64,000 bases of DNA from Kitasatospora sp. SUK 42. Its GTDB lineage: Bacteria; Actinomycetota; Actinomycetes; Streptomycetales; Streptomycetaceae. Each line of letters begins with the position of its first letter. The first letter of the stretch is position 1. Of this stretch, positions 1 to 64,000 are shown one piece after another. The stretch is from assembly GCF_015776785.2 (NCBI RefSeq), contig NZ_LFMD02000002.1, forward strand, positions 1,425,329-1,489,328, read 5' to 3'. A program made the position numbers and the translations under genes. A model generated the notes under the pieces. The model did no database searches, was not told where the DNA came from, and worked only from the letters and a program-made list of their open reading frames with translations.

Positions 1-343
1 CATTCGGAAGACGCCGTAGCCGCGCGCGCCAGGGTTGCCCGTCTGCTGGCGGTGCTGCCCGCGCTGGGCCGGCCGGTCCCAGCGCGGGGCTGCCGCGCGC
101 TCGCAGCCCTGGCTTGTAGCCCTGGGGGCTTGCTCCCTCCTCCGTCCCTTGGCCTCGGCCTCTTCCTCCGCCGCCTCGCCACCTCCGCACGGCCTCCTGT
201 CGGGCCGGCCCCGTTTGTCGACGCTGCCCTCAAGACCTCGGGCCAGCCGCCGTCTTCGCCTCCGCCTCCCTCTCCCTATTGGGCTCCGCCCTTGTGCGGG
301 CCGCCTCCACAGGTTCGTCCTCGCCCTCCGGGTCAGGGGCCGG
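1..343. other. Left-edge stretch without a supported gene
   Basis: No frame here has convincing family resemblance. Frame 1 on the plus strand is open from the edge to about base 459. Its first 35 codons could be the tail of an upstream gene, but the rest is proline/arginine low complexity and it then overlaps the response-regulator gene on the other strand. I treat it as intergenic; only sequence further left could show whether a gene tail enters the window. Confidence 0.4.
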
Positions 344-1039
344 TTACCGGCTACTGGCCGCCTGTTCCCACACCCAGGCCGCGATGCCCACCCGGTTACG
401 GGCACCGAGCTTGCGCTGGACGTTCGCGAGGTGGTTCTTCACCGTTCCCGGTGAGATGAAGAGCCTGGCTCCGATCTCGGCGTTGGTCGCCCCGTCGGCC
501 ACCAGCTCAGCGATCTCCCTTTCTCTCGCGCTCAGTTCCTCCGCCGGGCCGGCTATCGACGGCCCTGACGCACCCGCCCCGGACTCGGGTCCAGGCTTCG
601 GGTCCGCTCCCGGCACCGCCATGTGCCTCAGGAGTCGGACGGTGATCTGCGGGCTGATCAACGCGTCCCCGGCCATCGCCGCACGGACCGCCTCGATCAG
701 CAGTACCGGCCCCGAACGCTTCAGCAGGAATCCCGCCGCACCGTGCCTCAGAGCCGTGTGCACGTACTCGTCCAGGTCGAAGGTGGTCACCACGATCACC
801 TTGCACTGGCCCGCCAGTTGCCGCGTGACCTCCAGGCCGTCGAGCTTCGGCATCCGGATGTCCGCGAGCACGACGTCCGGCCGAAGCCTCTTCGCCTCCG
901 CCACCGCCGCGGCGCCGTCCGCCGCCTCCGCCACCACCGTCATGTCCGGCTGGACGTCCAGGATCATCCGGAACGCGCTGCGGACATCGGCCTGGTCATC
1001 GGCAACCAGGATCCGAATCGGCCCCGTACCGCTCCTCAT
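344..1039 (-). CDS. NarL/LuxR-type two-component response regulator
   Basis: A 231-residue cytoplasmic response regulator. The receiver domain is residues 8-125: acidic pair DD at 14-15, phosphoacceptor D60 in VLADIRMP, switch threonine in VVTTFD, and lysine in FLLKR. A LuxR-type DNA-binding domain follows at about 165-225 (LSAREREIAELVADGATNAE, then GTVKNHLANV). The ATG at 1039 overlaps the stop of the upstream kinase gene by four bases, so the pair is translationally coupled. The kinase presumably phosphorylates it. Targets are unknown; a membrane-protein gene diverges from the kinase and is a candidate. This architecture is typical for streptomycete NarL regulators. Confidence 0.93.
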   Translation of the reverse strand: MRSGTGPIRILVADDQADVRSAFRMILDVQPDMTVVAEAADGAAAVAEAKRLRPDVVLADIRMPKLDGLEVTRQLAGQCKVIVVTTFDLDEYVHTALRHGAAGFLLKRSGPVLLIEAVRAAMAGDALISPQITVRLLRHMAVPGADPKPGPESGAGASGPSIAGPAEELSAREREIAELVADGATNAEIGARLFISPGTVKNHLANVQRKLGARNRVGIAAWVWEQAASSR

Positions 1040-2160
1040 GTCTGAACCTCCCTGGTGTCGATCCGTGCCGGCTCCTGCGACCGCGCAGGTTCTCCGCCGG
1101 CTCCTTCCAGTGGCAGCGTCGCCCTCACCTGCCAGGCCTCCCGCTCGTACGGGCCGGCTCCCAGCGAGCCGCCGAGGGCTTCCACCCGGGCCGCCAGGCC
1201 CGGCAGTCCGCTTCCGCCGCCCATGCGCGGCTTCCCTCCCGGAGCCGGGGCCCGGCCGTCGTTGGTCACGGTCAGCTCCAGCCATCCGCCGCTTCGCCGG
1301 GCCAGGATCTCGACCGACCGCGCGGCCGGAGCGTGGCGCCGGACGTTGGTCAGGGCTTCGACGACGATCCGGTGGACCGTGCCCTCCACCTCTCGCGGCA
1401 CTGGCTCCTCCGGCAGCTCCAGCCGGACCTCGGCGCCACCGGCGGCGGCGAACCGCTCGGCCACCTCCGCGAGTTCGGCCAGAGCCGGCTGCGGGCCGCG
1501 GTCGGCACCGTCCTCGGTGCGCAGCAGCTGGACCGTCCGGTCCAGCGAAGCCAGGGCCCGCTGCCCCGCCTGCTCTATCCGCTCGAACATCTCGGCCGCG
1601 CGGGCCGGGTCGATCGCGGCCAGGTACGCCCCGGCCTGGGCCTGGGCGACCATGCCGCTGACGTCGTGGGCCACGAAGTCGTGCAGGTCGTGGGCGAGTT
1701 CGAGGCGCTGGCTCCGCCTGGCCTCGGCGACCGCCCGCTGCCGCCCGTTGTCCAGGCCTCGCAGATAGAGGCCGATCAGGACGGTCGGCAGGGACAGCAT
1801 CGATCCGAACCCGAAGACGGTCAGTGTGTCGGCGGGCCCGTTGATCGCCTCGAAGCGGGACGGCCAGAGCGCGACCGCGCCGCAGGCCGTCCAGGCCGCC
1901 GCCGCGCACCGCGGGCCGTCCTCGGTCCGCAGGGTGAGGACCACCGACAGCAGCAGGGCGGCCAGTTCGACCAGGCCGAGCAGTGCGGGCCAGCGGTCGG
2001 ACTCCGTCCAGCGGCCGGCCAACCAGACGGCGGTGGTCACCGCCACCGACACCGCCCCAACCGCGACGGTCAGGGCCGACGCCGCGTGGCGCCCGCGGGC
2101 CGCCCACACAGGCAGCAGAAGTGCCGGAACAATCACGGCCAGGAGCTGAGTCATCGTCAC
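1036..2160 (-). CDS. Membrane sensor histidine kinase (HisKA_3 family)
   Basis: A 374-residue kinase whose N-terminal ~135 residues carry several hydrophobic segments with short loops, so there is no large extracellular sensor. The dimerisation/phosphoacceptor motif is LAHDLHDFVAHDVSG near residues 155-170, with His about 160 the probable phosphosite. The HATPase domain follows, with an N-box (VVEALTNVRRHA) and a G-box (GSGLPGLAARVEALGG). The start is GTG at 2160 or ATG at 2154, only two codons apart. It partners the overlapping NarL regulator. The ligand cannot be read from sequence; kinases with only a membrane domain often sense envelope stress, which here is inference. Confidence 0.9.
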   Translation of the reverse strand: MTMTQLLAVIVPALLLPVWAARGRHAASALTVAVGAVSVAVTTAVWLAGRWTESDRWPALLGLVELAALLLSVVLTLRTEDGPRCAAAAWTACGAVALWPSRFEAINGPADTLTVFGFGSMLSLPTVLIGLYLRGLDNGRQRAVAEARRSQRLELAHDLHDFVAHDVSGMVAQAQAGAYLAAIDPARAAEMFERIEQAGQRALASLDRTVQLLRTEDGADRGPQPALAELAEVAERFAAAGGAEVRLELPEEPVPREVEGTVHRIVVEALTNVRRHAPAARSVEILARRSGGWLELTVTNDGRAPAPGGKPRMGGGSGLPGLAARVEALGGSLGAGPYEREAWQVRATLPLEGAGGEPARSQEPARIDTREVQT

Positions 2161-2216
2161 CGCCTTCCTTCGACTGCCGTCACATTACGACGCGGCCACG
2201 GCGGTTCGCCTGTGCT

Positions 2217-2268
2217 GATCGGCATATTTCACAGGGCGGTTGAGCAGGAGAGACAGCCCGATCGGCAT
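2217..2268. promoter_or_regulatory. Direct repeat GATCGGCAT in a divergent promoter region
   Basis: The nonamer GATCGGCAT occurs at 2217-2225 and 2260-2268 in the 189-bp region between the divergent kinase and membrane-protein genes. The spacing of 43 bp is about four helical turns. Two spaced identical half-sites could be a response-regulator binding site, but this is weak evidence on its own. Confidence 0.25.
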
Positions 2269-2349
2269 CTGCCGCACGCCCCTGGTGGGCCTCCACTCTT
2301 GAGTCATCGCACCGGCCGGGGAGGCCGGACCGGAAGGGAGTCCACCACC

Positions 2350-2922
2350 ATGTCGAAGCTTGTGATCAACGCTCGGAGCACCGCTCACCGCGCCCGGACG
2401 GCCGCACCGGCCGTCCCGCCCGCGCCGCGCTGGGCGGAGCTCGCCGCCAAGGCCGCCGTCTGGACCACCGTCCCCTCGGGGGTGTGGCGGATCGCGTTCG
2501 GGTTCGGCGTCCCGGTCGGCTTCACCGGCGCGACGGCCGCGCGGTACGCCGAGCACCAGCCGGGCTGGGGCACCGTCTACGTGGTGGTGCTGAGCGCGCT
2601 GGCCGAGTCGCTGGCGTTCCTGACCATGGGCCTGGTCCGGTCCTGGGGGCAGGTGGCGCCCGGATGGATCCCGCTGATCGGCGGTCGGCGGGTCCCTCCG
2701 CTCGCCGCGATCGTTCCGGCCGCGCTGGGGTCTGCGGTCCTGACCGCGATGGGGCTTGTCTCCCTGTTCGGCGGCTGGGCTCGGAACATGGCCGAACCGG
2801 ATTCGCCGCGCGGCTTCGCCGCCCTGGTGATGACCCTCGCCTACCTGCCCCTGGTCGTCTGGGGGCCGCTGCTCGGCGCGGTCACCGTCGACTTCGCGCG
2901 CCGCACCCTGCGGCGCCGGTGA
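2350..2922 (+). CDS. Small multi-pass membrane protein of unknown function
   Basis: A 190-residue protein with an Ala/Arg-rich N-terminus followed by about four hydrophobic segments (around VPSGVWRIAFGFGVPVGF, VYVVVLSALAESLAFLTMGL, IVPAALGSAVLTAMGLVSLF and LVMTLAYLPLVVWGPLLGAV). It ends in a basic tail, FARRTLRRR. The ATG at 2350 follows a GGAAGGGAG ribosome-binding site. I do not recognise a named family. It diverges from the two-component system, so it may be a regulatory target. Confidence 0.7.
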   Translation: MSKLVINARSTAHRARTAAPAVPPAPRWAELAAKAAVWTTVPSGVWRIAFGFGVPVGFTGATAARYAEHQPGWGTVYVVVLSALAESLAFLTMGLVRSWGQVAPGWIPLIGGRRVPPLAAIVPAALGSAVLTAMGLVSLFGGWARNMAEPDSPRGFAALVMTLAYLPLVVWGPLLGAVTVDFARRTLRRR

Positions 2923-2977
2923 CGGTGGCGGAGGTGGAAGACATGGCGACGGTGGCAGACATGGCGGCGGAGGCGGG

Positions 2978-3919
2978 TCAGGTCGCGGCGGGCTCCGGCA
3001 CCCGATCGGTTGCCGTGTCGCGGCCCGGCGCCGGGGCGGTGCGACGGCCCCACTCGGTCGCGACCAGCACCATAACCCCGCCGAGCAGGGCGAGCGGACC
3101 CATCCGGTTCCCGGCGACGGTGATACCGAAGACGGCGGCCCACAGCGGTTCGGTCCCGAGCAGGAGGCTCACCCGGGACGGGGAGGTGGCCCGGACCGCC
3201 CACATCTGGACGAAGAAGGCGAACAGGGTGCAGAACAGGGACAGATGCAGCAGCCAGGCCCACTGGCCGGCTCCGTACGAGAGCGCGACGGTCCACGGCG
3301 CAGGGCCCCCGGCCAGTGCGACGACCGCGAACACGGTCGTGGCGGTGGCGAGCTGGACCCAGGTCACGGCGAGCATGTCGGTGTCCCGGATGGCGCGGGT
3401 GCGGGCCATGGCGAGGACGTACGCCGAGCGGACCAGGGCGGCGCCCAGTACCAGCAGGTCACCGAGGGCGGGTGGGCGCAGCCCGCCGTCTCCGGTGAGC
3501 AGGGCGACGCCGGCGACGGCCAGCCCGGCTGCCGCGAGGAAGGCGCGCGGCGGCGCGGTTCGGCCGAGGGCGCTCTCGCCGAGCGGGGTGAGCACCATCG
3601 CAAGGCTGATGATCAGCCCGGCGTTGGTGGCGGAGGTGTGCACGGCCCCGTAGGTCTCCAGCAGGAAGATTCCGCTGAGTACCAGGCCCAGTGCGGCGCC
3701 TCCGAGCCACTCGGCGCGGCTCAGTCGCCGCAGTGTCCGCCGGGCGACCAGCCCGAGCAGCGGCAGTACCAGTCCGAAGCGCAGTACGAGCATCGCCACG
3801 ACCGTCCCCGGCTCGGCCACCCGTTGGACGGCGAGGAAGCTCGACCCCCACACCACTGCCACGAGCAGGACCGGCAGATCACGAAGAACCGATGAGGACG
3901 AGAGCGGGGAGGCACGCAT
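2978..3919 (-). CDS. EamA/DMT-superfamily transporter
   Basis: A 313-residue, ten-helix drug/metabolite-superfamily permease made of two EamA repeats. The first begins LPVLLVAVVWGSSFLAVQRV and ends near TSATNAGLIISLAMVLTPLG; the second spans the C-terminal half with SRVSLLLGTEPLWAAVFG. The substrate is unknown; relatives export amino acids or other small metabolites. I chose ATG 3919 because GGAGGG lies nine bases upstream and the first helix starts at residue 14. Longer upstream frames are low-complexity. It stands alone on its strand, followed by the acetyltransferase gene. Confidence 0.85.
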   Translation of the reverse strand: MRASPLSSSSVLRDLPVLLVAVVWGSSFLAVQRVAEPGTVVAMLVLRFGLVLPLLGLVARRTLRRLSRAEWLGGAALGLVLSGIFLLETYGAVHTSATNAGLIISLAMVLTPLGESALGRTAPPRAFLAAAGLAVAGVALLTGDGGLRPPALGDLLVLGAALVRSAYVLAMARTRAIRDTDMLAVTWVQLATATTVFAVVALAGGPAPWTVALSYGAGQWAWLLHLSLFCTLFAFFVQMWAVRATSPSRVSLLLGTEPLWAAVFGITVAGNRMGPLALLGGVMVLVATEWGRRTAPAPGRDTATDRVPEPAAT

Positions 3920-4095
3920 GAGGAGGATCCCTCCGAACGAACGGAACCGGCGGGCGCGAGGACCGTACGGCGTCGGACGGACCGGGGAGCTGGGCGCATG
4001 GCTCAGCGGGGGAAGGGGCGGAGCGTGGAGCAGGGAGGCGCCATCTTCGCGCACCTGCCCGTTGGTGATCAATGCCCCTGCCGGGCGCCGACGGG

Positions 4096-4761
4096 TCAGG
4101 AGGCGAGCAGACCGTTCGCCTCGGCGATCGCCTCGATGTCGGCTGGGGTGCCGGACATGATGGTGCGGACGTGCTCGGTGACGAGCTCGACCGGCCAGTC
4201 CCACCAGGCCGCGCGGAGCAGGCGCTCGATGTCGGCGTCGTCGAAGCGGCGCCGGATCGGGCGGGCGGGGTTGCCGCCGACGATCGTGTAGGGCTCGATG
4301 TCGGCGGTGACCATCGCACCGGCCGCGATGATCGCGCCGTCGCCAATCCGGATGCCGGGCAGGACGGTGGCGCCGTAGCCGAACCAGACGTCGTTGCCGA
4401 CCACGGTGTCGCCGCGGCTGGGCAGGCCCGTGACGATGTCGAGGGTCTGCTCGGTCCAGCTGCCGCCGAACATCGTGAAGGGGAAGGTGGAGACGCCGAT
4501 GGTCGGGTGGGCGGCTCCGGCCATCAGGAAGCGGGTCCCGGTGGCGAGGGCGCAGTACCTGCCGATCACCAGCCGTTCGGGTCCGTAGGCGTAGAGGACG
4601 TTGCGCTCCTGGAAGCGGGTGGCTCCGTCAGGGTCGTCGAAGTAGGTGTATTCGCCGACTTCGATCCTCGGGTCGGTGACGAGTGGGCGCAGCAGGACCA
4701 CGCGGTCGTGGCCGGCGAGCGGGTGGAGGGCGGTCGGGTCGGGGACGGCGGTGGTGGTCAC
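4096..4761 (-). CDS. CatB/Vat-type xenobiotic O-acetyltransferase
   Basis: A 221-residue left-handed parallel beta-helix acetyltransferase, as in chloramphenicol (CatB) and virginiamycin (Vat) acetyltransferases. Visible hallmarks are IGRYCALATGTRFLMAGAAH with the likely catalytic His85, the STFPF motif just after it, and hexapeptide turns such as VVGNDVWFGYGATVLPGIRI and GDGAIIAAGAMVTADIEPYT. Such enzymes transfer acetyl from acetyl-CoA to a hydroxyl of a small molecule; the substrate here is unknown. The GTG start has GAGAGGAG just upstream. A perfect 28-bp palindrome abuts this ribosome-binding site and the divergent gene is TetR, so induction by a TetR ligand is likely. Confidence 0.88.
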   Translation of the reverse strand: MTTTAVPDPTALHPLAGHDRVVLLRPLVTDPRIEVGEYTYFDDPDGATRFQERNVLYAYGPERLVIGRYCALATGTRFLMAGAAHPTIGVSTFPFTMFGGSWTEQTLDIVTGLPSRGDTVVGNDVWFGYGATVLPGIRIGDGAIIAAGAMVTADIEPYTIVGGNPARPIRRRFDDADIERLLRAAWWDWPVELVTEHVRTIMSGTPADIEAIAEANGLLAS

Positions 4762-4772
4762 CAGGGCTCCTC

Positions 4773-4800
4773 TCGTAATGCGACTTGAGTCGCATTACGA
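4773..4800. promoter_or_regulatory. 28-bp palindromic operator between acetyltransferase and TetR genes
   Basis: Arms TCGTAATGCGACT (4773-4785) and AGTCGCATTACGA (4788-4800) are perfect complements around a 2-bp spacer. The site begins 12 bases upstream of the acetyltransferase start and ends 10 bases before the TetR ATG, ideal for repressing both genes. A weaker related element (GCGAC, four bases, GTCGA at 4840-4853) lies downstream, around the alternative TTG start of the TetR gene. TetR-family autoregulation through such palindromes is well established. Confidence 0.8.
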
Positions 4801-4810
4801 TGAGCATGGC

Positions 4811-5545
4811 ATGAGCGCCACCCCGCAGCAAGGCTTAACGCGACAGGAGTCGACTTTGAGTGGAGCAAACCATCCCGAGCAGGAGCGGCAGCCCTACGCT
4901 CCGACCCCGCGCCCGGGCGGCCGCAGCGCCCGGGTCCGGGCGGACGTGGTCACCGCCACGCTCGCCGAGGTCGCCGAGAAGGGGTACGACGGCCTCACCG
5001 TCGAGGCGGTCGCAACCCGCTCCGGCGTCCACAAGGCGACCCTCTACCGGCGGTGGGGCGGGGTCGACGGACTGGTCGCGGACGCCCTGACCGCCTCGGC
5101 CGACCAGCCCTGGCCGCTGCCGGACACCGGAGACCTCCGCCAGGACCTCCGCCGAATCACCCAGGAGGTGTTCAGCGTCTTCACCGATCCCGATCTGGGC
5201 CCCACGCCCACCGCACTGATCTCCGCCGCTCAGCGCTCCGACGCCGGCGCGGCCGCCCTGCACGCCTTCTTCACGGCCCGCCACCGCCAGGCCGCCGAAG
5301 TGGCCGAACGGGCCGTCGCACGCGGGGAGCTGCCCGCCGGGACGGACGGTGCCGAGGTGGTCCGGGCCGCCACCGCCCCGCTCTACTACCGCCTGTTCGT
5401 CACCGGCGAGCCGCTGGACGCCCGCACCGCCGAGCGGGCCGCCGACGCCGCCGCCCTGGCCGCTCGCGCCGGGCTGTTCACCTCCGCCCTGGCCGCCGAG
5501 GAGGCACACGCCAAACCCAACACCACGACTCCGCAAGGCAACTGA
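4811..5545 (+). CDS. TetR/AcrR-family transcriptional repressor
   Basis: Up to 244 residues. The HTH is TVEAVATRSGVHKATLYRRW, typical of TetR proteins, followed by an all-helical ligand-binding domain with the TetR_C-like sequence YYRLFVTGEPLD. Two starts are possible. ATG 4811 lies ten bases after the operator and has no clear ribosome-binding site. TTG 4856 is preceded by AGGAG at 4845-4849 with ideal spacing. Only the longer form contains a TTA (leucine) codon, which in streptomycetes would place it under bldA tRNA control. It probably represses itself and the divergent acetyltransferase through the 28-bp palindrome. Confidence 0.88.
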   Translation: MSATPQQGLTRQESTLSGANHPEQERQPYAPTPRPGGRSARVRADVVTATLAEVAEKGYDGLTVEAVATRSGVHKATLYRRWGGVDGLVADALTASADQPWPLPDTGDLRQDLRRITQEVFSVFTDPDLGPTPTALISAAQRSDAGAAALHAFFTARHRQAAEVAERAVARGELPAGTDGAEVVRAATAPLYYRLFVTGEPLDARTAERAADAAALAARAGLFTSALAAEEAHAKPNTTTPQGN

Positions 5546-5671
5546 CCTACCACCAGCCACCAGAGAACGAAGGAGTATCGACCGCCCCGACCCCTACCGG
5601 AGACCCATCCGGCCGTGGATGATGCCTGCATGACAACCATGCCGTCCACCACCCCACGGAAGGCCCGTCAC

Positions 5672-6340
5672 GTGAAGCGCACGCACTGGGCACTGGTCGC
5701 CGCCGCCACCGTCCTCCCGCTGGCAGCGAGCACCGGCACCGCCGTCGCGGACACACCCGCGTCCGCGACCGCCCAGAGCGCGGCCTGCACGTACACACCC
5801 GCCGTCCCGGCCGACAACTTCAAGGGCATCCCGGTCTTCGACGCCAAGAAGGCGGCCCAGCCCTACCACGCGACGCTGCGGACCAACCAGGGCCAGATCA
5901 CCTTCGAGGCGCTGACCGACAAAGCGCCGTGCACCACCTTCTCGTTCCGTTTCCTCGCCGAGCACGACTACTTCGACCGCAGCCACTGCCACCGCCTCAC
6001 CACCCAGCGGATCTACGTCCTGCAGTGCGGCGACCCGACCGGGACCGGCAGCGGCGGCCCGGGCTACTCCTTCCCGGACGAGAACCTGACCGGCGCCACC
6101 TACCCGGCCGGCACCGTGGCCATGGCCAACGCCGGTCCGAACACCAACGGCAGCCAGTTCTTCATCGTCTGGAAGGACACCAAGCTCTCCCCCGCCTACA
6201 CCCCGTTCGGCCGGGTCACGGCCGGCCTGGACGTCCTGCAGAAGATCGCCGCCGCCGGTGAGGACGACCAGAACGGGCCCGGCGACGGCTTCCCCAACGT
6301 CCCCGTGAACATCCGCCACGTGAAGATCAGCAAGCACTGA
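5672..6340 (+). CDS. Secreted cyclophilin-type peptidyl-prolyl isomerase
   Basis: A cyclophilin of about 222 residues with an N-terminal Sec signal peptide (VKRTHWALVAAATVLPLAAS, cleavage near AVADTPA), so it acts outside the membrane, helping fold exported proteins by proline isomerisation. The core shows FDRSHCHRL, LQCGDPTGTGSGGPGYSFPD, VAMANAGPNTNGSQFFIV and PFGRV. The arginine, glutamine and FF of the active site are present, while the usual Trp/His pair before PFG is replaced by KLSPAYT. I chose GTG 5672 because GGAAGG is eight bases upstream and it gives a normal-length signal peptide; ATG 5630 or 5639 are alternatives. Confidence 0.88.
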   Translation: MKRTHWALVAAATVLPLAASTGTAVADTPASATAQSAACTYTPAVPADNFKGIPVFDAKKAAQPYHATLRTNQGQITFEALTDKAPCTTFSFRFLAEHDYFDRSHCHRLTTQRIYVLQCGDPTGTGSGGPGYSFPDENLTGATYPAGTVAMANAGPNTNGSQFFIVWKDTKLSPAYTPFGRVTAGLDVLQKIAAAGEDDQNGPGDGFPNVPVNIRHVKISKH

Positions 6341-6462
6341 CGGAGAAGCCCGGAGAAGCCGGGGGCTCCGGGAGGCCCTGGCACCCCGGGCACCCCACCC
6401 TCCCCGCCGCGCCGCTCCCGTACGGTGGCAGGACCAACGACACCGCAGGGGAGCAGCACCGC

Positions 6463-6864
6463 ATGGACGGCCGGATCTGGGAGAGCGTCGACCACCTGGT
6501 CGCATGGCTGGACGAGCAGAGCACGCAGGAGGAGCGGCTGCTGCGGATCCTCAAGGTCTCCGAGGAGGTGGGCGAGGTCGGCGCGGCGGTGATCGGCGCC
6601 ACCGGGCAGAACCCCCGCAAGGGCGTCACCCACACCTGGGAGGACGTCCAGCACGAACTCTGCGACGTCGTCTTCGCCGCGCTGGTCGCCCTGCGGACGC
6701 TCACCCCGGACGCGGCCCGGGTGTTCGCCGAACGCCTCGCCTACGTCGAGCAGCGCTCCGCCGCCTCCCGCGACACCCTGGTCCGGGAGGCGGCGCCGGA
6801 GGTGGCACCGGTAACGGCAGCGAGGGCGACGCCGGAGGCGGCACCGGCGCCGGACCCGCGCTAG
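6463..6864 (+). CDS. MazG-like nucleotide pyrophosphohydrolase family protein
   Basis: A 133-residue all-helical MazG-like protein. The metal-binding pattern is visible as SEEVGEVGAAV (residues 33-43) and HELCDVVFAAL (64-74), the EExxE and ExxD motifs that hold Mg2+ in this superfamily. The last ~25 residues are Ala/Pro-rich and probably disordered. Family members hydrolyse (d)NTPs to monophosphates and limit mutagenic or signalling nucleotides; the substrate of this short streptomycete form is not known. It lies 120 bases downstream of the cyclophilin gene and converges on the reductase gene with an 11-base gap. Confidence 0.8.
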   Translation: MDGRIWESVDHLVAWLDEQSTQEERLLRILKVSEEVGEVGAAVIGATGQNPRKGVTHTWEDVQHELCDVVFAALVALRTLTPDAARVFAERLAYVEQRSAASRDTLVREAAPEVAPVTAARATPEAAPAPDPR

Positions 6865-6875
6865 CCCGCCCCCGC

Positions 6876-8198
6876 TCAGGCGTTCGGCGCGACCTTCGTC
6901 AGCCCGTTGATCACGCGGTCCATCGCGTCGCCGCCCTGCGGGTCGGTGAGGTTGGCGAGCAGCTTCAGGGTGAAGCGCATCAGCATCGGGTGGGTGAGGC
7001 CGCGCTGGGTGGCGAGCTGCATCACCTTGGGGTTGCCGATGAGCTTCACGAAGGCGCGGCCCAGCGTGTAGTAGCCGCCGTACACGTCCTTGAGGATGCG
7101 CGGGTAGGCCTGCAGGGCGCGCTCGCGGCCGCCGTCGGTGACCCGGGCGTGGGCCTGCACGATGACCCCGGCGGCGATCTGGCCGGATTCCATCGCGTAG
7201 GCGATGCCCTCGCCGTTGAACGGGTTGACCATGCCGCCCGCGTCGCCGACGAGGAGCAGGCCGCGGGTGTAGTGCGGCTGACGGTTGAAGGCCATCGGCA
7301 GCGCGGCGCCGCGGATCGGCTCGGTCATGTTCTCGGGGGTGTAGCCCCACTCCTCCGGCATCCCGGCGCACCAGGCCTTGAGCACCTCGCGCCAGTCCAG
7401 TTCGCCGAACGCGGGCGAGGAGTTGAGGATGCCGAGGCCGACGTTGGAGGTGCCGTCGCCCATGCCGAAGACCCAGCCGTAGCCGGGCAGCAGCTTGCGC
7501 TGGCCGTCGCGGGTGTCCCACAGCTCCAGCCAGGACTCCAGGTAGTCGTCGTCGTGGCGCGGCGAGGTGAAGTAGGTGCGGTAGGCGACGCCCATCGGGC
7601 GGTCCTCGCGGCGGTGCAGGCCCATGGCCAGCGAGAGCCGGGTGGAGTTGCCGTCGGCGGCGACCACCAGCGGGGCCCGGAAGGTGACCGGCCGCTTCTC
7701 CTCGCCGAGCTTCGCGGTGACGCCGACGATCCGACCGGTGCGGTCGTCCAGGACCGGGCCGCTGACGTTGCACCGCTCGTAGAGCCGCGCGCCGGCCTTC
7801 TCGGCCTGACGGGCCAGCAGCTCGTCGAAGTCGGCGCGCTTGCGGACCAGGCCGTAGTCCGGGAAGGCCGACAGCTCCGGCCAGTCCAGCTCCAGCCGGA
7901 CGCCGCCGCCGATGATGCGCAGGCCCTTGTTGTGCAGCCAGCCGTTCCCGGTGGAGACGTCGATGCCCATGTCCACCAGCTGCTTGGTGGCACGCGGGGT
8001 CAGGCCGTCGCCGCAGACCTTCTCCCGGGGGAAGGCGGTCTTCTCCAGCAGCAGCACGTCCAGGCCCGCCTGGGCGAGGTAGTACGCGGTCGTGGAGCCG
8101 GCCGGGCCCGCGCCGACCACGATGACGTCGGCGGTGCTCTCGACCGTGTCGTCCACCGTGCTGTCCGGCTTCGTCAGATCGGCTGCGGTCTCGGACAC
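6876..8198 (-). CDS. Geranylgeranyl-reductase-family flavoprotein (probable menaquinone side-chain reductase)
   Basis: A 440-residue FAD-dependent oxidoreductase. The Rossmann motif VIVVGAGPAGSTTAYYLAQA is at about residues 25-44. The second FAD motif is LLVGDAGGMVNPFNGEGIAY near 275-295. The intervening substrate domain has the YRTYFTSPRHDD and GYGWVFGMGDGTSNVGLG patterns of the family. Relatives saturate isoprenoid chains, for example MenJ, which reduces one double bond of the mycobacterial menaquinone tail. The neighbouring MenG methyltransferase and nearby mqn genes support a menaquinone role, which remains inference. The gene is 208 bases downstream of menG on the same strand. Confidence 0.87.
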   Translation of the reverse strand: MSETAADLTKPDSTVDDTVESTADVIVVGAGPAGSTTAYYLAQAGLDVLLLEKTAFPREKVCGDGLTPRATKQLVDMGIDVSTGNGWLHNKGLRIIGGGVRLELDWPELSAFPDYGLVRKRADFDELLARQAEKAGARLYERCNVSGPVLDDRTGRIVGVTAKLGEEKRPVTFRAPLVVAADGNSTRLSLAMGLHRREDRPMGVAYRTYFTSPRHDDDYLESWLELWDTRDGQRKLLPGYGWVFGMGDGTSNVGLGILNSSPAFGELDWREVLKAWCAGMPEEWGYTPENMTEPIRGAALPMAFNRQPHYTRGLLLVGDAGGMVNPFNGEGIAYAMESGQIAAGVIVQAHARVTDGGRERALQAYPRILKDVYGGYYTLGRAFVKLIGNPKVMQLATQRGLTHPMLMRFTLKLLANLTDPQGGDAMDRVINGLTKVAPNA

Positions 8199-8406
8199 GT
8201 GGACACACTCCTGGAGCTGCGGCGGGGGGACGGCGGCTTTGTCTCCGGCAGTCTAGTTCCGCTCACACCACCGCAGACGCCCCCGCCCCTCGCGGACGCC
8301 CGCGGAACCCCGCAGGGCGGGCGGGGCACCCCTCGGAACACCCCAGGCCCGCAGGCCCGCAGCCCCAGGCCCACGGGCGCGCGGCCCCACGGGCCCACCG
8401 CCTCGG

Positions 8407-9117
8407 CTACGCCGTCTTGTACCCGCGGTGCAGCGCCACGATCCCGCCCGTCAGGTTCCGCCAGGCGACCTTCGACCAGCCGCCGTCCTGCATCCGGGCG
8501 GCCAGCGAGGGCTGGTCCGGCCAGGCCCGGATCGACTCGGCGAGGTACACGTACGCGTCGGGGTTGCTGCTGACCGCGGTGGCGACCGGCGGCAGCGCGC
8601 GCATCAGGTACTCGGTGTAGACCGTGCGGAACGGCGTCCAGGTCGGCGTGGAGAACTCGCAGATCACCAGCTTGCCGCCGGGCTTGGTGACCCGGTGCAT
8701 CTCGCGCAGCGCCGCGTCCGTGTCGTGGACGTTGCGCAGCGCGAAGGAGATCGTCACCGAGTCGAAGGTGTCGTCCGCGAACGGCAGCTTGGTGGCGTCG
8801 CCCGCGGTGAGCGGCAGCTCGGGGTGGCGGCGCTTGCCTTCGGCGAGCATGCCGACCGAGAAGTCGCACGGGACGACCTTGGCCCCGGCGTCCGCGAAGG
8901 GCAGCGAGGAGGTGCCGGTGCCGGCGCCGAGGTCGAGCACGAGGTCCCCCGGTCCGGCGTCCACCGTCTCGGCCACCGCCCGGCGCCAGGCGCGGGCCTG
9001 GCCGAGGGAGAGCACGTCGTTGGTGAGGTCGTACTTGGCCGCGACGTCGTCGAACATGGCGGCGACTTCGTGCGGCTGCTTGTCCAGAGAGGCTCGGGTC
9101 ACGACCCCATTGTTCAC
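8407..9117 (-). CDS. menG: Demethylmenaquinone C-methyltransferase
   Basis: A 236-residue class I SAM methyltransferase of the UbiE/MenG family, which adds the C-3 methyl to demethylmenaquinone as the last step of menaquinone synthesis. Motif I is [13 protein letters not shown] (about 59-71). [20 protein letters not shown] near residue 21 is the UbiE signature, and [20 protein letters not shown] with [14 protein letters not shown] completes it. Length fits the family. The ATG at 9117 was chosen as the only start giving the normal N-terminus ([19 protein letters not shown]). Actinomycetes using the futalosine route still need this enzyme, in line with mqnC and mqnA nearby. Confidence 0.92.
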
Positions 9118-9223
9118 CCTGCGACGGACACCCCGACCAACGGGGCACCGACCAGCGAGGCACCGGGCACGCCGGTCACGCCGGGCCGAACCCCTGGAAG
9201 ACGCCCGCCCCCTCAGTGCTCGC

Positions 9224-9811
9224 TCAGTGCAGCCCGCGCCGTCCGCCCGCCCGCCTCCGCCGCCGGGAGCGCTTGCCGTGCGTTATCGCGGGCATCCCGT
9301 CGGCCAGCGCCCCGGTCGCCAGCGCGAGGTTGGCGGCGAGCCGCCCCTGGCCGCTGCGGACCGCGACGGCCCGCCAGTGCCTGCGGATGCGCAGCATGCA
9401 GATCACGAAGGCCACCGCGGCGACCGGCACGCTGAACCGGGCCAGTCCTATGCCGACCGGCTGCGGGTAGGTGTCGCCGCAGACCCGCACCGCGTCCGGG
9501 TCGTCGGCCGCGTGCTCCAGGCAGACGGCGTCACCGACCCGGGCGCCGTCCGCGAGCGGCAGGGCCGCCGCGGTGTGCGGCTGGCCGCCCGCCCGGTAGC
9601 TGACGGCGCTGTAGGTGCCGCCGCCGGTCGGGAGCTGGGTGATGACGCCCTCGACCCTCACCGGGTGGGCCCCGATCCGGTCGGCCTGGACGGCCTGACG
9701 CCAGCCGAGCAGGCACATGCCGACGGCGAGCACGGCGCTGAGCACGGCGGCGAGGTACCAACCACGGCCCATCCGCGGGGAGCGCGGCGGGGGAACGATC
9801 GCGGTTCGCAT
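9224..9811 (-). CDS. Two-TM membrane protein, DUF3592-like
   Basis: A 195-residue protein with one membrane helix at about residues 18-37 ([20 protein letters not shown]), an extracytoplasmic beta-rich stretch ([20 protein letters not shown] and following), a second helix near 125-145 ([17 protein letters not shown]) and a very basic C-terminus ([14 protein letters not shown]). The helix/beta/helix layout resembles DUF3592 proteins, of unknown function. ATG 9811 is a plausible start. It precedes menG by 106 bases on the same strand, but nothing in it indicates a menaquinone role. Confidence 0.65.
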
Positions 9812-10068
9812 GGTTCCTGTCCTGGTGCCTTCGGGGCCGGGGACACGGCCCCGCCGTCCGCGGTCACGGACGGTGGTGTGGTGAGGGTACGGAGTGAGCT
9901 GTTCGGGATCGTATCCGCTGGCGGCCCCTCAGGTCACGGCGAAGGGGGAATCACCCATCGGCGCGGGCACCGGAGTTCAGGCGCACACGAAGGAAGTCCG
10001 GTGCGCCGCAGGGCAATCCGGCTACTGACGAGTACGTCACACCGGCCCGGTGCCGGGCGGCGCGCTCC

Positions 10069-10782
10069 TCACCGCCGCCGGTACACCAACCGTCCGCCCA
10101 GGACGGTCGCCAGGCATCCGCCCGGCAGCGGCTCGGCACCGCTCTCCCCCGCGGCCGCGAACACCGCGAAGTCCGCCCGGCCGCCGACCGTCACCCGCCC
10201 GTACACGGCCCGCGCCAGCGGCAGCCCCGCCAGCGGGTCCAGTACCTCGGCGCCGACCGGCGTCCCAGCACCGTCCAACGCCCCGGCGCCGCCCAGCGCC
10301 CCCGCACCGCCCGACGCCACACCACCCGACACCCCGCCGCCCGGCAGCACCACCAGCCCGGAGCGCGCCACCGCCGTCCGCACCGATGCCCGCTCGAAGG
10401 GCCCGGCCACCGCCGTCACCCCGAACCCGAGCATCCGCTGCAACCCCCGCCGCGCACTCGCCCCGCACCGCGCCTCGTCGGCGGACCCGCCCGACCCCAC
10501 CAGCCCGTCCGCCACCGGTTCGACGCCGATCTCCTCCCGCGGGTCCGGGTGGTAGTCCCGCTCCAACAGCCGCTGCCCGTGAGGGTTCCGCAGCCCGGGC
10601 GTGAGCACCGCCGCGCCCCAGTCCCGCACCCGCGCCTCCGGGTGCGCCGCCGCCAGCTCCGCGTACGGCCCGACGGCCTCGACGCGCTCGCCGCGCACCA
10701 CCACCGCCCCGTCGGCGAAGGACGGGGCGGCGGGATCGGCCGGATCGGGCAGCACGAGGGCCGCCCGGTGCAGGGTCAACAC
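10069..10782 (-). CDS. Truncated amidohydrolase (imidazolonepropionase-like) domain protein beside mqnC
   Basis: About 237 residues. The N-terminus (LTLHRAALVLPDPADP to AAVLTPGLRNPHGQRLL) and C-terminus (VTVGGRADFAVFAAAGE to GGRLVYRRR) match the composite beta-sandwich of amidohydrolases, but most of the metal-binding TIM barrel between them is absent. The usual HxH after PGL is replaced by NPHGQ. It is unlikely to be an active deaminase or hydrolase. It contains a Gly/Ala repeat (GGAGALGGAGALDGAG). GTG 10782 lies 14 bases after the mqnC stop, so the two are probably co-transcribed. I infer a link to menaquinone synthesis only from this position. Confidence 0.65.
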   Translation of the reverse strand: MLTLHRAALVLPDPADPAAPSFADGAVVVRGERVEAVGPYAELAAAHPEARVRDWGAAVLTPGLRNPHGQRLLERDYHPDPREEIGVEPVADGLVGSGGSADEARCGASARRGLQRMLGFGVTAVAGPFERASVRTAVARSGLVVLPGGGVSGGVASGGAGALGGAGALDGAGTPVGAEVLDPLAGLPLARAVYGRVTVGGRADFAVFAAAGESGAEPLPGGCLATVLGGRLVYRRR

Positions 10783-10796
10783 GGCGGCACCCGGGC

Positions 10797-12017
10797 TCAG
10801 TTGTCCAGGATCTTCAGCTCGGGGTGCGCGGTGCCGCCCTCGATCGCCGTGGAGGCGATGTGCGAGGCGACCCGCGGGTCGACCGGGTCGTTGGCCGGGT
10901 CGTCCAGCACCCGCAGGTGCTCGTACGTGGTCGAGCGCTGCGCCGGGACGCGGTCGGCGGTGCGGATGAGGTGGATCAGCTCGGTGAGGTTGGAGCGGTG
11001 CTTGGCACCGGCCGCCGAGACGACGTTCTCCTCCAGCATGACCGAGCCGAGGTCGTCCGCGCCGTAGTGCAGCGACAGCTGGCCGGCCTCCTTGCCGGTG
11101 GTGAGCCAGGAGCCCTGGATGTGGGCGACGTTGTCGAGGAACAGGCGGGCGATCGCGATCATCCGCAGGTACTCGAAGACGGTGGCCTGGGTCGAGCCCT
11201 TCAGGTGGTTGTTCTGCGGCTGGTAGGTGTACGGGATGAAGGCCCGGAAGCCGCCGGTGCGGTCCTGCACGTCGCGGATCATCCGCAGGTGCTCGATCCG
11301 CTCGGCGTTGGTCTCGCCGGTGCCCATCAGCATGGTGGAGGTGGACTCGACGCCCAGGCCGTGCGCGGCCTCCATGATCTCCAGCCAGCGCTCGCCCGAC
11401 TCCTTCAGCGGGGCGATCGCCTTGCGCGGGCGCTCCGGCAGCAGCTCGGCGCCGGCGCCGGCGAAGGAGTCCAGGCCCGCCTTGTGGATCCGGGTGATGG
11501 CCTCCTCGATGGAGACGCCCGAGATCCGGGCCATGTGGTCGACCTCGGAGGCGCCCAGCGAGTGGATCACCAGCTGCGGGAACTCGGCCTTGATCGCCGA
11601 GAACGCGCGCTCGTAGTACTCCACGCCGTAGTCGGGGTGGTGACCGCCCTGGAACATGATCTGGGTGCCGCCCAGCTCGACCGTCTCGGCGCAGCGGCGC
11701 AGGATCTCGTCGAGCTCTCGGGACCAGCCCTTGTCGCTCTTCGGCGGCACGTAGAAGGCGCAGAACTTGCACGCCGTCACGCACACGTTGGTGTAGTTGA
11801 TGTTGCGCTCGATGATGTACGTCGCGATGTGCTCGGTACCGGCGTAGCGGCGGCGGCGCACCGCGTCGGCGGCGGAGCCGAGCGCGTGCAGCGGCGCCGA
11901 GCGGTAGAGCTCCAGCGCCTCCTCCGGGGTGATCCGGCCGCCGGCGGCGGCCCGGTCGAGCACGGCCTGCAGGTCGGTGCTGGACGCATCGAGGGTGGTC
12001 GCTGCGAGCTCGGTCAC
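10797..12017 (-). CDS. mqnC: Cyclic dehypoxanthinyl futalosine synthase (radical SAM)
   Basis: A 406-residue radical SAM enzyme that cyclises dehypoxanthine futalosine in the futalosine pathway to menaquinone. The 4Fe-4S motif is C79-x3-C83-x2-C86 in NVCVTACKFCAFY. The family sequences MFQGGHHPDYGVEYYE, HSLGASEVDHMARIS and LPGAGAELL-like FAGAGAELLPERPRK are all present, with TYQPQNNHLKG near residue 265. Length is normal. The downstream amidohydrolase-like gene probably shares its transcript. The kinase gene upstream ends 108 bases before the ATG at 12017, and mqnA lies beyond it, so the pathway genes are scattered rather than in one operon. Confidence 0.95.
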   Translation of the reverse strand: MTELAATTLDASSTDLQAVLDRAAAGGRITPEEALELYRSAPLHALGSAADAVRRRRYAGTEHIATYIIERNINYTNVCVTACKFCAFYVPPKSDKGWSRELDEILRRCAETVELGGTQIMFQGGHHPDYGVEYYERAFSAIKAEFPQLVIHSLGASEVDHMARISGVSIEEAITRIHKAGLDSFAGAGAELLPERPRKAIAPLKESGERWLEIMEAAHGLGVESTSTMLMGTGETNAERIEHLRMIRDVQDRTGGFRAFIPYTYQPQNNHLKGSTQATVFEYLRMIAIARLFLDNVAHIQGSWLTTGKEAGQLSLHYGADDLGSVMLEENVVSAAGAKHRSNLTELIHLIRTADRVPAQRSTTYEHLRVLDDPANDPVDPRVASHIASTAIEGGTAHPELKILDN

Positions 12018-12125
12018 CTGGCGGCCTTCTCTCTCTCAAGTGCTACTCGGGTACGGCCGAACCAGCCTACGCCAGCCCTTTCCAGCGCCCGCGTCAGCCC
12101 GCTGAGCTGCGCTTCCGAACCCGCC

Positions 12126-13895
12126 TCAGCCCGCCGCCCCGGTCGCCTTGCGCATCGTCCCCGCCGGGTTCCCGGCCGCCGGGTCGGCGGAGGTGAAGCG
12201 GATCGTCCCGTCGGCCTGGAGGGTGAGGGTCTCCGCGTCGGCGCCGCCGGTGCAGGCGCCGGGCATCGAGGAGCGGACCAGCCGGGACTGGAACACCAGC
12301 CTGGTCGCGGAGGCGGACTTGAGCGTCCAGGCGCCCTCGCAGCTGATCGAGATCAGGCCGGAGAGGGCGTTGCGGCTGGTGGTGGCCTCCTCGCCGATCG
12401 CCGCCGGACGGACGGTGAGCGTCGTGGTGCCGCCGGGCAGTCCCTTGTCCGTGACCATCTCCCCGCTCCAGGTGCCGAGGAACGCGGCCGGCACCACGTT
12501 CGGCCCACCCGTCCCGGGCGCCGAGGCCGAAGCCGACCCGGTGGCCGGGGCCGCACCGGTGGCCGGGGCCGACGCGGCCCCGGACGCGGAAGCGGGCGCC
12601 GTGGCCGTCCCCGAAGCGAGGGCCCCGCTCGGCGGGGCGGCCTGGCCCGGGTGGACGGACACCCCCGGCAGCGGCCCCACGGTCGCCACCGGCGCCGGCA
12701 GCCGGTCCCGGTGCAGCCACGCGTACAGCCCGTACCCGCCGCCCCCGAGCCCCGCGGCCACCACCGCGGCCACCGCCAGGGCCCCGGCCCGCCGCCGCCA
12801 CGCCGGCACGGAGTCACTCGACCGCACGGGCCCCGGCGGCAGGTACCCCTTCGACACGAAGTCCGACGCGGAGTCGGGCACGGAGCCGGGCGCGGAGTCG
12901 GGCACGGGGCCGGGCACGGAGTTCGACACGAAGGTCGGCGAGGGCACCGGCCCGGCCGCCTCCCCCTCCCCGGACCCCGCCCCCTCCGGCTCCCCGTCCA
13001 GGTCCAGCAGTTCCACCGCCGCCCGGCCCACCCCCGCCGCCAGCGCCGCCGGCAGCCAGCCGCCCTGCGCCAGCCGGGTGGCGGCCGCGCCGTCCCCGTC
13101 CAGCCGGGCGCGCAGCCGCTGCGGGGTGGGCCGGGCGGCCGGATCCTTGGCCAGGCAGTCGAGGACGATCGTGCGCAGCGGGTCGGGCAGCCCGGCCACG
13201 TCCGGTTCCTCGTGGAGCACCCGGTAGAGGAGGACGGCCGCGCTGACCCCCTCCCCGAAGGGGTGGACCCCGGTGGCGGCGTAGGCCAGGACGGCGCCGA
13301 GCGAGAAGACATCCCCGGCCGGTCCGACCGGCTGGCCGTTCGCCTGCTCGGGGGACATGAAGCCCGGCGAGCCGACCACATAACCCGAACGGGTGAGCCC
13401 GGCGGCCGCGTCCAGCGCCCGGGCGATGCCGAAGTCGATCAGCCGCGGCCCGTCCAGGGTCAGCAGCACGTTGGACGGCTTGACGTCGCGGTGGACGAGG
13501 CCGAGCCCGTGGACGTGGGCGAGCGCCTCGGCGAGCCCGACGCCGAGCGAGCGGACGGACGGTTCGGGGAGCGGCCCGTACGTCCGGACGGCGGTGGCGA
13601 GCGCGGGGCCCGCGACGTAGCCGGTGGCGACCCAGGGCCGCCCGCCCTCGGTGTCGGCGTCCAGGACGGGAGCGGTCCAGGCGCCGCCGACCCGCCGGGC
13701 CGCGGCGACCTCCTGGCGGAACCGGGCGCGGAACTCGGGGTCGTCGGCGAGTTCCGGGCGCACGACCTTGACGGCGACGGTGCGCCCGCCGGCCGTCCGG
13801 CCGAGGTAGACCCGGCCCATCCCGCCCGAACCGAGCCGCCGCAGCAGCCGGTAGGCGCCCACCCTGCGCGGGTCGTCCGACTCCAGTGCCCCCAT
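12126..13895 (-). CDS. Transmembrane Ser/Thr protein kinase (PASTA-less, Pkn type)
   Basis: A 589-residue bacterial Hanks-type kinase. The glycine loop LGSGGMGRVYLG is at 21-32, the ATP lysine K43 in VAVKVV, the catalytic loop HRDVKPSNV at 135-143, and IDFGIAR at 153-159. The kinase domain is followed by a Pro/Ser-rich linker, one membrane helix (about 370-392) and an extracytoplasmic Ala/Pro-rich region. The terminal ~115-residue domain (FLGTWSGEMVTDKGLPG to TIRFTSADPAAGNP) resembles those on many streptomycete kinases. ATG 13895 places the kinase domain at once. The ligand and substrates are unknown. It sits between mqnA and mqnC without an obvious functional link. Confidence 0.9.
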   Translation of the reverse strand: MGALESDDPRRVGAYRLLRRLGSGGMGRVYLGRTAGGRTVAVKVVRPELADDPEFRARFRQEVAAARRVGGAWTAPVLDADTEGGRPWVATGYVAGPALATAVRTYGPLPEPSVRSLGVGLAEALAHVHGLGLVHRDVKPSNVLLTLDGPRLIDFGIARALDAAAGLTRSGYVVGSPGFMSPEQANGQPVGPAGDVFSLGAVLAYAATGVHPFGEGVSAAVLLYRVLHEEPDVAGLPDPLRTIVLDCLAKDPAARPTPQRLRARLDGDGAAATRLAQGGWLPAALAAGVGRAAVELLDLDGEPEGAGSGEGEAAGPVPSPTFVSNSVPGPVPDSAPGSVPDSASDFVSKGYLPPGPVRSSDSVPAWRRRAGALAVAAVVAAGLGGGGYGLYAWLHRDRLPAPVATVGPLPGVSVHPGQAAPPSGALASGTATAPASASGAASAPATGAAPATGSASASAPGTGGPNVVPAAFLGTWSGEMVTDKGLPGGTTTLTVRPAAIGEEATTSRNALSGLISISCEGAWTLKSASATRLVFQSRLVRSSMPGACTGGADAETLTLQADGTIRFTSADPAAGNPAGTMRKATGAAG

Positions 13896-14124
13896 GCCCC
13901 GTACGCTCCCCTCGCCCTCGCCCGCGCGGCTCCCGGGCGGGTGCCCGGCCGCGCGCACGCCGCTTCCGGGGCGCGCCCCGCGGACCGGCCGTCGGACCGG
14001 CCGTCGGACGCGCCTCGGGAGCAGACCGTACCGGGCCTGACCGACCGCCCGCTCAGCCCGTCGGCGGCCCCGGAAGCCCAGGGGCCCAGGGGCCCGAGAG
14101 CCTGGAGGCTCGGAGGGCCGGGCC

Positions 14125-15042
<918 letters not shown>

Positions 15043-15349
15043 TTAGCTGTTCGTGAGCCTCCCCGCAGCGTATGCCTGCCGTTCGCGGCGCCCCGCACCG
15101 GCCACCCGACACGCGTGCGCGCTGTCCCCGGCCCCCGCGCGCACCCCCGCTCAGACCGTCTCCGTCCGCCTCCGGCCGCCTCCGCGGACGCTTTCGATCA
15201 CGTGCTCGCACGCCCTCAACAGGCTTGCCCGCACCCGCTCCCACGCCTGACGACACGCGCCGTCCACGCCCCGATCGACCCCTGGTCGTCACAGCGGCCG
15301 CATGCTAGCGTTGCCCTCAGTTGCAGTTTGATTCCCCTTGCAGTACTTG

Positions 15350-15381
15350 AAGCCTGCGGAGCATGTAACCGCGGGCTTTTT
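15350..15381 (+). promoter_or_regulatory. Hairpin plus U-run in the cold-shock gene leader (attenuator-like)
   Basis: Stem AAGCCTGCGG (15350-15359) pairs with CCGCGGGCTT (15369-15378), with one G-U and a 9-base loop. It runs directly into a T-tract at 15377-15381, followed by a second T-run. This is a textbook intrinsic-terminator shape, but it lies 115 bases upstream of the csp ATG inside the presumed leader. Leader structures controlling csp expression are known in bacteria; attenuation here is inference. The rest of the 465-base gap upstream of the csp gene shows no gene. Confidence 0.6.
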
Positions 15382-15495
15382 GTAGTTTTTCAGCAATATC
15401 GAAAAATTTCGGACTCGTCCGGAGGCAGGGCGATCAGCGCAGCGGACCGGGTGCCACACGGTGTGGCCCCCGACACGCATCGCAAGGAGAACGGC

Positions 15496-15699
15496 ATGGC
15501 TCAGGGAACCGTCAAGTGGTTCAACGCTGAGAAGGGCTTCGGCTTCATCGCCCAGGAGGGCGGCGGCCCCGACGTCTTCGTCCACTACTCCGCCATCAAC
15601 GCGAACGGCTTCCGTTCGCTGGAGGAGAACCAGGCGGTCACCTTCGACGTCACCCAGGGCCCGAAGGGCCCGCAGGCGGAGAACGTCACCGCTGTCTGA
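15496..15699 (+). CDS. Cold-shock domain protein (CspA/ScoF family)
   Basis: A 67-residue single cold-shock OB-fold. RNP1 is KGFGFI at 13-18 and RNP2 is VFVHY at 27-31, flanked by [11 protein letters not shown] and the C-terminal GPQAENVT. Such proteins bind single-stranded RNA and DNA and melt mRNA structure; in streptomycetes there are several, many constitutive. AAGGAGA sits eight bases upstream of the ATG. A long AT-richer leader with an attenuator-like hairpin precedes it and a strong terminator follows, so it is a monocistronic unit. Confidence 0.95.
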
Positions 15700-15790
15700 C
15701 CATCCTCTGATGTTCTGATCGCTCAGGACCCGTTCGGGTCCATCGGCGGCTCCCGACAGCCGTCACCGTGAGCACAAGAGCAACACCCAA

Positions 15791-15818
15791 GGGGGCCTGC
15801 CCATCGTGGCGGGCCCCC
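15791..15818 (+). terminator. Intrinsic terminator of the cold-shock gene
   Basis: GGGGGCCTGCC (15791-15801) pairs with GGCGGGCCCCC (15808-15818), with one T-G pair and a 6-base loop. It is followed by TGCCTTTTC. It lies 92 bases after the csp stop. Confidence 0.8.
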
Positions 15819-15897
15819 TGCCTTTTCTCCGGGAGGACGCGGCCCCGAGGAGACACGGCCCGGGCCAAACGCGGCCCCCGGCCCCCGAGGAGAACGC

Positions 15898-15935
15898 CGA
15901 AGGGCCCTCCCCCGTCACCGGGAGAGGGCCCTTCG
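15898..15935 (-). terminator. Hairpin terminator between convergent csp and symporter genes
   Basis: CGAAGGGCCCTC (15898-15909) pairs perfectly with GAGGGCCCTTCG (15924-15935). It lies 40 bases beyond the symporter stop on the minus strand and could act in both directions. No clear T-tract follows it. Confidence 0.6.
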
Positions 15936-15974
15936 GCTGTCAAGCGGGTGTCGTGCGCGCCCCGCGGTCCGGGA

Positions 15975-17324
15975 TCAGGCCGTCGCCGTGGCCCCCGCGC
16001 CGCTCTGCGCCGGGATGACGGCCTTCGGCGCGTCCTCCTCGTACAGGTCGCCGGAGGGGTTGTTGTACGCGGCCACGTCCAGGATGTTCTCCCGGGCCGC
16101 GACCACGATCGGCACCACGACCTGGCCGGCGACGTTGGTCGCGGTCCGCATCATGTCCAGGATCGGGTCGATGGCGAGCAGCAGGCCGACGCCCTCCAGC
16201 GGCAGGCCCAGGGTGGACAGGGTCAGCGTCAGCATGATGATCGCGCCGGTGAGGCCCGCGGTGGCGGCCGAACCGACCACCGAGACGAAGGCGATCAGGA
16301 TGTAGTCCTTGATGCCCAGCTCGATGTTGAAGACCTGGGCGACGAAGATCGCGGCGACGGCCGGGTAGACCGCGGCGCAGCCGTCCATCTTGGTGGTGGC
16401 GCCGAACGGCACGGAGAAGGAGGCGTACTCGCTGGGGACGCCGAGGCGCTCGGTGACGCGGCGGGTGACCGGCAGGGTGCCGACCGAGGAGCGCGAGACG
16501 AAGGCCAGCTGGATCGCGGGCCAGGCGCCCTTGAAGAAGTGCAGCGGGTTGAGCCCGGCGGCGAAGCGCAGCACCAGCGAGTAGACGACGAACAGGACCA
16601 GCGCGCAGCCGACGTAGATGTCGAGGGTCAGCGTGGCGAAGGGCTTGAGCAGGTCCCAGCCGTACTTGGCGACGGACTTGCCGATCAGGCCGAGGGTGCC
16701 GAGCGGGGAGAGCCGGATGACCCACCACAGGGCGGTCTGGGTCAGCTCCAGCACGGACTCGCTGATCTTGAGGATCGGCTCGGCCTTGGCACCGATCTTG
16801 ATGATCGCGGCGCCGACCACGACCGCCATGAAGACGATCTGCAGCACGTTCACCTTGACGAAGGCGTCGACGATGTTGGTCGGGAAGATCCCGGTCAGGA
16901 AGTCGATCCAGGTGCCCTTGGAGTCGAGCGCCTTGAGGCCCTCGGTCTTCAGGTTGGTGCCCTTGCCGGGGTTGGTCAGCAGGCCCAGGCCCAGGCCGAT
17001 GCCGACCGCGATCAGCGAGGTGATCATGAACCAGAGCAGGGTGCGGGTGGCCAGGCGGGCCGCGTTGGTGACGTTGCGCAGGTTGGCGACGCTCACCACG
17101 ATCGCGGTGAACACCAGCGGCGGGACGGCCAGCTTGAGCAGCTGGACGAAGATCTTGCCGATGGTCTCCAGGGTGGTGGCCAGCCAGGAGATGTCGGCGG
17201 CGCGGGCCAGGTAGCCGAGGCCGACGCCGAGCACGAGGCCGGCGACGATCTGCACCCAGAACGGCGTCTTGCGGATGCGGGTGAGCACGGACGGCGACGA
17301 GGTCGCCTCGGGCGCTGTGGACAT
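15975..17324 (-). CDS. Dicarboxylate/amino acid:cation symporter (DAACS family)
   Basis: A 449-residue glutamate-transporter-fold symporter, taking up C4-dicarboxylates or acidic amino acids with Na+ or H+. The family's serine-rich loop is VSRSSVGTLPVT, the HP/TM7 motif is FGATTKMDGCAAVYPAVAAI (an NMDGT variant), and the TM8 region has AIDPILDMMRTATNVAGQ. The N-terminus KTPFWVQIVAGLVLGVGLGY is the first helix. ATG 17324 was chosen because upstream residues are low-complexity and the family starts just before helix 1. The promoter is probably the AT-rich region near 17,570-17,620. Confidence 0.9.
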   Translation of the reverse strand: MSTAPEATSSPSVLTRIRKTPFWVQIVAGLVLGVGLGYLARAADISWLATTLETIGKIFVQLLKLAVPPLVFTAIVVSVANLRNVTNAARLATRTLLWFMITSLIAVGIGLGLGLLTNPGKGTNLKTEGLKALDSKGTWIDFLTGIFPTNIVDAFVKVNVLQIVFMAVVVGAAIIKIGAKAEPILKISESVLELTQTALWWVIRLSPLGTLGLIGKSVAKYGWDLLKPFATLTLDIYVGCALVLFVVYSLVLRFAAGLNPLHFFKGAWPAIQLAFVSRSSVGTLPVTRRVTERLGVPSEYASFSVPFGATTKMDGCAAVYPAVAAIFVAQVFNIELGIKDYILIAFVSVVGSAATAGLTGAIIMLTLTLSTLGLPLEGVGLLLAIDPILDMMRTATNVAGQVVVPIVVAARENILDVAAYNNPSGDLYEEDAPKAVIPAQSGAGATATA

Positions 17325-17583
17325 GGGGGTGCGACTCCGGGGGAGGGCGTTGCTGACGGTGGGGCGTGGGGCGGAGGGGGGCGGCACGGCGGGGGGCCGG
17401 ACGGGAGAGGTCTCGGACCCCGGTCAGGGGCGTGCCGCCGGAATACAGCCCATGGCGCGACAGCGGCGCGGGCTGTCCACAACACCGCTCAGAGCGCACG
17501 GGCCGGCGGCGCCGGGCAGCGGGCCCGTGCCGTGCATCCGCAGTGCGTCTGAGGTGGTCACGGTCGAAAGATTAGCAGCAAAG

Positions 17584-17615
17584 GTTTGAGATGTTCAAAG
17601 TACTTGTTTGAGATG
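17584..17615. promoter_or_regulatory. Direct repeats GTTTGAGATG upstream of the symporter gene
   Basis: GTTTGAGATG occurs at 17584-17593 and 17606-17615, offset by 22 bp (two helical turns). The first copy also forms an inverted repeat TTTGA-gatgt-TCAAA. The stretch is unusually AT-rich for this genome and lies 260 bases upstream of the symporter start, in the 448-base divergent region with the MFS gene. A regulator-binding site is plausible; the rest of the gap shows no gene. Confidence 0.4.
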
Positions 17616-17772
17616 GGGTCCGATCTCGCCACACCCGGAAGCCAGGGTCCGGACACGAACCAGGCTGACGCCCCATCAGTTCACCGCCAAAGTCAGATTG
17701 ACCGACCGCCAGTTATACGTATAACTTTGACGGCGCCCCGCCCTCCCCTGCCCAGACCGGAGAAGAACGCCG

Positions 17773-18981
17773 ATGGGCTACCTCGCCCTGCTCCGCGCCC
17801 CGCACGTCACCCGACTCCTGCTCGGCACCCTGCTCGGCCGCCTGCCCGCCGGTATGACCGCCCTGGTGATCGCCCTCGCCCTGCGCGAGGCCGGGGTCCC
17901 CTACAGCCGCATCGGCCTGGCCACCGCCGCCTACGCGATCGCCGCCGCCGTCGGCGGGCCGGTGCTCGGGCGGATCGTGGACCGCACCGGGCAGCCGCGC
18001 GTCCTGCTCGCCACGGCCGTCGTGGCCGGCGGCGGATACGCGCTGCTCGCCCTCGCCCCCGGCTCCCCGGTCGGCGCCCCGCTCGGCGCCGCGATCGCCG
18101 GCCTCGCCATGCCCCCGCTCGAACCCTGCCTGCGCTCGCTCTGGCCGGACGTCGTCGAGGAGGAGCAGCTCGACACCGCGTACGCCTTCGACTCCGCCTC
18201 CCAGCAGATCCTCTACGTCGCCGGGCCGCTGGCCGTCGCCGGGATCGCCGGACTGTTCAGCCCGGTCGCCGCGCTCTGGGTGGCCGCCGGGCTGGGGCTG
18301 GCCGGCGCGCTGATCGTGGCCACCGCCGCACCGGCCCGCGCCTGGCGCGCCCCCGCCCGCGAGCAGGGCGCCGGACTGCTCGGCCCGCTGCGCTCCCCCG
18401 GCCTGGTGCTGCTGCTGGTCGGACTGGCCGGGGCCGGCTGGGCGGTCGGCGCGCAGAACGTGCTGTTCATCGCCTACGCCGAGCGCCACTCCGACGGGCT
18501 GCCCGGCGGCGGGGGCACCCTGCTGGCGCTCGCCGCGCTCGGCGGACTGCTCGGCGCGCTGGTCTACGGCATGGTCCGCTGGCGGCGGAGCACCGCCACC
18601 CGCACCTGGGTGATGGCGCTCGCGATGGCCGCCTCCTACCTTCCGCTGGTGGCGCTGCCCGGCCCGTACCCCATGGCCGCGCTGGCCTTCCTGTCCGGGA
18701 TCGTGCTGGCCCCACTGCTGGCGGCCGCGTTCGTGCTGATCGCCGAGCTGGCCCCGACCGGGACGGTCACCGAGGCCTTCGCCTGGCTGGTGACCCTGTT
18801 CGCCACCGGCAACTCGCTCGGCTACGCCGTCTCCGGGCACCTCGCCGAGGGCTCGCTGCGCTCGGTGGCGCTGTGCGCGGCCGGCGGAATCACCCTCGGC
18901 GCGCTGGTGCTGTTCGGCGCCCGGCACTGGTTCCACAGCGCACCGGTCGCGCCGCGGGCGCAGCCCGTCCCGGTGGGCTGA
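17773..18981 (+). CDS. MFS transporter
   Basis: A 402-residue major-facilitator permease with about 12 hydrophobic helices. The loop 2-3 signature is GGPVLGRIVDRTGQPRVLLA, and the N-half ends near residue 195 before a short cytoplasmic linker (RAWRAPAREQGAG). It resembles efflux-type MFS proteins; the substrate is unknown. The ATG at 17773 is preceded by GGAGAAG. A strong terminator follows, so it is a single-gene unit. Confidence 0.85.
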   Translation: MGYLALLRAPHVTRLLLGTLLGRLPAGMTALVIALALREAGVPYSRIGLATAAYAIAAAVGGPVLGRIVDRTGQPRVLLATAVVAGGGYALLALAPGSPVGAPLGAAIAGLAMPPLEPCLRSLWPDVVEEEQLDTAYAFDSASQQILYVAGPLAVAGIAGLFSPVAALWVAAGLGLAGALIVATAAPARAWRAPAREQGAGLLGPLRSPGLVLLLVGLAGAGWAVGAQNVLFIAYAERHSDGLPGGGGTLLALAALGGLLGALVYGMVRWRRSTATRTWVMALAMAASYLPLVALPGPYPMAALAFLSGIVLAPLLAAAFVLIAELAPTGTVTEAFAWLVTLFATGNSLGYAVSGHLAEGSLRSVALCAAGGITLGALVLFGARHWFHSAPVAPRAQPVPVG

Positions 18982-18996
18982 CCCGCCCCCGCAGAC

Positions 18997-19034
18997 GACT
19001 GCGCCCGCCGGTGGTCTGGCCGGCGGGCGCAGTC
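18997..19034. terminator. Strong bidirectional terminator between MFS and LPXTG genes
   Basis: GACTGCGCCCGCCGG (18997-19011) and CCGGCGGGCGCAGTC (19020-19034) form a perfect 15-bp stem with an 8-base loop, followed by TTTCCTCTTT on the plus strand. It sits between convergent genes and can serve both. Confidence 0.88.
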
Positions 19035-19076
19035 TTTCCTCTTTCAGATCACCTGATCATCGGCGATCGGCCGTGA

Positions 19077-22000
19077 TCAGCTGTGGCGGCCCCTGCGGCG
19101 GAAGCCGATCACGGCGAACAGCGCACCGCAGCCGAGGGCGACGGCGGCGAGCACGGCCGGCAGCAGACCGGGCCCACCGGTGCCGGGCAGTTCGCCGCCA
19201 CCGCGGCTCGGGGACGGCTGCGGGTCCTGCGACGGTGCGCCGGGCTCACCCTCCGCCGGGTCCCCACCCGACGACGGCGGGCCGGCCGGGTCGGACGACG
19301 GGGCGTCCGTCGGGCCCTGCGTCGGCTCGTTCGTCGGAGCACCCGTGGGAGTACCCGTCGGAGTGCTCGTCGGCGAAGGCGAGTTCGTCGGAGACGGCGA
19401 ACCCGTCGGCGTCGGGGACGACGTCGGGGTGGGCGACGACGTGGGCGACGACGTGGGCGAAGGCGACGAGGTCGGCGAGGGCGAGCCCGTCGGCGTCGGA
19501 GTGGACGTCGGCGTAGGCGTGGAAGTCGGCGTCGGAGTGGACGTCGGCGTAGGCGTGGAAGTCGGCGTAGGCGTCGGAGTCGGCGAGCTCGCCATCACCA
19601 CCCCCATGTCCAGGCTCAGGTCCCGCGCCCCGCCCGACACCCGCACCGTCTGGGTGACCCCGGTGCCCGGGTCGGCGTCCGAGTCCAGCGCCGGGTCCGT
19701 CCCCGCGTGCCGGGCGGTGGCCTTCGCGCCCTCCGGGAGGGTCGACAGGTCGAAGCGCACCGCGTACTCCCCGTCCGGCAGCTTGTCGAACAGGTAGTGC
19801 CCGTTCGTGTCCGTGACCGCGGTGACGGGCTTGCCGCTCTTGTCGCGGACCGGCTGCCCGGTCCCGTCCAGCAGTTCGACCCGTACGCCGGGCACCCCGG
19901 GCTCGCCGGGCTTCTGGACGCCGCTGCCGTCGCGGTCGACCCAGACGAGGTCGCCGATCGCGTTGTTCGGCGGGACGGGCGCCTGCACGCCGACGCCGAC
20001 CTTGGCGGGCTCGGCGGGCAGCAGTGGGTGGCCGCCGGAGTCGGTGGCGGTGTAGGCGAAGCTGTTCCAGGCGAAGTCGGCGTTGCCGGCGTCGACCGAG
20101 GCGACCATCGGCCAGGTGAGGGTGAACAGCCCGCCGGGCGCCAGGGTGCCGGGCCGCTGGACCCGGAACCAGGTGGCGTTGCCCGGCCCCGGGAAGGTGC
20201 CGCTCCACGTGGCGTTCGCGTCGCACGGGCCGGGCGCGGTGATGGCGCCGGTCAGGCAGGGGTTCGACGAGGTGGTGTACTCGATCGCCACGGTCGGGTC
20301 GCTGGAGGTCAGCGGCCGGGTGAGCGAGGGCGTCCAGGCGGAGCCGCGCGGGATGTCCGGGTGCAGCACGTACGAGTCGCCCGGGGTGGACAGCCTGTCG
20401 TACGCGATGAAGTCGGTGACCGGGTCGGGCGAGTCGTTGCGGACGGTCAGCCGGTAGGAGATGCCGCCGCCGGGGGTGGTGGTGCCGGTGCTGGCGTAGT
20501 CCTTGTCGAGGTCGCCCTTGACCTCCTTGAAGGAGCGCAGCACGGCCGGGACCTGCACCTCGACCTGCGAGGAGGCGTGGCACATGTGCTCGGTGGTGTT
20601 GCCGTCGCCGTTGAGGTCGAGGGCGTCCGGCACCCCGCTGTCACTGCCGAAGTAGGAGCAGGTGACGGGTGCGGTGGCGCCCTCGGTGGTGACGTACACG
20701 TCGTTGGTGAGGGTGCCAGGCCGCGCGCTGCCGGCGACCTGGACGTCGATCAGGGTGCGGTACGCCAGGTGGTCGTTGAGGTACATCATGTCGGGCGCGC
20801 CGGCCGGCCAGGTCATCTTGAGCAGCTGGCGGCCGTCCGGGCCGGGCAGCACCTGGACGGACTGCGGGGCGACGGCGTCCGGGTAGGCCGGGTCCGGGCG
20901 GGCGCTGCCGTCCTGGTAGACGAGGCCCTGCGGCAGCAGGTCGTACAGGACGAGCGGGGTGCCGAGCTCGCGCCCGGTGCGGTTGTACGGGACGACCTCG
21001 AAGGTGGCGACGCCGCCGGGGGCGAGGACGGCGCCGGCGGTGGTGGTCTTGGAGGCGCCGAGGTTGGTGGCGGCGCTGACGGTGGAGTCGGCGCAGGCGC
21101 TGGCCGAGGAGGTCCCGCCGGAGGCGTCGGTGCCGGTCACGTCCACGCAGTTGTGCAGCGGTGCGGGCGCGGTGCGGCCGTCGTGGCCGGGGGTGACGAC
21201 CTGGGCGAGGACCTGGACGGCGTTGCCGGGGCTCCAGCCGGTGGGGATGGGGCCGTCCCACTGGAAGCGCAGCCCGTCGAGCCGGCGGCCGGCCGGGATG
21301 CCGAGCACGTCGCGGGCCGGGTCGCCGGCGCCTTCGGCGAAGGTGATCCGGCGGGCGTCGGAGCCGTTGAAGGGGCTCCCGGGGGTGAAGGTCTTCCAGG
21401 CGGGGTCGCCGTCGAGGCGGTACTGGAGCTTGAGGCCGATGCTGGTGGGGTTCCAGGCCTCCAGCTGGATGGACTGCGGTATCAGCCAGTTGTAGAGGTC
21501 GGGGGTGGTACCGGCGCCGGGGTCGGTCATCACCAGGCCGGTGGCGGGGCCGGCGGTGTTGCCGGGGTGGAGGCTGAAGGAGGTGAGGTCGCCGGAGACG
21601 GCCTGGTCCTGCCACACCTTGGAGGCGGTGACCTGGATGCCGGAGGTCGGCGGCTGGAAGGTCGGGGACTCGGCGGTGGCGTTGGACAGGTCGCGCATGC
21701 CGTCGGGGCCGAGCGGGTCACCCTGCAGGACGACGGAGTTGGTGGCGGTGGTGCCGCTGGGGAAGGCCGGGTCGGGGAAGTTGACGACCAGTACGCCGGG
21801 GTTCCGGCAGCCGGCCTGGCCGTTGGTGGCCCGGAAGGCGCCGATGTCGTAGGTCCAGCGGTCGGGGTTCTTCGGGTCCTGGGTCCAGCCGGGCGAGCGG
21901 CCGGTGTCGACGACGGCGCCGGGCGGCAGGGTGTCGACGAGCCGGGCGGCGTCCAGGTCGACGTTGGGGACGCCGTTGGTGGAGCAGGCGCTGAACTGGT

Positions 22001-22574
22001 AGGTGACCGAGCGGCCGTCCTGACTGCTGGTCTGGACGCCCTTGGTGACCTTGTAGTCGGGCTGGACGACGGCCGTGGTGGTGGCGGAGCCGCTCTGCTC
22101 GGGCTCGCCGTCGGCGGTCAGGGTGGCCGAGTTGACGGTCCTGGTGTTGTCGGGGGTGGTGAAGTTGGGGAACTTGAGGACGACCTTGATGGTCGCGGTG
22201 GTCCCCGGGCTCAGGGTGAGGAGCTTGATGTCGAGGGTGCCGCCGACGCTGCCCGCAGTCGGAACGGTCGAACCCGCCACGTCCACCGTGGAGTTGTCGG
22301 GGCTCCAGCCGACGAACTCCATTCCGGCGGGCAGGGTGTCGGTGATGCGCCCGCCGGCGCAGTCGCTCACCGAGCAGGTGTAGCGCAGGGTGTAGGTGAC
22401 GTTCTCACCGGGCGCCACGGTGGCCTTGTCGACCGTCTTGGTGAAGCTGACGGCCGCCTCGGCGGACGGGGCGGTGAGGGTTCCGGTGAGGAGGGTGCCT
22501 GCGAAGAGGCCGAAGGCCGTGGCCGTTCTGGCCGCCCTGGACAGGCGTGGTGGGCGTGAGGGTAGCGTCCGCAT
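19077..22574 (-). CDS. Large LPXTG-anchored surface protein with DUF11/SdrD-B-like domains
   Basis: 1,165 residues, secreted and probably sortase-linked to peptidoglycan. The signal peptide is residues 1-41 (ending APSAEAA). DUF11/CARDB-like beta domains begin at [20 protein letters not shown] and recur through the protein. An SdrD B-like domain starts at [20 protein letters not shown] (about 875-985). A Thr/Pro/Ser repeat stalk covers about 995-1090, and the anchor is LPGTG (1129-1133), a helix and the tail RRRGRHS. It is probably an adhesin or hyphal surface protein. An AT-rich region upstream (22,575-22,680) probably holds its promoter. No sortase gene is in the window. Confidence 0.87.
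19345..19590. repeat. Low-complexity tandem repeats encoding a Thr-Pro stalk
   Basis: On the plus strand, units such as GTCGGCGTAGGCGTGGAA and GTCGGCGTCGGAGTGGAC recur in tandem, encoding [10 protein letters not shown] and SSPTP units of the surface protein. Such tracts change length by slippage, so copy number may vary between strains. Confidence 0.85.
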
Positions 22575-22732
22575 GCCGGAAATCTCATCGTTTGTTCATC
22601 CAAAAGGAGTCACGGCGCGAGGGATAAAGAGTACTTTTCACCCGTTTGGGCTAGTGACTCGGCTGGACGAATCGCGATAACGGAGCGGGACGGTCACCCC
22701 AGGTCATCACCCCGGGCCGTCACGCCGGGTCA

Positions 22733-23836
22733 TCACGCCGGAGCGGTCGAGGAGCGCAGCACCAGCGAGGTGGCCAACGGCGCGACCGGCTCCACCCGCT
22801 CCCCGTGCAGCAGCGCGGCGAGCGCCGCCGCGCCCGCCCGGCCCAGCTCCTCGCCGGGCAGGTCGACGGTGGTCAGCGGCGGGGCGAGCAGCCCGGAGAC
22901 GGCCACGTTGTCCATGCCGACCACGGACAGGTCGTCCGGCACCCGCAACCCCCGCTCGGCGGCGGCCTGGTAGACCCCGGAGGCGACCACGTCGTCGTCG
23001 CAGATCACCGCGCGGGGACGGTCCGCCGGCTCCAGCAGCCGGTGCGCCACACTCCGCGCGGCGGTGTGGCCCTCGTTCAGGCTCACGCCCAACTCCACGA
23101 CGTCCAGGCCGAGTTCGCGCACCGCCTGCTCGAAGGCGGCCTGCCGGACCCGGAAGGTGTAGGCGGCGAGGGTGGAGCGCAGGTGCCCGATCCTGCGGTG
23201 GCCGAGGGCGGCCAGGTGCTCGACCGCCGCGCGCATCCCGCCGGCCACGTCGAGCTCGACGGTCGGGCGCGCCCGGTCGGTGCCGGGGTCGGCGTCCAGG
23301 AAGACGGCGGGGGTGTCGGCGGGCAGCTCGCCCAGCTGGCTGTCGTCCGGGGAGCAGATCAGCAGGCCGTCGAAGCGGCCGGCGGTGGCGGCCTCCGCGA
23401 GGGTCGCGCTGCCCCAGCCGGAGCTGACCACGACCGCCAGGCCGTGCCGGCCGGCCTCGTGGTGGACGCCCTCCAGCACCCGGCCGAAGAACGGGCCCTG
23501 GAGGTTGGGCACGGCCAGCATGATCATCCCGCTGCGGCCCAACCGCAGCTGCCGACCGGCCGCCTGCGGGCGGTAGCCGAGACTGCGGGCGGCCTCCTGC
23601 ACCCGCTGCCGGGTGGCCTCGGAGACCCTGCGGCCGGCCTCGGCCCCGGAGAAGACCAGCGAGACGGTGGCCTGGGAGACCCCGGCGAGCCGGGCCACGT
23701 CCCGCCCGGTGGGCCGGCGCACGGGGGCCGGCCACGTCCCGGCCGCACTCTCAGCGGGCCGGACGGGCTCGGAGCCCGGCCGGTCGGCGGGGGCGGCGGG
23801 TCCGTCGGCGGAGGTACGGGGATCGGCAGCGGGCAC
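22733..23836 (-). CDS. LacI-family transcriptional regulator
   Basis: 367 residues. After a ~38-residue Pro/Ala-rich extension comes the LacI HTH TGRDVARLAGVSQATVSLVF with the hinge LGYRPQAAGRQLRLGRS. The type I periplasmic-binding fold follows, with MIMLAVPNLQGPFFGRVLEG, FDGLLICSPDD, HLAALGHRRIGHL, AVICDDDVVASGVYQAA and VVGMDNVAVSGLLAPPLTTV. Such proteins repress sugar-utilisation genes and are released by a sugar. No sugar transporter or hydrolase is adjacent, so its target is unclear. A start nearer the HTH is possible. Confidence 0.88.
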   Translation of the reverse strand: MPAADPRTSADGPAAPADRPGSEPVRPAESAAGTWPAPVRRPTGRDVARLAGVSQATVSLVFSGAEAGRRVSEATRQRVQEAARSLGYRPQAAGRQLRLGRSGMIMLAVPNLQGPFFGRVLEGVHHEAGRHGLAVVVSSGWGSATLAEAATAGRFDGLLICSPDDSQLGELPADTPAVFLDADPGTDRARPTVELDVAGGMRAAVEHLAALGHRRIGHLRSTLAAYTFRVRQAAFEQAVRELGLDVVELGVSLNEGHTAARSVAHRLLEPADRPRAVICDDDVVASGVYQAAAERGLRVPDDLSVVGMDNVAVSGLLAPPLTTVDLPGEELGRAGAAALAALLHGERVEPVAPLATSLVLRSSTAPA

Positions 23837-23868
23837 GGCGGGCGGCGGTCCGAGGAGCGGGCCGGAGG

Positions 23869-24213
23869 TCAGTTCTGCCCGGCCGAGGCGGCGCGGGCGG
23901 CGTCGTCCACGGCGTCCTCCTCGGCGTTCTGCGTGGCGATCCGCTCGGCGGTGCGGCTGCGCATCCCGGCGACCTTGGTGGTGATCTGGGAGGACATCTC
24001 GTCGCGCTGCCTGCTCAGCAGCACGTAGCTGAGCGGCGCGGAGGCGATCGCGGCGAGCAGGAACAGGAAGATCACGCCGGCGTCGCCGCTGACCGGGATG
24101 ACCTGGAAGTGCCCCAGCAGCAGGGCCACCAGCAGACAGCCGAGGAAGATGCTGACCCGCATGGAGGTGTAGCGGAGCGTGGCGTGCGTCTTCTGCGGGC
24201 CGTTGCTGCTCAC
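23869..24213 (-). CDS. DUF4229-like small membrane protein
   Basis: A 114-residue protein with two hydrophobic helices (SIFLGCLLVALLLGHFQVI and GVIFLFLLAAIASAPLSYVL) followed by a charged, probably coiled-coil C-terminus (LSRQRDEMSSQITTKVAGMR and on). This is the DUF4229 layout; function is unknown. In actinomycetes such genes often sit near menaquinone or cell-division genes, but that context is missing here. GTG 24213 has GAAGGAAG eight bases upstream. Confidence 0.75.
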   Translation of the reverse strand: MSSNGPQKTHATLRYTSMRVSIFLGCLLVALLLGHFQVIPVSGDAGVIFLFLLAAIASAPLSYVLLSRQRDEMSSQITTKVAGMRSRTAERIATQNAEEDAVDDAARAASAGQN

Positions 24214-24344
24214 TGGGACACTTCCTTCTCGTTCGCGCCGGGGCGGGTCGGCGGCTCGGGGGCGGGCCTTCCAGTCAAGCATGCCTGACACCCGGCCCGG
24301 GGCAGGGGTGCCCGCCCGGACCGCAGGGCCCCGTCCGGGCGGGG

Positions 24345-24872
24345 TCAGCGCAGGTCGAGCCACATGGTGATGTCGTCGCGGTCGTCCCCCGGGGCGATCC
24401 GGATCGCGGCCGGCACCCGGCCGACCTCCCGGTAGCCGCAGCGGGTGTAGAAGCGCTCCAGGCCCTGGCCTCCGCGCGCGGTCAACCGCAGCGACTCCAG
24501 ACCCCACTCCCGGGCGACCCGCTCGGCCTCGGCCAGCAGCCGCACCCCGTGGCCGAGGCCCTGGAAGTCGGGGTGCACCATGACCCGCTTGAGCAGCCGC
24601 CAGTGCTCCATGAGGTCGAAGCGCATCGACTCGAAGAACAGCACGCCCACCAGCCGCCCGGTCGAGCTCTCGTGCGCGACCAGCAGCCGGTCCGGGCCGT
24701 CCGGCGCGACCCCGGCGAACTGGTGGTCGGCGGTGTCCCAGACCTCCTCCTCGGTGACCGGCGCCACGAAGCCGACCGCGCCGCCGGCGTTGGTCACGTC
24801 CGTCCACAGCCGCACGACGGCGGTGCGCAGATCGGGGTCGAGCTTCGGGTCGAGGGTGAAGGTGAGCACCAT
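24345..24872 (-). CDS. GNAT-family N-acetyltransferase
   Basis: About 175 residues. The acetyl-CoA-binding motif A is visible as LLKRVMVHPDFQGLGHGVRL, followed by LRLTARGGQGLERFYTRCGY, the usual motif B. GNAT enzymes acetylate amines of small molecules or proteins; the substrate is unknown. ATG 24872 gives MVLTFTLDP; an upstream start adds eight basic residues. It is followed on the same strand, after about 130 bases, by the DUF4229 gene. Confidence 0.85.
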   Translation of the reverse strand: MVLTFTLDPKLDPDLRTAVVRLWTDVTNAGGAVGFVAPVTEEEVWDTADHQFAGVAPDGPDRLLVAHESSTGRLVGVLFFESMRFDLMEHWRLLKRVMVHPDFQGLGHGVRLLAEAERVAREWGLESLRLTARGGQGLERFYTRCGYREVGRVPAAIRIAPGDDRDDITMWLDLR

Positions 24873-24905
24873 GATCCGGAGCCTAGACCTCCGCACCGAC
24901 AGTCC

Positions 24906-26153
24906 TCACGGGAGGGCGGGCACCGTCCGGTCGGGCCGCCCGGTGCGCAGCGCCAGGCAGAGCCCGACCGCGACCGCGCACAGCGCACCGGCGCCGTACC
25001 AGGTGAGGTCGTAGTTGCCGAGCGCGTCGCGGGCCAGGCCCGCCAGCCCGGCGACGACGGCCGCGCCGATCTGGTGGCAGGCCAGCACCCAGCCGAAGAC
25101 GATCGGGGCGTCCTCGCCGAAGTGTCGTCGGCACAGCGCGACGGTCGGCGGCACGGTGGCCACCCAGTCCAGGCCGTAGAAGATCACGAAGGCGAGGATC
25201 GGCGGCTGCAGCGAGCCGGCGAGCAGTTGCGGCAGCAGGAGCAGGGACAGTCCGCGCAGCCCGTAGTAGACGGTGAGCAGCAGCCGGGAGTCGACCCGGT
25301 CGGTGAGCCAGCCGCTGAACACGGTGCCGAGCACGTCGAAGACGCCGATCAGGGCGAGCAGGCTCGCGGCGGTGGTGACGGGCATGCCGTGGTCGTGCGC
25401 GGCCGGGATGAAGTGGGTGCCGACCAGGCCGGCGGTGGTGGCGCCGCAGATCGCGAAGGAGCCGGCCAGGAGCCAGAACGCCCGGCTGCGGGCCGCGTTC
25501 CGCAGTACCCGCAGCGAGCGGGCCAGGGCGCGGCCGTCCCGCACCGGCGAGGGAGGGGCCTCGGTCGCGCCGTACGGGAGCAGGCCGAGGTCGGCGGGCC
25601 GCTCGCGCATCAGCAGCAGGACCGGGACGGCGACGGCGCTGGCGGCGAGCGAGACCACGACCACGGCCGAGCGCCAGCCGTGCTGTTCGACCAGCCAGGC
25701 GCCGACCGGCAGGAAGACCAGGTTGCCCGCCGCCCCGGCGGCGGTGAGCACCCCGGTGACCAGGCCCTGGCGGGCCTCGAACCAGCGGCCGGTGATGGTG
25801 GTGGCGAAGGCGCCCGCCATCGAGCCGCTGCCGAGGCCGACCAGCACGCCCCAGCAGAGCACCAGTTGCCAGGGCTGGCGCATCAGCATGGTGAGGCCGG
25901 CGCCGACCGAGATGGTCAGCAGGGCGCAGACCACCACCAGGCGCACGCCGAAACGGTCCATCAGGGCGGCGGCGAAGGGGGCGGTGAGGCCGTAGAGGGT
26001 GAGGTTGACGGAGGTGGCGGCGGAGATCGTCCCGAGCGACCAGCCGAACTCGTTGTGCAGGGCGTCCATCATCAGGCTGGGCGCGGAACGGAAGCCGGCC
26101 GAGCCGAGCAGGACGAGCAGGGAGACGCCGGCCACCACCCAGGCGTAGTGCAC
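24906..26153 (-). CDS. MFS transporter (oxalate/formate antiporter-like)
   Basis: A 415-residue 12-helix MFS permease. It starts HYAWVVAGVSLLVLLGSAGF, and the loop between helices 2 and 3 is LMDRFGVRLVVVCALL. The pattern GSGSMAGAFATTITGRWFEA and RQGLVTGVLTAAGAAG resembles the OFA/monocarboxylate-like MFS group. The substrate is unknown. The start is GTG 26153 with a weak ribosome-binding site. It diverges from a GlxA-type regulator gene that may control it. Confidence 0.85.
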   Translation of the reverse strand: MHYAWVVAGVSLLVLLGSAGFRSAPSLMMDALHNEFGWSLGTISAATSVNLTLYGLTAPFAAALMDRFGVRLVVVCALLTISVGAGLTMLMRQPWQLVLCWGVLVGLGSGSMAGAFATTITGRWFEARQGLVTGVLTAAGAAGNLVFLPVGAWLVEQHGWRSAVVVVSLAASAVAVPVLLLMRERPADLGLLPYGATEAPPSPVRDGRALARSLRVLRNAARSRAFWLLAGSFAICGATTAGLVGTHFIPAAHDHGMPVTTAASLLALIGVFDVLGTVFSGWLTDRVDSRLLLTVYYGLRGLSLLLLPQLLAGSLQPPILAFVIFYGLDWVATVPPTVALCRRHFGEDAPIVFGWVLACHQIGAAVVAGLAGLARDALGNYDLTWYGAGALCAVAVGLCLALRTGRPDRTVPALP

Positions 26154-26393
26154 CCGGGGGCGCTCGGCGGGACCGGGACGGCCAGGGCCGGCGGCGGGAG
26201 TCGCCGAGGACGGCGGGGGCGGGGGCGCTGCGTTCGGTCACGCGGTCGAGTGTTCCGAGCGGGCCGGTCCCGGACGAGTGGCCTGAATGACAGCTTTCGC
26301 AAGAATCGGGCCACGGCCCGGCGTACCCTGGCCCAGACCCGCACGCCACCCACCACCGACCACCACCCACCCACCCACCACCGAGGGGACGGC

Positions 26394-27395
26394 ATGACCC
26401 ACCTGGTCGCGGTACTCGCCCTGGACGGCGTGATCGCCTTCGAACTCGGCATCCCGGCCCGGATCTTCGGCAACGCCAAGGACGGAGCCGGGCGCCCGCT
26501 CTACGAGGTGGCCACCTGCACCCTGGACGGCGGGCCGATCGCCACCAGCGCGGACTTCCGGATCGCGGTCGACCACGGGCCCGAACTGCTGGAGCGGGCC
26601 GACACGGTGGTGATCCCGGCCTCGCACGACTCCAGCCCGACCGGCGTCGACGCCGCGTACACCCCCGAACTGGCCGCCGCCCTGGGCCGGATCCGGCCGG
26701 GCACCCGGCTGATGTCGATCTGCACCGGCTCCTTCCTGCTGGCCGCCGCCGGACTGCTGGACGGCCGCCCGGCCACCACCCACTGGCGCTACACCGACCG
26801 CTTCGCCCGGATGTACCCGAAGGTGCGGCTGGACCCTGACGTGCTCTACACCGACGACGGTGACCTCCTCACCTCCGGCGGGGTGGCCGCCGGGGTGGAC
26901 CTGTGCCTGCACGTGGTGCGCCGCGACCACGGCAGCGCGGTGGCCAACGCGGTGGCCCGCAACTGCCTGGTGCCGCCGTGGCGCGACGGCGGCCAGAAGC
27001 AGTACGTGGAGGCCCCGAGCCCGGTGGACACCGGCGGCTCCGGCACCGCCGCCGTGCGCGCCTGGGCACTGGAGCACCTGGACGGGCCGCTGCCGCTGAG
27101 CCGGCTCGCCGACCGGGCGGGCATGAGCGTACGGACCTTCACCCGGCGCTTCCGCGAGGAGACCGGAGCCAGCCCCGGCCAGTGGATCACCACCCAGCGC
27201 ACCGAGCGGGCCCGCCAGCTGCTGGAGCGCACCGACCTGACGATCGACCAGGTCGCCCGGGAGTCCGGTTTCGGCACCGCCGCCTCGCTGCGGCTGCAAC
27301 TTCGCGGCCGGCTGGACGTGGCGCCGAGCGCCTACCGGCGCACCTTCCGCGCGGCCCCGGCCGAGACCGGCCCCCGGGTGGCACGCGCTTCCTGA
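26394..27395 (+). CDS. GlxA-type transcriptional regulator (DJ-1/PfpI plus AraC HTH)
   Basis: 333 residues. Residues 1-190 form a DJ-1/PfpI-like sensor domain with the elbow SICTGSFLLAAAGLLDGRPA. About 225-325 is an AraC-type double HTH (LSRLADRAGMSVRTFTRRFR and IDQVARESGFGTAASLRLQL). GlxA proteins respond to small metabolites and regulate adjacent genes. The ATG follows GAGGGGAC. The 240-base divergent region includes a CCAC-rich tract at about 26,346-26,382. Likely control of the divergent MFS gene is inference from position. Confidence 0.9.
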   Translation: MTHLVAVLALDGVIAFELGIPARIFGNAKDGAGRPLYEVATCTLDGGPIATSADFRIAVDHGPELLERADTVVIPASHDSSPTGVDAAYTPELAAALGRIRPGTRLMSICTGSFLLAAAGLLDGRPATTHWRYTDRFARMYPKVRLDPDVLYTDDGDLLTSGGVAAGVDLCLHVVRRDHGSAVANAVARNCLVPPWRDGGQKQYVEAPSPVDTGGSGTAAVRAWALEHLDGPLPLSRLADRAGMSVRTFTRRFREETGASPGQWITTQRTERARQLLERTDLTIDQVARESGFGTAASLRLQLRGRLDVAPSAYRRTFRAAPAETGPRVARAS

Positions 27396-27890
27396 GCACG
27401 GGCCGGGCGAAGGCCGGGGAAAGGCCGGCGGTTGGCCGGAAATCGCTGCCGTGGAACGGCGTCACGGACGGCGGCCGACCGCGCGCACCCCGGGTGGGGG
27501 CGCGGTGGACCGCCGTCCGAGCGCGGCGCGCGGGCCCTGACCCCGCGCCCGGCCCTCCGCACTCGCCAAGGAGCGGCGCGCGACCGGCGTTCCACGCTCC
27601 CCCGGCTGACGCTGATCCCCCTGAACAGCAGCACCGTGGCGGCGGACGGACGTCCCCTCGGCGTCCCCTCGCGACGGAGAGCCGCACCCAAGCGTGATCA
27701 GTCGGATACGTCACGTCAATGGTTAGTCCGAAATTCGGAATGGTTGCGTCAGCTTTCGGCCGGTGATCGTCACCGGTCGAACGGCCGCCCCCGAGGCCGC
27801 TATTGCGCCAAACCGGACGACCCGCCCCCTCTACGGCCGCCCGTCCCCTCTACCGCCGTCCGCCCCTCTACCGCCGTCCCCCGCGGTCCC
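27396..27890. other. 495-base intergenic region with a short palindrome
   Basis: No convincing gene in either strand. A perfect 13-bp palindrome TCCGAAATTCGGA lies at 27727-27739 in a short AT-richer stretch (about 27,690-27,760), which looks regulatory. Open frames through the region are arginine/proline low complexity. Confidence 0.5.
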
Positions 27891-28364
27891 CTACTGGGCC
27901 AGCGCCGCCCAGTCCACGTCCGCCAGCGGATCCGCCGGGCGGGCGTCGGTCCCGATCTCGCACCAGACCCGCTTGCCCGAGCCGTCCGGGTACCAGCCCC
28001 AGCGCTCGCAGAGCAGCTCGACCAGCTCCAGGCCGCGCCCGTTGGTCGCGTTCTCGTCCGCCCCGGCGTGCCGCGGAGCCGGGGCGGCCTGGCTCGCGTC
28101 CGCCACCTCCACCCGCAGCGGGCCGGCCGGAGCGTCCTGCTCCGGGTCGTCCGCCATCGGCAGGCACAGCCGCAGCACGGCCGGACAGCCGGTGTGCACC
28201 ACGGCGTTGGTCACCAGCTCCGAGACGACCAGCACCACCGTCTCGGCCATCGGCGCGTCCGGGTCCACTCCGTGGTTCAGCAGTCGCGTGCGCACCCACC
28301 GGCGGGCCCGGCCGACCTCGGCGGGGTCCGGCTGCACCGCCAGCTGTACCTGAAGAACCTGCAC
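27891..28364 (-). CDS. RsbW-like ATP-binding regulatory protein (HATPase_c)
   Basis: About 157 residues of a stand-alone GHKL ATPase of the anti-sigma-factor kinase type. The N-box is VVSELVTNAVVHTG and the G-box is GRGLELVELLCERWGWYPDG, ending KRVWCEI. Streptomycetes have dozens; they bind ATP and may hold sigma factors or phosphorylate anti-anti-sigma proteins. GTG 28364 (VQVLQVQLAVQPDP) follows GGTGGAG. It diverges from the sigma-factor gene across a 591-base gap; a functional link is possible but not shown. Confidence 0.82.
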   Translation of the reverse strand: MQVLQVQLAVQPDPAEVGRARRWVRTRLLNHGVDPDAPMAETVVLVVSELVTNAVVHTGCPAVLRLCLPMADDPEQDAPAGPLRVEVADASQAAPAPRHAGADENATNGRGLELVELLCERWGWYPDGSGKRVWCEIGTDARPADPLADVDWAALAQ

Positions 28365-28955
28365 CGCTCCACCACCCGCACTCGCAGTTCGGCCATCGTC
28401 CCGATCGGGCCGGATCAGCCGGCCGGCGGGGTCCTCGCACATCGCCCGGCGCCAGCCGGGACCCGTCCGGGCGCTCGCCGAGCCGTCCGCCCGCATCCGC
28501 TCGTCCGCGCCGACCCGTCGGTCGCGCACTGGCCGCGACACGAATACGCCTCAGGATGGGTGGGCGGGCGGACCGCGGCAAGCGCTTCGGGCATATTCCG
28601 GCGATCGGGGGACGGGCAGTGCATACTGTCCCGTTCACTCTCGCGAGCCTCGTACCGGCACTCGTCCGGCCCGGGCCGACGCCGGTCCCGCGCAGGGCGT
28701 GTCGGACACGCCCTGGTCGGGAACCTACCGCCGGACACCCCCGACGCCCCGCCCGCCACTCGCGAACCACCCGTGCGACATATGTCCAGCGGCTCTCGAA
28801 CAGCGGCATCGACGGACCGTCCAACGAACGGACCGTCCAACCATGTGACGATCCGCCGGGCCCCGTTCCGTTCTTGCCGGATTCCCTCCCACCGCCGACC
28901 TGCCACGGGATACCGTTGGGTAACGCCAGCGGACCGGGCAGGAGGGTGGTTCCTG
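28365..28955. promoter_or_regulatory. Intergenic region upstream of sigma gene with a tandem GGACCGTCCAAC repeat
   Basis: No gene is supported in this 591-base gap. GGACCGTCCAAC occurs at 28814-28825 and 28830-28841, a 16-bp period. Each copy contains the short palindrome GGAC-c-GTCC. They lie 115-140 bases upstream of the sigma-factor ATG and may bind a dimeric regulator. Confidence 0.4.
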
Positions 28956-29537
28956 ATGGCCACCCAGGACCACTCCCCGCGCTGGGACGCGCAGTTGCAG
29001 CGGCGCCTCGCCCGCGGCGAGGAGACCGCGCTCGGCGAACTCTACGACCGGCTCGCGCCGATGGTGCACGGCCTGGCCGGGCGGATACTCGCCGACCAGG
29101 CGGCCGCCGCCCAGCTCACCCGGGAGGTCTTCGCCTACGTCTGGGAGCACCCCGAGGACTTCGACCCCGCCCAGGGCTCGCTGCGCGCCTGGCTCGGCGC
29201 GCTCACCCACCGCCGCGCGGTCGAACGGCTGCGGGCCCGGCGCGCCGCCGAACCGTTTCCGGGCCGCGGCACCGGGGCCGCCGAGGAGGAGATCCGAGCC
29301 GTGGCCACCGCCGCGCGCATGCAGTACGTGGTCGACTCCCTGCCCCAACCCCTGCGTGAGACCATCGCGGTGACGTACTACGACGGCCGCACCTACCAGG
29401 AGACGGCCCGGTTGCTCGGCATCAGCGAGCAGGCCGCCAAGCAGCGGATGCGGCTCGGCCTGGAACTGCTGGCCACCGAACTGGCCGAGGAGCGCGCCCG
29501 CCAGCACGGCGGCGAGGACGGGGACGACGGCAGGTGA
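28956..29537 (+). CDS. SigK-like ECF RNA polymerase sigma factor
   Basis: 193 residues. Region 2 spans about 20-95 (ELYDRLAPMVHGLAGRILAD, then LGALTHRRAVERLRARR). Region 4 spans about 125-180 (LPQPLRETIAVTYYDGRTYQ and LLGISEQAAKQRMRLGLELL). The AWLGALTHRRAVERLR stretch is typical of SigK-type ECF factors. AGGAGG precedes the ATG. Its stop overlaps the start of the anti-sigma gene by four bases, the usual sign of a cognate pair. It probably directs RNA polymerase to a small stress regulon when released. Confidence 0.9.
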   Translation: MATQDHSPRWDAQLQRRLARGEETALGELYDRLAPMVHGLAGRILADQAAAAQLTREVFAYVWEHPEDFDPAQGSLRAWLGALTHRRAVERLRARRAAEPFPGRGTGAAEEEIRAVATAARMQYVVDSLPQPLRETIAVTYYDGRTYQETARLLGISEQAAKQRMRLGLELLATELAEERARQHGGEDGDDGR

Positions 29538-30736
29538 ACCAGGGGAACACGGAGGAGGAGCGGCACGAGACCCTGCGCTCGCTGCTCGGCGCCTGGTCCC
29601 TGGGCGCCTGCCCGCCGCGCGAGGCCGCCGAGTTGGAGCGGCACCTGCGCACCTGCCCGGAGTGCGCCGAGGAGGCGGCCCGGCTGCGCGAGGCGGCCGG
29701 CTGGCTCTCCCTGGACGAACCGCTGGACCAGCCCTGCTCGCTGCGCCAGCAGGTGCTGGACTGGTGCCTGGCCCGGCGCCCGGCCGAACTGCCCGTCCCC
29801 GCCTGGGGCATGCCGTACACCGCGGAGACCGCCAAGCTCGACGCGCTGCTGCGCGACCTCGGCCCGGAGGAGTGGCAGGAGGTGGCCGAACTGCCGTGGC
29901 ACGGCGGCACCGAACAGCTGCGCCCGGCCGAGGTCCTGGGCCGGCTGACCGCCGTGGACGGCTTCCTGGCGCTCGCCCTCGGCCTGCCCGACCCGGTGCC
30001 GGCCGCCAAGGGGGCGCCCGCGCCGGCCGAGCGACGGGTGCCGCCGCAGGACGCGGCCGTCCCCGCGCCGCCCGCGGCGCCGAGGGTCCCGCCGCAGGGC
30101 GGCCGGTACGCCGAGGTCACCGCGCGCACCGCCCGGCTGCTCGCCGACCAGGCCGGCCTGACGCCGCAGTCGGTGCGCTGCCGGTGGCGGCAGCAGACCC
30201 ACGACCTGGTGCGCAGCGCCGCGCTCGCCCCGCAGGGCAACACCCCGGTCGACTTCGGGTACGCGGTGCTGCCGCTGCGCGACGCCTTCGTGGACCGCGC
30301 CCTGGAGTGCTTCGTCCACGGCGAGGACGTGGCCCGCGCGGTCGCCTACCCGTACGACCCGCCGGCCCCGCAGCACCTGCGGCAGATGGTGGAGCTGGTG
30401 GTGCGGCTGCTCCCGCGGGCGCTGGCCGGGCTGCGCGGGGCGCGTCCCGAGCACGCCGGCGCGCCGGGCGCACCGGCCGGGGTGGGCACCGGCGGCCGCC
30501 GGCTGCGGCTGGTGGTGGACGGTCCGGCGGCGGGCGAGTGGCTGGTGCCGCTGGACGGCGCGGAGGCGGGGCCGCCGGGCGGGGAGCCGGTGGCCTCGAT
30601 GGTGCTGGACGGCCTGGAGCTGTGCCAGCTGGCCGCCGCGCACCGCGACCCGGACCGGCTGCCGGTGGGCGAGCACGGTGACCGGGCCGCGATCCGCGCG
30701 GTGCTGCACGCGCTGCCGCTGCTGTCGCGGCCCTGA
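29534..30736 (+). CDS. Zinc-finger anti-sigma factor fused to an MDMPI-like domain
   Basis: 400 residues. The N-terminal ~75 residues are a zinc-binding anti-sigma domain with H37-x3-C41-x2-C44 in ERHLRTCPECAEEA. The remainder has no membrane helix. It matches the mycothiol-dependent maleylpyruvate isomerase superfamily: LRPAEVLGRLTAVDGFLALA in the middle and ALECFVHGEDVARAVAYPYD plus LRLVVDGPAAGEWLVPLDG near the C-terminus. It is therefore a soluble anti-sigma factor with a DinB/MDMPI-type sensory part, which could link the sigma factor to thiol or redox state (inference). GTG 29534 overlaps the sigma stop. Confidence 0.85.
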   Translation: MNQGNTEEERHETLRSLLGAWSLGACPPREAAELERHLRTCPECAEEAARLREAAGWLSLDEPLDQPCSLRQQVLDWCLARRPAELPVPAWGMPYTAETAKLDALLRDLGPEEWQEVAELPWHGGTEQLRPAEVLGRLTAVDGFLALALGLPDPVPAAKGAPAPAERRVPPQDAAVPAPPAAPRVPPQGGRYAEVTARTARLLADQAGLTPQSVRCRWRQQTHDLVRSAALAPQGNTPVDFGYAVLPLRDAFVDRALECFVHGEDVARAVAYPYDPPAPQHLRQMVELVVRLLPRALAGLRGARPEHAGAPGAPAGVGTGGRRLRLVVDGPAAGEWLVPLDGAEAGPPGGEPVASMVLDGLELCQLAAAHRDPDRLPVGEHGDRAAIRAVLHALPLLSRP

Positions 30737-30768
30737 AGCCCGAGCGGTTCCGCCGGCCGCGAGGATCG

Positions 30769-31635
30769 CTACGCGAAGACGACCGTCCGGGTGCCGTCGA
30801 GCAGCACCCGGTGCTCGCTGTGCCACTTGACCGCGCGGGCCAGCGCCTGGCACTCGACGTCCCGGCCGAGCGCGACCAGCTGGTCCGGGCTGACGTCGTG
30901 GGTGACCCGGGCCACCTCCTGCTCGATGATCGGGCCCTCGTCGAGGTCGGCGGTGACGTAGTGCGCGGTGGCGCCGATCAGCTTCACACCGCGGGCGTGC
31001 GCCTGGTGGTACGGCTTGGCGCCCTTGAAGCTCGGCAGGAAGGAGTGGTGGATGTTGATCACGCGGCCGGACAGCTCGGTGCACAGCTGGTCGGAGAGCA
31101 CCTGCATGTAGCGGGCCAGCACGACCAGCTCGACGTCCTCCTTGGCGACCAGGTCCAGCAGCTGCCGCTCGGCCTCGTCCTTGGTGTCGCGGGTGACCGG
31201 GATGTGGTGGAAGGGGACGCCGTAGCTCTCGGTGAGGTCCTGCAGGTCGGTGTGGTTGGAGACCACCGCGGCGATCTCCACCGGCAGGGCGCCGATCCGG
31301 GTGCGGTAGAGCAGGTCGTTCAGGCAGTGCCCGAACTTGCTGACCATGAGGACGATCCGCATCCGCTGCTCGGTCTGGTGGATCTGCCAGTCCATCCCGA
31401 AGGAGGCGCCGATCGCGGCGAAGCTGGCCCGCAGCTTGTCGGCGGTGACCGGCTCGTCGGCGGAGAAGTGCACCCGCATGAAGAACAGCCCGCTGTCCCC
31501 GTCCCCGAACTGCTGGCTGTCGACGATGTTGCAACCGGTCATGAAGAGGTAGCTGGAGACAGCGTGGACGATGCCCTGCTTGTCGGGGCAGGACAGCGTG
31601 AGGACGTACTGGGCGCTGGCCGGCTGCTGTTCCAC
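30769..31635 (-). CDS. purU: Formyltetrahydrofolate deformylase
   Basis: 288 residues. It hydrolyses 10-formyl-THF to formate and THF, supplying formate for purine synthesis and balancing one-carbon pools. The N-terminal ACT domain begins YVLTLSCPDKQGIVHAVSSY. The formyltransferase-like catalytic domain has MVSKFGHCLNDLLYR, INIHHSFLPSFKGAKPYHQA and GATAHYVTADLDEGPIIEQE, carrying the family Asn/His/Asp residues. GTG 31635 was preferred to the GTG at 31689 because the ACT domain normally starts close to the N-terminus; the longer form adds 18 residues. Confidence 0.94.
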   Translation of the reverse strand: MEQQPASAQYVLTLSCPDKQGIVHAVSSYLFMTGCNIVDSQQFGDGDSGLFFMRVHFSADEPVTADKLRASFAAIGASFGMDWQIHQTEQRMRIVLMVSKFGHCLNDLLYRTRIGALPVEIAAVVSNHTDLQDLTESYGVPFHHIPVTRDTKDEAERQLLDLVAKEDVELVVLARYMQVLSDQLCTELSGRVINIHHSFLPSFKGAKPYHQAHARGVKLIGATAHYVTADLDEGPIIEQEVARVTHDVSPDQLVALGRDVECQALARAVKWHSEHRVLLDGTRTVVFA

Positions 31636-31794
31636 TGGGGGTATCCCGTCCTGGTCTGTGGTGCGTGCGTGGACGGTCAAGCGTGTCACATTCCGGACGG
31701 TCGCCGCCCCGCTGCCCGCACTGCGGGACGGCTCCGCCCGGCGTCCGCGCGGCCCGGGCGCACGCGGGCCCGGGTCCGCCCGTTCGGCCCGGGC

Positions 31795-32238
31795 TCAGAC
31801 CTGGGTGAGGATGCGCAGCACGTCCAGCGACTTGGGGGCGGCGTCCGGGTCGTCCCCGTCGCCCACGGCCAGCGCGACGTGCGCCTCCCGGGCGGCCCGG
31901 ACGGTCTCCGGCCAGCCGGGGTGGCCGAGGTAGGCGGAGGCCGGAGCGTCCGCGCCGACCTCGTGCAGCATCTGCACCGCCCGCAGCACGGCGACGTCGA
32001 CCACGGCGGCCTCGGCGGAGTCGCGGAAGATCGTGCCGATGTACTTCTCGGCGGACCAGCGGTCCAGCCAGGTGTCCTCGACCAGCCGGTACACGGCGTC
32101 GGTGACGTCCCCGTACCCCTCGCGGCCGGTCAGCCAGGTCTCCTGCTGGAAACCGGGGTCGGACAGCATGTGCAACGCCGAGCGCAGTCGGGCTCGCCAG
32201 CGCCACCAGGGCAGGTCGTTGAGCGGCATGCCGCCCAT
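31795..32238 (-). CDS. SCO4402-family conserved protein
   Basis: 147 residues, starting MGGMPLNDLPWWRWRARLRS. It closely resembles the streptomycete SCO4402 family as I remember it, including LVEDTWLDRWSAEKYIGTIF and GHPGWPETVRAAREAH. Function is unknown; it is soluble and acidic, with no catalytic motif that I recognise. ATG 32238 is chosen because family members begin MGGMPLND; an upstream ATG would add a Ser/Arg-rich tail. It lies near purU and upstream of a divergent lipoprotein gene. Confidence 0.8.
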   Translation of the reverse strand: MGGMPLNDLPWWRWRARLRSALHMLSDPGFQQETWLTGREGYGDVTDAVYRLVEDTWLDRWSAEKYIGTIFRDSAEAAVVDVAVLRAVQMLHEVGADAPASAYLGHPGWPETVRAAREAHVALAVGDGDDPDAAPKSLDVLRILTQV

Positions 32239-32485
32239 CGTGCTGGAGCGGTGGCCCGGACGAGAAGGGTTTCGGGCAGACCGGTGCGAAGAATCTGTGC
32301 TGACGGACATGGTGAACGATCGTACGTTCCCCGTCTGTTCGTGCTCCACTCGCGATCTACACGCGTACCCCTCCGGGTTTCAGCCGCCGTTTTCCGACCG
32401 TTCACATTTCGGTCCTCTCGACTTGCGGCGCCGGGGCTTGGCTGTCCCCCGGTGCGCCGAAGGGCGCCCCAGAGAGGGAATACCG

Positions 32486-33787
32486 ATGACCAGCCGAAGG
32501 GACTCCTTCCAGGCCCGTCCCACGATCGCGAGACGCCGCCGTCGGCGTCCGATCGCCGCAGCGGCGACCGCCGCCGCGCTGCTCCCCACCCTCTTCTCGG
32601 CCTCCGCGTGCGGCGGATCGGCCGATGCCTCCACCACCACCGACGAGCTGACCGTGATGACCTGGGCGCCGTCCGACACCGGCTCGGCGGACCGCCCCGG
32701 CATGACCGCGCTCGCCGAGGCGGTCGGGAAGGACGTCAACCTCAAGGGCGGGTTGAACGGCCACCGGCTGCGGGTGATCACCTGCAACGAGCACAACAGC
32801 TCGGAGGGCGCCAAGGCCTGCGCCCAGCAGGCGGTGGACGCCAAGGCCGTCGCCGTGCTCGGCTCCTACAGCCAGTGGGGCGACGCCTTCATGCCGGTGC
32901 TGGAACGCGCCGGCATCCCGCTGATCGGCGGCTACGGCCTGTCCCAGCCGGAGTTCTCCAGCCCGCTGTCCTACCCGGTGGACGGCGGGATGCCCGCGCT
33001 GATCGCCGGCAGCGGCCGCCAGCTGGTCGAGGCCGGCTGCAAGGCCGTCGCGCTGATCCGCCCGGACACGCCGGCCGGCGACAACCTGCTCGGCTACCTG
33101 GGCAACGCGCTCAAGCCGGCCGGGATCAAGCTGCTGGACGTCAAGGCGCCCGAGCAGTCCTCCGACTACACGCCGGTGGCCCGCAAGGCGATCGGCAAGG
33201 ACGACACGGGCAACTGCGTCACCAGCGCGCTGGCCGCCGAGCCGACCGGCAACCTGCTGGACGCCTACCGCCGGCTGACCCCGAAGAACACCCGGATCGC
33301 CTCGGTGATCGGCAGCGTGCAGCAGTCGGTGGTGGACTCCACCGGCGGCGACTCCGGCCCGCTGGCCGGCGCGTTCGTCACCAGCTGGTACCCGCCGGAG
33401 TCGGCCAAGACCTGGGACGGGCTGCGCGCGGTGGTGCGGGCCGACGCCACGGGCGGGCGCACCATCGACGTCGCCGACCCGGGCGTGCAGACGACCTGGG
33501 TCGCGTACGAGGTGTTCCGGCTCGTGTCGGACAAGCTGTCGGCGGCCGGAAAGCCGGTCACCGCCAAGTCGATCGCCGCCCTGCTGGACGGCGGCGAGGT
33601 CATCGACGTGGGCCTGACCCCGCCGCTGAACTGGAGCACCACCAACATGCTGCCCAGCGGCGAGTCACCGCGGCTGGTGAACACCTGGATCACCTACCAG
33701 GTGGTCAAGGGCGGCCGGATGACCTTGCAGCAGCCGGGCTTCGTGGACGTCCGCTGGGTGCTCACCGGGGCGCGGCCGCCGGCCTGA
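32486..33787 (+). CDS. Branched-chain-amino-acid-type substrate-binding lipoprotein
   Basis: A 433-residue type I periplasmic-binding protein. It has a twin-arginine-rich N-terminus (RRRRRRP), a hydrophobic stretch and a lipobox ending SASAC with lipidated Cys42. The LivJ-like fold shows GGLNGHRLRVITCNEHNSSE, KACAQQAVDAKAVAVLGSYS and AGIPLIGGYGL. Such proteins deliver amino acids, amides or aromatic compounds to ABC importers. No permease or ATPase gene is adjacent, so it is an orphan binding protein. The ATG follows GAGAGGGAA. Confidence 0.85.
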   Translation: MTSRRDSFQARPTIARRRRRRPIAAAATAAALLPTLFSASACGGSADASTTTDELTVMTWAPSDTGSADRPGMTALAEAVGKDVNLKGGLNGHRLRVITCNEHNSSEGAKACAQQAVDAKAVAVLGSYSQWGDAFMPVLERAGIPLIGGYGLSQPEFSSPLSYPVDGGMPALIAGSGRQLVEAGCKAVALIRPDTPAGDNLLGYLGNALKPAGIKLLDVKAPEQSSDYTPVARKAIGKDDTGNCVTSALAAEPTGNLLDAYRRLTPKNTRIASVIGSVQQSVVDSTGGDSGPLAGAFVTSWYPPESAKTWDGLRAVVRADATGGRTIDVADPGVQTTWVAYEVFRLVSDKLSAAGKPVTAKSIAALLDGGEVIDVGLTPPLNWSTTNMLPSGESPRLVNTWITYQVVKGGRMTLQQPGFVDVRWVLTGARPPA

Positions 33788-33806
33788 CGCACGCTCCCCA
33801 GGATGA

Positions 33807-33832
33807 GGGCGGGCCCGCCTCCGGGCCCGCCC
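33807..33832. terminator. Terminator between convergent lipoprotein and membrane-protein genes
   Basis: GGGCGGGCCCG (33807-33817) pairs perfectly with CGGGCCCGCCC (33822-33832) over a 4-base loop, 20 bases after the lipoprotein stop. No T-run, as is common in streptomycete terminators. Confidence 0.75.
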
Positions 33833-33844
33833 TCCGGCTTCCCG

Positions 33845-35050
33845 CTACAGGTCGCCGTCGGTGCGGCTGGGCAGGCCGGTCTGGGTCGCGATCGCGTTCC
33901 ACAGCGTCGAGGCCTGCTTCTTCGCGGTGGTCGCGGTGCCGCTGGCCTGGACGGCGTTCTTGTAGTGCTGGTTGCCGGTGTCCGGCTTCTTCGGGTCGCA
34001 GGAGCTCTGGGCGTCGGTCGCCCAGGCCGCGTACTCGTCGTCGGCCTGGGCCGAGGCCGTCCAGGCGGCGTTGAGCTGGTCGACCAGTTGCTGGCCGCCG
34101 GGCAGCTTGTCGGTCTTCAGCTGGCCGAGCTTGGTCTGCAGCTCGCGGCGCTTGCCGGCCGCCGCGGCCAGGGCCTGCTGCGAGTCGGGGAGCTTGTCGC
34201 ACTTCTGCACCGAGGCGACCGCGGAGACCACGGAGCTGCGGCTGTCGCTCGCGGTGCCCAGCAGGTCCGACAGCGGCTGCGCCTGGGCCTTGGCCTCCGG
34301 GTCGACGGCCGCGCCCGTGCCGCTCGCGCTCGCGCTCGCCGTACCGGGGGTGCTGCTGCCGGTGGCGGCCACCGGGGCGGTCTTCCGGTCGGTCTTGGTG
34401 TCCTCCCCGCCGCCCATCAGGACGGCGACCAGGATGCCGGCCGCGGCGCAGCCCGCGACCACCCCGCCGATGATCAGCTTGTTGGACGGGCGGCCGCCGC
34501 GGCCCGAACGCCCCGTCCGGGTGGCGTCGGGGTCCGCCCCGTAGCCGTCCTGGCCGTAGCCGTCCTGGCCGTAGGCGGCCTGTCCGTACCCGTCCTGGCC
34601 GTACGGGTCCTGCCCGTACGGCTGCTGGCCGTAGCCCTGCGCCGGGTGGACCGGCTGCTGCCCGGCCTGCGGGTAGCCCTGCTGGTAGCCGGGCGCGGCC
34701 TGCGGGACGCCGTAGCCGGGCTGCGGCGCCGGGTAGCCGCCGGGCTGCGGGCCGCCGGCCGGGTACGGCGGCAGGTGCTGGGTCTCCGGGGCGGGGCCGG
34801 GCTGCTGGGCGCCGTACCCGGGCTGCGGTGCGGCGCCCCACGGGGGCTGCTGGGCCGGCATGGCCTGGGTCGGCAGCGCGTGCGCGTCCTCGCCGAGGTA
34901 CTCCGGCTGCCCGGACGGCTGTCCCACCGGCGGCACGGCCGTGGGCCCCTGCGGCTGGCCCGGCTGGCCCTGGGACTGGCCGGGCTCGGGGCGGAACAGG
35001 TCGTCCAGGTTGAAATCACCCGAGTTGGGGTACGAGCGGCGCTGGCTCAA
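33845..35050 (-). CDS. Single-pass membrane protein with Gln/Gly/Pro/Tyr-rich cytoplasmic arm
   Basis: 401 residues. The first ~185 are low-complexity, with repeats such as YGQQPYGQDPYGQDGYGQ. A basic patch (RSGRGGRPSNK) precedes one membrane helix (about 195-215, LIIGGVVAGCAAAGILVAVL). A ~180-residue extracytoplasmic, helical Ala/Ser-rich domain has conserved-looking cysteines (QKCDKL, QSSCDPK). The start MSQRRSYPNSGDFNLDDLFR is conserved in streptomycetes, from memory. Function is unknown; low-complexity arms of this kind can drive clustering. Confidence 0.75.
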   Translation of the reverse strand: MSQRRSYPNSGDFNLDDLFRPEPGQSQGQPGQPQGPTAVPPVGQPSGQPEYLGEDAHALPTQAMPAQQPPWGAAPQPGYGAQQPGPAPETQHLPPYPAGGPQPGGYPAPQPGYGVPQAAPGYQQGYPQAGQQPVHPAQGYGQQPYGQDPYGQDGYGQAAYGQDGYGQDGYGADPDATRTGRSGRGGRPSNKLIIGGVVAGCAAAGILVAVLMGGGEDTKTDRKTAPVAATGSSTPGTASASASGTGAAVDPEAKAQAQPLSDLLGTASDSRSSVVSAVASVQKCDKLPDSQQALAAAAGKRRELQTKLGQLKTDKLPGGQQLVDQLNAAWTASAQADDEYAAWATDAQSSCDPKKPDTGNQHYKNAVQASGTATTAKKQASTLWNAIATQTGLPSRTDGDL

Positions 35051-35265
35051 CGCGGTTCCTCACCTGGGCCGGACCGCGCGCTGACGGCGGACCACATCTC
35101 GTCGGTTCTTGGGAGCAGTACAGTTCCTTGGACGTCGCGCCCACGCTACCGGTTCGCCTCACCGGGTGACCACGTGGGCGGGACAATCCCACACACTCCC
35201 TCACAGACGATCCGTGCGGACGATCCGTGCGGGCGATCCGCACAGAAGATCCGCACAGAAGATCC

Positions 35266-36642
35266 TCAGGCCGCCTCCGCGTCCGCCCGGGCGTGGAACT
35301 CGCGCACCACCCGCTGCTCCCGGTAGGGCTCCAGCCGGCGCCGGAACTCGTCCAGGTACTCCACGCCCCGGTTGGAGCGCAGCCCGCTCAGCAGCCGGAC
35401 CGCCTGGGTGCCGGTCTCGCAGGCGCGTTCCAGGTCGCGCTGCTGGAGCTGGGCGGTGGCGAGCAGCACGAGGTCCACCGCGCGGCGGCGCACCCGGGTC
35501 GGCGGGTGCAGGTCGAGCGCCCGGCGGGCGTAGTGCTCGGCCTTGCCGGCCTGTTCCAGGTCCCGGTGGCAGTGGGCCAGTTCGTCGGCGAGGTAGGCGT
35601 CGTCGAAGTGGACGATCCAGTCCGGGTCGTCCTCCGGGCGGCGCTTCTCCATCATCTCCAGCGCCTTGGCCGACACCGCCTCGCAGGAGCGGGCGTCGCC
35701 GAGCAGGGCGTGGCCGCGGGCCTCGGCGGCGTAGAACATCGCCATCGCCGTCGGGGTGGCCACCGTGCGGGCGCCTTCCTGGGCGGCGCGGGCGAGTTGG
35801 GCGATCTCCCGCGGGTTGCCGAGGGTGGCCGCCAGGTGGCTCATCGAGGCGGCCAGCACGTAGCCGCCGTAGCCGCGGTCGTCGGCGGCCTGGGCCAGCC
35901 GCAGGGCCTGGATGTAGTAGCGCTGGGCCAGCCCGGGCTGCCCGGTGTCCACCGCCATGTAGCCGGCCAGTTCGGTCAACCGGGCCACCGCGGCGAAGAG
36001 TTGGCGGCCGGTCTCCTCCCGGTAGGCGCCGCCGAGCAGGCCGGAGACCACCGAGTTGAGGTAGTGCACGACCACCGGGCGCACGTGCCCGCTGCCGAAG
36101 CGGTGGTCCAGGTCGACCAGCATCGTGGTGGTGGCCCTGATCGCGGCCACGTCGGTCGGGCCGACCCGGGGGCCGCCGGTGCGCGCCACCACCGGGTCGG
36201 GCGGGGTGATCAGCCAGTCCCGGCTGGGCTCCACCAGGGCGGAGGCGGCGACCGTCGCACCGGTCAGGAAGTCCCGGCGGCCGACGTCGCTGCGCCAGAG
36301 CTCGCACACCTGCTCCAGGGCCGCGTTCAGGGTCGGCGCGAACTGCAACCCGATGCCGGAGCTGAGGTTCTTGCCGTCGGCCATGCCGATCTCCTCGACC
36401 GACACGCTGCGGCCGAGCTTGCGGCCCAGGGCCTCGGCGATCACGGCCGGCGCCTGCCCGCGCGGCTGCTGCCCGCGCAGCCATCGGGCGACGGAGGTCT
36501 TGTCGTAGCGCAGGTCCAGTCCGTGCTCCGCGCCGCAGAGGTTGACCCTGCGGGCCAGGCCGGCGTTGGAGCAGCTGGCCTCCTGGATCAGTTGCTGCAG
36601 ACGCTCGTTGGGCTGTCGTGCGACGAGTGGTCTCGCGGCCAT
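35266..36642 (-). CDS. HTH/TPR-type developmental regulator (NsdA-like)
   Basis: A 458-residue regulator. An N-terminal HTH-like domain occupies about 1-90 (RQPNERLQQLIQEASCSNAG, YDKTSVARWLRGQQPRG, AEALGRKLGRSVSVEEIGM). A long helical TPR-like array follows (SGLLGGAYREETGRQLFAAV to LDEFRRRLEPYREQRVVREF). This layout matches the NsdA-type regulators that influence streptomycete development and antibiotic production; the target is unknown. ATG 36642 puts the HTH at the N-terminus. It is transcribed away from the Prim-Pol gene across a 306-base region. Confidence 0.8.
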   Translation of the reverse strand: MAARPLVARQPNERLQQLIQEASCSNAGLARRVNLCGAEHGLDLRYDKTSVARWLRGQQPRGQAPAVIAEALGRKLGRSVSVEEIGMADGKNLSSGIGLQFAPTLNAALEQVCELWRSDVGRRDFLTGATVAASALVEPSRDWLITPPDPVVARTGGPRVGPTDVAAIRATTTMLVDLDHRFGSGHVRPVVVHYLNSVVSGLLGGAYREETGRQLFAAVARLTELAGYMAVDTGQPGLAQRYYIQALRLAQAADDRGYGGYVLAASMSHLAATLGNPREIAQLARAAQEGARTVATPTAMAMFYAAEARGHALLGDARSCEAVSAKALEMMEKRRPEDDPDWIVHFDDAYLADELAHCHRDLEQAGKAEHYARRALDLHPPTRVRRRAVDLVLLATAQLQQRDLERACETGTQAVRLLSGLRSNRGVEYLDEFRRRLEPYREQRVVREFHARADAEAA

Positions 36643-36948
36643 TGGGCTTCGCCTCCCCACACCCTCCGGTCCCGGCCGGCGGGCGACGATTCTGCTGATC
36701 TGTTGCCGACTGTCCGACCGTCCAAGGAATCTGACACCAGGTTAGCGATCAGCAACGCCAGCGGGATACCCACGGTGACGAACCGCACCCCCCACGCGCC
36801 CTGGGTAATGCTTCCGTGCGCCCCCGACGCGCCCGCCTCCGCCCGCCTCAACTCGCTTGAGTAACCGGATCGGGTGACATTGCCGGGATACGCCCAACCG
36901 GGGGCCCCTGGCCCGTAACCAGCTTCACACACGGTAGTTGAGCACCCC
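36643..36948. promoter_or_regulatory. Divergent promoter region with CTCAA/TTGAG inverted repeat
   Basis: No gene is visible. CTCAA-ctcgc-TTGAG lies at 36847-36861, about 90 bases upstream of the Prim-Pol start. This is a possible operator, weakly supported. Confidence 0.35.
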
Positions 36949-37653
36949 GTGGAAGACATCCCCGACGCCCCCGACCAGGCCGCGGACACCGGCCTGCCCA
37001 CACTGTTGGCCGAGGCCGTCGGCTACGCCGAGAGCCGCCACTGGGAGGTGACCCCCGGCGCCTGGCTGGTCGACGGCGGCGGGTCCACCCGCTGCTCCTG
37101 CGGCGACCGGCGCTGCACGCTGCCCGGCGCCCACCCGCTGGACGCGGACTGGTCCCGCCGGGCGAGCGCCGGGCCGGTCGCGGTGCGGACCTGGTGGACG
37201 GAGCTGCCCGAGGCGTCGATCCTGCTTCCCACCGGCCGGTCCTTCGACGTCCTGGACGTCCCGGAGACCGCCGGCTGCCTGGCGCTGGCGCGGATGGAGC
37301 GGATGGACCTCCACCTCGGCCCGGTCGCGGTGCTGCCCTTCGCGCCCGGCCGGGCGGGGCGGCGGCTGCACTTCCTGGTGCTGCCCGGGGTGGCGGTCAG
37401 GCTGCCGGAGATGCTCCGCAAGCTGGGCTGGCCGCCCGGGCGGCTGGACCTGGTCGCCCGCGGCGAGGGGGACTGGACGGTCGCCCCGCCCTCCCGGATC
37501 GGCTCCGCCGGCTACGCCCAGTGGGCCCGCTCCCCCACCACGCTCAACCGCTGGCTGCCGGACGCCTCGGAGCTGATCAGCCCGCTCGCCTACGCCTGCG
37601 GCCGGGACTCGCCCTCGTACCGCGCCCGGGCCGCCCAGCCGGCCGGGGTCTGA
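36949..37653 (+). CDS. Stand-alone bifunctional DNA primase/polymerase (Prim-Pol) domain protein
   Basis: A 234-residue protein matching the N-terminal Prim-Pol domain found in actinobacterial proteins and plasmid replicases. It has CSCGDRRCTLPGAHPLDADW, LPTGRSFDVLDVPE with paired acidic residues, the histidine in RLHFLVLP and WTVAPPSRIGSAGYAQWA. There is no helicase or other extra domain. Whether it polymerises nucleotides cannot be told from sequence. GTG 36949 is the only reasonable start. A very stable hairpin terminator follows. Confidence 0.82.
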   Translation: MEDIPDAPDQAADTGLPTLLAEAVGYAESRHWEVTPGAWLVDGGGSTRCSCGDRRCTLPGAHPLDADWSRRASAGPVAVRTWWTELPEASILLPTGRSFDVLDVPETAGCLALARMERMDLHLGPVAVLPFAPGRAGRRLHFLVLPGVAVRLPEMLRKLGWPPGRLDLVARGEGDWTVAPPSRIGSAGYAQWARSPTTLNRWLPDASELISPLAYACGRDSPSYRARAAQPAGV

Positions 37654-37732
37654 CCCGGGTTCACCACCCACCGGACCGCCGCCCTACGCCTATCGGGTGA
37701 GGGCGTGCACTGCGCGACACAACGCGCGCGAG

Positions 37733-37770
37733 TGACGGGCCTTGTCTCCCACCGGAGACGAGGCCCGTCA
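37733..37770 (+). terminator. 17-bp hairpin terminator after the Prim-Pol gene
   Basis: TGACGGGCCTTGTCTCC (37733-37749) pairs with GGAGACGAGGCCCGTCA (37754-37770), with a single T-G pair and a 4-base loop. No T-run follows. It is the strongest structure in the 473-base gap to the iron-regulator gene, which otherwise holds no supported gene. A further pairing CCCCTCGG/CCGAGGGG (37821-37828, 37863-37870) encloses 34 bases. Confidence 0.75.
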
Positions 37771-37997
37771 TACGCATGTGCGGATAAGACCCCGGTGTAC
37801 CCGCTGGTCAAGCGAAGAAGCCCCTCGGACGAGTGACAGCGCTCAAGGATTGCCATGATCGGCCGAGGGGAGGAATTGCGGTGTGTGGGGACGCCGGAAG
37901 GGACGCTCGGACGGGGAAGCCGGGCGCGGCGGCGGAGGGGACCGGGAGGGAGCAGGAGGGGACGGAGGGGAGCCGGGTGGGGCCGGGGAGGACGGGA

Positions 37998-38028
37998 AGG
38001 GCCCGCTGCACGGGGAGCAGCGGGCCCT
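37998..38028 (-). terminator. Terminator of the iron-regulator gene
   Basis: AGGGCCCGCTGC (37998-38009) pairs perfectly with GCAGCGGGCCCT (38017-38028) across a 7-base loop, about 100 bases beyond the regulator stop on the minus strand. Confidence 0.7.
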
Positions 38029-38126
38029 GACCGTCGGTTCCGGAAGGCCGGACCGGCGGGCGAACCGGCGGACGGACGGACCAGGCGAGCCGGCCGACCA
38101 GCCGACCGACCAGCCGGCCGGGCGGA

Positions 38127-38819
38127 TCAGGCCTGGGCGACGAAGACGTGCTGGGCGATGTCCTTGCCCAGCTCCGCCGCGTTGTCCCCGCTGCCGACCA
38201 GCACGCCGCCGACCCCGGTGCTCACCTTGACCGTGGAGCCCGGCCGGATCCCGGCCCGGCGCAGAGTGCTCATCAGCTCGCTGTCCATCTGGATCGGCTC
38301 GCCGATCCGGCGGACCACCACGCTGGCCCCCGCCTCGCCCGGCTTGACGGAGTCCAGCGGGACGAGCGCGGCGTCGAAGCCCTCGCCCTCGGCCTTGGTG
38401 TCGCCCAGCTCGTCCAGGCCCGGGATCGGGTTGCCGTACGGGGACTGGGTCGGGTGGCCGAGCATGGCGAGCACCTTGCGCTCGACCGTCTCGCTCATCA
38501 CGTGCTCCCAGCGGCAGGCCTCCTCGTGGACCTGCTCCCACTCCAGCCCGATCACGTCGACGAGCAGGCACTCGGCGATGCGGTGCTTGCGCATGACGCG
38601 CACCGCGAGCCGGCGGCCGTCCTCGGTGAGTTCGAGGTGGCGGTCCCCGGCGACCTGGAGCAGCCCGTCGCGCTCCATCCGCCCGACCGTCTGGCTGACC
38701 GTGGGACCGCTCTGTTCCAGGCGCTCGGCGATGCGGGCACGCATCGGCACGATGCCTTCTTCCTCCAGCTCCAGGATGGTGCGAAGGTACATCTCAGTGG
38801 TGTCGATCAGCCCAGACAT
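38127..38819 (-). CDS. dmdR1: DtxR/IdeR-family iron-dependent repressor
   Basis: 230 residues. The winged HTH is residues 1-72 (MSGLIDTTEMYLRTILELEE, then RLEQSGPTVSQTVGRMERDG). The metal-binding dimer domain is about 73-140 (HRIAECLLVDVIGLEWEQVH, CRWEHVMSE). The C-terminal SH3/FeoA-like domain ends HVFVAQA. With Fe2+ such proteins repress siderophore and iron-uptake genes; streptomycete DmdR1 is the close match. The MSGLIDTTEMYL start is invariant in the family. It diverges from the SIS-protein gene, an order I recall from S. coelicolor. The usual iron box was not found near it. Confidence 0.92.
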   Translation of the reverse strand: MSGLIDTTEMYLRTILELEEEGIVPMRARIAERLEQSGPTVSQTVGRMERDGLLQVAGDRHLELTEDGRRLAVRVMRKHRIAECLLVDVIGLEWEQVHEEACRWEHVMSETVERKVLAMLGHPTQSPYGNPIPGLDELGDTKAEGEGFDAALVPLDSVKPGEAGASVVVRRIGEPIQMDSELMSTLRRAGIRPGSTVKVSTGVGGVLVGSGDNAAELGKDIAQHVFVAQA

Positions 38820-39039
38820 CGCAGCTGGCTCCGTTCTTCGGTGTCCTCACCGCCAATTCTGACGTACCGCGCCGACAACCGGGTCCGGGCGGGGCCTGCG
38901 GTGCTGCTTTTCCCTCCTGTTGACAGCGGTGCCGCCGGGGCGCGACCGTGCTCGCCGTACCTTTCTCCATCGGCGGTCCGGGCCACCCGGGCCACCCCAC
39001 CCGGCCGGCTCCCCCACCGGCAGAGAGCGAAGGCAACAG

Positions 39040-39804
39040 ATGAACGACCTGGTCGGCAGGTATTTCGACGCCGCGATCGCCCACCTGGAGCGGGTCCGCG
39101 AGGAGGAGGCGGACACCATCGAGGCGGCCGCCGCGCTGCTCGCGGAGGCGATCAGCGAGGGCCGCCGGGTGTTCACCTTCGGCGCCGGGCACTCCTCGCT
39201 GCCGGCCCAGGACGTGGTCTACCGGGCCGGCGGGCTGGTGCCGATGAACCTGCTGAACGTGCCCGGGATGGCCGGGGTGACGATGATGCCCGCGCCGCTG
39301 TCCAGCGCGCTGGAGCGGGTGTCGGGGCTGGCCACCGCCACCCTGGACCTCACCCCGGCGACCACCGGGGACGTGCTGTTCCTGATCTCGCTGTCCGGCC
39401 GCCAGGTCATGCCGGTGGAGCTGGCGCGGTACGCCCGCGACCGCGGCCTGAAGGTGATCGGGGTGACCTCGCTGGCGTACCCGGGCGAGGTGCCGTCCGG
39501 GCACCCGTCCGGCACCTACCTGAAGGACCACTGCGACGTGGTGCTGGACAGCAAGATCGCGGTCGGCGACGGCGAGCTGACCCACCCGGCCGCCGAGACC
39601 ACCTTCGGCCCGGTCTCCACCATCGTGACCAGCGCGCTGATGCAGGCCGTGGTCGCCTCCGCGGTCGGCCGGCTGGCCGACCTGGCCGCCGCCGGGGACG
39701 CCCCCGCCCCGCCGCTGTTCCGCTCCGGCAACGTCCCGGGCGGCACCGAGTGGAACGCCAAGCAGATGGCCGACAACGCGGAACGCATCTTCTACACCTA
39801 CTGA
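39040..39804 (+). CDS. SIS-domain sugar-phosphate-binding protein
   Basis: 254 residues. The sugar-isomerase (SIS) fold shows VFTFGAGHSSLPAQDVVYRA, VLFLISLSGRQVMPVELARY with the conserved Ser-rich phosphate-binding loop, and GLKVIGVTSLAY. Relatives are phosphosugar isomerases or sugar-sensing regulators; the tail NVPGGTEWNAKQMADNAERI is typical of this actinobacterial group. Substrate unknown. It diverges from dmdR1. GAGAGCGAAGG lies upstream of the ATG. Confidence 0.87.
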   Translation: MNDLVGRYFDAAIAHLERVREEEADTIEAAAALLAEAISEGRRVFTFGAGHSSLPAQDVVYRAGGLVPMNLLNVPGMAGVTMMPAPLSSALERVSGLATATLDLTPATTGDVLFLISLSGRQVMPVELARYARDRGLKVIGVTSLAYPGEVPSGHPSGTYLKDHCDVVLDSKIAVGDGELTHPAAETTFGPVSTIVTSALMQAVVASAVGRLADLAAAGDAPAPPLFRSGNVPGGTEWNAKQMADNAERIFYTY

Positions 39805-39980
39805 CACGCCTGCCGCCCCGCACCCGGGACGCACGCTGGGTGCCGGTTCGAACACGGGGCGTATCGGACAAAGCACCGGGGCTTCCCGGCCATTGCGGGC
39901 GGCCCCGGGCCCCGCCAGGCGTACCGGGAAGCCGCCGGGGGCAGGAGAGGTGCGACCTGAGCGACGGGTGGGGGCCGAAC

Positions 39981-40910
39981 ATGGCGTCTGGTGCGGGGCG
40001 GACCGGGTGGGTCCGCGAACGGGAGCTGCTGCCCGAGTTCTTCTGGGCCGCCGACACGGCCTCGCTGCGGGGGCAGCACCGCTCGGTGCTGCTCTCCGCC
40101 TGGCAGCTGATCCTGCTGGTGGTCGCCGCCGCGACCGGCTCGGCCGACAGCGAGCCCTGGGCGTGGCCGGCGGCCCTGGCGTACCTGGGCGCGGTCGCGC
40201 TGGCGGTGGTGATCAGCCGGCAGAACCCGCAGGGCCTCTGGTACGAGGGCCGGGCCGCCGCCGAGTCGGTCAAGACGCTGGCCTGGAAGTTCGCCGTCCG
40301 GGCGGACGCCTACCAGCCGCCGCCGCGCGCCCTGCCGGACGCCGAGGGCCTGTACCGCTTCCAGCTCGGCCGGGTGCTGGGCGCCTTCCGGAGCGGCCCG
40401 GTGGCCGTACCGGAGGGCGGGATCGAGGTCACCCCCGCGATGCGCGACCTGCGCGGGCAGCCGCTGGCGGTGCGCCGCGAGGTGTACCTGAACGAGCGGA
40501 TCCGGGTGCAGCACGACTGGTACCGCTCCAAGGCCCGCTACTGCGCCCGGGCCGGCCACTGGACCGGGGTGCTGGGCGTGCTGCTGCCGGCGCTGGGCCT
40601 GGTGCTGGCGGTGCTGCGGGCGCTCAACGCCTTCACCTACGACGCGCTGGGCACGGTCTCGGCGGTGGCCGCCTCGATCGCCGCCTGGGCGCAGCTGCGC
40701 CAGTACCGTCCGCTGGCCGCCGCGTACGGGCTGGCGGCCGACGAGCTGGAGCTGATACAGCGCCAACTGACCGAACTGGACCTGGAGTCGGAGGACGCCG
40801 AGGAGATCTGGGCCCGGCTGGCCCGGGACGCCGAGGACGCGGTGTCCCGGGAGCACACCACCTGGCAGGCCCGCCGGGAGGTGCGCACCACCACCGACAT
40901 GGAGCACTGA
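39981..40910 (+). CDS. DUF4231 (SLATT-like) two-helix membrane protein
   Basis: 309 residues with two membrane helix pairs, LILLVVAAATG/ALAYLGAVALAVVI (about 47-80) and GVLLPALGLVLAVLRA/GTVSAVAASIAAWAQL (about 195-235). Between them is the family motif LWYEGRAAAESVKTLAWKFA. The C-terminus is charged and helical (ELIQRQLTELDLESEDAEEI). DUF4231 belongs to the SLATT group, predicted membrane effectors of nucleotide-linked conflict systems. No SMODS nucleotidyltransferase is adjacent. ATG 39981 follows GGTGGGGG; a CTG at 39957 with GGAGAGG upstream is an unusual alternative. The next gene starts ten bases later, so they form an operon. Confidence 0.8.
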   Translation: MASGAGRTGWVRERELLPEFFWAADTASLRGQHRSVLLSAWQLILLVVAAATGSADSEPWAWPAALAYLGAVALAVVISRQNPQGLWYEGRAAAESVKTLAWKFAVRADAYQPPPRALPDAEGLYRFQLGRVLGAFRSGPVAVPEGGIEVTPAMRDLRGQPLAVRREVYLNERIRVQHDWYRSKARYCARAGHWTGVLGVLLPALGLVLAVLRALNAFTYDALGTVSAVAASIAAWAQLRQYRPLAAAYGLAADELELIQRQLTELDLESEDAEEIWARLARDAEDAVSREHTTWQARREVRTTTDMEH

Positions 40911-40920
40911 GGAGGAACGC

Positions 40921-41787
40921 GTGGCGTTACGGATGGTCAAAACGGCGGACGGCCGCGCCCTCGCCGTCGAGTCCCTCGGCGACCCGCGCGGCCGTCCGGT
41001 GTTCCTGCTGCACGGCATGCCCGGAAGCCGGGTCGGCCCGCACCCGCGCAGCACCGTGCTGTACCGGCTGGGGGTGCGGTTGATCTCCTACGACCGGCCG
41101 GGCTACGGCGACTCGACCCGGCTGTTCGGCCGCCGGGTGTCCGCCGCGGCCGCGGACGTGCGGACCATCGCGGACGACCTCGGGCTGGACGCCTTCGCGG
41201 TGCTGGGCCGCTCCGGCGGCGGCCCGCACGCGCTGGCCTGCGCGGCGCTGCTGCCGGAGCGGGTCAGCCGGGTCGCGGTGCTGGTGGGCCTGGCCCCGCG
41301 CAACGCGGCCGGCCTGGACTGGTACGCCGGGATGACCCCGTCCAACGTGCGCGCCTACCGGGAGGCGGAGCGCGGGCACGGCCGGATCGCCGACGCGATG
41401 GAGTTCCGCTCCCGGCAGATCAAGGACGACCCGGTCCGGCTGCTGAACGGGCTGCGCACCGAGCTGTCCGCCGCCGACCGCGAGGTGGTGGCGGACAGCG
41501 GGCTGCGGCGGATGCTGCAGAGCAACTACCGGGAGGCGTTCCGGCACGGCGCGGACGGCTGGATCGACGACGTGCTGGCCTTCACCGCCGACTGGGGCTT
41601 CGAGGTGGGGTCGATCAGGGTGCCGACCTGGCTGTGGCACGGCGCGGACGACCAGTTCTCGCCGGTCGACCACTCCCGCTGGCTGGCCGACCACGTCCCG
41701 GGCGCCGAGCTGTTCCTGGAGCCCGGCGCCGCGCACTTCGGGGCGTTCCGGGTGATGACCACCGCCCTGGCCTGGGCGGCGGGTTAG
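40921..41787 (+). CDS. Alpha/beta-fold hydrolase
   Basis: 288 residues. The oxyanion segment is FLLHGMPGSRVG, the nucleophile elbow is LGRSGGGPHA with Ser98, the acid is in WLWHGADDQFSPVDHS, and the base histidine is in EPGAAHFGAF. This is the general esterase/haloperoxidase-like hydrolase fold; substrate unknown. GTG 40921 has GAGGAGG just upstream and lies ten bases after the DUF4231 stop. It converges with, and overlaps by four bases, the dehydrogenase gene. Confidence 0.87.
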   Translation: MALRMVKTADGRALAVESLGDPRGRPVFLLHGMPGSRVGPHPRSTVLYRLGVRLISYDRPGYGDSTRLFGRRVSAAAADVRTIADDLGLDAFAVLGRSGGGPHALACAALLPERVSRVAVLVGLAPRNAAGLDWYAGMTPSNVRAYREAERGHGRIADAMEFRSRQIKDDPVRLLNGLRTELSAADREVVADSGLRRMLQSNYREAFRHGADGWIDDVLAFTADWGFEVGSIRVPTWLWHGADDQFSPVDHSRWLADHVPGAELFLEPGAAHFGAFRVMTTALAWAAG

Positions 41788-42746
41788 GGCTTCAGCGGCG
41801 TCAGGGGTTCTCCCCCGGCGAGCACCGCCAGGATGTTGTCCACCGCGAGGCCGCCCATCGCCTGCCGGGTGCGGACGGTGGCGCTGCCCAGGTGCGGGGC
41901 GAGCACCGCGCGCTCCTGGGCGAGCAGCGCGGGCGGGACGGCGGGCTCGTGCTCGAAGTTGTCCACGGCGGCGGCGAACAGCGCGCCGGACTCCAGCGCG
42001 GCGGCCAGCGCCTCCTCGTCCACCACCCCGGCGGTCATGCTGACCACCACGGCCCCGCGCGGCAGCAGGGCGAGCCGGCGGGCGTCCAGCAGGTGCCGGG
42101 TCCCGGCGGTGAGGGGGCAGGTGACGACCAGCACGGTGGAGGTGGCGAGCAGTTCCTCCAGCGGCTTCCAGTCGGCGCCCTCGGCCTCCTCTGGCGGCAG
42201 TTCACGGCGGTTGTGGTAGCTGACCGGCATGTCGAAGGCGTGGGCCCGGCGGGCCACCGCCCGCCCGATCCGGCCCATGCCGAGCACGCCCAGCGGGGTG
42301 CCGGCCAGCTCCAGGCCGAGCAGGAAGGTGGGCGCCCAGGTCCACGGCGTGCCGGAGCGCAGCAGGCGTTCTCCCTCGCCGAGCCGGCGGGTGGCGGCCA
42401 GCAGCAGCGCCCAGGCCATCTCGGCGGTGGCGGTGGTGAGCACGCCGGGGGTGTTGGTGACCACGACGCCGCGTTCGGCGCAGGCGGCCAGGTCGATGTT
42501 GTGGTAGCCGACGGCGTGGTTGGCGACGATCTCCAGCTGCGGCCCGGCGGCGTCCAGGAAATCGGCGTCCACCCGGTTGTTGAGGGTGGTGAGCACGGCC
42601 CGGCGGCCGCGGACGGCCGCGAGCAGCTCGGCCCGTTCCATCTCCTCGCCGGTGTCGTGGCAGGTGACGGCGTGGTGGGCGGTGAGCCGTTCGATGACGC
42701 CGGGCGCGAGGCGCCGGGTGACCAGGACCGGGGGCGGGGTGCTCAT
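41784..42746 (-). CDS. D-2-hydroxyacid dehydrogenase homologue lacking the catalytic Arg
   Basis: 320 residues with the full fold. The substrate domain has VANHAVGYHNIDLAACAERG. The NAD(P) motif is GVLGMGRIGRAVARRA, with NRRE after beta-2 suggesting NADP. The C-terminal acid/base region is FEHEP and LAPHLGSAT (His285). The family signature N-x-x-R-G reads S-M-T-A-G (residues 236-240), so the substrate-binding arginine is alanine. The coding strand confirms GCC at that codon. Glyoxylate/hydroxypyruvate reductase activity is therefore doubtful. It may have altered substrates or be a non-catalytic NADP-binding protein. Confidence 0.85.
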   Translation of the reverse strand: MSTPPPVLVTRRLAPGVIERLTAHHAVTCHDTGEEMERAELLAAVRGRRAVLTTLNNRVDADFLDAAGPQLEIVANHAVGYHNIDLAACAERGVVVTNTPGVLTTATAEMAWALLLAATRRLGEGERLLRSGTPWTWAPTFLLGLELAGTPLGVLGMGRIGRAVARRAHAFDMPVSYHNRRELPPEEAEGADWKPLEELLATSTVLVVTCPLTAGTRHLLDARRLALLPRGAVVVSMTAGVVDEEALAAALESGALFAAAVDNFEHEPAVPPALLAQERAVLAPHLGSATVRTRQAMGGLAVDNILAVLAGGEPLTPLKP

Positions 42747-42776
42747 GGTTTCGCAGCGTACCCCGCCCCCTGATGG

Positions 42777-45700
42777 CTACACCGGCTGCGGCTCCAGGTC
42801 GCGGTTGATCCGCTTCCAGCCGCGCGCGGAGACCGTGTTGGGGTGCTCCTCGCCGAACTGCCGGATCAGCTCGGCGATCGACCGGGCGCGCAGTTCGGCG
42901 GCCTGGGTGTGCCGGCCGGCCGCGCGCAGGGTGATCGCCAGGTTGGCCTCGCAGGCCACCGCGTCCGGGTGCTGCGGGGTGTAGCGGTCGCACAGGCCCA
43001 TGTACGCGGCGCGGCCGAGCTGCTCGGCGAGCTCGGTCTGCCCGTTGTCGCCGTACGCGTTGGCCAGGTTGATCATCGCGTTGAGGGTGTACGGGTGCTC
43101 CGGCCCGACCGAGCTGGTCAGGCCCTCGACGGTGAGCCGGCCGCGTTCGATGGCGCCCGGGACGTCGCCGCTGCCGCGCAGGTAGATGCCGAGGTTGTTG
43201 GCGCAGGCCAGGGTGAACGGGTGCTCGTCGCCGAACAGCCGCCGGTGGCCCTCGAAGACGGTGGAGCAGAGGTCGCGGGCGGCCTCCTTGTCGCCGGAGG
43301 CGCTGTGGTCGGCGGCCAGGTTGAGCGCGCAGGCCAGCGCGTCGGGGGCGTCGGCGCCGTAGCGCTCCAGGTAGCGCTCGTAGGTCTCCTTGGTGATCCG
43401 GCGGGCCTCGGCGAGCTGGCCGATCCGGCGCAGCGAGACGGCCAGCGACTTGGCGTTGCGCAGGTTCTCCGGCAGGTCCGGGTCGAGCACGTCGCCGAGG
43501 TCGGAGGTGACCTCCTGGAGCAGGTCCACCGAGCCGCGGTAGTCGCCGAGTTCGCGCAGGTCGCGGGCCAGGTTGGACTTGGTGGACAGGGTGTAGGGGT
43601 GCCTGGGGCCGAGGACGGCGGTGCGCCGGTCGAGGGTCTCCTGGTCGAGTTCGCGGGCGGCCTCACTGTCGCCGACCAGCCGGTAGTCGATCGCCAGGTT
43701 GTTCGCCATGGAGAGCGTGCGCGGGTTGTCGTCGCCGAACAACTCGCGGAACTGCTCCAGGATTTCGCGGTCGAGGTCGAGGGCGGCCTGGAAGCGGCCG
43801 AGCGCCCTGCGATCGGCGCCGAGCGAGCCGGCCGTCATCAGGGTGTAGGGGTGGTGCTCGCCGAGCAGCACCTGCTGGCGTTCCAGGGTGGCCTCGTCGA
43901 GGGCCAGTGCCTCGGCGTAGTTGCCCTGGGAGCGCAGCACGTTGGCGAGCTGGAAGCGCAGCAGCAGGGTCTGCCGGTCGTCCTCGCCGAGCTTGCTGGT
44001 CCACTCCGCGTCCAGGGCGTGGCCGAGGTCGCGGGCGCGGTCGAGTTCGCCGCGCTTCCACAGGTAGCGGACGCGGTCGATGAGCAGTTGACGGGTGTCG
44101 GCCTCGTCGCAGTTGTGCGCCTTGGAGGGCGACAGGTGCGGCCAGATCTCGTCGAAGGCGGGCCAGTTGGCCGGGTCGTCGGTGTCGCCGAGGACGGGCC
44201 GGGCGCCGGTGAGGATGCGGTGCACCTCGTGGACGGCGATCTCCTGCTCGTCCTCGGTCATGCCGGCCCGGATCACCGCCTGGACGAGGCGGTGCACCTG
44301 GAAGCTGTTGCTGCCGGCGTCGACCTTGGCGAGCGCGTAGCGGCCGATCGCCTGGATCACCTTGCCCAGCATGAACTTGTCGCTGAGGTCGGCGTCGAAC
44401 CGCACCAGCGCCCGGATCATCTGGTCGCTGTAGAAGAGGTTCATCGAGATCGGCTCGGGCGCGAAGAAGGCGCACAGCTGGAGCAGCCGCACCGCCGCCG
44501 GGGACTGCTGGCGCAGCCGTCCGATCGACACGTTCCAGGTCGCGGCGACCGGGGTGGGGTAGTCGGCGGGGCGGCCGACGGCCAGGGCGCGGGCGGCCTC
44601 GGCGTGCAGCTGGCTGACGTAGGTGTCGACCGGGGTGCCGGTGGTGTCCAGCCAGGCGGCGGCCACCTCGACGGCGAGCGGCAGGTCGCCGACCGCCTCG
44701 GCGACCCGGTCGGCGTCCGGGCGGGAGAGGCTGCGGGCGCGCCGGCACAGGTGCTCGACGCTCTCGCCGCGGGTGAAGACGTCGACCTCCAGCGCCTCGG
44801 CGTGCCCGGTCCAGGCCTGGTTGCGGGAGGTGACCAGGATGTGGCCGGAGCCGCCGGGGAAGAACCGGCGGATCTCGGAGGGCTCGTCGGCGTTGTCGAA
44901 GATCAGCAGCCAGCGCGAGGTGGGCACGCCGCGGCGCAGCGCCTCCCGGGCGGCCTCGGCGGCCTCGGTGACGGAGTCGCCGACGCGCAGGCCGAGGCGG
45001 CGGGCGAGTTCGGCGAGCGCCGGGGCGACGAGTTCGGTCTGCTCGGCGTCGATCCACCAGACCAGGTCGTAGTCGGACATGAAGCGGTGGGCGTACTCCA
45101 GCGCCACCTGGGTCTTGCCGACGCCGCCGAGCCCGTACAGGGTCTGCGGGGTGGGCAGGACGGCCGCCATGCCGCCGCGCAGCTGGTTGCGCAGCTGCTC
45201 CAGGACGGCGGAGCGTCCGGTGAAGGAGGGGTTGCGCGGCGGGACGTCCCACACCGAGGGCTTGCTGCCGGGGAAGCGCGGGCCGTCGCTGGGTTCGTCG
45301 CCGAGCGCGACGTCGCTGCGGCCGAGCGCGCGCAGCAGGCTCTGCACGGACTGCGTCTCGTCGCGGCCGACCAGGTCGACCGGGTTGCGGTTGCTGAACG
45401 GCGCGGTGAGCCGGACGTCGCCGACCCGGACGGGCAGCAGCTGGCGGCGGGTGCCGGAGGGGTCGGAGCTGACCACCGACTCCCACAGCGCCCTGGCCTG
45501 CGGGGAGCGCTGGTAGGCGGGCGAGAGCACGGCGACGGTGCGGTACGCGGAGTCGATGCCGCGCTCGGTCTCCTCGCGCGGGTCGGTGCCGGCGCTGAGG
45601 TCGCGCGGCAGCACCCGGAAGCCGGCCCGGGTGAGCACCGACTCGATCCAGTCCGCCCACATCCGGTCCTCGGGCACGTAGGACAGGTAGAGGTCGGCGG

Positions 45701-46784
45701 GGACGGACGGGCGGCGGCGGGTGAAGGCGTCCACGTAGCGCAGCCGCACCTCCTCGTCCATCGGCGGGAGGCCGGGCGCCCGGCCCTCGGTGATGACGGA
45801 GGTGAGCCGTTCGCAGGCGGCCAGCATCGAGGTGGGGGTGCCGGTCTGGTCGCCGAAGGTGGCGAGGATCTCCTCGTAGGCGTAGAACGGCCGGTACGGG
45901 ATCTCCACCGAGCCCCAGTACTGGGCGAGTTCCTCGCCGCCCAGGCCGACGGGCAGGCCGTCGAAGCGGACCCGGGCGAGGGCGCGGCCGGCGTCCGCCT
46001 TCTCCTTCTCACCCTCGTCGATGCGCATCGGGACGGGCAGGATGCGGATGCCGCGCTCGCGGTAGCGGTCGTGGATGTGCTGGGCGATCCGGGAGGCGCC
46101 GTCGATGGACTGGTCGCTGAGGGTGAAGCAGACGACCAGGTCGTCGGGCATCTGGACGGTGCAGATCTCGGCGATGTCGGACAGGCCGGTGCGGGAGTCG
46201 ATCAGCACGTAGTCGTAGCGCCTGGCCATGTCGGCCTTGAGGGCGTCGAAGAACTGCCCACCGTCGAAGCGGTCGTAGAAGATGTCCCAGTCGAGGTGGG
46301 TGACGGCCTCGGAGTAGTCGCGGTTGAACTGCCCCGCGGAGAGGAAGTCCAGGCTGCCGCCGGCCGGGAAGTGCGGCCAGGAGAGCGAGAGCGCGTGCGG
46401 GTGCACCCGGGCGAAGTCCAGGTGCCAGCCCTCGGCGTGCTCGACCGGGCGCAGCGCCTCCTCCCGGTACTCGGCGATGAGGTCCATCATCCCGGTGGTG
46501 CCGGCGAGGGAGGCCGGGTCGAGGAAGGGGTGGAAGAACTTGGCGAGGCCCGGCGCCTCCAGGTCCCAGTCGACGGTGAGGACGCGGAAGCCGTTGGCGG
46601 CGAGGATCCAGGCGGTGTTGGCGAGGGCCATGGTGCGGCCGGTGCCGCCCTTGTACGAGTAGAAGGTGATGATCCGGCCGTTGCGGTCCTTCTCCGCGGC
46701 CTGCCGCTCGGCCTCGCGCTGGGCGGCGAGTTCGGCGGCGGTGAGGCCGCCGAGGCGGAGATTCCTGGTGCGGTTGTCGCTCAT
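42777..46784 (-). CDS. fxsT: FxsT: FXS-system STAND protein (MinD-like ATPase, TIR-like, NB-ARC, TPR)
   Basis: 1,335 residues. Domains in order: a MinD/ParA-type ATPase (about 36-300) with deviant Walker A KGGTGRTM at 45-52; a TIR-like domain (about 365-500, DLYLSYVPEDRMWADWIESV, VAVLSPAYQRSPQARALWES); an NB-ARC NTPase (about 535-850) with P-loop LYGLGGVGKTQVALEYAHRF and RWLLIFDNADEP; and about 400 residues of tandem tetratricopeptide repeats. This matches FxsT of the FxSxx-COOH system. Such STAND proteins switch between ATP- and ADP-bound states when the repeats sense a ligand. Its ATG overlaps the fxsC stop by four bases, so the two are coupled. No fxsA or fxsB lies beside this copy. Confidence 0.9.
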   Translation of the reverse strand: MSDNRTRNLRLGGLTAAELAAQREAERQAAEKDRNGRIITFYSYKGGTGRTMALANTAWILAANGFRVLTVDWDLEAPGLAKFFHPFLDPASLAGTTGMMDLIAEYREEALRPVEHAEGWHLDFARVHPHALSLSWPHFPAGGSLDFLSAGQFNRDYSEAVTHLDWDIFYDRFDGGQFFDALKADMARRYDYVLIDSRTGLSDIAEICTVQMPDDLVVCFTLSDQSIDGASRIAQHIHDRYRERGIRILPVPMRIDEGEKEKADAGRALARVRFDGLPVGLGGEELAQYWGSVEIPYRPFYAYEEILATFGDQTGTPTSMLAACERLTSVITEGRAPGLPPMDEEVRLRYVDAFTRRRPSVPADLYLSYVPEDRMWADWIESVLTRAGFRVLPRDLSAGTDPREETERGIDSAYRTVAVLSPAYQRSPQARALWESVVSSDPSGTRRQLLPVRVGDVRLTAPFSNRNPVDLVGRDETQSVQSLLRALGRSDVALGDEPSDGPRFPGSKPSVWDVPPRNPSFTGRSAVLEQLRNQLRGGMAAVLPTPQTLYGLGGVGKTQVALEYAHRFMSDYDLVWWIDAEQTELVAPALAELARRLGLRVGDSVTEAAEAAREALRRGVPTSRWLLIFDNADEPSEIRRFFPGGSGHILVTSRNQAWTGHAEALEVDVFTRGESVEHLCRRARSLSRPDADRVAEAVGDLPLAVEVAAAWLDTTGTPVDTYVSQLHAEAARALAVGRPADYPTPVAATWNVSIGRLRQQSPAAVRLLQLCAFFAPEPISMNLFYSDQMIRALVRFDADLSDKFMLGKVIQAIGRYALAKVDAGSNSFQVHRLVQAVIRAGMTEDEQEIAVHEVHRILTGARPVLGDTDDPANWPAFDEIWPHLSPSKAHNCDEADTRQLLIDRVRYLWKRGELDRARDLGHALDAEWTSKLGEDDRQTLLLRFQLANVLRSQGNYAEALALDEATLERQQVLLGEHHPYTLMTAGSLGADRRALGRFQAALDLDREILEQFRELFGDDNPRTLSMANNLAIDYRLVGDSEAARELDQETLDRRTAVLGPRHPYTLSTKSNLARDLRELGDYRGSVDLLQEVTSDLGDVLDPDLPENLRNAKSLAVSLRRIGQLAEARRITKETYERYLERYGADAPDALACALNLAADHSASGDKEAARDLCSTVFEGHRRLFGDEHPFTLACANNLGIYLRGSGDVPGAIERGRLTVEGLTSSVGPEHPYTLNAMINLANAYGDNGQTELAEQLGRAAYMGLCDRYTPQHPDAVACEANLAITLRAAGRHTQAAELRARSIAELIRQFGEEHPNTVSARGWKRINRDLEPQPV

Positions 46785-48211
46785 CGGTTTCCTCGTCCTC
46801 CCAAGGGCGCCATCCCGTCATCGGGGTCATCGCCGTCGTCACGGTCGTCACGGTCGGGGTCGTGGTCGGGATCGAGGCCGAACGGGTCCGGGCCGTAGGG
46901 CTCGACCCGGTGCCCGCCCTGCTCCCCGTTCGGCCCGTCCGCCCCGAACCCGTCGGGTCGGCGGAAGGCGCCCCGCAGGCTCGGGCGCGGCGCCGGGGGT
47001 TCCTCCGGCTCGGCTCTGGTGCGGCCCTCGAAGGCGTACTTGGCCTTCATCGCCGCCCGGGGCAGGGCGTCGTCGAAGTCCTCCAGGGTGTTCAGCCCGG
47101 TCGAGCGGGTCGGGCCGGTCGCGCCGAGGAAGCTCGGCCGGCTGGCGCGCCGGGTGATGCGCAGCGTCTGGTCGCTCAGCTCGGCGAGTTCGCCGCCGTC
47201 GGCGTCGCACTCGGGGTCGTCGGTGTTCCACGGTTCCAGGACGCTCACCCAGGTGGCGTCGCAGCGGTCGAAGCGGCGGACCAGTTCGCGGCGGCGCGGG
47301 TCGCGCAGCGCCCACCGGTCGAGCAGCAGCAGTCCGGGGGCCTCGGCGTTGCCCTCGATGATGGACTCGGCCTCGTCGTCGAACTCGTGCACGGTCGGCT
47401 GGAAACCCAACTGCCGCGCCAGGCGCACCGCGTGCTGCGCGATCGGCGACCCGGCCGGGCGGTAGGGGTGCCAGTCGGTGCGCCGGGCGCCGTAGAAGTC
47501 CGGGTTACGGTCCGACGGTACCTCGCCCTGGTGGTAGGCGAGTACGGAGATCCGCAGCTGCTTGGTCGGGGCGGTGACGTTGAACGCGCTGGGGAGGGTG
47601 TTGAAGTCCATCCGCCGCCCGACCGGGATCACCGTCTCCTCCGCCACCTGCACGATCCGCGCCGCCAGCCGGTGCACGGCCAGCTCGTAGGCGGAGCGGA
47701 AGTAGCTGAGCTTCATCAGCGCGTACAGGCCCTCGGTGGCGTAGTCGGGGCCGAAACTCGCATGGTTGAACTGCAGTTCACTGGCCACCGCGGGCAGCCG
47801 GTAGCGGCTCATCGGCGCCCACAGCACCGGGACGATGCCGCTGGTGCGCTCCGCGTCGATGGTCGCCGGGTAGACCGGGCGGCGGGTGAAGGCGTGCCAC
47901 TCCTGGCCGCACGGAACGCTGTTGAAGTACCGGGGCGAGTACAGCGGCACGAACACCCGGCAGGTCGACAACTCCCCGGACAGCCGGTCGGCCCACAACT
48001 CGCCCTGGTGCATGGACTCGTCCATGAACCCGACCGGCACCCCGGCCGGCACGGTGGTCAGCTGCAGCACGGCCTCGCAGAGGTCCCGGTACAGCTGCCG
48101 CACCCAGTGGTTCGGATCACCGGCCCCCCGCGCGCCGGCCTTCGGAGTGTGCGCGTAGGAGAGGAAGAAGTACGGCCGGGCCTCGTCCTCGTCCCAGCCA
48201 CGGTCGTTCAC
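46781..48211 (-). CDS. fxsC: FxsC: TIR-like protein of the FXS system
   Basis: 476 residues. An N-terminal TIR-like domain starts at once (ARPYFFLSYAHTP; VPVGFMDESMHQGELWADRL; CRVFVPLYSPRYFNSVPCGQ EWHAF). A second Rossmann-like part covers about 225-390 (LRISVLAYHQGEVPSDRN, LARQLGFQPTVHEFDDEAES). A disordered Arg/Gly/Asp-rich tail follows. This is the FxsC family found with FXS ribosomal-peptide loci. GTG 48211 has GGAGG five bases upstream and matches the family's short N-terminus. TIR-like domains can act as NAD-cleaving enzymes or scaffolds; no activity can be assigned here. It is coupled to fxsT. Confidence 0.88.
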   Translation of the reverse strand: MNDRGWDEDEARPYFFLSYAHTPKAGARGAGDPNHWVRQLYRDLCEAVLQLTTVPAGVPVGFMDESMHQGELWADRLSGELSTCRVFVPLYSPRYFNSVPCGQEWHAFTRRPVYPATIDAERTSGIVPVLWAPMSRYRLPAVASELQFNHASFGPDYATEGLYALMKLSYFRSAYELAVHRLAARIVQVAEETVIPVGRRMDFNTLPSAFNVTAPTKQLRISVLAYHQGEVPSDRNPDFYGARRTDWHPYRPAGSPIAQHAVRLARQLGFQPTVHEFDDEAESIIEGNAEAPGLLLLDRWALRDPRRRELVRRFDRCDATWVSVLEPWNTDDPECDADGGELAELSDQTLRITRRASRPSFLGATGPTRSTGLNTLEDFDDALPRAAMKAKYAFEGRTRAEPEEPPAPRPSLRGAFRRPDGFGADGPNGEQGGHRVEPYGPDPFGLDPDHDPDRDDRDDGDDPDDGMAPLGGRGNR

Positions 48212-48411
48212 ACGCGCCTCCCCCGGGCCCGTCGGCAACCTGGTTCCCGCAGCCCCCGTGCGGCGGGGCTTCAGTGTAGAAACGACTGACACCGCAATGG
48301 AATAGCACAACGACCCGCACGGATTGACATGACCGAAACGACGACCCCCGGGGGCCGTCATCCGCGATCCTGGTCATGAACCAGCCTAACTGCGCTCCTG
48401 GGAGGGCGACC

Positions 48412-48609
48412 ATGACCGAACTCAACTGGCAGCGATCCAGCTTCAGCGACGACGGGGCCGAGTTCATCGAGATCGCGTCCGAGGGCGACCTCGTCTACAT
48501 CCGCGAATCCGACAACCCCGACCTCGTCGTCACCACCACCCGCACCAAGCTCAACGCCTGGATCCTCGGCGCCAAGGACGGCGAGTTCGACCACTTCGTC
48601 GGGCTCTGA
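48412..48609 (+). CDS. DUF397 protein (orphan copy)
   Basis: 65 residues, beginning MTELNWQRSSFSDDGAEFIE. DUF397 proteins are partners of WhiJ/BldB-like HTH regulators in streptomycetes. This one has no HTH neighbour and diverges from fxsC. By direct comparison it is identical at about 45 of 64 positions to the DUF397 protein at 53,034, so the two are recent paralogues. GGGAGGG precedes the ATG. Confidence 0.88.
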   Translation: MTELNWQRSSFSDDGAEFIEIASEGDLVYIRESDNPDLVVTTTRTKLNAWILGAKDGEFDHFVGL

Positions 48610-48625
48610 CCGCCCCGGGAGGGAG

Positions 48626-49153
48626 TCAGCGGCCGACGAGCTCCCCCAACTCGTCGGCCGACTCCGAGGTGAGGCGGTAGAACCCCTGGAGGCTGACGGA
48701 GTGTTCGAGACGGCCCTCCACCACGTACTTCAGGACCCTGGTGCGGTTGCGCCGGTTGCGCCAGGTGAGCCGCTCCAGCAGTTCGCCCGGTATCCGCCGG
48801 TCGAAGCGCACGGGCGTGGCGTCCACGTGCACCGCCGAGGCGCCGCAGCCGCCGGCGCCGAGCATCCGCCAGTCGTCGTGCCCGGGGAACGCCGGGTCCC
48901 GCCACGTCGCGGCGGGGGTGCCGCAGCAGTCGCCGCGTTCCCGGTCGACCACCAGCATCCGGCTGACCACGAACACCTCGCACCGGTTGACGTGCAGCGC
49001 GTACACCTCGTCCCCGGCGCGGGCCCCGGACCAGGCGGGCAGCGAGGAGTGCACCCCACTGAAGGCGACCGGGGGCCGCACGCCCACGTGACCGGCCTTG
49101 CGCAGGGCGCGGCAGGTGTCGTGGGTCCACAGGACGGTGAAGGCATCGGGCAT
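48626..49153 (-). CDS. Conserved-looking hypothetical protein
   Basis: 175 residues; I do not recognise the family. Visible features are a compact N-terminal part (VLWTHDTCRALRKAGHVGVR), a beta-rich core (GDEVYALHVNRCEVFVVSRM, LVVDRERGDCCGTPAATW) and a basic RNRRNRTRVLKYVVEG segment. The core faintly recalls EVE/PUA-like nucleic-acid-binding folds, which is only an impression. It follows the metallo-hydrolase gene by 49 bases on the same strand and may share its transcript. Confidence 0.65.
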   Translation of the reverse strand: MPDAFTVLWTHDTCRALRKAGHVGVRPPVAFSGVHSSLPAWSGARAGDEVYALHVNRCEVFVVSRMLVVDRERGDCCGTPAATWRDPAFPGHDDWRMLGAGGCGASAVHVDATPVRFDRRIPGELLERLTWRNRRNRTRVLKYVVEGRLEHSVSLQGFYRLTSESADELGELVGR

Positions 49154-49202
49154 GCCGCGATCCTAGGAGCGGGGTCGGACATCCGGTCCGGTTCGCCGGC
49201 CC

Positions 49203-50705
49203 TCAGGCGGCGGCCCCGGCGAGCCACGGATCGATCGGCACCCGGCAGGAGTTGAGGATCCCGGCGATCATCCGGTAGGTGCCGACCAGGGCCAGCAGTT
49301 CCAGCACCTGGGGCTCGCGGTGGCGGGCGACCAGCGCCTGCCAGGTCCCCGTCGACAGCGCGTGCGCGTCGTGCAGTTCGTCGACGGCCCGCAGCAGCGT
49401 GCGGTCGTCCTCGTTCCAGCCGGGGTGGTCCGGCCCGGCCGGGACGCGGGCGATCTCGGGCCCGGTCAGCCCGACGAGGGCGCCGAGCCGGACGTGATGG
49501 CGCCACTCGTACGGCGAGCCGGAGCGGTGCGCCGTGCGCAGGATCGCCAACTCCCGTGCGCGGGGCGGGATCAGCCCCTGGTTGAGCTGGGCGAGCAGGG
49601 GCGCCAGGTGGGCCAGCAGGTCGGGGTGGTGGCCGATGACGGCGAGGACGTTGGGCACCGGGAAGCCCTCCAGCGGCCCGGCGTCGCCGCCGCCGAACAG
49701 CTGCCGGACGGTGCTCTCCAGGCCGCCGGCGAGGGCGAGGACGTCGCCGGCGACCTTGGCGGCGGGGCGCGGCGCCAGGCGGGGCTCGTCGAACTCGTCG
49801 AGGAGGACCATCAGGTCCAGCTCGCCGGGGGTGCCGTCGCCGTTGAGCTCGCGGTAGACGGCTCCGAGGTTGAGAACCAGCCGCTCGGGGTCGGCCAGAT
49901 CGGTGAAGCCGGCCAGGTCCATCTCCCGGGCGGCCTCCAGTACGGACAGGCCCGCCCCGTGCGCGCTCACGCCGTGCTCCCGCACCCGCTCCAGGTAGGT
50001 GCGGAAGCGGCGGACCTCGGCCTTGCCGACGACCGGGCCGTGGCCGGGAACGATCGTCTCGGCGTCGAGGCCGAGGATGAGGTCGCAGGCGGCGATCCAG
50101 TTGCCGATCCGGCCGCTGTGGACCACGGGGTGGCCGCCGATGAACAGGAGGTCCCCGGTGAACAGCACGCCCGCGTCCGGCACGTGGACCAGCACATCGC
50201 CCCGGGTGTGGGCGTAGCCGACCTCGATCAGCCGGACGGTGCGGCGGCCGACGGTGAGTTCGAGTTCGCCGCTGAAGGTCCGGCTCGGCAGGTTCGGGGT
50301 GATGCCGGAGAAGTCGAAGACCTTCCGCATCCGCTGGACGACCCGCGGCAGCGGGAGGTCGCCCGGCGCGGCGAGCACTGCGTGGAGGTGCTCGCCGCGC
50401 ATGTCGGCGGCCGCGGCCTCGGAGGCGATGATCTCGGCGTCCGGGAGCAGTTGGTTGCCCCACCAGTGGTCGCCGTCGTTGTGGCTGTTGACCAGGGTGC
50501 CGATGGTGACGTGGGGCAGGGCCTCGTCGACGGCGGCCAGCAGGTCCCGGGTCAGCGGGACGGTGAACAGGGTGTCGACGAGGACCGCCTCGTCGCCGGA
50601 GACGATCAGCCCGGCGTTGCTGAGGCCCCAGGAGCCGTCCGGTTGCAGGTAGGCGTAGGTGTCCGGGGCGATCTCGTGCAGACCGAGGGAGTAGGGAACG
50701 TCCAT
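49203..50705 (-). CDS. Metallo-beta-lactamase-fold hydrolase fused to a carboxymuconolactone decarboxylase-like domain
   Basis: 500 residues. The N-terminal ~260 are an MBL fold: SNAGLIVSGDEAVLVDTLFT, metal motif SHNDGDHWWGN (74-84), TRGDVLVHVPDAGVLFTGD and VPGHGPVVGKAEV. The motif is H-x-D-x-D-H rather than H-x-H-x-D-H. The C-terminal ~150 are AhpD/CMD-like (ARELAILRTAHRSGSPYEWR HHV...), without a CxxC pair. Such a fusion could hydrolyse and then decarboxylate or isomerise a lactone-type substrate (inference). It diverges from a TetR gene across an inverted repeat, so it is probably inducible by its substrate. Confidence 0.82.
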   Translation of the reverse strand: MDVPYSLGLHEIAPDTYAYLQPDGSWGLSNAGLIVSGDEAVLVDTLFTVPLTRDLLAAVDEALPHVTIGTLVNSHNDGDHWWGNQLLPDAEIIASEAAAADMRGEHLHAVLAAPGDLPLPRVVQRMRKVFDFSGITPNLPSRTFSGELELTVGRRTVRLIEVGYAHTRGDVLVHVPDAGVLFTGDLLFIGGHPVVHSGRIGNWIAACDLILGLDAETIVPGHGPVVGKAEVRRFRTYLERVREHGVSAHGAGLSVLEAAREMDLAGFTDLADPERLVLNLGAVYRELNGDGTPGELDLMVLLDEFDEPRLAPRPAAKVAGDVLALAGGLESTVRQLFGGGDAGPLEGFPVPNVLAVIGHHPDLLAHLAPLLAQLNQGLIPPRARELAILRTAHRSGSPYEWRHHVRLGALVGLTGPEIARVPAGPDHPGWNEDDRTLLRAVDELHDAHALSTGTWQALVARHREPQVLELLALVGTYRMIAGILNSCRVPIDPWLAGAAA

Positions 50706-50724
50706 CGCTTGGCCTCCTCGCTAG

Positions 50725-50776
50725 GTGTACTTGAGTATCCAGATGTACTCCAGTCCAATTCTGGATTCAAGTACAC
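50725..50776. promoter_or_regulatory. TetR operator with long inverted repeat
   Basis: GTGTACTTGA (50725-50734) and TCAAGTACAC (50767-50776) are perfect complements. The match continues inward, allowing a 2-base gap, through ATCCAGA/TCTGGAT. TGTACTCCAG inside the spacer repeats the outer TGTACTtgAG. The element fills the 78-base region between the divergent metallo-hydrolase and TetR genes and ends eight bases before the TetR start. Confidence 0.72.
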
Positions 50777-50783
50777 TGAGGGC

Positions 50784-51362
50784 GTGACAGCGACGAACCG
50801 ACGCGAGCAGCGACGAACCGAGACCCGGGAGCGGCTACTGGCCGCCGCCCTGGAGCTGTTCGCCACCCAGGGGTACGCGGCCACGACGTACGACCACATC
50901 GCGGCGCGGGCCGATGTCGGGCGGCAGACCGCCTTCAACCACTTCGGCCGCAAGGAGGACTTCGTCGCCGCCTGGGTCCACCGCCGGCACGAACTGCTGG
51001 ACTCCCGGGGCGAAACGGGCGGCGCGTCCGCCGTCGACGCGCTGGCGGATGCACTGCGCACCCTCGCGGAGCTCAACGAGCAGGAGTACGCGCTCGCCAA
51101 GGAGTTGCACGACAGCGGAGTGCTCCACTCCGCGTTCGGCCTCGGCGCCACCACGCCCCACGCGCTGCTGAACGCCGCGACCCACGGCCGGGAACGGGGC
51201 GAGATCCGCCCCGAGTTCGAGCCGGGAACGATCGCCGACCTGGTCTTCGACGCCTACGTCACCGCCCTGAGCCGCTGGCTGAGCGCCGACGGGGATCACT
51301 CCCTCACCGAAGCGCTGCTCACCAGGCTGGACATACTCGCCAGCGGCTTCACGGCGCACTGA
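50784..51362 (+). CDS. TetR-family transcriptional regulator
   Basis: 192 residues. The HTH region is TRERLLAAALELFATQGYAA and HIAARADVGRQTAFNHFGRK, followed by a helical ligand domain. The GTG at 50784 is directly downstream of the inverted-repeat operator, leaving little room for a leader, which fits tight autoregulation. It most likely represses itself and the divergent MBL/CMD fusion gene. Confidence 0.88.
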   Translation: MTATNRREQRRTETRERLLAAALELFATQGYAATTYDHIAARADVGRQTAFNHFGRKEDFVAAWVHRRHELLDSRGETGGASAVDALADALRTLAELNEQEYALAKELHDSGVLHSAFGLGATTPHALLNAATHGRERGEIRPEFEPGTIADLVFDAYVTALSRWLSADGDHSLTEALLTRLDILASGFTAH

Positions 51363-51379
51363 ACTGCGGACGGGCGCGG

Positions 51380-51625
51380 TCAATCCCGGTGGCGCCTGAA
51401 CTCGCGCAGCAGCGCGAGGAGGTTGACCAGAGTGCTCGCCGGAACGTTGCCGAGGGAGACGAGGAGCTGGCCGTTCAGGATGGTCTCCCCGGGCTTGGCC
51501 GAGGGCCAGAGGAGGCCGAACTCGCGGCCCTCAGTGCGGAGTTCCACGATCAGATCGGTGATCTGGCGGCCGGTGAGGTGGTGAAGTGCCGGATCGGCCG
51601 GGTGGATCGGATGAAGGGCGTTCAC
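51380..51625 (-). CDS. Small hypothetical protein coupled to an ATPase gene
   Basis: 81 residues (starts NALHPIHPADPALHHLTGRQ, ends ALLREFRRHRD). The first half is His/Pro-rich, the second amphipathic helical. No family recognised. Its GTG start overlaps the stop of the upstream RsbW-like gene by four bases, so the two are probably translated together. It may be an accessory of the WhiJ-type regulatory set. Confidence 0.65.
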   Translation of the reverse strand: MNALHPIHPADPALHHLTGRQITDLIVELRTEGREFGLLWPSAKPGETILNGQLLVSLGNVPASTLVNLLALLREFRRHRD

Positions 51626-51990
51626 GCGGCGCCGTCCAACTCGAACCAGACCCGCTTGCCGAGCTTCTGCGGCTCCGCACCCCACCGGTGCATGAGGCCC
51701 TCCACCAACTGCAACCCCCGCCCCGATTCGGCGAGTTCGCTGGGCTGTCGAGGTTCGGGGAGCATGGAGCTGCGGTCGGCGACGGTGACCCGGAGGGTGC
51801 CGTTCGCGATGGCGGCGAAGACCGCCGGAGAAGTGGTCAGGCCATGACGCCAGGCATTCACGATCAGCTCCACGAGCGCGAGTTCGGCGTCCGCGATGGC
51901 CGAGTCGGAGTACCCGGCGCACTCCATGACGTGGCGCAACGCCTCGCGGGAAACGGTGAGGGAGGGGGAGTTGAGGTGGGGGTCACACAT
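51622..51990 (-). CDS. RsbW-like ATP-binding protein of a WhiJ-type regulatory set
   Basis: 122 residues. A GHKL ATPase core with N-box ELALVELIVNAWRHG and G-box ESGRGLQLVEGLMHRWG, ending KRVWFELDG. Stand-alone copies next to HTH/DUF397 genes are common in streptomycetes and are thought to modulate the HTH regulator or a sigma factor. It diverges from the HTH gene. ATG 51990 (MCDPHLNSPSLTV) is preferred to an upstream start that adds 15 residues. Confidence 0.83.
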   Translation of the reverse strand: MCDPHLNSPSLTVSREALRHVMECAGYSDSAIADAELALVELIVNAWRHGLTTSPAVFAAIANGTLRVTVADRSSMLPEPRQPSELAESGRGLQLVEGLMHRWGAEPQKLGKRVWFELDGAA

Positions 51991-52161
51991 GGGGAATCTC
52001 CCAGCGGTGCAGAGGAATGCCGCACGAGCGGGCACTACTGACGACCCGTCCGGTCGGCGGTGTGTGCTTGGAACTGTAGGTCAATTAGCCTCAACTCTGC
52101 AACACGCTCCGCACATGCATCTACACTTTGCGTAGGCATCGATCGCGGGAAGGATGTGCCC

Positions 52162-53031
52162 ATGGGGTTCAGGACTGGGATCAGCGAACGACAGCGCCGC
52201 TTCGGCGAGGAGCTTCGCCGTGTTCGAGATGCCGCCGGCATCTCGGCCTTGGAGATCGGCGAGGCCTTGGGAGTGAAGGGCCCGAACATCAGCCACACCG
52301 AAGCTGGCAGGCTTGGCCTCAATCTTGAGCGATTGAATGCCTGGCTCAACATCTGCAAGGTCACGGACCCCGAGTACCGAGCCGGCCTCATCGCCATGAG
52401 CGAGAGCGCGGGCAAGGGCTGGTGGACCGAGTTCAAGCACGACGTGACACGCAGCGCACTCGATCTGGCTGAGGCAGAGGCAAGTGCAACAGCCTTGGAG
52501 AACTACGAGTCCCTCCTGGTCCCCGGGCTATTGCAGACGAAGGCCTACGGCGAGGTCATCCAGGGGTACAACGAAAAGAAAGTCGAGTTCCGCCACGAGC
52601 GCCACAAGGTACTGACAGGCACCAACGCGCCTACGTACCGCGCAGTGATCCACGAAGCGGCCCTGCACATGATGTACGGAGGGCCTACGGTCATGCGGGA
52701 GCAGCTGAACCATCTGATCGAGATGAGCAGGCTGCCGAACGTGACGATTCAGATCCTGCCGTTCGACTGCACCACGTACGCCTCGAACGACACTCCGTTC
52801 CTGCTCATCCGCGGGACTCACGCTCGGCTTGACACCGTGTTGCTCGAACACCCTCATGGGTCCGACTTCATCGGAGCCCCTGAGGTCGTGACAACATTTG
52901 ACCGGAAGTTCGACCGGCTCAGGGGCTTGGCACTCCCTCCCCTGTCCGCCGCGACCTCCGAGTCATCACCAGCCCAGCGCGACTCATTGGGTTTGATCCA
53001 GCACATTCGCTACAAGGTCCAGGGAAGATAG
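52162..53031 (+). CDS. WhiJ-type XRE HTH regulator with DUF5753
   Basis: 289 residues. The XRE HTH is about 8-65 (RQRRFGEELRRVRDAAGISA, KGPNISHTEAGRLGLNLERL). The DUF5753 domain is about 100-280 (LENYESLLVPGLLQTKAYGE, LHMMYGGPTVMREQLNHLIE, VTIQILPFDCTTYASNDTPF). Such proteins repress development genes until a partner DUF397 protein or signal intervenes. The downstream DUF397 gene begins two bases after its stop. Its codons are clearly less GC-rich than its neighbours (many A/T-ending codons such as CTA, AAT, GCA), suggesting recent transfer. GGAAGG precedes ATG 52162. Confidence 0.92.
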   Translation: MGFRTGISERQRRFGEELRRVRDAAGISALEIGEALGVKGPNISHTEAGRLGLNLERLNAWLNICKVTDPEYRAGLIAMSESAGKGWWTEFKHDVTRSALDLAEAEASATALENYESLLVPGLLQTKAYGEVIQGYNEKKVEFRHERHKVLTGTNAPTYRAVIHEAALHMMYGGPTVMREQLNHLIEMSRLPNVTIQILPFDCTTYASNDTPFLLIRGTHARLDTVLLEHPHGSDFIGAPEVVTTFDRKFDRLRGLALPPLSAATSESSPAQRDSLGLIQHIRYKVQGR

Positions 53032-53033
53032 CC

Positions 53034-53228
53034 ATGCACCAGCTCAACTGGCAGAAGTCCAGCTTCAGCAGCGACCAGGCCAACTGCGTCGAAATCGCTT
53101 CTGCGGGTGAGCTGGTCTACATCCGCGAGTCCGACGACCCCACCACCATCGTCACCACCACCCGCACCAAGCTCAACGCCTGGATCCAGGGCGCCAAGGC
53201 CGGCGAGTTCGACCACCTCACCGCCTGA
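53034..53228 (+). CDS. DUF397 partner of the WhiJ-type regulator
   Basis: 64 residues starting MHQLNWQKSSFSSDQANCVE. It starts two bases after the HTH regulator's stop, the canonical regulator/DUF397 pair. The conserved NWQKSSFS start, CVEIA and VYIRESD segments are present. It is a close paralogue of the orphan DUF397 protein at 48,412. Confidence 0.92.
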   Translation: MHQLNWQKSSFSSDQANCVEIASAGELVYIRESDDPTTIVTTTRTKLNAWIQGAKAGEFDHLTA

Positions 53229-53314
53229 TCCCCCGGCCCCGTGCCCCGGCGCATCCCGCCGGGGCACGGGGATATCCAGTGGTGTGCCCGGCGGCAGGCA
53301 GCAAGGATCACGGC

Positions 53315-53875
53315 ATGCACGTCTTCCTTGAGACCGAACGGCTCCTGCTGCGCCCGTTCACCGAAGCCGACGCCGACCACCTCTTCGCGCTGGACAACGA
53401 CCCCGAGGTCATGCGCTTCATCAACGGCGGCAAGCCGACCAGCCGGGAGGCGGTCCAGGCGAGGATCCTGCCGCGCCTGCTCCACGACCACCCGTGTTTC
53501 GGCACCCGCGGCTACTGGGCCACCGAGGAGAAGGCCACCGGCGTCTTCCTCGGCTGGTTCGAGTTCCGCCCCCTCGACGATCACAGCCCCGCCGTCGTCG
53601 AGCTCGGCTACCGGCTGAACCGGGCGGCGTGGGGCAAGGGCTACGCCACGGAGGGATCGCGGGACCTGATCCACAAGGGCTTCACCGACCTCAGCGTGGA
53701 ACGGGTCACGGCGAACACCATGACCGTCAACACCCGCTCCCGGCGCGTGATGGAGAAGTCCGGCCTGTCCTTCCTCCGCAGCTTCACCGGCGACTGGCCG
53801 GAGTCGATCCCGGGTTCCGAACATGGTGAAGTCGAGTACGAACTCACCCGAACCGAGTGGCAGCAGCGCCAGTAG
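53315..53875 (+). CDS. RimJ/RimL-type GNAT acetyltransferase
   Basis: 186 residues. It starts HVFLETERLLLRPFTEADAD as RimJ-like GNAT proteins do; motif A is ELGYRLNRAAWGKGYATEGS and motif B is VTANTMTVNTRSRRVMEKSG. It transfers acetyl to an amine of a protein N-terminus or small molecule; the target is unknown. ATG 53315 has AAGGA upstream. A double-hairpin repeat and a terminator follow its stop. Confidence 0.9.
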   Translation: MHVFLETERLLLRPFTEADADHLFALDNDPEVMRFINGGKPTSREAVQARILPRLLHDHPCFGTRGYWATEEKATGVFLGWFEFRPLDDHSPAVVELGYRLNRAAWGKGYATEGSRDLIHKGFTDLSVERVTANTMTVNTRSRRVMEKSGLSFLRSFTGDWPESIPGSEHGEVEYELTRTEWQQRQ

Positions 53876-53880
53876 ACGCC

Positions 53881-53963
53881 TGCGCAGGAAGTCGGCCAAG
53901 CCGACTTCCTGCGCACGAAGCCCGGGGGCAACGTCGCCGCTTCGGCGGGGCCGAAGCGGCGAC
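53881..53963. repeat. Double-hairpin repeat, copy A
   Basis: Two perfect hairpins. TGCGCAGGAAGTCGGC (53881-53896) pairs with GCCGACTTCCTGCGCA (53900-53915) over a 3-base loop. After 17 bases, GTCGCCGCTTCGGC (53933-53946) pairs with GCCGAAGCGGCGAC (53950-53963), again with a 3-base loop. The same two stems in the same order and orientation recur at 54,627-54,715, on the other side of the NUDIX gene. Confidence 0.9.
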
Positions 53964-53970
53964 GGGCGAC

Positions 53971-54012
53971 AAGGCCCCGCCCGCCCCTTCGCTGGGCCGG
54001 GCGGGGGCTTTC
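53971..54012 (+). terminator. Terminator-like hairpin after the GNAT gene
   Basis: AAGGCCCCGCCCG (from 53971) pairs with CGGGCGGGGGCTTT (to about 54012) with one mismatch and ends in TTT. It lies just beyond repeat copy A, between the convergent GNAT and NUDIX genes. Confidence 0.65.
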
Positions 54013-54026
54013 GCCGTCATGGCTCT

Positions 54027-54497
54027 CTACCCCAGGTACGGAGTCGCCCGGTGCTCCAGGAAGTGCTGGAGCCGGAGCTGCTGGGAGTGATGCATCGGCA
54101 GATCCCCGATGTCGCCTGGGGCTACGAACCGGAGATCGGTGGACTCGTCCGAGATCCGGAGTTCCCCGCCCGTGATGCGCGCGGTGAAGCAGACGTTGAA
54201 CTGCTGCCGAACCTCGCCGTCCGAGTAGGCGATCACGTGTCGGGGGTCGGTGTACGTGCCGACCAGTCCAGTGATTTCGACGTCGAGGCCGGTCTCCTCC
54301 CTTACCTCCCGAACGGCCGTACCCGGAAGTGACTCACCGAGGTCCATCGTTCCGCCCGGCAGCGCGTACAGGCCGTTGTCGGTGCGCCGTTGGAGCAGGA
54401 TGCGCCCTTCGCCATCGGTCACCACGGCGGACGCTGCCACCACCAGCCGGTTCGGCTTGGGCGCGTTGGGGTCGTCGTAGAACTCGGTCCGTGCCAC
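54027..54497 (-). CDS. NUDIX hydrolase
   Basis: 156 residues. A complete Nudix box, G-x5-E-x7-REVREETGL, is at 49-71 (starting GTMDLGESLPGTAVREVREE). It hydrolyses nucleoside-diphosphate-X substrates; which one is unknown. GTG 54497 (VARTEFYDDPNAPKPNRLVV) is the natural start. The gene is bracketed by the two double-hairpin repeat copies. Confidence 0.92.
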   Translation of the reverse strand: MARTEFYDDPNAPKPNRLVVAASAVVTDGEGRILLQRRTDNGLYALPGGTMDLGESLPGTAVREVREETGLDVEITGLVGTYTDPRHVIAYSDGEVRQQFNVCFTARITGGELRISDESTDLRFVAPGDIGDLPMHHSQQLRLQHFLEHRATPYLG

Positions 54498-54626
54498 GTG
54501 ATCAGCTCTCCTCAACCGGTAGGGCGGCGTTCCACACTGCATCGAAGCTCGCAGCATAGGTATCGAACAGCGCCCCCAGGCCTCCTGGGGGCGCGGGCCT
54601 GCTTCACCCTGCACACCGAGGCCGGG

Positions 54627-54715
54627 CTTCGTGCGCAGGAAGTCGGATCGGCCGACTTCCTGCGCACGAAGGGCTCTGAGCGACGTCGCCGCTTCGGCGG
54701 GGCCGAAGCGGCGAC
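54627..54715. repeat. Double-hairpin repeat, copy B
   Basis: The first stem is longer than in copy A: CTTCGTGCGCAGGAAGTCGG (54627-54646) pairs perfectly over 20 bp with 54652-54671. The second stem, GTCGCCGCTTCGGC (54685-54698) with GCCGAAGCGGCGAC (54702-54715), is identical to copy A, and the stems are similarly spaced. Copies A and B are direct repeats about 750 bases apart. Confidence 0.9.
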
Positions 54716-54745
54716 GGGCGACCAGAGGGTGGGGGCATCGGGTGG

Positions 54746-55849
54746 CTATGCGGGGTGGGGGGTGCGGAAGACGGTGGTGAGGAGTCGGTCGAGGGCCTTG
54801 GGGAACTCCTGGGCCGGGTCCGAGTCCGTGTCGCCGGTGGTCAGGCCGGCGGTGAGGGTCCTGGTGCCGTCGAAGGAGCTGATCATCAGGGCGCCGTAGC
54901 CGCCGGGGGCGCCGCCGTTGTGGTGGACGATGGTGCCGCCTTCGGGGCCGAGGTCCTGGACGAACAGGCCCAGACCGTAGCCGAGCATCCCGTGGGGCTT
55001 GCGCATCTCGTCGAGCAGCGGGGCGGGCAGGAGCCTGCCGCCGAGCAGGGCGGCGAAGAAGACTTGCAGGTCCCGGGTGGTCGAGATCATGTCTCCGGCG
55101 CCGACCAGCAGGGAGAGGTTCTGGCGGCTGACGTCGACGACCTTCCACTCCTCCCCGTCCTGGTAGCGGTAGTAGCCGTGGGCGTGCGGGCCGGGGATGT
55201 CCGGCGAGTCGCCGGGCACCACGGTGCCGTGCAGGCCGAGCGGTTGCAGGATGCGCCGCCGCATCTCCTCTGCGTACGGCCGGCCGGCAACCTGCTCGAT
55301 CAGCAGCACGGCCAGCGTGTAGTTGGTGTTGGAGTAGCTCTGGTCCGCCCCCGGCTCGAAGCGGGCCGGCTCGGACAGCGCGAACCGGACGAGTTCCTCG
55401 GGCCGGTAGCTGTGGAACCGGTTGTCCACCCACGGTTTGCCCACCGAGGGGAGCCCGGGCACGAACGTCCCGTCGGGGTCCAGTTCGCCGGTGCAGTTGT
55501 GGACGCCGCTGGTGTGCTGCAACAACATCCGCACGGTGATGCGCCCGTCCAGCCCGAACCCGGTCAGGTGGTCGGCCACCGGGGTGTCCAGCGTGATCGC
55601 GCCCTCGGCCACCAGGTGCAGCACCAGGGTGGCGACGAAGGTCTTGGTGGTGCTGCCGATCCAGAACTGCCCCTCCGTCGACGGCTTGGCGCTCCCGCCG
55701 AGCTCGTGCACTCCGGCGCTGCCAACCCACTCGCCGCGTTCGTCGCGCACCCGCAGCTGCACTCCGGCGAAGCCGGCGTCGACGAACTCCTGGGCGGCCT
55801 TCTGCAGTTCGGGGCGTTCCTGGGCCGCGTTGTGCTGGACGGTGCTCAT
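54746..55849 (-). CDS. Serine hydrolase of the beta-lactamase/DD-peptidase family
   Basis: 367 residues. The class C-type motifs are S66-x-x-K69 in IGSTTKTF, Y-x-N in DQSYSNTNYTLAVLL and H-x-G in VHHNGGAPGGYG. There is no signal peptide, so it is probably a cytoplasmic esterase or peptidase rather than a cell-wall enzyme. MLLQHTSGVHNCTG is a further family mark. ATG 55849 is followed by a polar N-terminus. It precedes a DUF4097 gene by 53 bases on the same strand. Confidence 0.88.
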   Translation of the reverse strand: MSTVQHNAAQERPELQKAAQEFVDAGFAGVQLRVRDERGEWVGSAGVHELGGSAKPSTEGQFWIGSTTKTFVATLVLHLVAEGAITLDTPVADHLTGFGLDGRITVRMLLQHTSGVHNCTGELDPDGTFVPGLPSVGKPWVDNRFHSYRPEELVRFALSEPARFEPGADQSYSNTNYTLAVLLIEQVAGRPYAEEMRRRILQPLGLHGTVVPGDSPDIPGPHAHGYYRYQDGEEWKVVDVSRQNLSLLVGAGDMISTTRDLQVFFAALLGGRLLPAPLLDEMRKPHGMLGYGLGLFVQDLGPEGGTIVHHNGGAPGGYGALMISSFDGTRTLTAGLTTGDTDSDPAQEFPKALDRLLTTVFRTPHPA

Positions 55850-55902
55850 GATCGTTCCTTCTCTCGCGGTGGTGGGGCCGGTTCGGTCGTGCCAGCCGGT
55901 GC

Positions 55903-56568
55903 TCAGAGGCTGCGGGCGGTGATGTCGCCGTGGGCGGTGGTCGCGTGGATGGCGAGCTCGGTCTCGCCGGTGTTCCGGAGCGCGTTGTGGATGCGGCCGT
56001 AGCCGGTGCCGGCGTCCATGGCGGCGGAGACGCCGCGGGCGGCGTCGACCTCGATCCGGCCCAGCTCGGTGCGCAGGGTGACGGTGCCGCGCACGGCCTC
56101 GGTGATGCGGATGTCGCCCTTCTGGGTGGTGATCTCGGCGGGGCCGCCGAGGCGGCCGACCGTGATGTCGCCGAGCTGGAGGGCGATCCGGGCGCCGGCG
56201 GTCTCGTCGAGCTTGACGGTGCCCTGCGCGGCCTCGTAGTCGACGTCGCCGAGGCGGCCGACGCCCCGGAGTTCGGCCATGGCCGCCTTCGCCTCGACCC
56301 GGGAGCCGGCCGGCAGCTGGACGGTCACCTCGACGGATCCCGAGCTGCCGAGGATCCGGTTCTTCGGCTCCGGGGTCTCGATCCGCAGGACGCCGTCGGC
56401 GTAGGTGACCTCGATCCGCTCGGCCGCCTTCACGTCGCGGCTCTTCGTGGCGTCGGCGGGCAGAACCTCGACCGTGGTGTCGGCCCGGTCGGCGGCGATG
56501 AGGCGGATGTGCCCGGCGGGGATGTCCAGGACGGCGGTGACGGGGGCGGTGGTGTCGAACTTCTGCAT
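55903..56568 (-). CDS. DUF4097-family beta-strand repeat protein
   Basis: 221 residues of short repeating beta-strands: IPAGHIRLIAADRADTTVEV, VEVTVQLPAGSRVEAKAAMA, LQLGDITVGRLGGPAEITTQ, TELGRIEVDAARGVSAAMDA. This is the DUF4097/adhesin-like beta-helix family; function is unknown and it has no signal peptide. ATG 56568 follows GGAGACC. The divergent HTH regulator across a 244-base region rich in GTTGC repeats may control it. Confidence 0.85.
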   Translation of the reverse strand: MQKFDTTAPVTAVLDIPAGHIRLIAADRADTTVEVLPADATKSRDVKAAERIEVTYADGVLRIETPEPKNRILGSSGSVEVTVQLPAGSRVEAKAAMAELRGVGRLGDVDYEAAQGTVKLDETAGARIALQLGDITVGRLGGPAEITTQKGDIRITEAVRGTVTLRTELGRIEVDAARGVSAAMDAGTGYGRIHNALRNTGETELAIHATTAHGDITARSL

Positions 56569-56704
56569 CGCGGTCTCCCTCTTCGGTGGCGGCGAGCCCC
56601 TCGGCCCGGTGCTTTCTGATGACAGAAACGCTACGTTGCGTTCATGACTCTGGCAACCAATTCGTTGCGCACAATCACCATCAATGCAGGTCACTGGCGA
56701 TAAA

Positions 56705-56760
56705 TCATTGCAACGGTCTCAGGCGTAACGCAACGAGCGAAGCCCAGATCGTTGCAATGA
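56705..56760. promoter_or_regulatory. Inverted repeat TCATTGCAACG in a divergent promoter
   Basis: TCATTGCAACG (56705-56715) and CGTTGCAATGA (56750-56760) are perfect 11-bp complements. Related GTTGC/GCAAC half-sites also occur around 56,634, 56,653, 56,662 and 56,730. The cluster lies 50-180 bases upstream of the HTH regulator and between it and the DUF4097 gene, which fits an autoregulated operator array. Confidence 0.65.
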
Positions 56761-56812
56761 ACTGGACGTTAACGCTATGCTGGGGCGACCGCACGCCACG
56801 AAGGAGACCGCG

Positions 56813-57547
56813 ATGCCGGGAGGCAGACTCACCCAGCAGGAACGCCAGCAGATCGCGCTGGGACTGGCCGACGGCCTCGCCTACGCGGAGATCGCCAGGC
56901 GCCTCGACCGCCCGACCTCCACCATCACGCGCGAGGTCATGCGCAACGGCGGCCCCACCGCCTACCGCGCCGACCTCGCCCAGCGCGCCACCTCGCACCG
57001 CGCCCAGCGCCGCAGGCAGAGCGAGGCCAAGGACCCGGCCGCCTCCCCGCAGGCCCACGGGCGCGACGCCGAGGCGGTACGCGCGTACGAGGAGGTGTTC
57101 ACCACCGTCCTCATGCAGTCGGGCACGCCCAAGATGATGGCCCGGGTGCTGTCCTGCCTCTTCACCACCGACGCGGGCAGCCTCACCGCCGCCGAACTCG
57201 CCCAGCGTCTCCAGGTCAGCCCGGCGTCCGTCTCCAAGGCGGTCGCGTACCTGGAGAGCCAGGGCCTCGTCCGCCGGGAACGCGACGAGCGCCGCCGCGA
57301 GCGCTACGTCGTCGACGACGACGTCTGGTACCAGTCGATGATGGCCAGCGCCCACGGCACCGCCCAACTCGCCGTCATCGCACGGCAGGGCGTCGGCGTC
57401 CTCGTCCCGGACACCCCGGCGGCCGCCCGCATGGAGAACGTCGCCCGCTTCCTCGACTTCGTCTCCGAGGCCATCGCCCGCGCCGCCGACCAGGCCCGCG
57501 AGGTCCTCCACACCAAGCCCGAGCCGGCCCTCAACGGCGGCGGGTGA
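56813..57547 (+). CDS. Regulator fusing an IS30-type HTH (HTH_38) to a MarR/GbsR-like domain
   Basis: 244 residues. Residues 5-60 (RLTQQERQQIALGLADGLAY, ARRLDRPTSTITREVMRNGG, YRADLAQ) match the HTH_38 domain at the N-terminus of IS30 transposases. Residues ~85-200 are a MarR/GbsR-like winged helix (LTAAELAQRLQVSPASVSKA, LVRRERDERRRERYVVDDDV). The DDE transposase core is absent, so this is a captured DNA-binding domain, not a transposase. It probably binds the GTTGC repeats upstream. It converges on the acetyltransferase gene of the FXS locus with only a 21-base gap. The ATG follows AAGGAG. Confidence 0.85.
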   Translation: MPGGRLTQQERQQIALGLADGLAYAEIARRLDRPTSTITREVMRNGGPTAYRADLAQRATSHRAQRRRQSEAKDPAASPQAHGRDAEAVRAYEEVFTTVLMQSGTPKMMARVLSCLFTTDAGSLTAAELAQRLQVSPASVSKAVAYLESQGLVRRERDERRRERYVVDDDVWYQSMMASAHGTAQLAVIARQGVGVLVPDTPAAARMENVARFLDFVSEAIARAADQAREVLHTKPEPALNGGG

Positions 57548-57568
57548 CCGCGCCCCGGGGGAGAGGAA

Positions 57569-58411
57569 TCAGGCGAGGCCCCGGCGGAGGATGTGGGTGG
57601 CGAGGTCCACGGCCTCCCGGACGGGGATGAGGTGGCACTCGGCGGAGCCTATGCGGGTGGTGGTGACGCCGGTGGCGACGCGCAGGACCCGGGCCCCGAG
57701 ATCGGCGAAGTGGAGATCGTCGAGGTAGGGGGCCCTGAAGGTGATCCAGCCCTCCGGCCCCCGGCACCGGAACTCGCTGATGCGGACGTCGGGCATCCGC
57801 AGGTCCGCGAGGTGGAAGGCGGTGAACCTCGCCATCGGGGCCCCGAGCATCAGCACCCGGGCGTCCAGGTCGTACAGCCGGCCGAGCGGGCTGTCCGGGC
57901 CGAGGTGGGAGGTGAGGGCGTGGTGCGCGGTGATCTCCCGCGCCAGGGGGCCGAGGGCCGCCCAGGAGGTCTGCGGGTGGCTGCTGCGCAGGGCGCCGGG
58001 ACGGGTGCGGATCTCCTCGGAGAGGGCGCCCATGGTCGGGGAACAGGGAGTGCCGACCGGGTCGTAGGGCGGCATCCCGTCGAGGTAGGCGGCGACCTCC
58101 CTCGGGGAGAGTCCGGCGATGGCGGCCTTATGGATCCGCGAGGTCGCCGAGTTCTCGGGGTTGGCGGTGTAGGCGACCAGCGTCCCTTCACTGCCCAGGG
58201 TGTCGAGCAGGGCGTCGGCCACCCCGGCCGCGCCGCCGGCCACCCAGCCGAGGGCGCGCAGGGACGCCTGGACGTGGAGCACCGTTCCCGGCCGGACGCC
58301 GAGTTCGGCGAGTCCTCTGGCCAACTGCCCGGTGGCGAGGGTGGTCCGGGCGCGGGCGGCACCAGTGAGGACGGCACCGGTGCGGGCGGTACGAGGCAGC
58401 ATGGTCGTCAT
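57569..58411 (-). CDS. AAC(3)-family acetyltransferase of the FXS locus
   Basis: 280 residues of the aminoglycoside N(3)-acetyltransferase fold. Family marks are HVQASLRALGWVAGGAAGV, RSSHPQTSWAALGPLAREIT and GPDSPLGRLYDLDARVLMLG, then FTAFHLAD. AAC(3) enzymes use acetyl-CoA to modify an amine. Here it starts seven bases after fxsB, and AAC(3)-like genes recur in FXS loci, so it may acetylate the peptide product or an associated molecule rather than an antibiotic (inference). Whether it confers aminoglycoside resistance cannot be judged from sequence. ATG 58411 is chosen because the longer frame overlaps fxsB. Confidence 0.87.
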   Translation of the reverse strand: MTTMLPRTARTGAVLTGAARARTTLATGQLARGLAELGVRPGTVLHVQASLRALGWVAGGAAGVADALLDTLGSEGTLVAYTANPENSATSRIHKAAIAGLSPREVAAYLDGMPPYDPVGTPCSPTMGALSEEIRTRPGALRSSHPQTSWAALGPLAREITAHHALTSHLGPDSPLGRLYDLDARVLMLGAPMARFTAFHLADLRMPDVRISEFRCRGPEGWITFRAPYLDDLHFADLGARVLRVATGVTTTRIGSAECHLIPVREAVDLATHILRRGLA

Positions 58412-58418
58412 ACCGGCA

Positions 58419-60818
58419 TCAGGCCCCCGTCGCACGGACGCGGCTGTGCTTCTCCCGCATCCGGTCGGCGGTCTGCTCGGCGGCCCTCGGCACCGGAACG
58501 GCGAGCCACGGGGTGAGGCTCTCCCGCATCCCCTCGGCGAACCGCAGCCCGACGCCCGTCAGCGCCCCCGACTCGACCAGCCGCTCGACCGCCTCCGCCG
58601 TGTACCGCCGCCAGAGCGCGAACTGCGCCCGCGCCCGGTCGGCGGCCTCAGCGGGAAGCCCGTCGTACGCGGCCGTCCGCGTGCCCCAGTACTCGGTGAC
58701 CGCCAGGTGCGCGTACGTGCCCTGGAGCAGACCCTCCAGCGGGCGCGGATCCGGCCGCCAGGGCGCGAAGTACAGCTGCTCGTCGGCCCGGTCGTAGAGG
58801 TCGAACAGGTCCAGGACGGCCCCCAGCTTCACGTGCTGGAACTCGTGCGCCAGCAGCAGCGCCAGCGTCGGCGCGGTGGCCGGCCGCGCGATGCCGACCG
58901 CCCCGAACGCCTGCCGCGCCGCCGAGCTGACGTCCCGTCCGGCCGGGCCGGGCCGCAGCGGGGTCACCGTCGACAGCCCCGCCCGGATGCCCTCCGCGTA
59001 CCCGGGCAGGTCGCGCCCGAGCAGCTCCCAGGCCTCGCGCAACGCGCCCGTCCAGCCCAGCAGTTCGCCCTCCGGAAGCCGCCCGGCCACCGGGTGGTCG
59101 TGGCTGTCCCGCAGCGGGTCGAGGTCCTCCAGCGCGACCGTCCAGCCCCCGGCCAGCCGGACCCGCCGCAGCGGCTGGTCGTAGGAGGTGAACACCGACC
59201 CGTCCTGGGCCCGCACCTCGAACCCGTCCGCCAGGCCGGTGACCACCGCTTCCCCGTCCGGTACGGCGATCCGCCCGAGCGTCGGCAGGTGCAGCCACCC
59301 GTCCCGCACCGGCACCGCGACCGCGTCCCCGCGCCCGGCCCGCACCGCCGCCGCGGCGGCCAGCGCGGCCAGCGGCCCGAGCCCGACGGAGAGGTCCCCG
59401 GCGAGCCGCCGGGCCGCCCAGGCGCGGGCGTACGGGTGCGCGAGGACGGCGTCCACGGCGGCGGGCGCACCCGCGTCGAGCGCCGACAGCAGGCCCCACG
59501 CCTCCGCGCTTCCCTGCCCGGAGGCGTCCCAGGCGGCGGCCAGCATCGCCCGGGTGAGCGCGAGTTGGGAGCGCGCGAGCGCGGAGACGGTGTCCGCTCC
59601 CCCGTACCCCCGGGCCAGTTCGTCGAGTTGCGCCGGAGTGAGCGCGGCCGGCAGCAGCGACTCCCCGCCCTGCGCTGGGATCGCCGCCGGAACGGCGGTG
59701 GAACCACCGTTCTCCGCAATGCCGTTGATGAGCTTCATGAGGTCACCGCAGTAGACGGAGGGATTGTCGAAGCCAGTGTCCGCCCGGTACCGGTGGGCGT
59801 ACAGCCCGCCACCACAGGAGCGGACCACCGGGCAGGCCCGGCAGGCCTCGCTCAGTCCGGCCAGTCCGGACTGCCGGGCCATGATGCCGGGGTGACGGGC
59901 GAGGTCGTCCAGGCTGTGCGCGAAAACGTTCATTCCGGTGGCGGGCGCGCCGTCGTACGCCGTCTTCAGGCTGTCGGCCTGCTCGAACTCCCCGTCCGTC
60001 TCCAGGACGGCGAGGTCCGAGGGCTCCAGCCCGAGCGACTCGGTGAGGCTGGAGAAGCCCCGCAGCGTCCGGTGCACGGATTCGAAGGTCCGGACGGCGA
60101 ACGGCCGCCCGTCCGATTCCCACAGCCTGTGGACGGTGAGCAGCCAGTCGGCGTACGGGGTCTCCCCGCCGCCCGGGAGCCGCTTCGGCGGCTCCTCCCA
60201 GGTGGCGTGCGGCAGCAGGAAGTCGACGGCCGGGGGCTCCAGTTCGGCCAGCGCCCGGTAGACCGCGGCCGGGTCGTTCTCGATGTCGACGGTGCACAGC
60301 AGCCCGGCGAACAGGTGCCGGTACTCGGGCGTGCTCAGCAGCTCGACCGCCCGCAGGACCTGGGGGTGGCTGCTGCGCCCGTCGGCGAAGCGCCGGTGGC
60401 GGTCGTTGGCGGCCCTGTCGCCGTCCAGCGAGATGCCGACCTTCACACCCAGTTCGGCGAAGAGTTCGCAGTAGGCACGGGAGAGTTGGACGCCGTTGGT
60501 GTGGATCCGCAGGTCCAGCGCGCAGCCGGGGGGCAGTGCCGCCCGGAGCGCCTCGGCGGCGTGGCGCAGACGGTCCGGGCCGGCGAGCAGGGGCTCTCCC
60601 CCGTGCAGGACGACCCGGACAACGGGCAGCCGGTGGGCGGCGGCGTGTTCGCCGATCCGCTCGGCGACGGTGTTCAGGACTTCTTCACCGATGACCTTGG
60701 GACGTCGCCGCCAACTGGTGTCGGCGTGCTCGTACACGTAGCAGTGATCGCAGGCGAGATCACACCGGCTGTGGACCTTCACGACGAATTGGGTGAGAGG
60801 TCGCGGAGTTGGCGTCAT
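58419..60818 (-). CDS. fxsB: FxsB: cyclophane-forming radical SAM/SPASM maturase with HEXXH extension
   Basis: 799 residues. The radical SAM domain has C19-x3-C23-x2-C26 (SRCDLACDHCYVYE) and LHGGEPLL. A SPASM-type auxiliary cluster region follows, with Cys326, 329, 335 and 357 (CRACPVVRSCGGGLYAHRY). The C-terminal ~430 residues form the HEXXH-motif extension with H658-E-F-Q-H662 intact. FxsB enzymes cross-link the Phe of FxSxx precursors to the third residue, making a three-residue cyclophane. The fxsA precursor is 40 bases upstream and AAC(3) seven bases downstream: one operon. No clear ribosome-binding site precedes the ATG. Confidence 0.93.
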   Translation of the reverse strand: MTPTPRPLTQFVVKVHSRCDLACDHCYVYEHADTSWRRRPKVIGEEVLNTVAERIGEHAAAHRLPVVRVVLHGGEPLLAGPDRLRHAAEALRAALPPGCALDLRIHTNGVQLSRAYCELFAELGVKVGISLDGDRAANDRHRRFADGRSSHPQVLRAVELLSTPEYRHLFAGLLCTVDIENDPAAVYRALAELEPPAVDFLLPHATWEEPPKRLPGGGETPYADWLLTVHRLWESDGRPFAVRTFESVHRTLRGFSSLTESLGLEPSDLAVLETDGEFEQADSLKTAYDGAPATGMNVFAHSLDDLARHPGIMARQSGLAGLSEACRACPVVRSCGGGLYAHRYRADTGFDNPSVYCGDLMKLINGIAENGGSTAVPAAIPAQGGESLLPAALTPAQLDELARGYGGADTVSALARSQLALTRAMLAAAWDASGQGSAEAWGLLSALDAGAPAAVDAVLAHPYARAWAARRLAGDLSVGLGPLAALAAAAAVRAGRGDAVAVPVRDGWLHLPTLGRIAVPDGEAVVTGLADGFEVRAQDGSVFTSYDQPLRRVRLAGGWTVALEDLDPLRDSHDHPVAGRLPEGELLGWTGALREAWELLGRDLPGYAEGIRAGLSTVTPLRPGPAGRDVSSAARQAFGAVGIARPATAPTLALLLAHEFQHVKLGAVLDLFDLYDRADEQLYFAPWRPDPRPLEGLLQGTYAHLAVTEYWGTRTAAYDGLPAEAADRARAQFALWRRYTAEAVERLVESGALTGVGLRFAEGMRESLTPWLAVPVPRAAEQTADRMREKHSRVRATGA

Positions 60819-60858
60819 GGTCGATCGGATTCAGCGGAGCCGACGTCGGGTCGGCCGA

Positions 60859-61056
60859 TCAGATGGAGGAGTTGAAGGCGGCGACCGGAACGCCGGCTCC
60901 GGTGTCGGGGAGGGCGCGGCGGAGCCTGGCGGCGAGTTCCTCCGCGCCCAGTCGGGCGAGGTCGTCCAGCGACGGCCGGTCGTCGCCCTGAGCCTGCGGA
61001 GCCTGCTGAGGCGACGTCAGTTCAGTGCGGGGAATGGTGTCCAGTGCGGGTGTCAT
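60859..61056 (-). CDS. fxsA: FxsA: FxSxx-COOH cyclophane RiPP precursor peptide
   Basis: 65 residues, starting MTPALDTIPRTELTSPQ and ending VPVAAFNSSI. The C-terminus F61-N62-S63-S64-I65 fits the FxSxx-COOH signature exactly. The probable cross-link joins the Phe61 ring to the beta-carbon of Ser63. The leader contains an acidic helical segment (SLDDLARLGAEELAARLRRA) that likely binds FxsB. GGAAGAG precedes ATG 61056. The upstream in-frame extension has no family resemblance. There is no obvious export signal, so the product may stay in the cell or need a separate protease. Confidence 0.93.
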   Translation of the reverse strand: MTPALDTIPRTELTSPQQAPQAQGDDRPSLDDLARLGAEELAARLRRALPDTGAGVPVAAFNSSI

Positions 61057-61099
61057 GTTCGATTCTCTTCCGCGAAGGGGGTTAGAGAGAAGCACCGCC

Positions 61100-61111
61100 G
61101 GGTATATACCC
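61100..61111. promoter_or_regulatory. GGGTATATACCC palindrome upstream of fxsA
   Basis: A perfect 12-bp palindrome centred 50 bases upstream of the fxsA ATG. Its TATATA core is exceptional in this GC-rich DNA and could be a promoter -10 element, an operator, or both. The 225-base gap between the FxsT-like gene and fxsA holds no other visible feature. Confidence 0.45.
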
Positions 61112-61281
61112 CGGCTTGGTCGCAAGAGTACTGCGCACGGGCAGGTCGCGACGCTCCCTTACAGAGCCCTAACTGCCCACTACCCCCTGCGGGCTGCGGC
61201 GTCTCGCCAAAAGTTCACCCGTCCAGCGGTCGCGCGAGGGCACTCGACCGGCGCACAGGATCCTACGAGGGCCGGGCTTGA

Positions 61282-64000
61282 TCACACCGGCGGCGCCTCC
61301 ACGAAGATGTCCACCCGCCCGGAAGCACCGGCCCCGTCACCGGCCCCGTCACCGACACCGCCACCGGCCCGGCCGAGCGCGAGGTTGCCGAACGCCGCCC
61401 GGGAGTCGGGGTGGTCCGGCCCCAGCGACTCCGCCAGCACCTCCGCGGCCCGCTCGTCCAGCTCCCGAGCACCGGCCTGATCGCCCACGGCCGTCAGCGA
61501 GTTGGCGTGGTTCAGCAGCGCCGCCCCGACGTACCGGTGCCGCTCCCCCAACTGCGCCCGCAGCCCCTCCAGCACCCGCCCGGACAGTGCCGCGGCCTCC
61601 TGCGCGCGGCCGTCCCGGCGCAGCAGCACCGCGAGGTTCCCGGCGGCGATCAGGGTGGTCGGGTACTCCTCGCCGAGGTGGGCCCGGTGGTATTCGAACA
61701 CCGCCCGGGCCAGCTCGACCGCGCGCCCGTTCTCGCCGAGCGCGGCGAGGTCGACGGCGAGGTTCCCGGCGGCGGCCGCGGTCTCCGGGTGGTCGGCCCC
61801 GAACCGGGCCAGCAGCCGGCGGTGCGCCTCCTCGTCGGCGGCCCGGGCCTCCTCGTACCGGCCGAGCCGCAGCAGCGCGGCACCGAGGTGCCGCAGACCG
61901 CGCAGGGTGCCGTCGTGGTCCTCGCCGTAGCGCGCGCGGGAGCGCTCGACGGTGTCCGCGAGTGCGGCCCGCGCCTCCTCGTACCGCCCGGCCTCGCGCA
62001 GGGCGCGGCCCCGGTTGAGTTCGGAGATGAGGGTGTACAGGTCGTCCTCGCCGAGCACCGACCGCTGGCGGGCCATGGCGGTCGAGTGGCCTTCGACGGA
62101 GTCGCCGAGGTCGCCGGCCAGGAAGTCGGAGACGGCCAGGTTGTTGAGGCTCATCATGGTGCGCGGGTGGTGCGGCCCGAGGACCCGCTCGGCGGCCTCC
62201 AGCGTCCGCCGGTCGAACGCCTGCGCCTCGGAGTAGCGGCCGAGTTGACGCAGGTCTCCGCCGAGTCCGGCGGCGGCGGCGATGGTGTGCAGGTGGTCGG
62301 GGCCGAGCAGGTCGGTCAGCCGCTCCCACGCCTCCCGGTCGGTGCGGTACGCCTCCTGCGCCGCGCCCTGGAGCCGCAGCACGTTGCCGAGTTCGACCTG
62401 GAGCGTCAGCGCGGGGAGCTCCCCCTCGCCCCAGTGCGCCAGCGCCCGCCCGGCGAGTTCGCGGGCGGCCTCCAGCAGCCCCCGGTGGCGCAGGTAGCGG
62501 ACCGAGGCGGTGATCCACCGCCGCACCTGCGGATCGGCGCTCTCCACCGCGCCGGACGGCCCCAGGTGGGGCAGCAGCGCCGCGAACCGGGGCCAGTCCT
62601 CCGTCCGGTCCGGGTCGCCGGAGCCGGTCAGCGCCAGCGCGCCGTGCACGGCGGCCCGGACGGCCGGCCGGTCGGCCTCGGCCACCTGGTCCCGCAGCAG
62701 CGCCTGGACGATCCGGTGCACCCCGAGCGTGCCGCCGCCCTCCGCGTCGTAGCGGACCAGGCCGTACTGGTTGACGGTCCGCAGGATCTCCCCGACCGCC
62801 ATCCGCTCGTCCTCGCCCTGCGGCGGCCTGATCGCCCGGACGGCCGGTTCGCTGTAGAACAGCTCGACGGGGATGGCGTCCGGCCCGAGGAAGCCGCACA
62901 GTTCCAACAGCCGCATCGCCGGGGCGTTGACGCGGCGCAGGTCGGCGCCCGCGATCCGGGCGGTGGCGGCGGTGGCGGTGGAGTACTCGCCGGGAACGGG
63001 CCGGTCCAGCACCTCGGTGAGCGCCTCGCCCAGCATGTGCAGGTAGGTGGCGGCCGGCATCGGCGTCTCCTGCAGCCACCGCGCGGCCTGGCCGACCGCG
63101 AGCGGGAGGTCGCCGAGCAGTTCGGCGATGCGGTCGGCCTCGACCTGCCGCATCGCGGGGTTGAACCGCCGCATCAGCCGGACGCTCTCGGCCCGGTCGA
63201 ACACCGTGACCTCCACGCGGCCGGGGTGCCTCGCCCAGCGCCGGTTGCGCGAGGTCACCAGCACGTGCCCGTCGGCCGTCCCCGCGGGCAGCCAGGGGGT
63301 CAGGCGGTCCGGGTCCTCGGCGTTGTCGTAGACCAGCAGCCAGCGCCCGTACGGCTGCCCCCGGTCGAGGTGGCGCAGCAGGCCGGCGGCGGCCCGCTGG
63401 ACGTCCTGGTCGGCGGGCAGCCCGAGCTCGGCGGCGAGGTCGGCGAGCTGCTGCGGGACACCGGCCGGCTCCTCGGCCCGGATCCACCACACGACGTCGT
63501 ACGCGGCCGCGAAGCGGTGGGCGTACTCGGCGGCGGTCTGCGACTTGCCGACCCCTCCCATGCCGTACAGCATCTGGACGGAGCGGGCCCGGCCGGGAGT
63601 CGTGAAGCCGTCCCGGAGGCGGTCGAGCAGCCTCCCCCGGCCGGTGAAGGCCGGGTCGCGCGGCGGCAGGGTGTGCACCACCGGGCGGCTTCCGGGGAAG
63701 CGGGCGGGCGGCGGCGGGGGCTCGTCCTCGGCCCCGACCCAGCGCCCGGCACCGGGCGGCGGGCCGAGCAGCTCGAACAGCCGGGACTCCGCCAGCTCCG
63801 CCGGGCAGCCGGCCAGTTGGACCGCCGAGCGGTCCGCGACCGGCCAGCCGTCGAACGGCTCCCCGGCCTCCACCGCCCCCGCCGCCTCCCCGTCGAGCGC
63901 CTCCCCGTCGAGCGGCTCCGCCTCCAGCGACACCGCCAGCAGCGCGCCGCCCTCCCCCGCACCGAGCCGGCGCCACAGCTCGCCCGCCCTCGGGAACGCC
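61282..64000 (-). CDS. FxsT-like STAND/TPR protein (5' end beyond the window)
   Basis: The frame is open to the right edge; an in-frame GTG at 63933 is not the real start. Residues upstream of it (FPRAGELW, then GGALLAVSLEAEP) align with the end of the TIR-like domain in the complete FxsT at 42,777 (SPQARALW, RRQLLPVRVGD). The NB-ARC P-loop follows (LYGMGGVGKSQTAAEYAHRF), then RWLLVYDNAEDPDRL, and about 400 residues of TPRs (LGPHHPRTMMSLNNLAV type). It ends in a Gly/Ala-rich tail and VDIFVEAPPV. It is 225 bases upstream of fxsA on the same strand, so this is the FXS locus's own FxsT, with fxsC possibly off the edge. Confidence 0.88.
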   Translation of the reverse strand, partial: AFPRAGELWRRLGAGEGGALLAVSLEAEPLDGEALDGEAAGAVEAGEPFDGWPVADRSAVQLAGCPAELAESRLFELLGPPPGAGRWVGAEDEPPPPPARFPGSRPVVHTLPPRDPAFTGRGRLLDRLRDGFTTPGRARSVQMLYGMGGVGKSQTAAEYAHRFAAAYDVVWWIRAEEPAGVPQQLADLAAELGLPADQDVQRAAAGLLRHLDRGQPYGRWLLVYDNAEDPDRLTPWLPAGTADGHVLVTSRNRRWARHPGRVEVTVFDRAESVRLMRRFNPAMRQVEADRIAELLGDLPLAVGQAARWLQETPMPAATYLHMLGEALTEVLDRPVPGEYSTATAATARIAGADLRRVNAPAMRLLELCGFLGPDAIPVELFYSEPAVRAIRPPQGEDERMAVGEILRTVNQYGLVRYDAEGGGTLGVHRIVQALLRDQVAEADRPAVRAAVHGALALTGSGDPDRTEDWPRFAALLPHLGPSGAVESADPQVRRWITASVRYLRHRGLLEAARELAGRALAHWGEGELPALTLQVELGNVLRLQGAAQEAYRTDREAWERLTDLLGPDHLHTIAAAAGLGGDLRQLGRYSEAQAFDRRTLEAAERVLGPHHPRTMMSLNNLAVSDFLAGDLGDSVEGHSTAMARQRSVLGEDDLYTLISELNRGRALREAGRYEEARAALADTVERSRARYGEDHDGTLRGLRHLGAALLRLGRYEEARAADEEAHRRLLARFGADHPETAAAAGNLAVDLAALGENGRAVELARAVFEYHRAHLGEEYPTTLIAAGNLAVLLRRDGRAQEAAALSGRVLEGLRAQLGERHRYVGAALLNHANSLTAVGDQAGARELDERAAEVLAESLGPDHPDSRAAFGNLALGRAGGGVGDGAGDGAGASGRVDIFVEAPPV

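Follow-up and report, generated by a model that had tools for sequence, protein, structure and literature searches.

A short reading frame in Kitasatospora sp. SUK 42 that ends in the residues FNSSI, just upstream of a gene for a radical SAM protein, raises three linked questions: whether it encodes a genuine peptide precursor, what chemistry is performed on its tail, and which protein reads the product. The frame lies in a stretch of 64,000 nucleotides, here called the window, whose numbering is used throughout. A first-pass annotation had predicted a single C-terminal cyclophane of Phe, Asn and Ser with a mass loss of 2 Da, the leader being retained and the tail serving as an intracellular ligand, for example for the TPR repeats of the neighbouring FxsT protein. 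The analysis presented here bears out the ring in kind, argues for a second modification at or beside it, and points to a different pair of genes as the likely partners of the peptide.

The FxsA2 precursor

The gene, fxsA2 (60859..61056, minus strand), starts with ATG and encodes 65 residues ending in VPVAAFNSSI. As noted at first reading, Phe61 is the only aromatic residue in the translation, which contains no Tyr, Trp or His, and it stands fifth from the C-terminus. The start codon is preceded by a Shine–Dalgarno-like element, GGAAGAGAA (61063..61071, minus strand), which, in the three genus loci compared, is the same in L141 and L147 and differs by one base in L169. Across the six frames of the 64-kb window, fxsA2 is the sole frame ending in F-x-S-x-x before a stop codon, which argues against a chance ORF. 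The ATG of fxsB follows 40 nt downstream. A consensus scan of positions 57000-64000 detected no sigma-70-type promoter or terminator, a consensus that says little for such an organism.

An FxSxx ORF immediately precedes fxsB in 78 of the 81 loci compared, which comprise the studied locus and those of 80 named genomes, the highest-ranking 80 among 346 relatives. FxsB, FxsC and FxsT are all encoded in three Herbidospora loci (L113, L116 and L128), but no such ORF adjoining fxsB was recognised there. The nearest named relatives, among the matches listed, are Streptomyces sp. FH025 and Kitasatospora. In the 78 tails the residue in the middle of the putative ring is Asn (53), Gln (23) or Thr (2). 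In the tails of relatives, whose alignment was a check proposed in the first-pass annotation, Phe, the Ser at +2 and the final Ile are invariant in 61/61 loci of the genus, across which the Ser codons differ synonymously.

The family profile TIGR04268 scores FxsA2 at 25.0 bits against a cut-off of 28, with the match extending through the last profile position. Just two of eight FxsA relatives tried pass this cut-off, and one of the six others gives no match of any kind, so the cut-off misses members such as FxsA2. By score FxsA2 falls outside the SjiA precursor subfamily, NF040585 (21 bits, cut-off 75). We conclude that fxsA2 is a genuine, widely conserved FxsA precursor of the FxsABCT (FxSxx-COOH) triceptide system, a real gene of a known type. 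FxSxx-COOH triceptides are reportedly the subject of work by Nguyen (2020), and actinobacterial maturases of the FxsB kind of work by Phan and Morinaka (2022). The FXS triceptides as a group (FxsA/FxsB, including MscB and SjiA/SjiB; TIGR04268, TIGR04269 and NF040585) resemble FxsA2 in having a C-terminal F-x-S-x-x beside an FxsB maturase. The studied system differs in the low score of FxsA2 against the SjiA subfamily and in a genome complement of two precursors and two FxsC–FxsT pairs with one FxsB.

FxsB and the expected modification

The maturase gene fxsB (58419..60818, minus strand) encodes 799 residues, a fusion of a radical SAM/SPASM region (about residues 8-368) and an aKG-HExxH region (about residues 390-776) that bears the motif H658-E-F-Q-H662. 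The protein scores 582.7 bits against TIGR04269 (cut-off 370) and 168.0 bits against TIGR04267, which describes the HExxH domain (cut-off 40), and its 182.7 bits against NF040587, the model of the inactivated form, fall below the cut-off of 225. The HExxH domain matches PDB entries 22nu and 22ob in sequence (phmmer, E 1.3e-82). A predicted model of FxsB (mean pLDDT 81.7, pTM 0.58, 26 sequences in the structure job) aligns with 22ob, entitled "crystal structure of SjiH-Ni", with Z 48.7 and rmsd 2.0 over 387 residues at 44% identity, with the ChlB radical SAM domain 9gmc at Z 43.0, and with the ChlB HExxH domain 8s5f at Z 28.6 and rmsd 3.0 over 306 residues; the fold search was informative for these two domains and little beyond. 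SjiB, of which SjiH is a domain, and ChlB/ChlH share the radical SAM plus aKG-HExxH architecture of FxsB. The second half of FxsB is thus an intact fused aKG-HExxH oxygenase domain of the SjiH/ChlH type. It had been overlooked at first reading, together with a second fxsA gene and a second fxsC–fxsT pair.

Both halves of the maturase are well kept among relatives. Of the loci that could be assessed, 58 of 60 in the genus and 79 of 80 in the 81-locus set retain an intact HExxH motif, counts that omit L184 and L098, whose sequence stops within fxsB. The three Cys of CxxxCxxC are retained in 61/61 genus loci and in 81/81 loci, and FxsB scores above its cut-off in 60/60 other genomes of the genus (61/61 with the studied genome).

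The FxsB family is catalogued as IPR026335. For MscB, assigned to IPR026335, a review describes the joining of Phe C4 to Ser C-beta (PMC11002830). The three-residue Phe–Ser cyclophane is already published for the FxsB family and is not new; for FxsA2 it would follow by analogy. One ring at Phe61-Asn62-Ser63, as first proposed, is what the placement of FxsB in TIGR04269 (583 bits) and the MscB precedent predict, and that proposal was right in kind. The net change of −2 Da attached to it fares less well. Since FxsB retains an intact HExxH domain, a mass change of about +14 Da (−2 +16; +13.98 Da would be the net value) is to be expected, and not −2 Da, so that the mass prediction was probably incomplete. 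The first-pass annotation had held that the lack of a −2 Da change at this site would refute its structure, a rule which, given an expectation of +14 Da, would reject a correct one.

The placement of the added oxygen can be considered in the light of known targets. In its accessible part, one report names four HExxH targets established before it, His, Asp, Phe and Gln, and with Pro these form the known hydroxylation targets of aKG-HExxH enzymes (PMC13060819). In the available text of another, ChlH acts on His and Asp, and the HExxH enzymes of that study on Gln and Asn (PMC12636437). By elimination across these two partly accessible sources, Phe hydroxylation was probably observed with the fused enzymes. 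The candidate oxidation sites in FxsA2 would rank with Phe61 C-beta first, followed by Ala60 and Asn62.

Covariation of Ala60 with the HExxH domain

The residue that precedes the ring Phe varies with the state of the oxygenase domain. In loci with a fused FxsB, Ala fills this position in 112 of 120 with HExxH intact and in one of 73 with HExxH dead, and Thr or Ser does so in one of the 120 and in 58 of the 73, the intact loci having been picked largely by similarity to the studied FxsB and the dead loci coming mostly from one genus of the family. A check of all 193 states against alignment columns brought up no conflict: 120 were intact and 64 dead, and nine lacked the column and had no HExxH in frame. 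The set used 220 of 231 loci, 184 of them non-identical, with 13 class-wide loci added, and 193 non-identical fused loci were kept; the 89 class-wide loci (L281-L369) contributed to the count only where a fused FxsB was new to the set and came with an FxsA. Loci without an FxsA candidate were omitted (L113, L116, L128, L241, L244, L251, L262, L273, L274, L300 and L304).

When independence was simulated on a tree of the FxsB radical SAM region, the association of HExxH with Ala before Phe gave P 0.00075 (FastTree) and 0.0008 (IQ-TREE), and that with Ala two residues before Phe gave 0.003 and 0.002, respectively. The fourth tail residue (Ser64 in FxsA2) tracks HExxH weakly (P 0.04 with FastTree, 0.03 with IQ-TREE), and the Asn or Gln in the middle of the ring does not (0.18 and 0.14). 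Seven traits were simulated; the Ala result holds after correction for seven, yet the evolutionary events are few, HExxH changing state only about five times on the tree. Because of this small number of changes, an independent-pairs sign test, in which 3.2 of 4 pairs agree and none oppose, falls short of significance.

Individual losses illustrate the pattern. A curated form that has lost HExxH scores above cut-off in 67 of 394 genomes in a family-wide search. In two genus loci (L146 and L153) and one Streptomyces locus (L099) the HExxH residues are lost and the radical SAM Cys retained; the VAA before Phe is gone from the corresponding tails (EKG, AGA and EGS) and FxS is kept. Among the paralogous FxsA1 peptides described below, Ala precedes Phe in 12/12 loci that have their own separate HExxH protein and in 0/4 without one, the tail of L157 being taken from its duplicate L058. 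Where FxsB and HExxH are encoded by separate genes (48 loci within L310-L369, with FxsA recognised in 13), 12 of these 13 tails have Gly ahead of Phe. Two class-wide loci have arrangements of their own. L337 (G509:C23) encodes FxsB and, beside it, a precursor with repeated GNFNSFI motifs, possibly giving several rings per peptide, and the surrounding 4 kb or so yielded no HExxH gene; L326 (G645:C57) carries two divergent FxsB genes, one fused to HExxH and one accompanied by a separate HExxH gene.

Eight loci with HExxH intact lack Ala before Phe, and have P, P, K, K, L, G, R and S instead. The loci with P, P and L are the three genomes of the genus without an FxsT2 orthologue (tails VSPFNSAI, VSPFDSAI and VALFNSGI), which probably form one clade and were counted as one event. 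Their lack of FxsT2 means that Ala60 could instead serve in recognition by the receptor.

The tracking of HExxH by Ala60 narrows the second modification to Ala60-Phe61, and on comparison of sequences it points to this pair, more than to Asn62, as the place that is oxidised or as the element by which that place is recognised. There is a precedent for such reasoning: in the accessible text of PMC13060819, a Pro found only with an HExxH gene proved to be its target. The covariation of Ala60 with HExxH is the new result of this analysis; a dependence on Ala60 was not found in the literature searched, outside which lie the subscription papers on SjiB and ChlB.

Gene order and candidate receptors

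In the genus the genes follow the order pdxH, an optional fxsA1-fxsC1-fxsT1(-fxsB2-fxsH), fxsA2, fxsB, a gene for an AAC(3)-like N-acetyltransferase, fxsC2 and fxsT2, with pdxH opening the site in 59 of 61 loci and the other two lying on short contigs. The acetyltransferase gene (57569..58435, minus strand; PF02522, 203 bits) overlaps the end of fxsB and is matched in 56/61 genus loci. FxsA2 lacks Lys, so N-acetylation would be possible only at the N-terminus, either of the peptide or of a released core. Further along, fxsC2 (46781..48361, minus strand) encodes a TIR-like protein with a Cys-Gly-Gln-Glu-Trp motif (NF040588, 203.7 bits; TIGR04276, 131.7 bits; TIR_2), and fxsT2 (42777..46784, minus strand) a protein of 1335 residues with MinD-like, TIR, NB-ARC and TPR regions (NF040586, 1110 bits). 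In TIR NADases the Glu of this domain is catalytic, and in FxsC, counting from tblastn alignment columns, it is aligned as Glu in every copy (68/68, and 85/85 with FxsC2 as the query).

No fxsA or fxsB of its own accompanies fxsC2-fxsT2 in the window, and synteny shows that the pair was originally the downstream half of the operon of fxsA2 and fxsB and has been displaced from it. fxsC2 lies less than 1 kb from the acetyltransferase gene in 40/61 genus loci, and 58/61 genomes of the genus encode an orthologue of FxsT2 that is at least 68% identical. In the studied genome about 9 kb of other genes (48362-57568) part the acetyltransferase gene from fxsC2; by family search they include Sco1979-type regulator, beta-lactamase-like and MarR-like proteins.

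On the other side of fxsA2 is fxsT1 (61282..64000, minus strand; NF040586, 813.5 bits), which shares its strand with fxsA2 and stops 225 nt ahead of it. The window holds the C-terminal 905 of its 1323 residues, the gene running beyond the window end; the full ORF (L012:4611-8582) encodes MinD-like, TIR-like, NB-ARC and TPR domains, with a TIR_2 match below the Pfam cut-off. All four FxsC and FxsT proteins score over their family cut-offs, as befits membership of FxsABCT. fxsT1 belongs to the optional cassette fxsA1-fxsC1-fxsT1, found in 26/61 genus loci and accompanied by fxsB2 and fxsH in 12. Its precursor gene, fxsA1, lies upstream of fxsC1 at about L012:10074-10283 (about 66745-66954 in window numbering, beyond the window end), some 5.7 kb upstream of fxsA2, and encodes 69 residues with the tail MRFSSAI. 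FxsA1 matches no Pfam or NCBIfam family and is absent from the list given by a TIGR04268 search of its own genome, in which 150 of 507 candidates were scored; its putative assignment draws on the tail, the place before fxsC1 and the relatives.

Equivalents of fxsA1 precede fxsC1 in 16 of the 26 cassette loci, the studied one included, and none was found in five more distant cassettes of the 26 (FxsT 41-46% identical in the best piece). The notion that FxsA1 ends exactly at FxSxx only in the absence of FxsB2 was discarded, as three of 12 FxsB2-bearing loci also end there. Paralogues with residues past FxSxx (FQSALELR, for example) occur in L161, L162, L166, L168, L170, L173, L178 and L190, and these extra residues imply that a fixed C-terminus is not retained in the FxsB2 branch.

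The suggestion that the adjacent FxsT, now FxsT1, is the receptor becomes doubtful when its cassette, present in 26/61 loci, is set against FxsT2, present in 58/61 genomes as part of a syntenic ancestral pair. Gene order and conservation make FxsC2/FxsT2 the likely ancestral partner pair of fxsA2-fxsB, and the receptor first named was probably the wrong paralogue.

Leader processing, export and distribution

Gly-Gly leader cleavage was considered and rejected: GG occurs within the last 60 residues in just 16/61 genus loci, at −16 in 12 of them. No signal peptide is apparent from reading the FxsA2 sequence. Among 12 conserved clusters of neighbouring proteins no exporter or peptidase was recognised, except for an MFS-like protein (21 loci) of the flanking chromosome; this survey took predicted proteins of at least 90 aa in clusters present in at least 12 of 81 loci, one sequence of each being judged by eye. 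The original observation that the locus has neither a Gly-Gly site nor a dedicated protease or exporter therefore holds across relatives, GG being unconserved (16/61) and no exporter or peptidase partner being recognised in the 81 loci.

Searches of 50,697 phage records for FxsB and of 72,556 plasmid records for FxsA gave no matches, in keeping with a system resident in the chromosome. Against the PADLOC 2023 anti-phage catalogue FxsA2, FxsC1 and FxsC2 gave no matches, FxsT1 and FxsT2 matched PDC-M28B through the MinD-like part alone, and FxsB matched pVip alone at 35 bits. By these comparisons, the Fxs proteins appear to have no specific match to an anti-phage defence system in that catalogue.

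A proposed pathway and its alternatives

Read jointly, the evidence favours, with a probability of about two in three, a core FxsABCT precursor that acquires a Phe–Ser ring, is oxygenated by the HExxH domain at or by that ring, and acts as an intracellular ligand for FxsC2/FxsT2. The two-domain maturase FxsB would use the conserved leader of FxsA2. Its radical SAM/SPASM half would close the Phe61(C4)-Ser63(C-beta) ring, as reported for the family, and its SjiH-type aKG/Fe HExxH half would then oxygenate the ring or its immediate neighbour, the likeliest position being Phe61 C-beta, and Ala60 would be the small residue that the HExxH active site requires. The product would probably not leave the cell and would serve the NLR-like FxsC2/FxsT2, a TIR protein and a MinD-TIR-NB-ARC-TPR ATPase, as a ligand or C-terminal tag; it would not be intended primarily for FxsT1, whose cassette has its own precursor in FxsA1. 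The sole basis for placing the product inside the cell is that no exporter, protease or GG signal was recognised, and a role for the candidate product as an intracellular ligand is plausible.

Other fates for the oxygen are less well matched by the tails. It is doubtful that the HExxH half oxidises Asn62 within the ring to beta-hydroxy-Asn. Enzymes of the aKG-HExxH kind do act on Asp, His and Gln, PosC hydroxylated Asn in a peptide variant (PMC12636437, in its accessible part), and Asn or Gln fills the middle of the ring in 113/120 loci with HExxH intact; yet Asn or Gln is also kept in 51/73 loci with HExxH dead, an association no stronger than shared ancestry would give, and the clearest changes with HExxH loss fall on the residues before Phe. 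Asn62 is accordingly not favoured as the covarying site. Slightly more doubtful is the idea of a self-sufficient FxsB whose HExxH half would oxidise Ala60 itself, either to a Ser-like residue or with a PosC-style cut freeing a capped cyclophane that would control the NLR-like TIR/STAND pair; the Thr or Ser of lineages without the oxygenase would then be a genetically written substitute. It is unlikely that the HExxH half serves to remove the leader, cutting at Ala60 to release a short cyclophane, with the remnant of Ala60 as its cap, as a signal or toxin. According to the available text on PosC, this related HExxH enzyme cuts the peptide backbone at Ala, with Gly partly permitted and Ser, Gln and similar residues blocking cleavage (PMC12636437), and release of a C-terminal peptide by a metallopeptidase was proposed in the accessible part of Kaur et al. 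2020 (PMC7159879). The tracking of HExxH by Ala, the Gly of 12/13 loci where HExxH is a gene of its own, and a neighbourhood in which no other protease was recognised would all suit such a cut. The closest structure to the FxsB HExxH domain is SjiH, however, and a 2024 study by Morishita of a fused radical SAM and HExxH protein is said to name beta-hydroxylation in its title, and not cleavage.

Two further readings concern the destination of the peptide. That FxsA2 keeps its leader, undergoes no change beyond a −2 Da cyclophane and is read by the TPR repeats of FxsT1 is distinctly unlikely. The closeness of fxsT1 on the same strand and its TPR, NB-ARC and MinD-like domains speak for it, as does the association of an AP-ATPase with TPRs with such peptide systems in the accessible text of PMC7159879. 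Set against this are the intact HExxH domain of FxsB, the contrast between a cassette in 26/61 loci and fxsA2-fxsB in 61/61, with no FxsT1 found beside fxsA2 in 35/61, and the fxsA1 that the cassette carries for itself. A secreted antibiotic or morphogen, with exporter and protease encoded elsewhere in the genome, is highly improbable: FxsA2 is a small RiPP precursor and many RiPPs rely on remote proteases, but no conserved exporter or conserved GG site was recognised, the precursor is a core gene of the genus regularly paired with TIR/NB-ARC/TPR genes, and the phage and plasmid records searched hold no FxsB and no FxsA, respectively.

Biological meaning

The accessible part of Kaur et al. 2020 (PMC7159879) describes peptide modules of actinobacterial conflict systems in which, as here, an FxSxx peptide is found with a radical SAM-SPASM protein, an HExxH protein and an AP-ATPase with MinD-like and TPR regions, and the studied locus matches their standalone version. 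Such peptides were proposed there as a toxin or signal, and the zincin-like HExxH protein was read as a metallopeptidase, whereas later work on relatives describes an aKG oxygenase. The biological role of FXS triceptides is not stated in the accessible portions of the literature searched.

FxsB occurs in 61/61 genomes of the genus, in the company of NB-ARC/TPR ATPases and of TIR proteins whose candidate catalytic Glu is conserved, a combination that points towards a resident switch inside the cell and not to a sporadic antibiotic. The optional fxsA1-fxsC1-fxsT1 beside the core fxsA2-fxsB-fxsC2-fxsT2 provides a natural test of peptide–receptor pairing. Finally, a single residue whose identity follows the state of the oxygenase domain in FxsB makes the second modification testable and predicts mutants.
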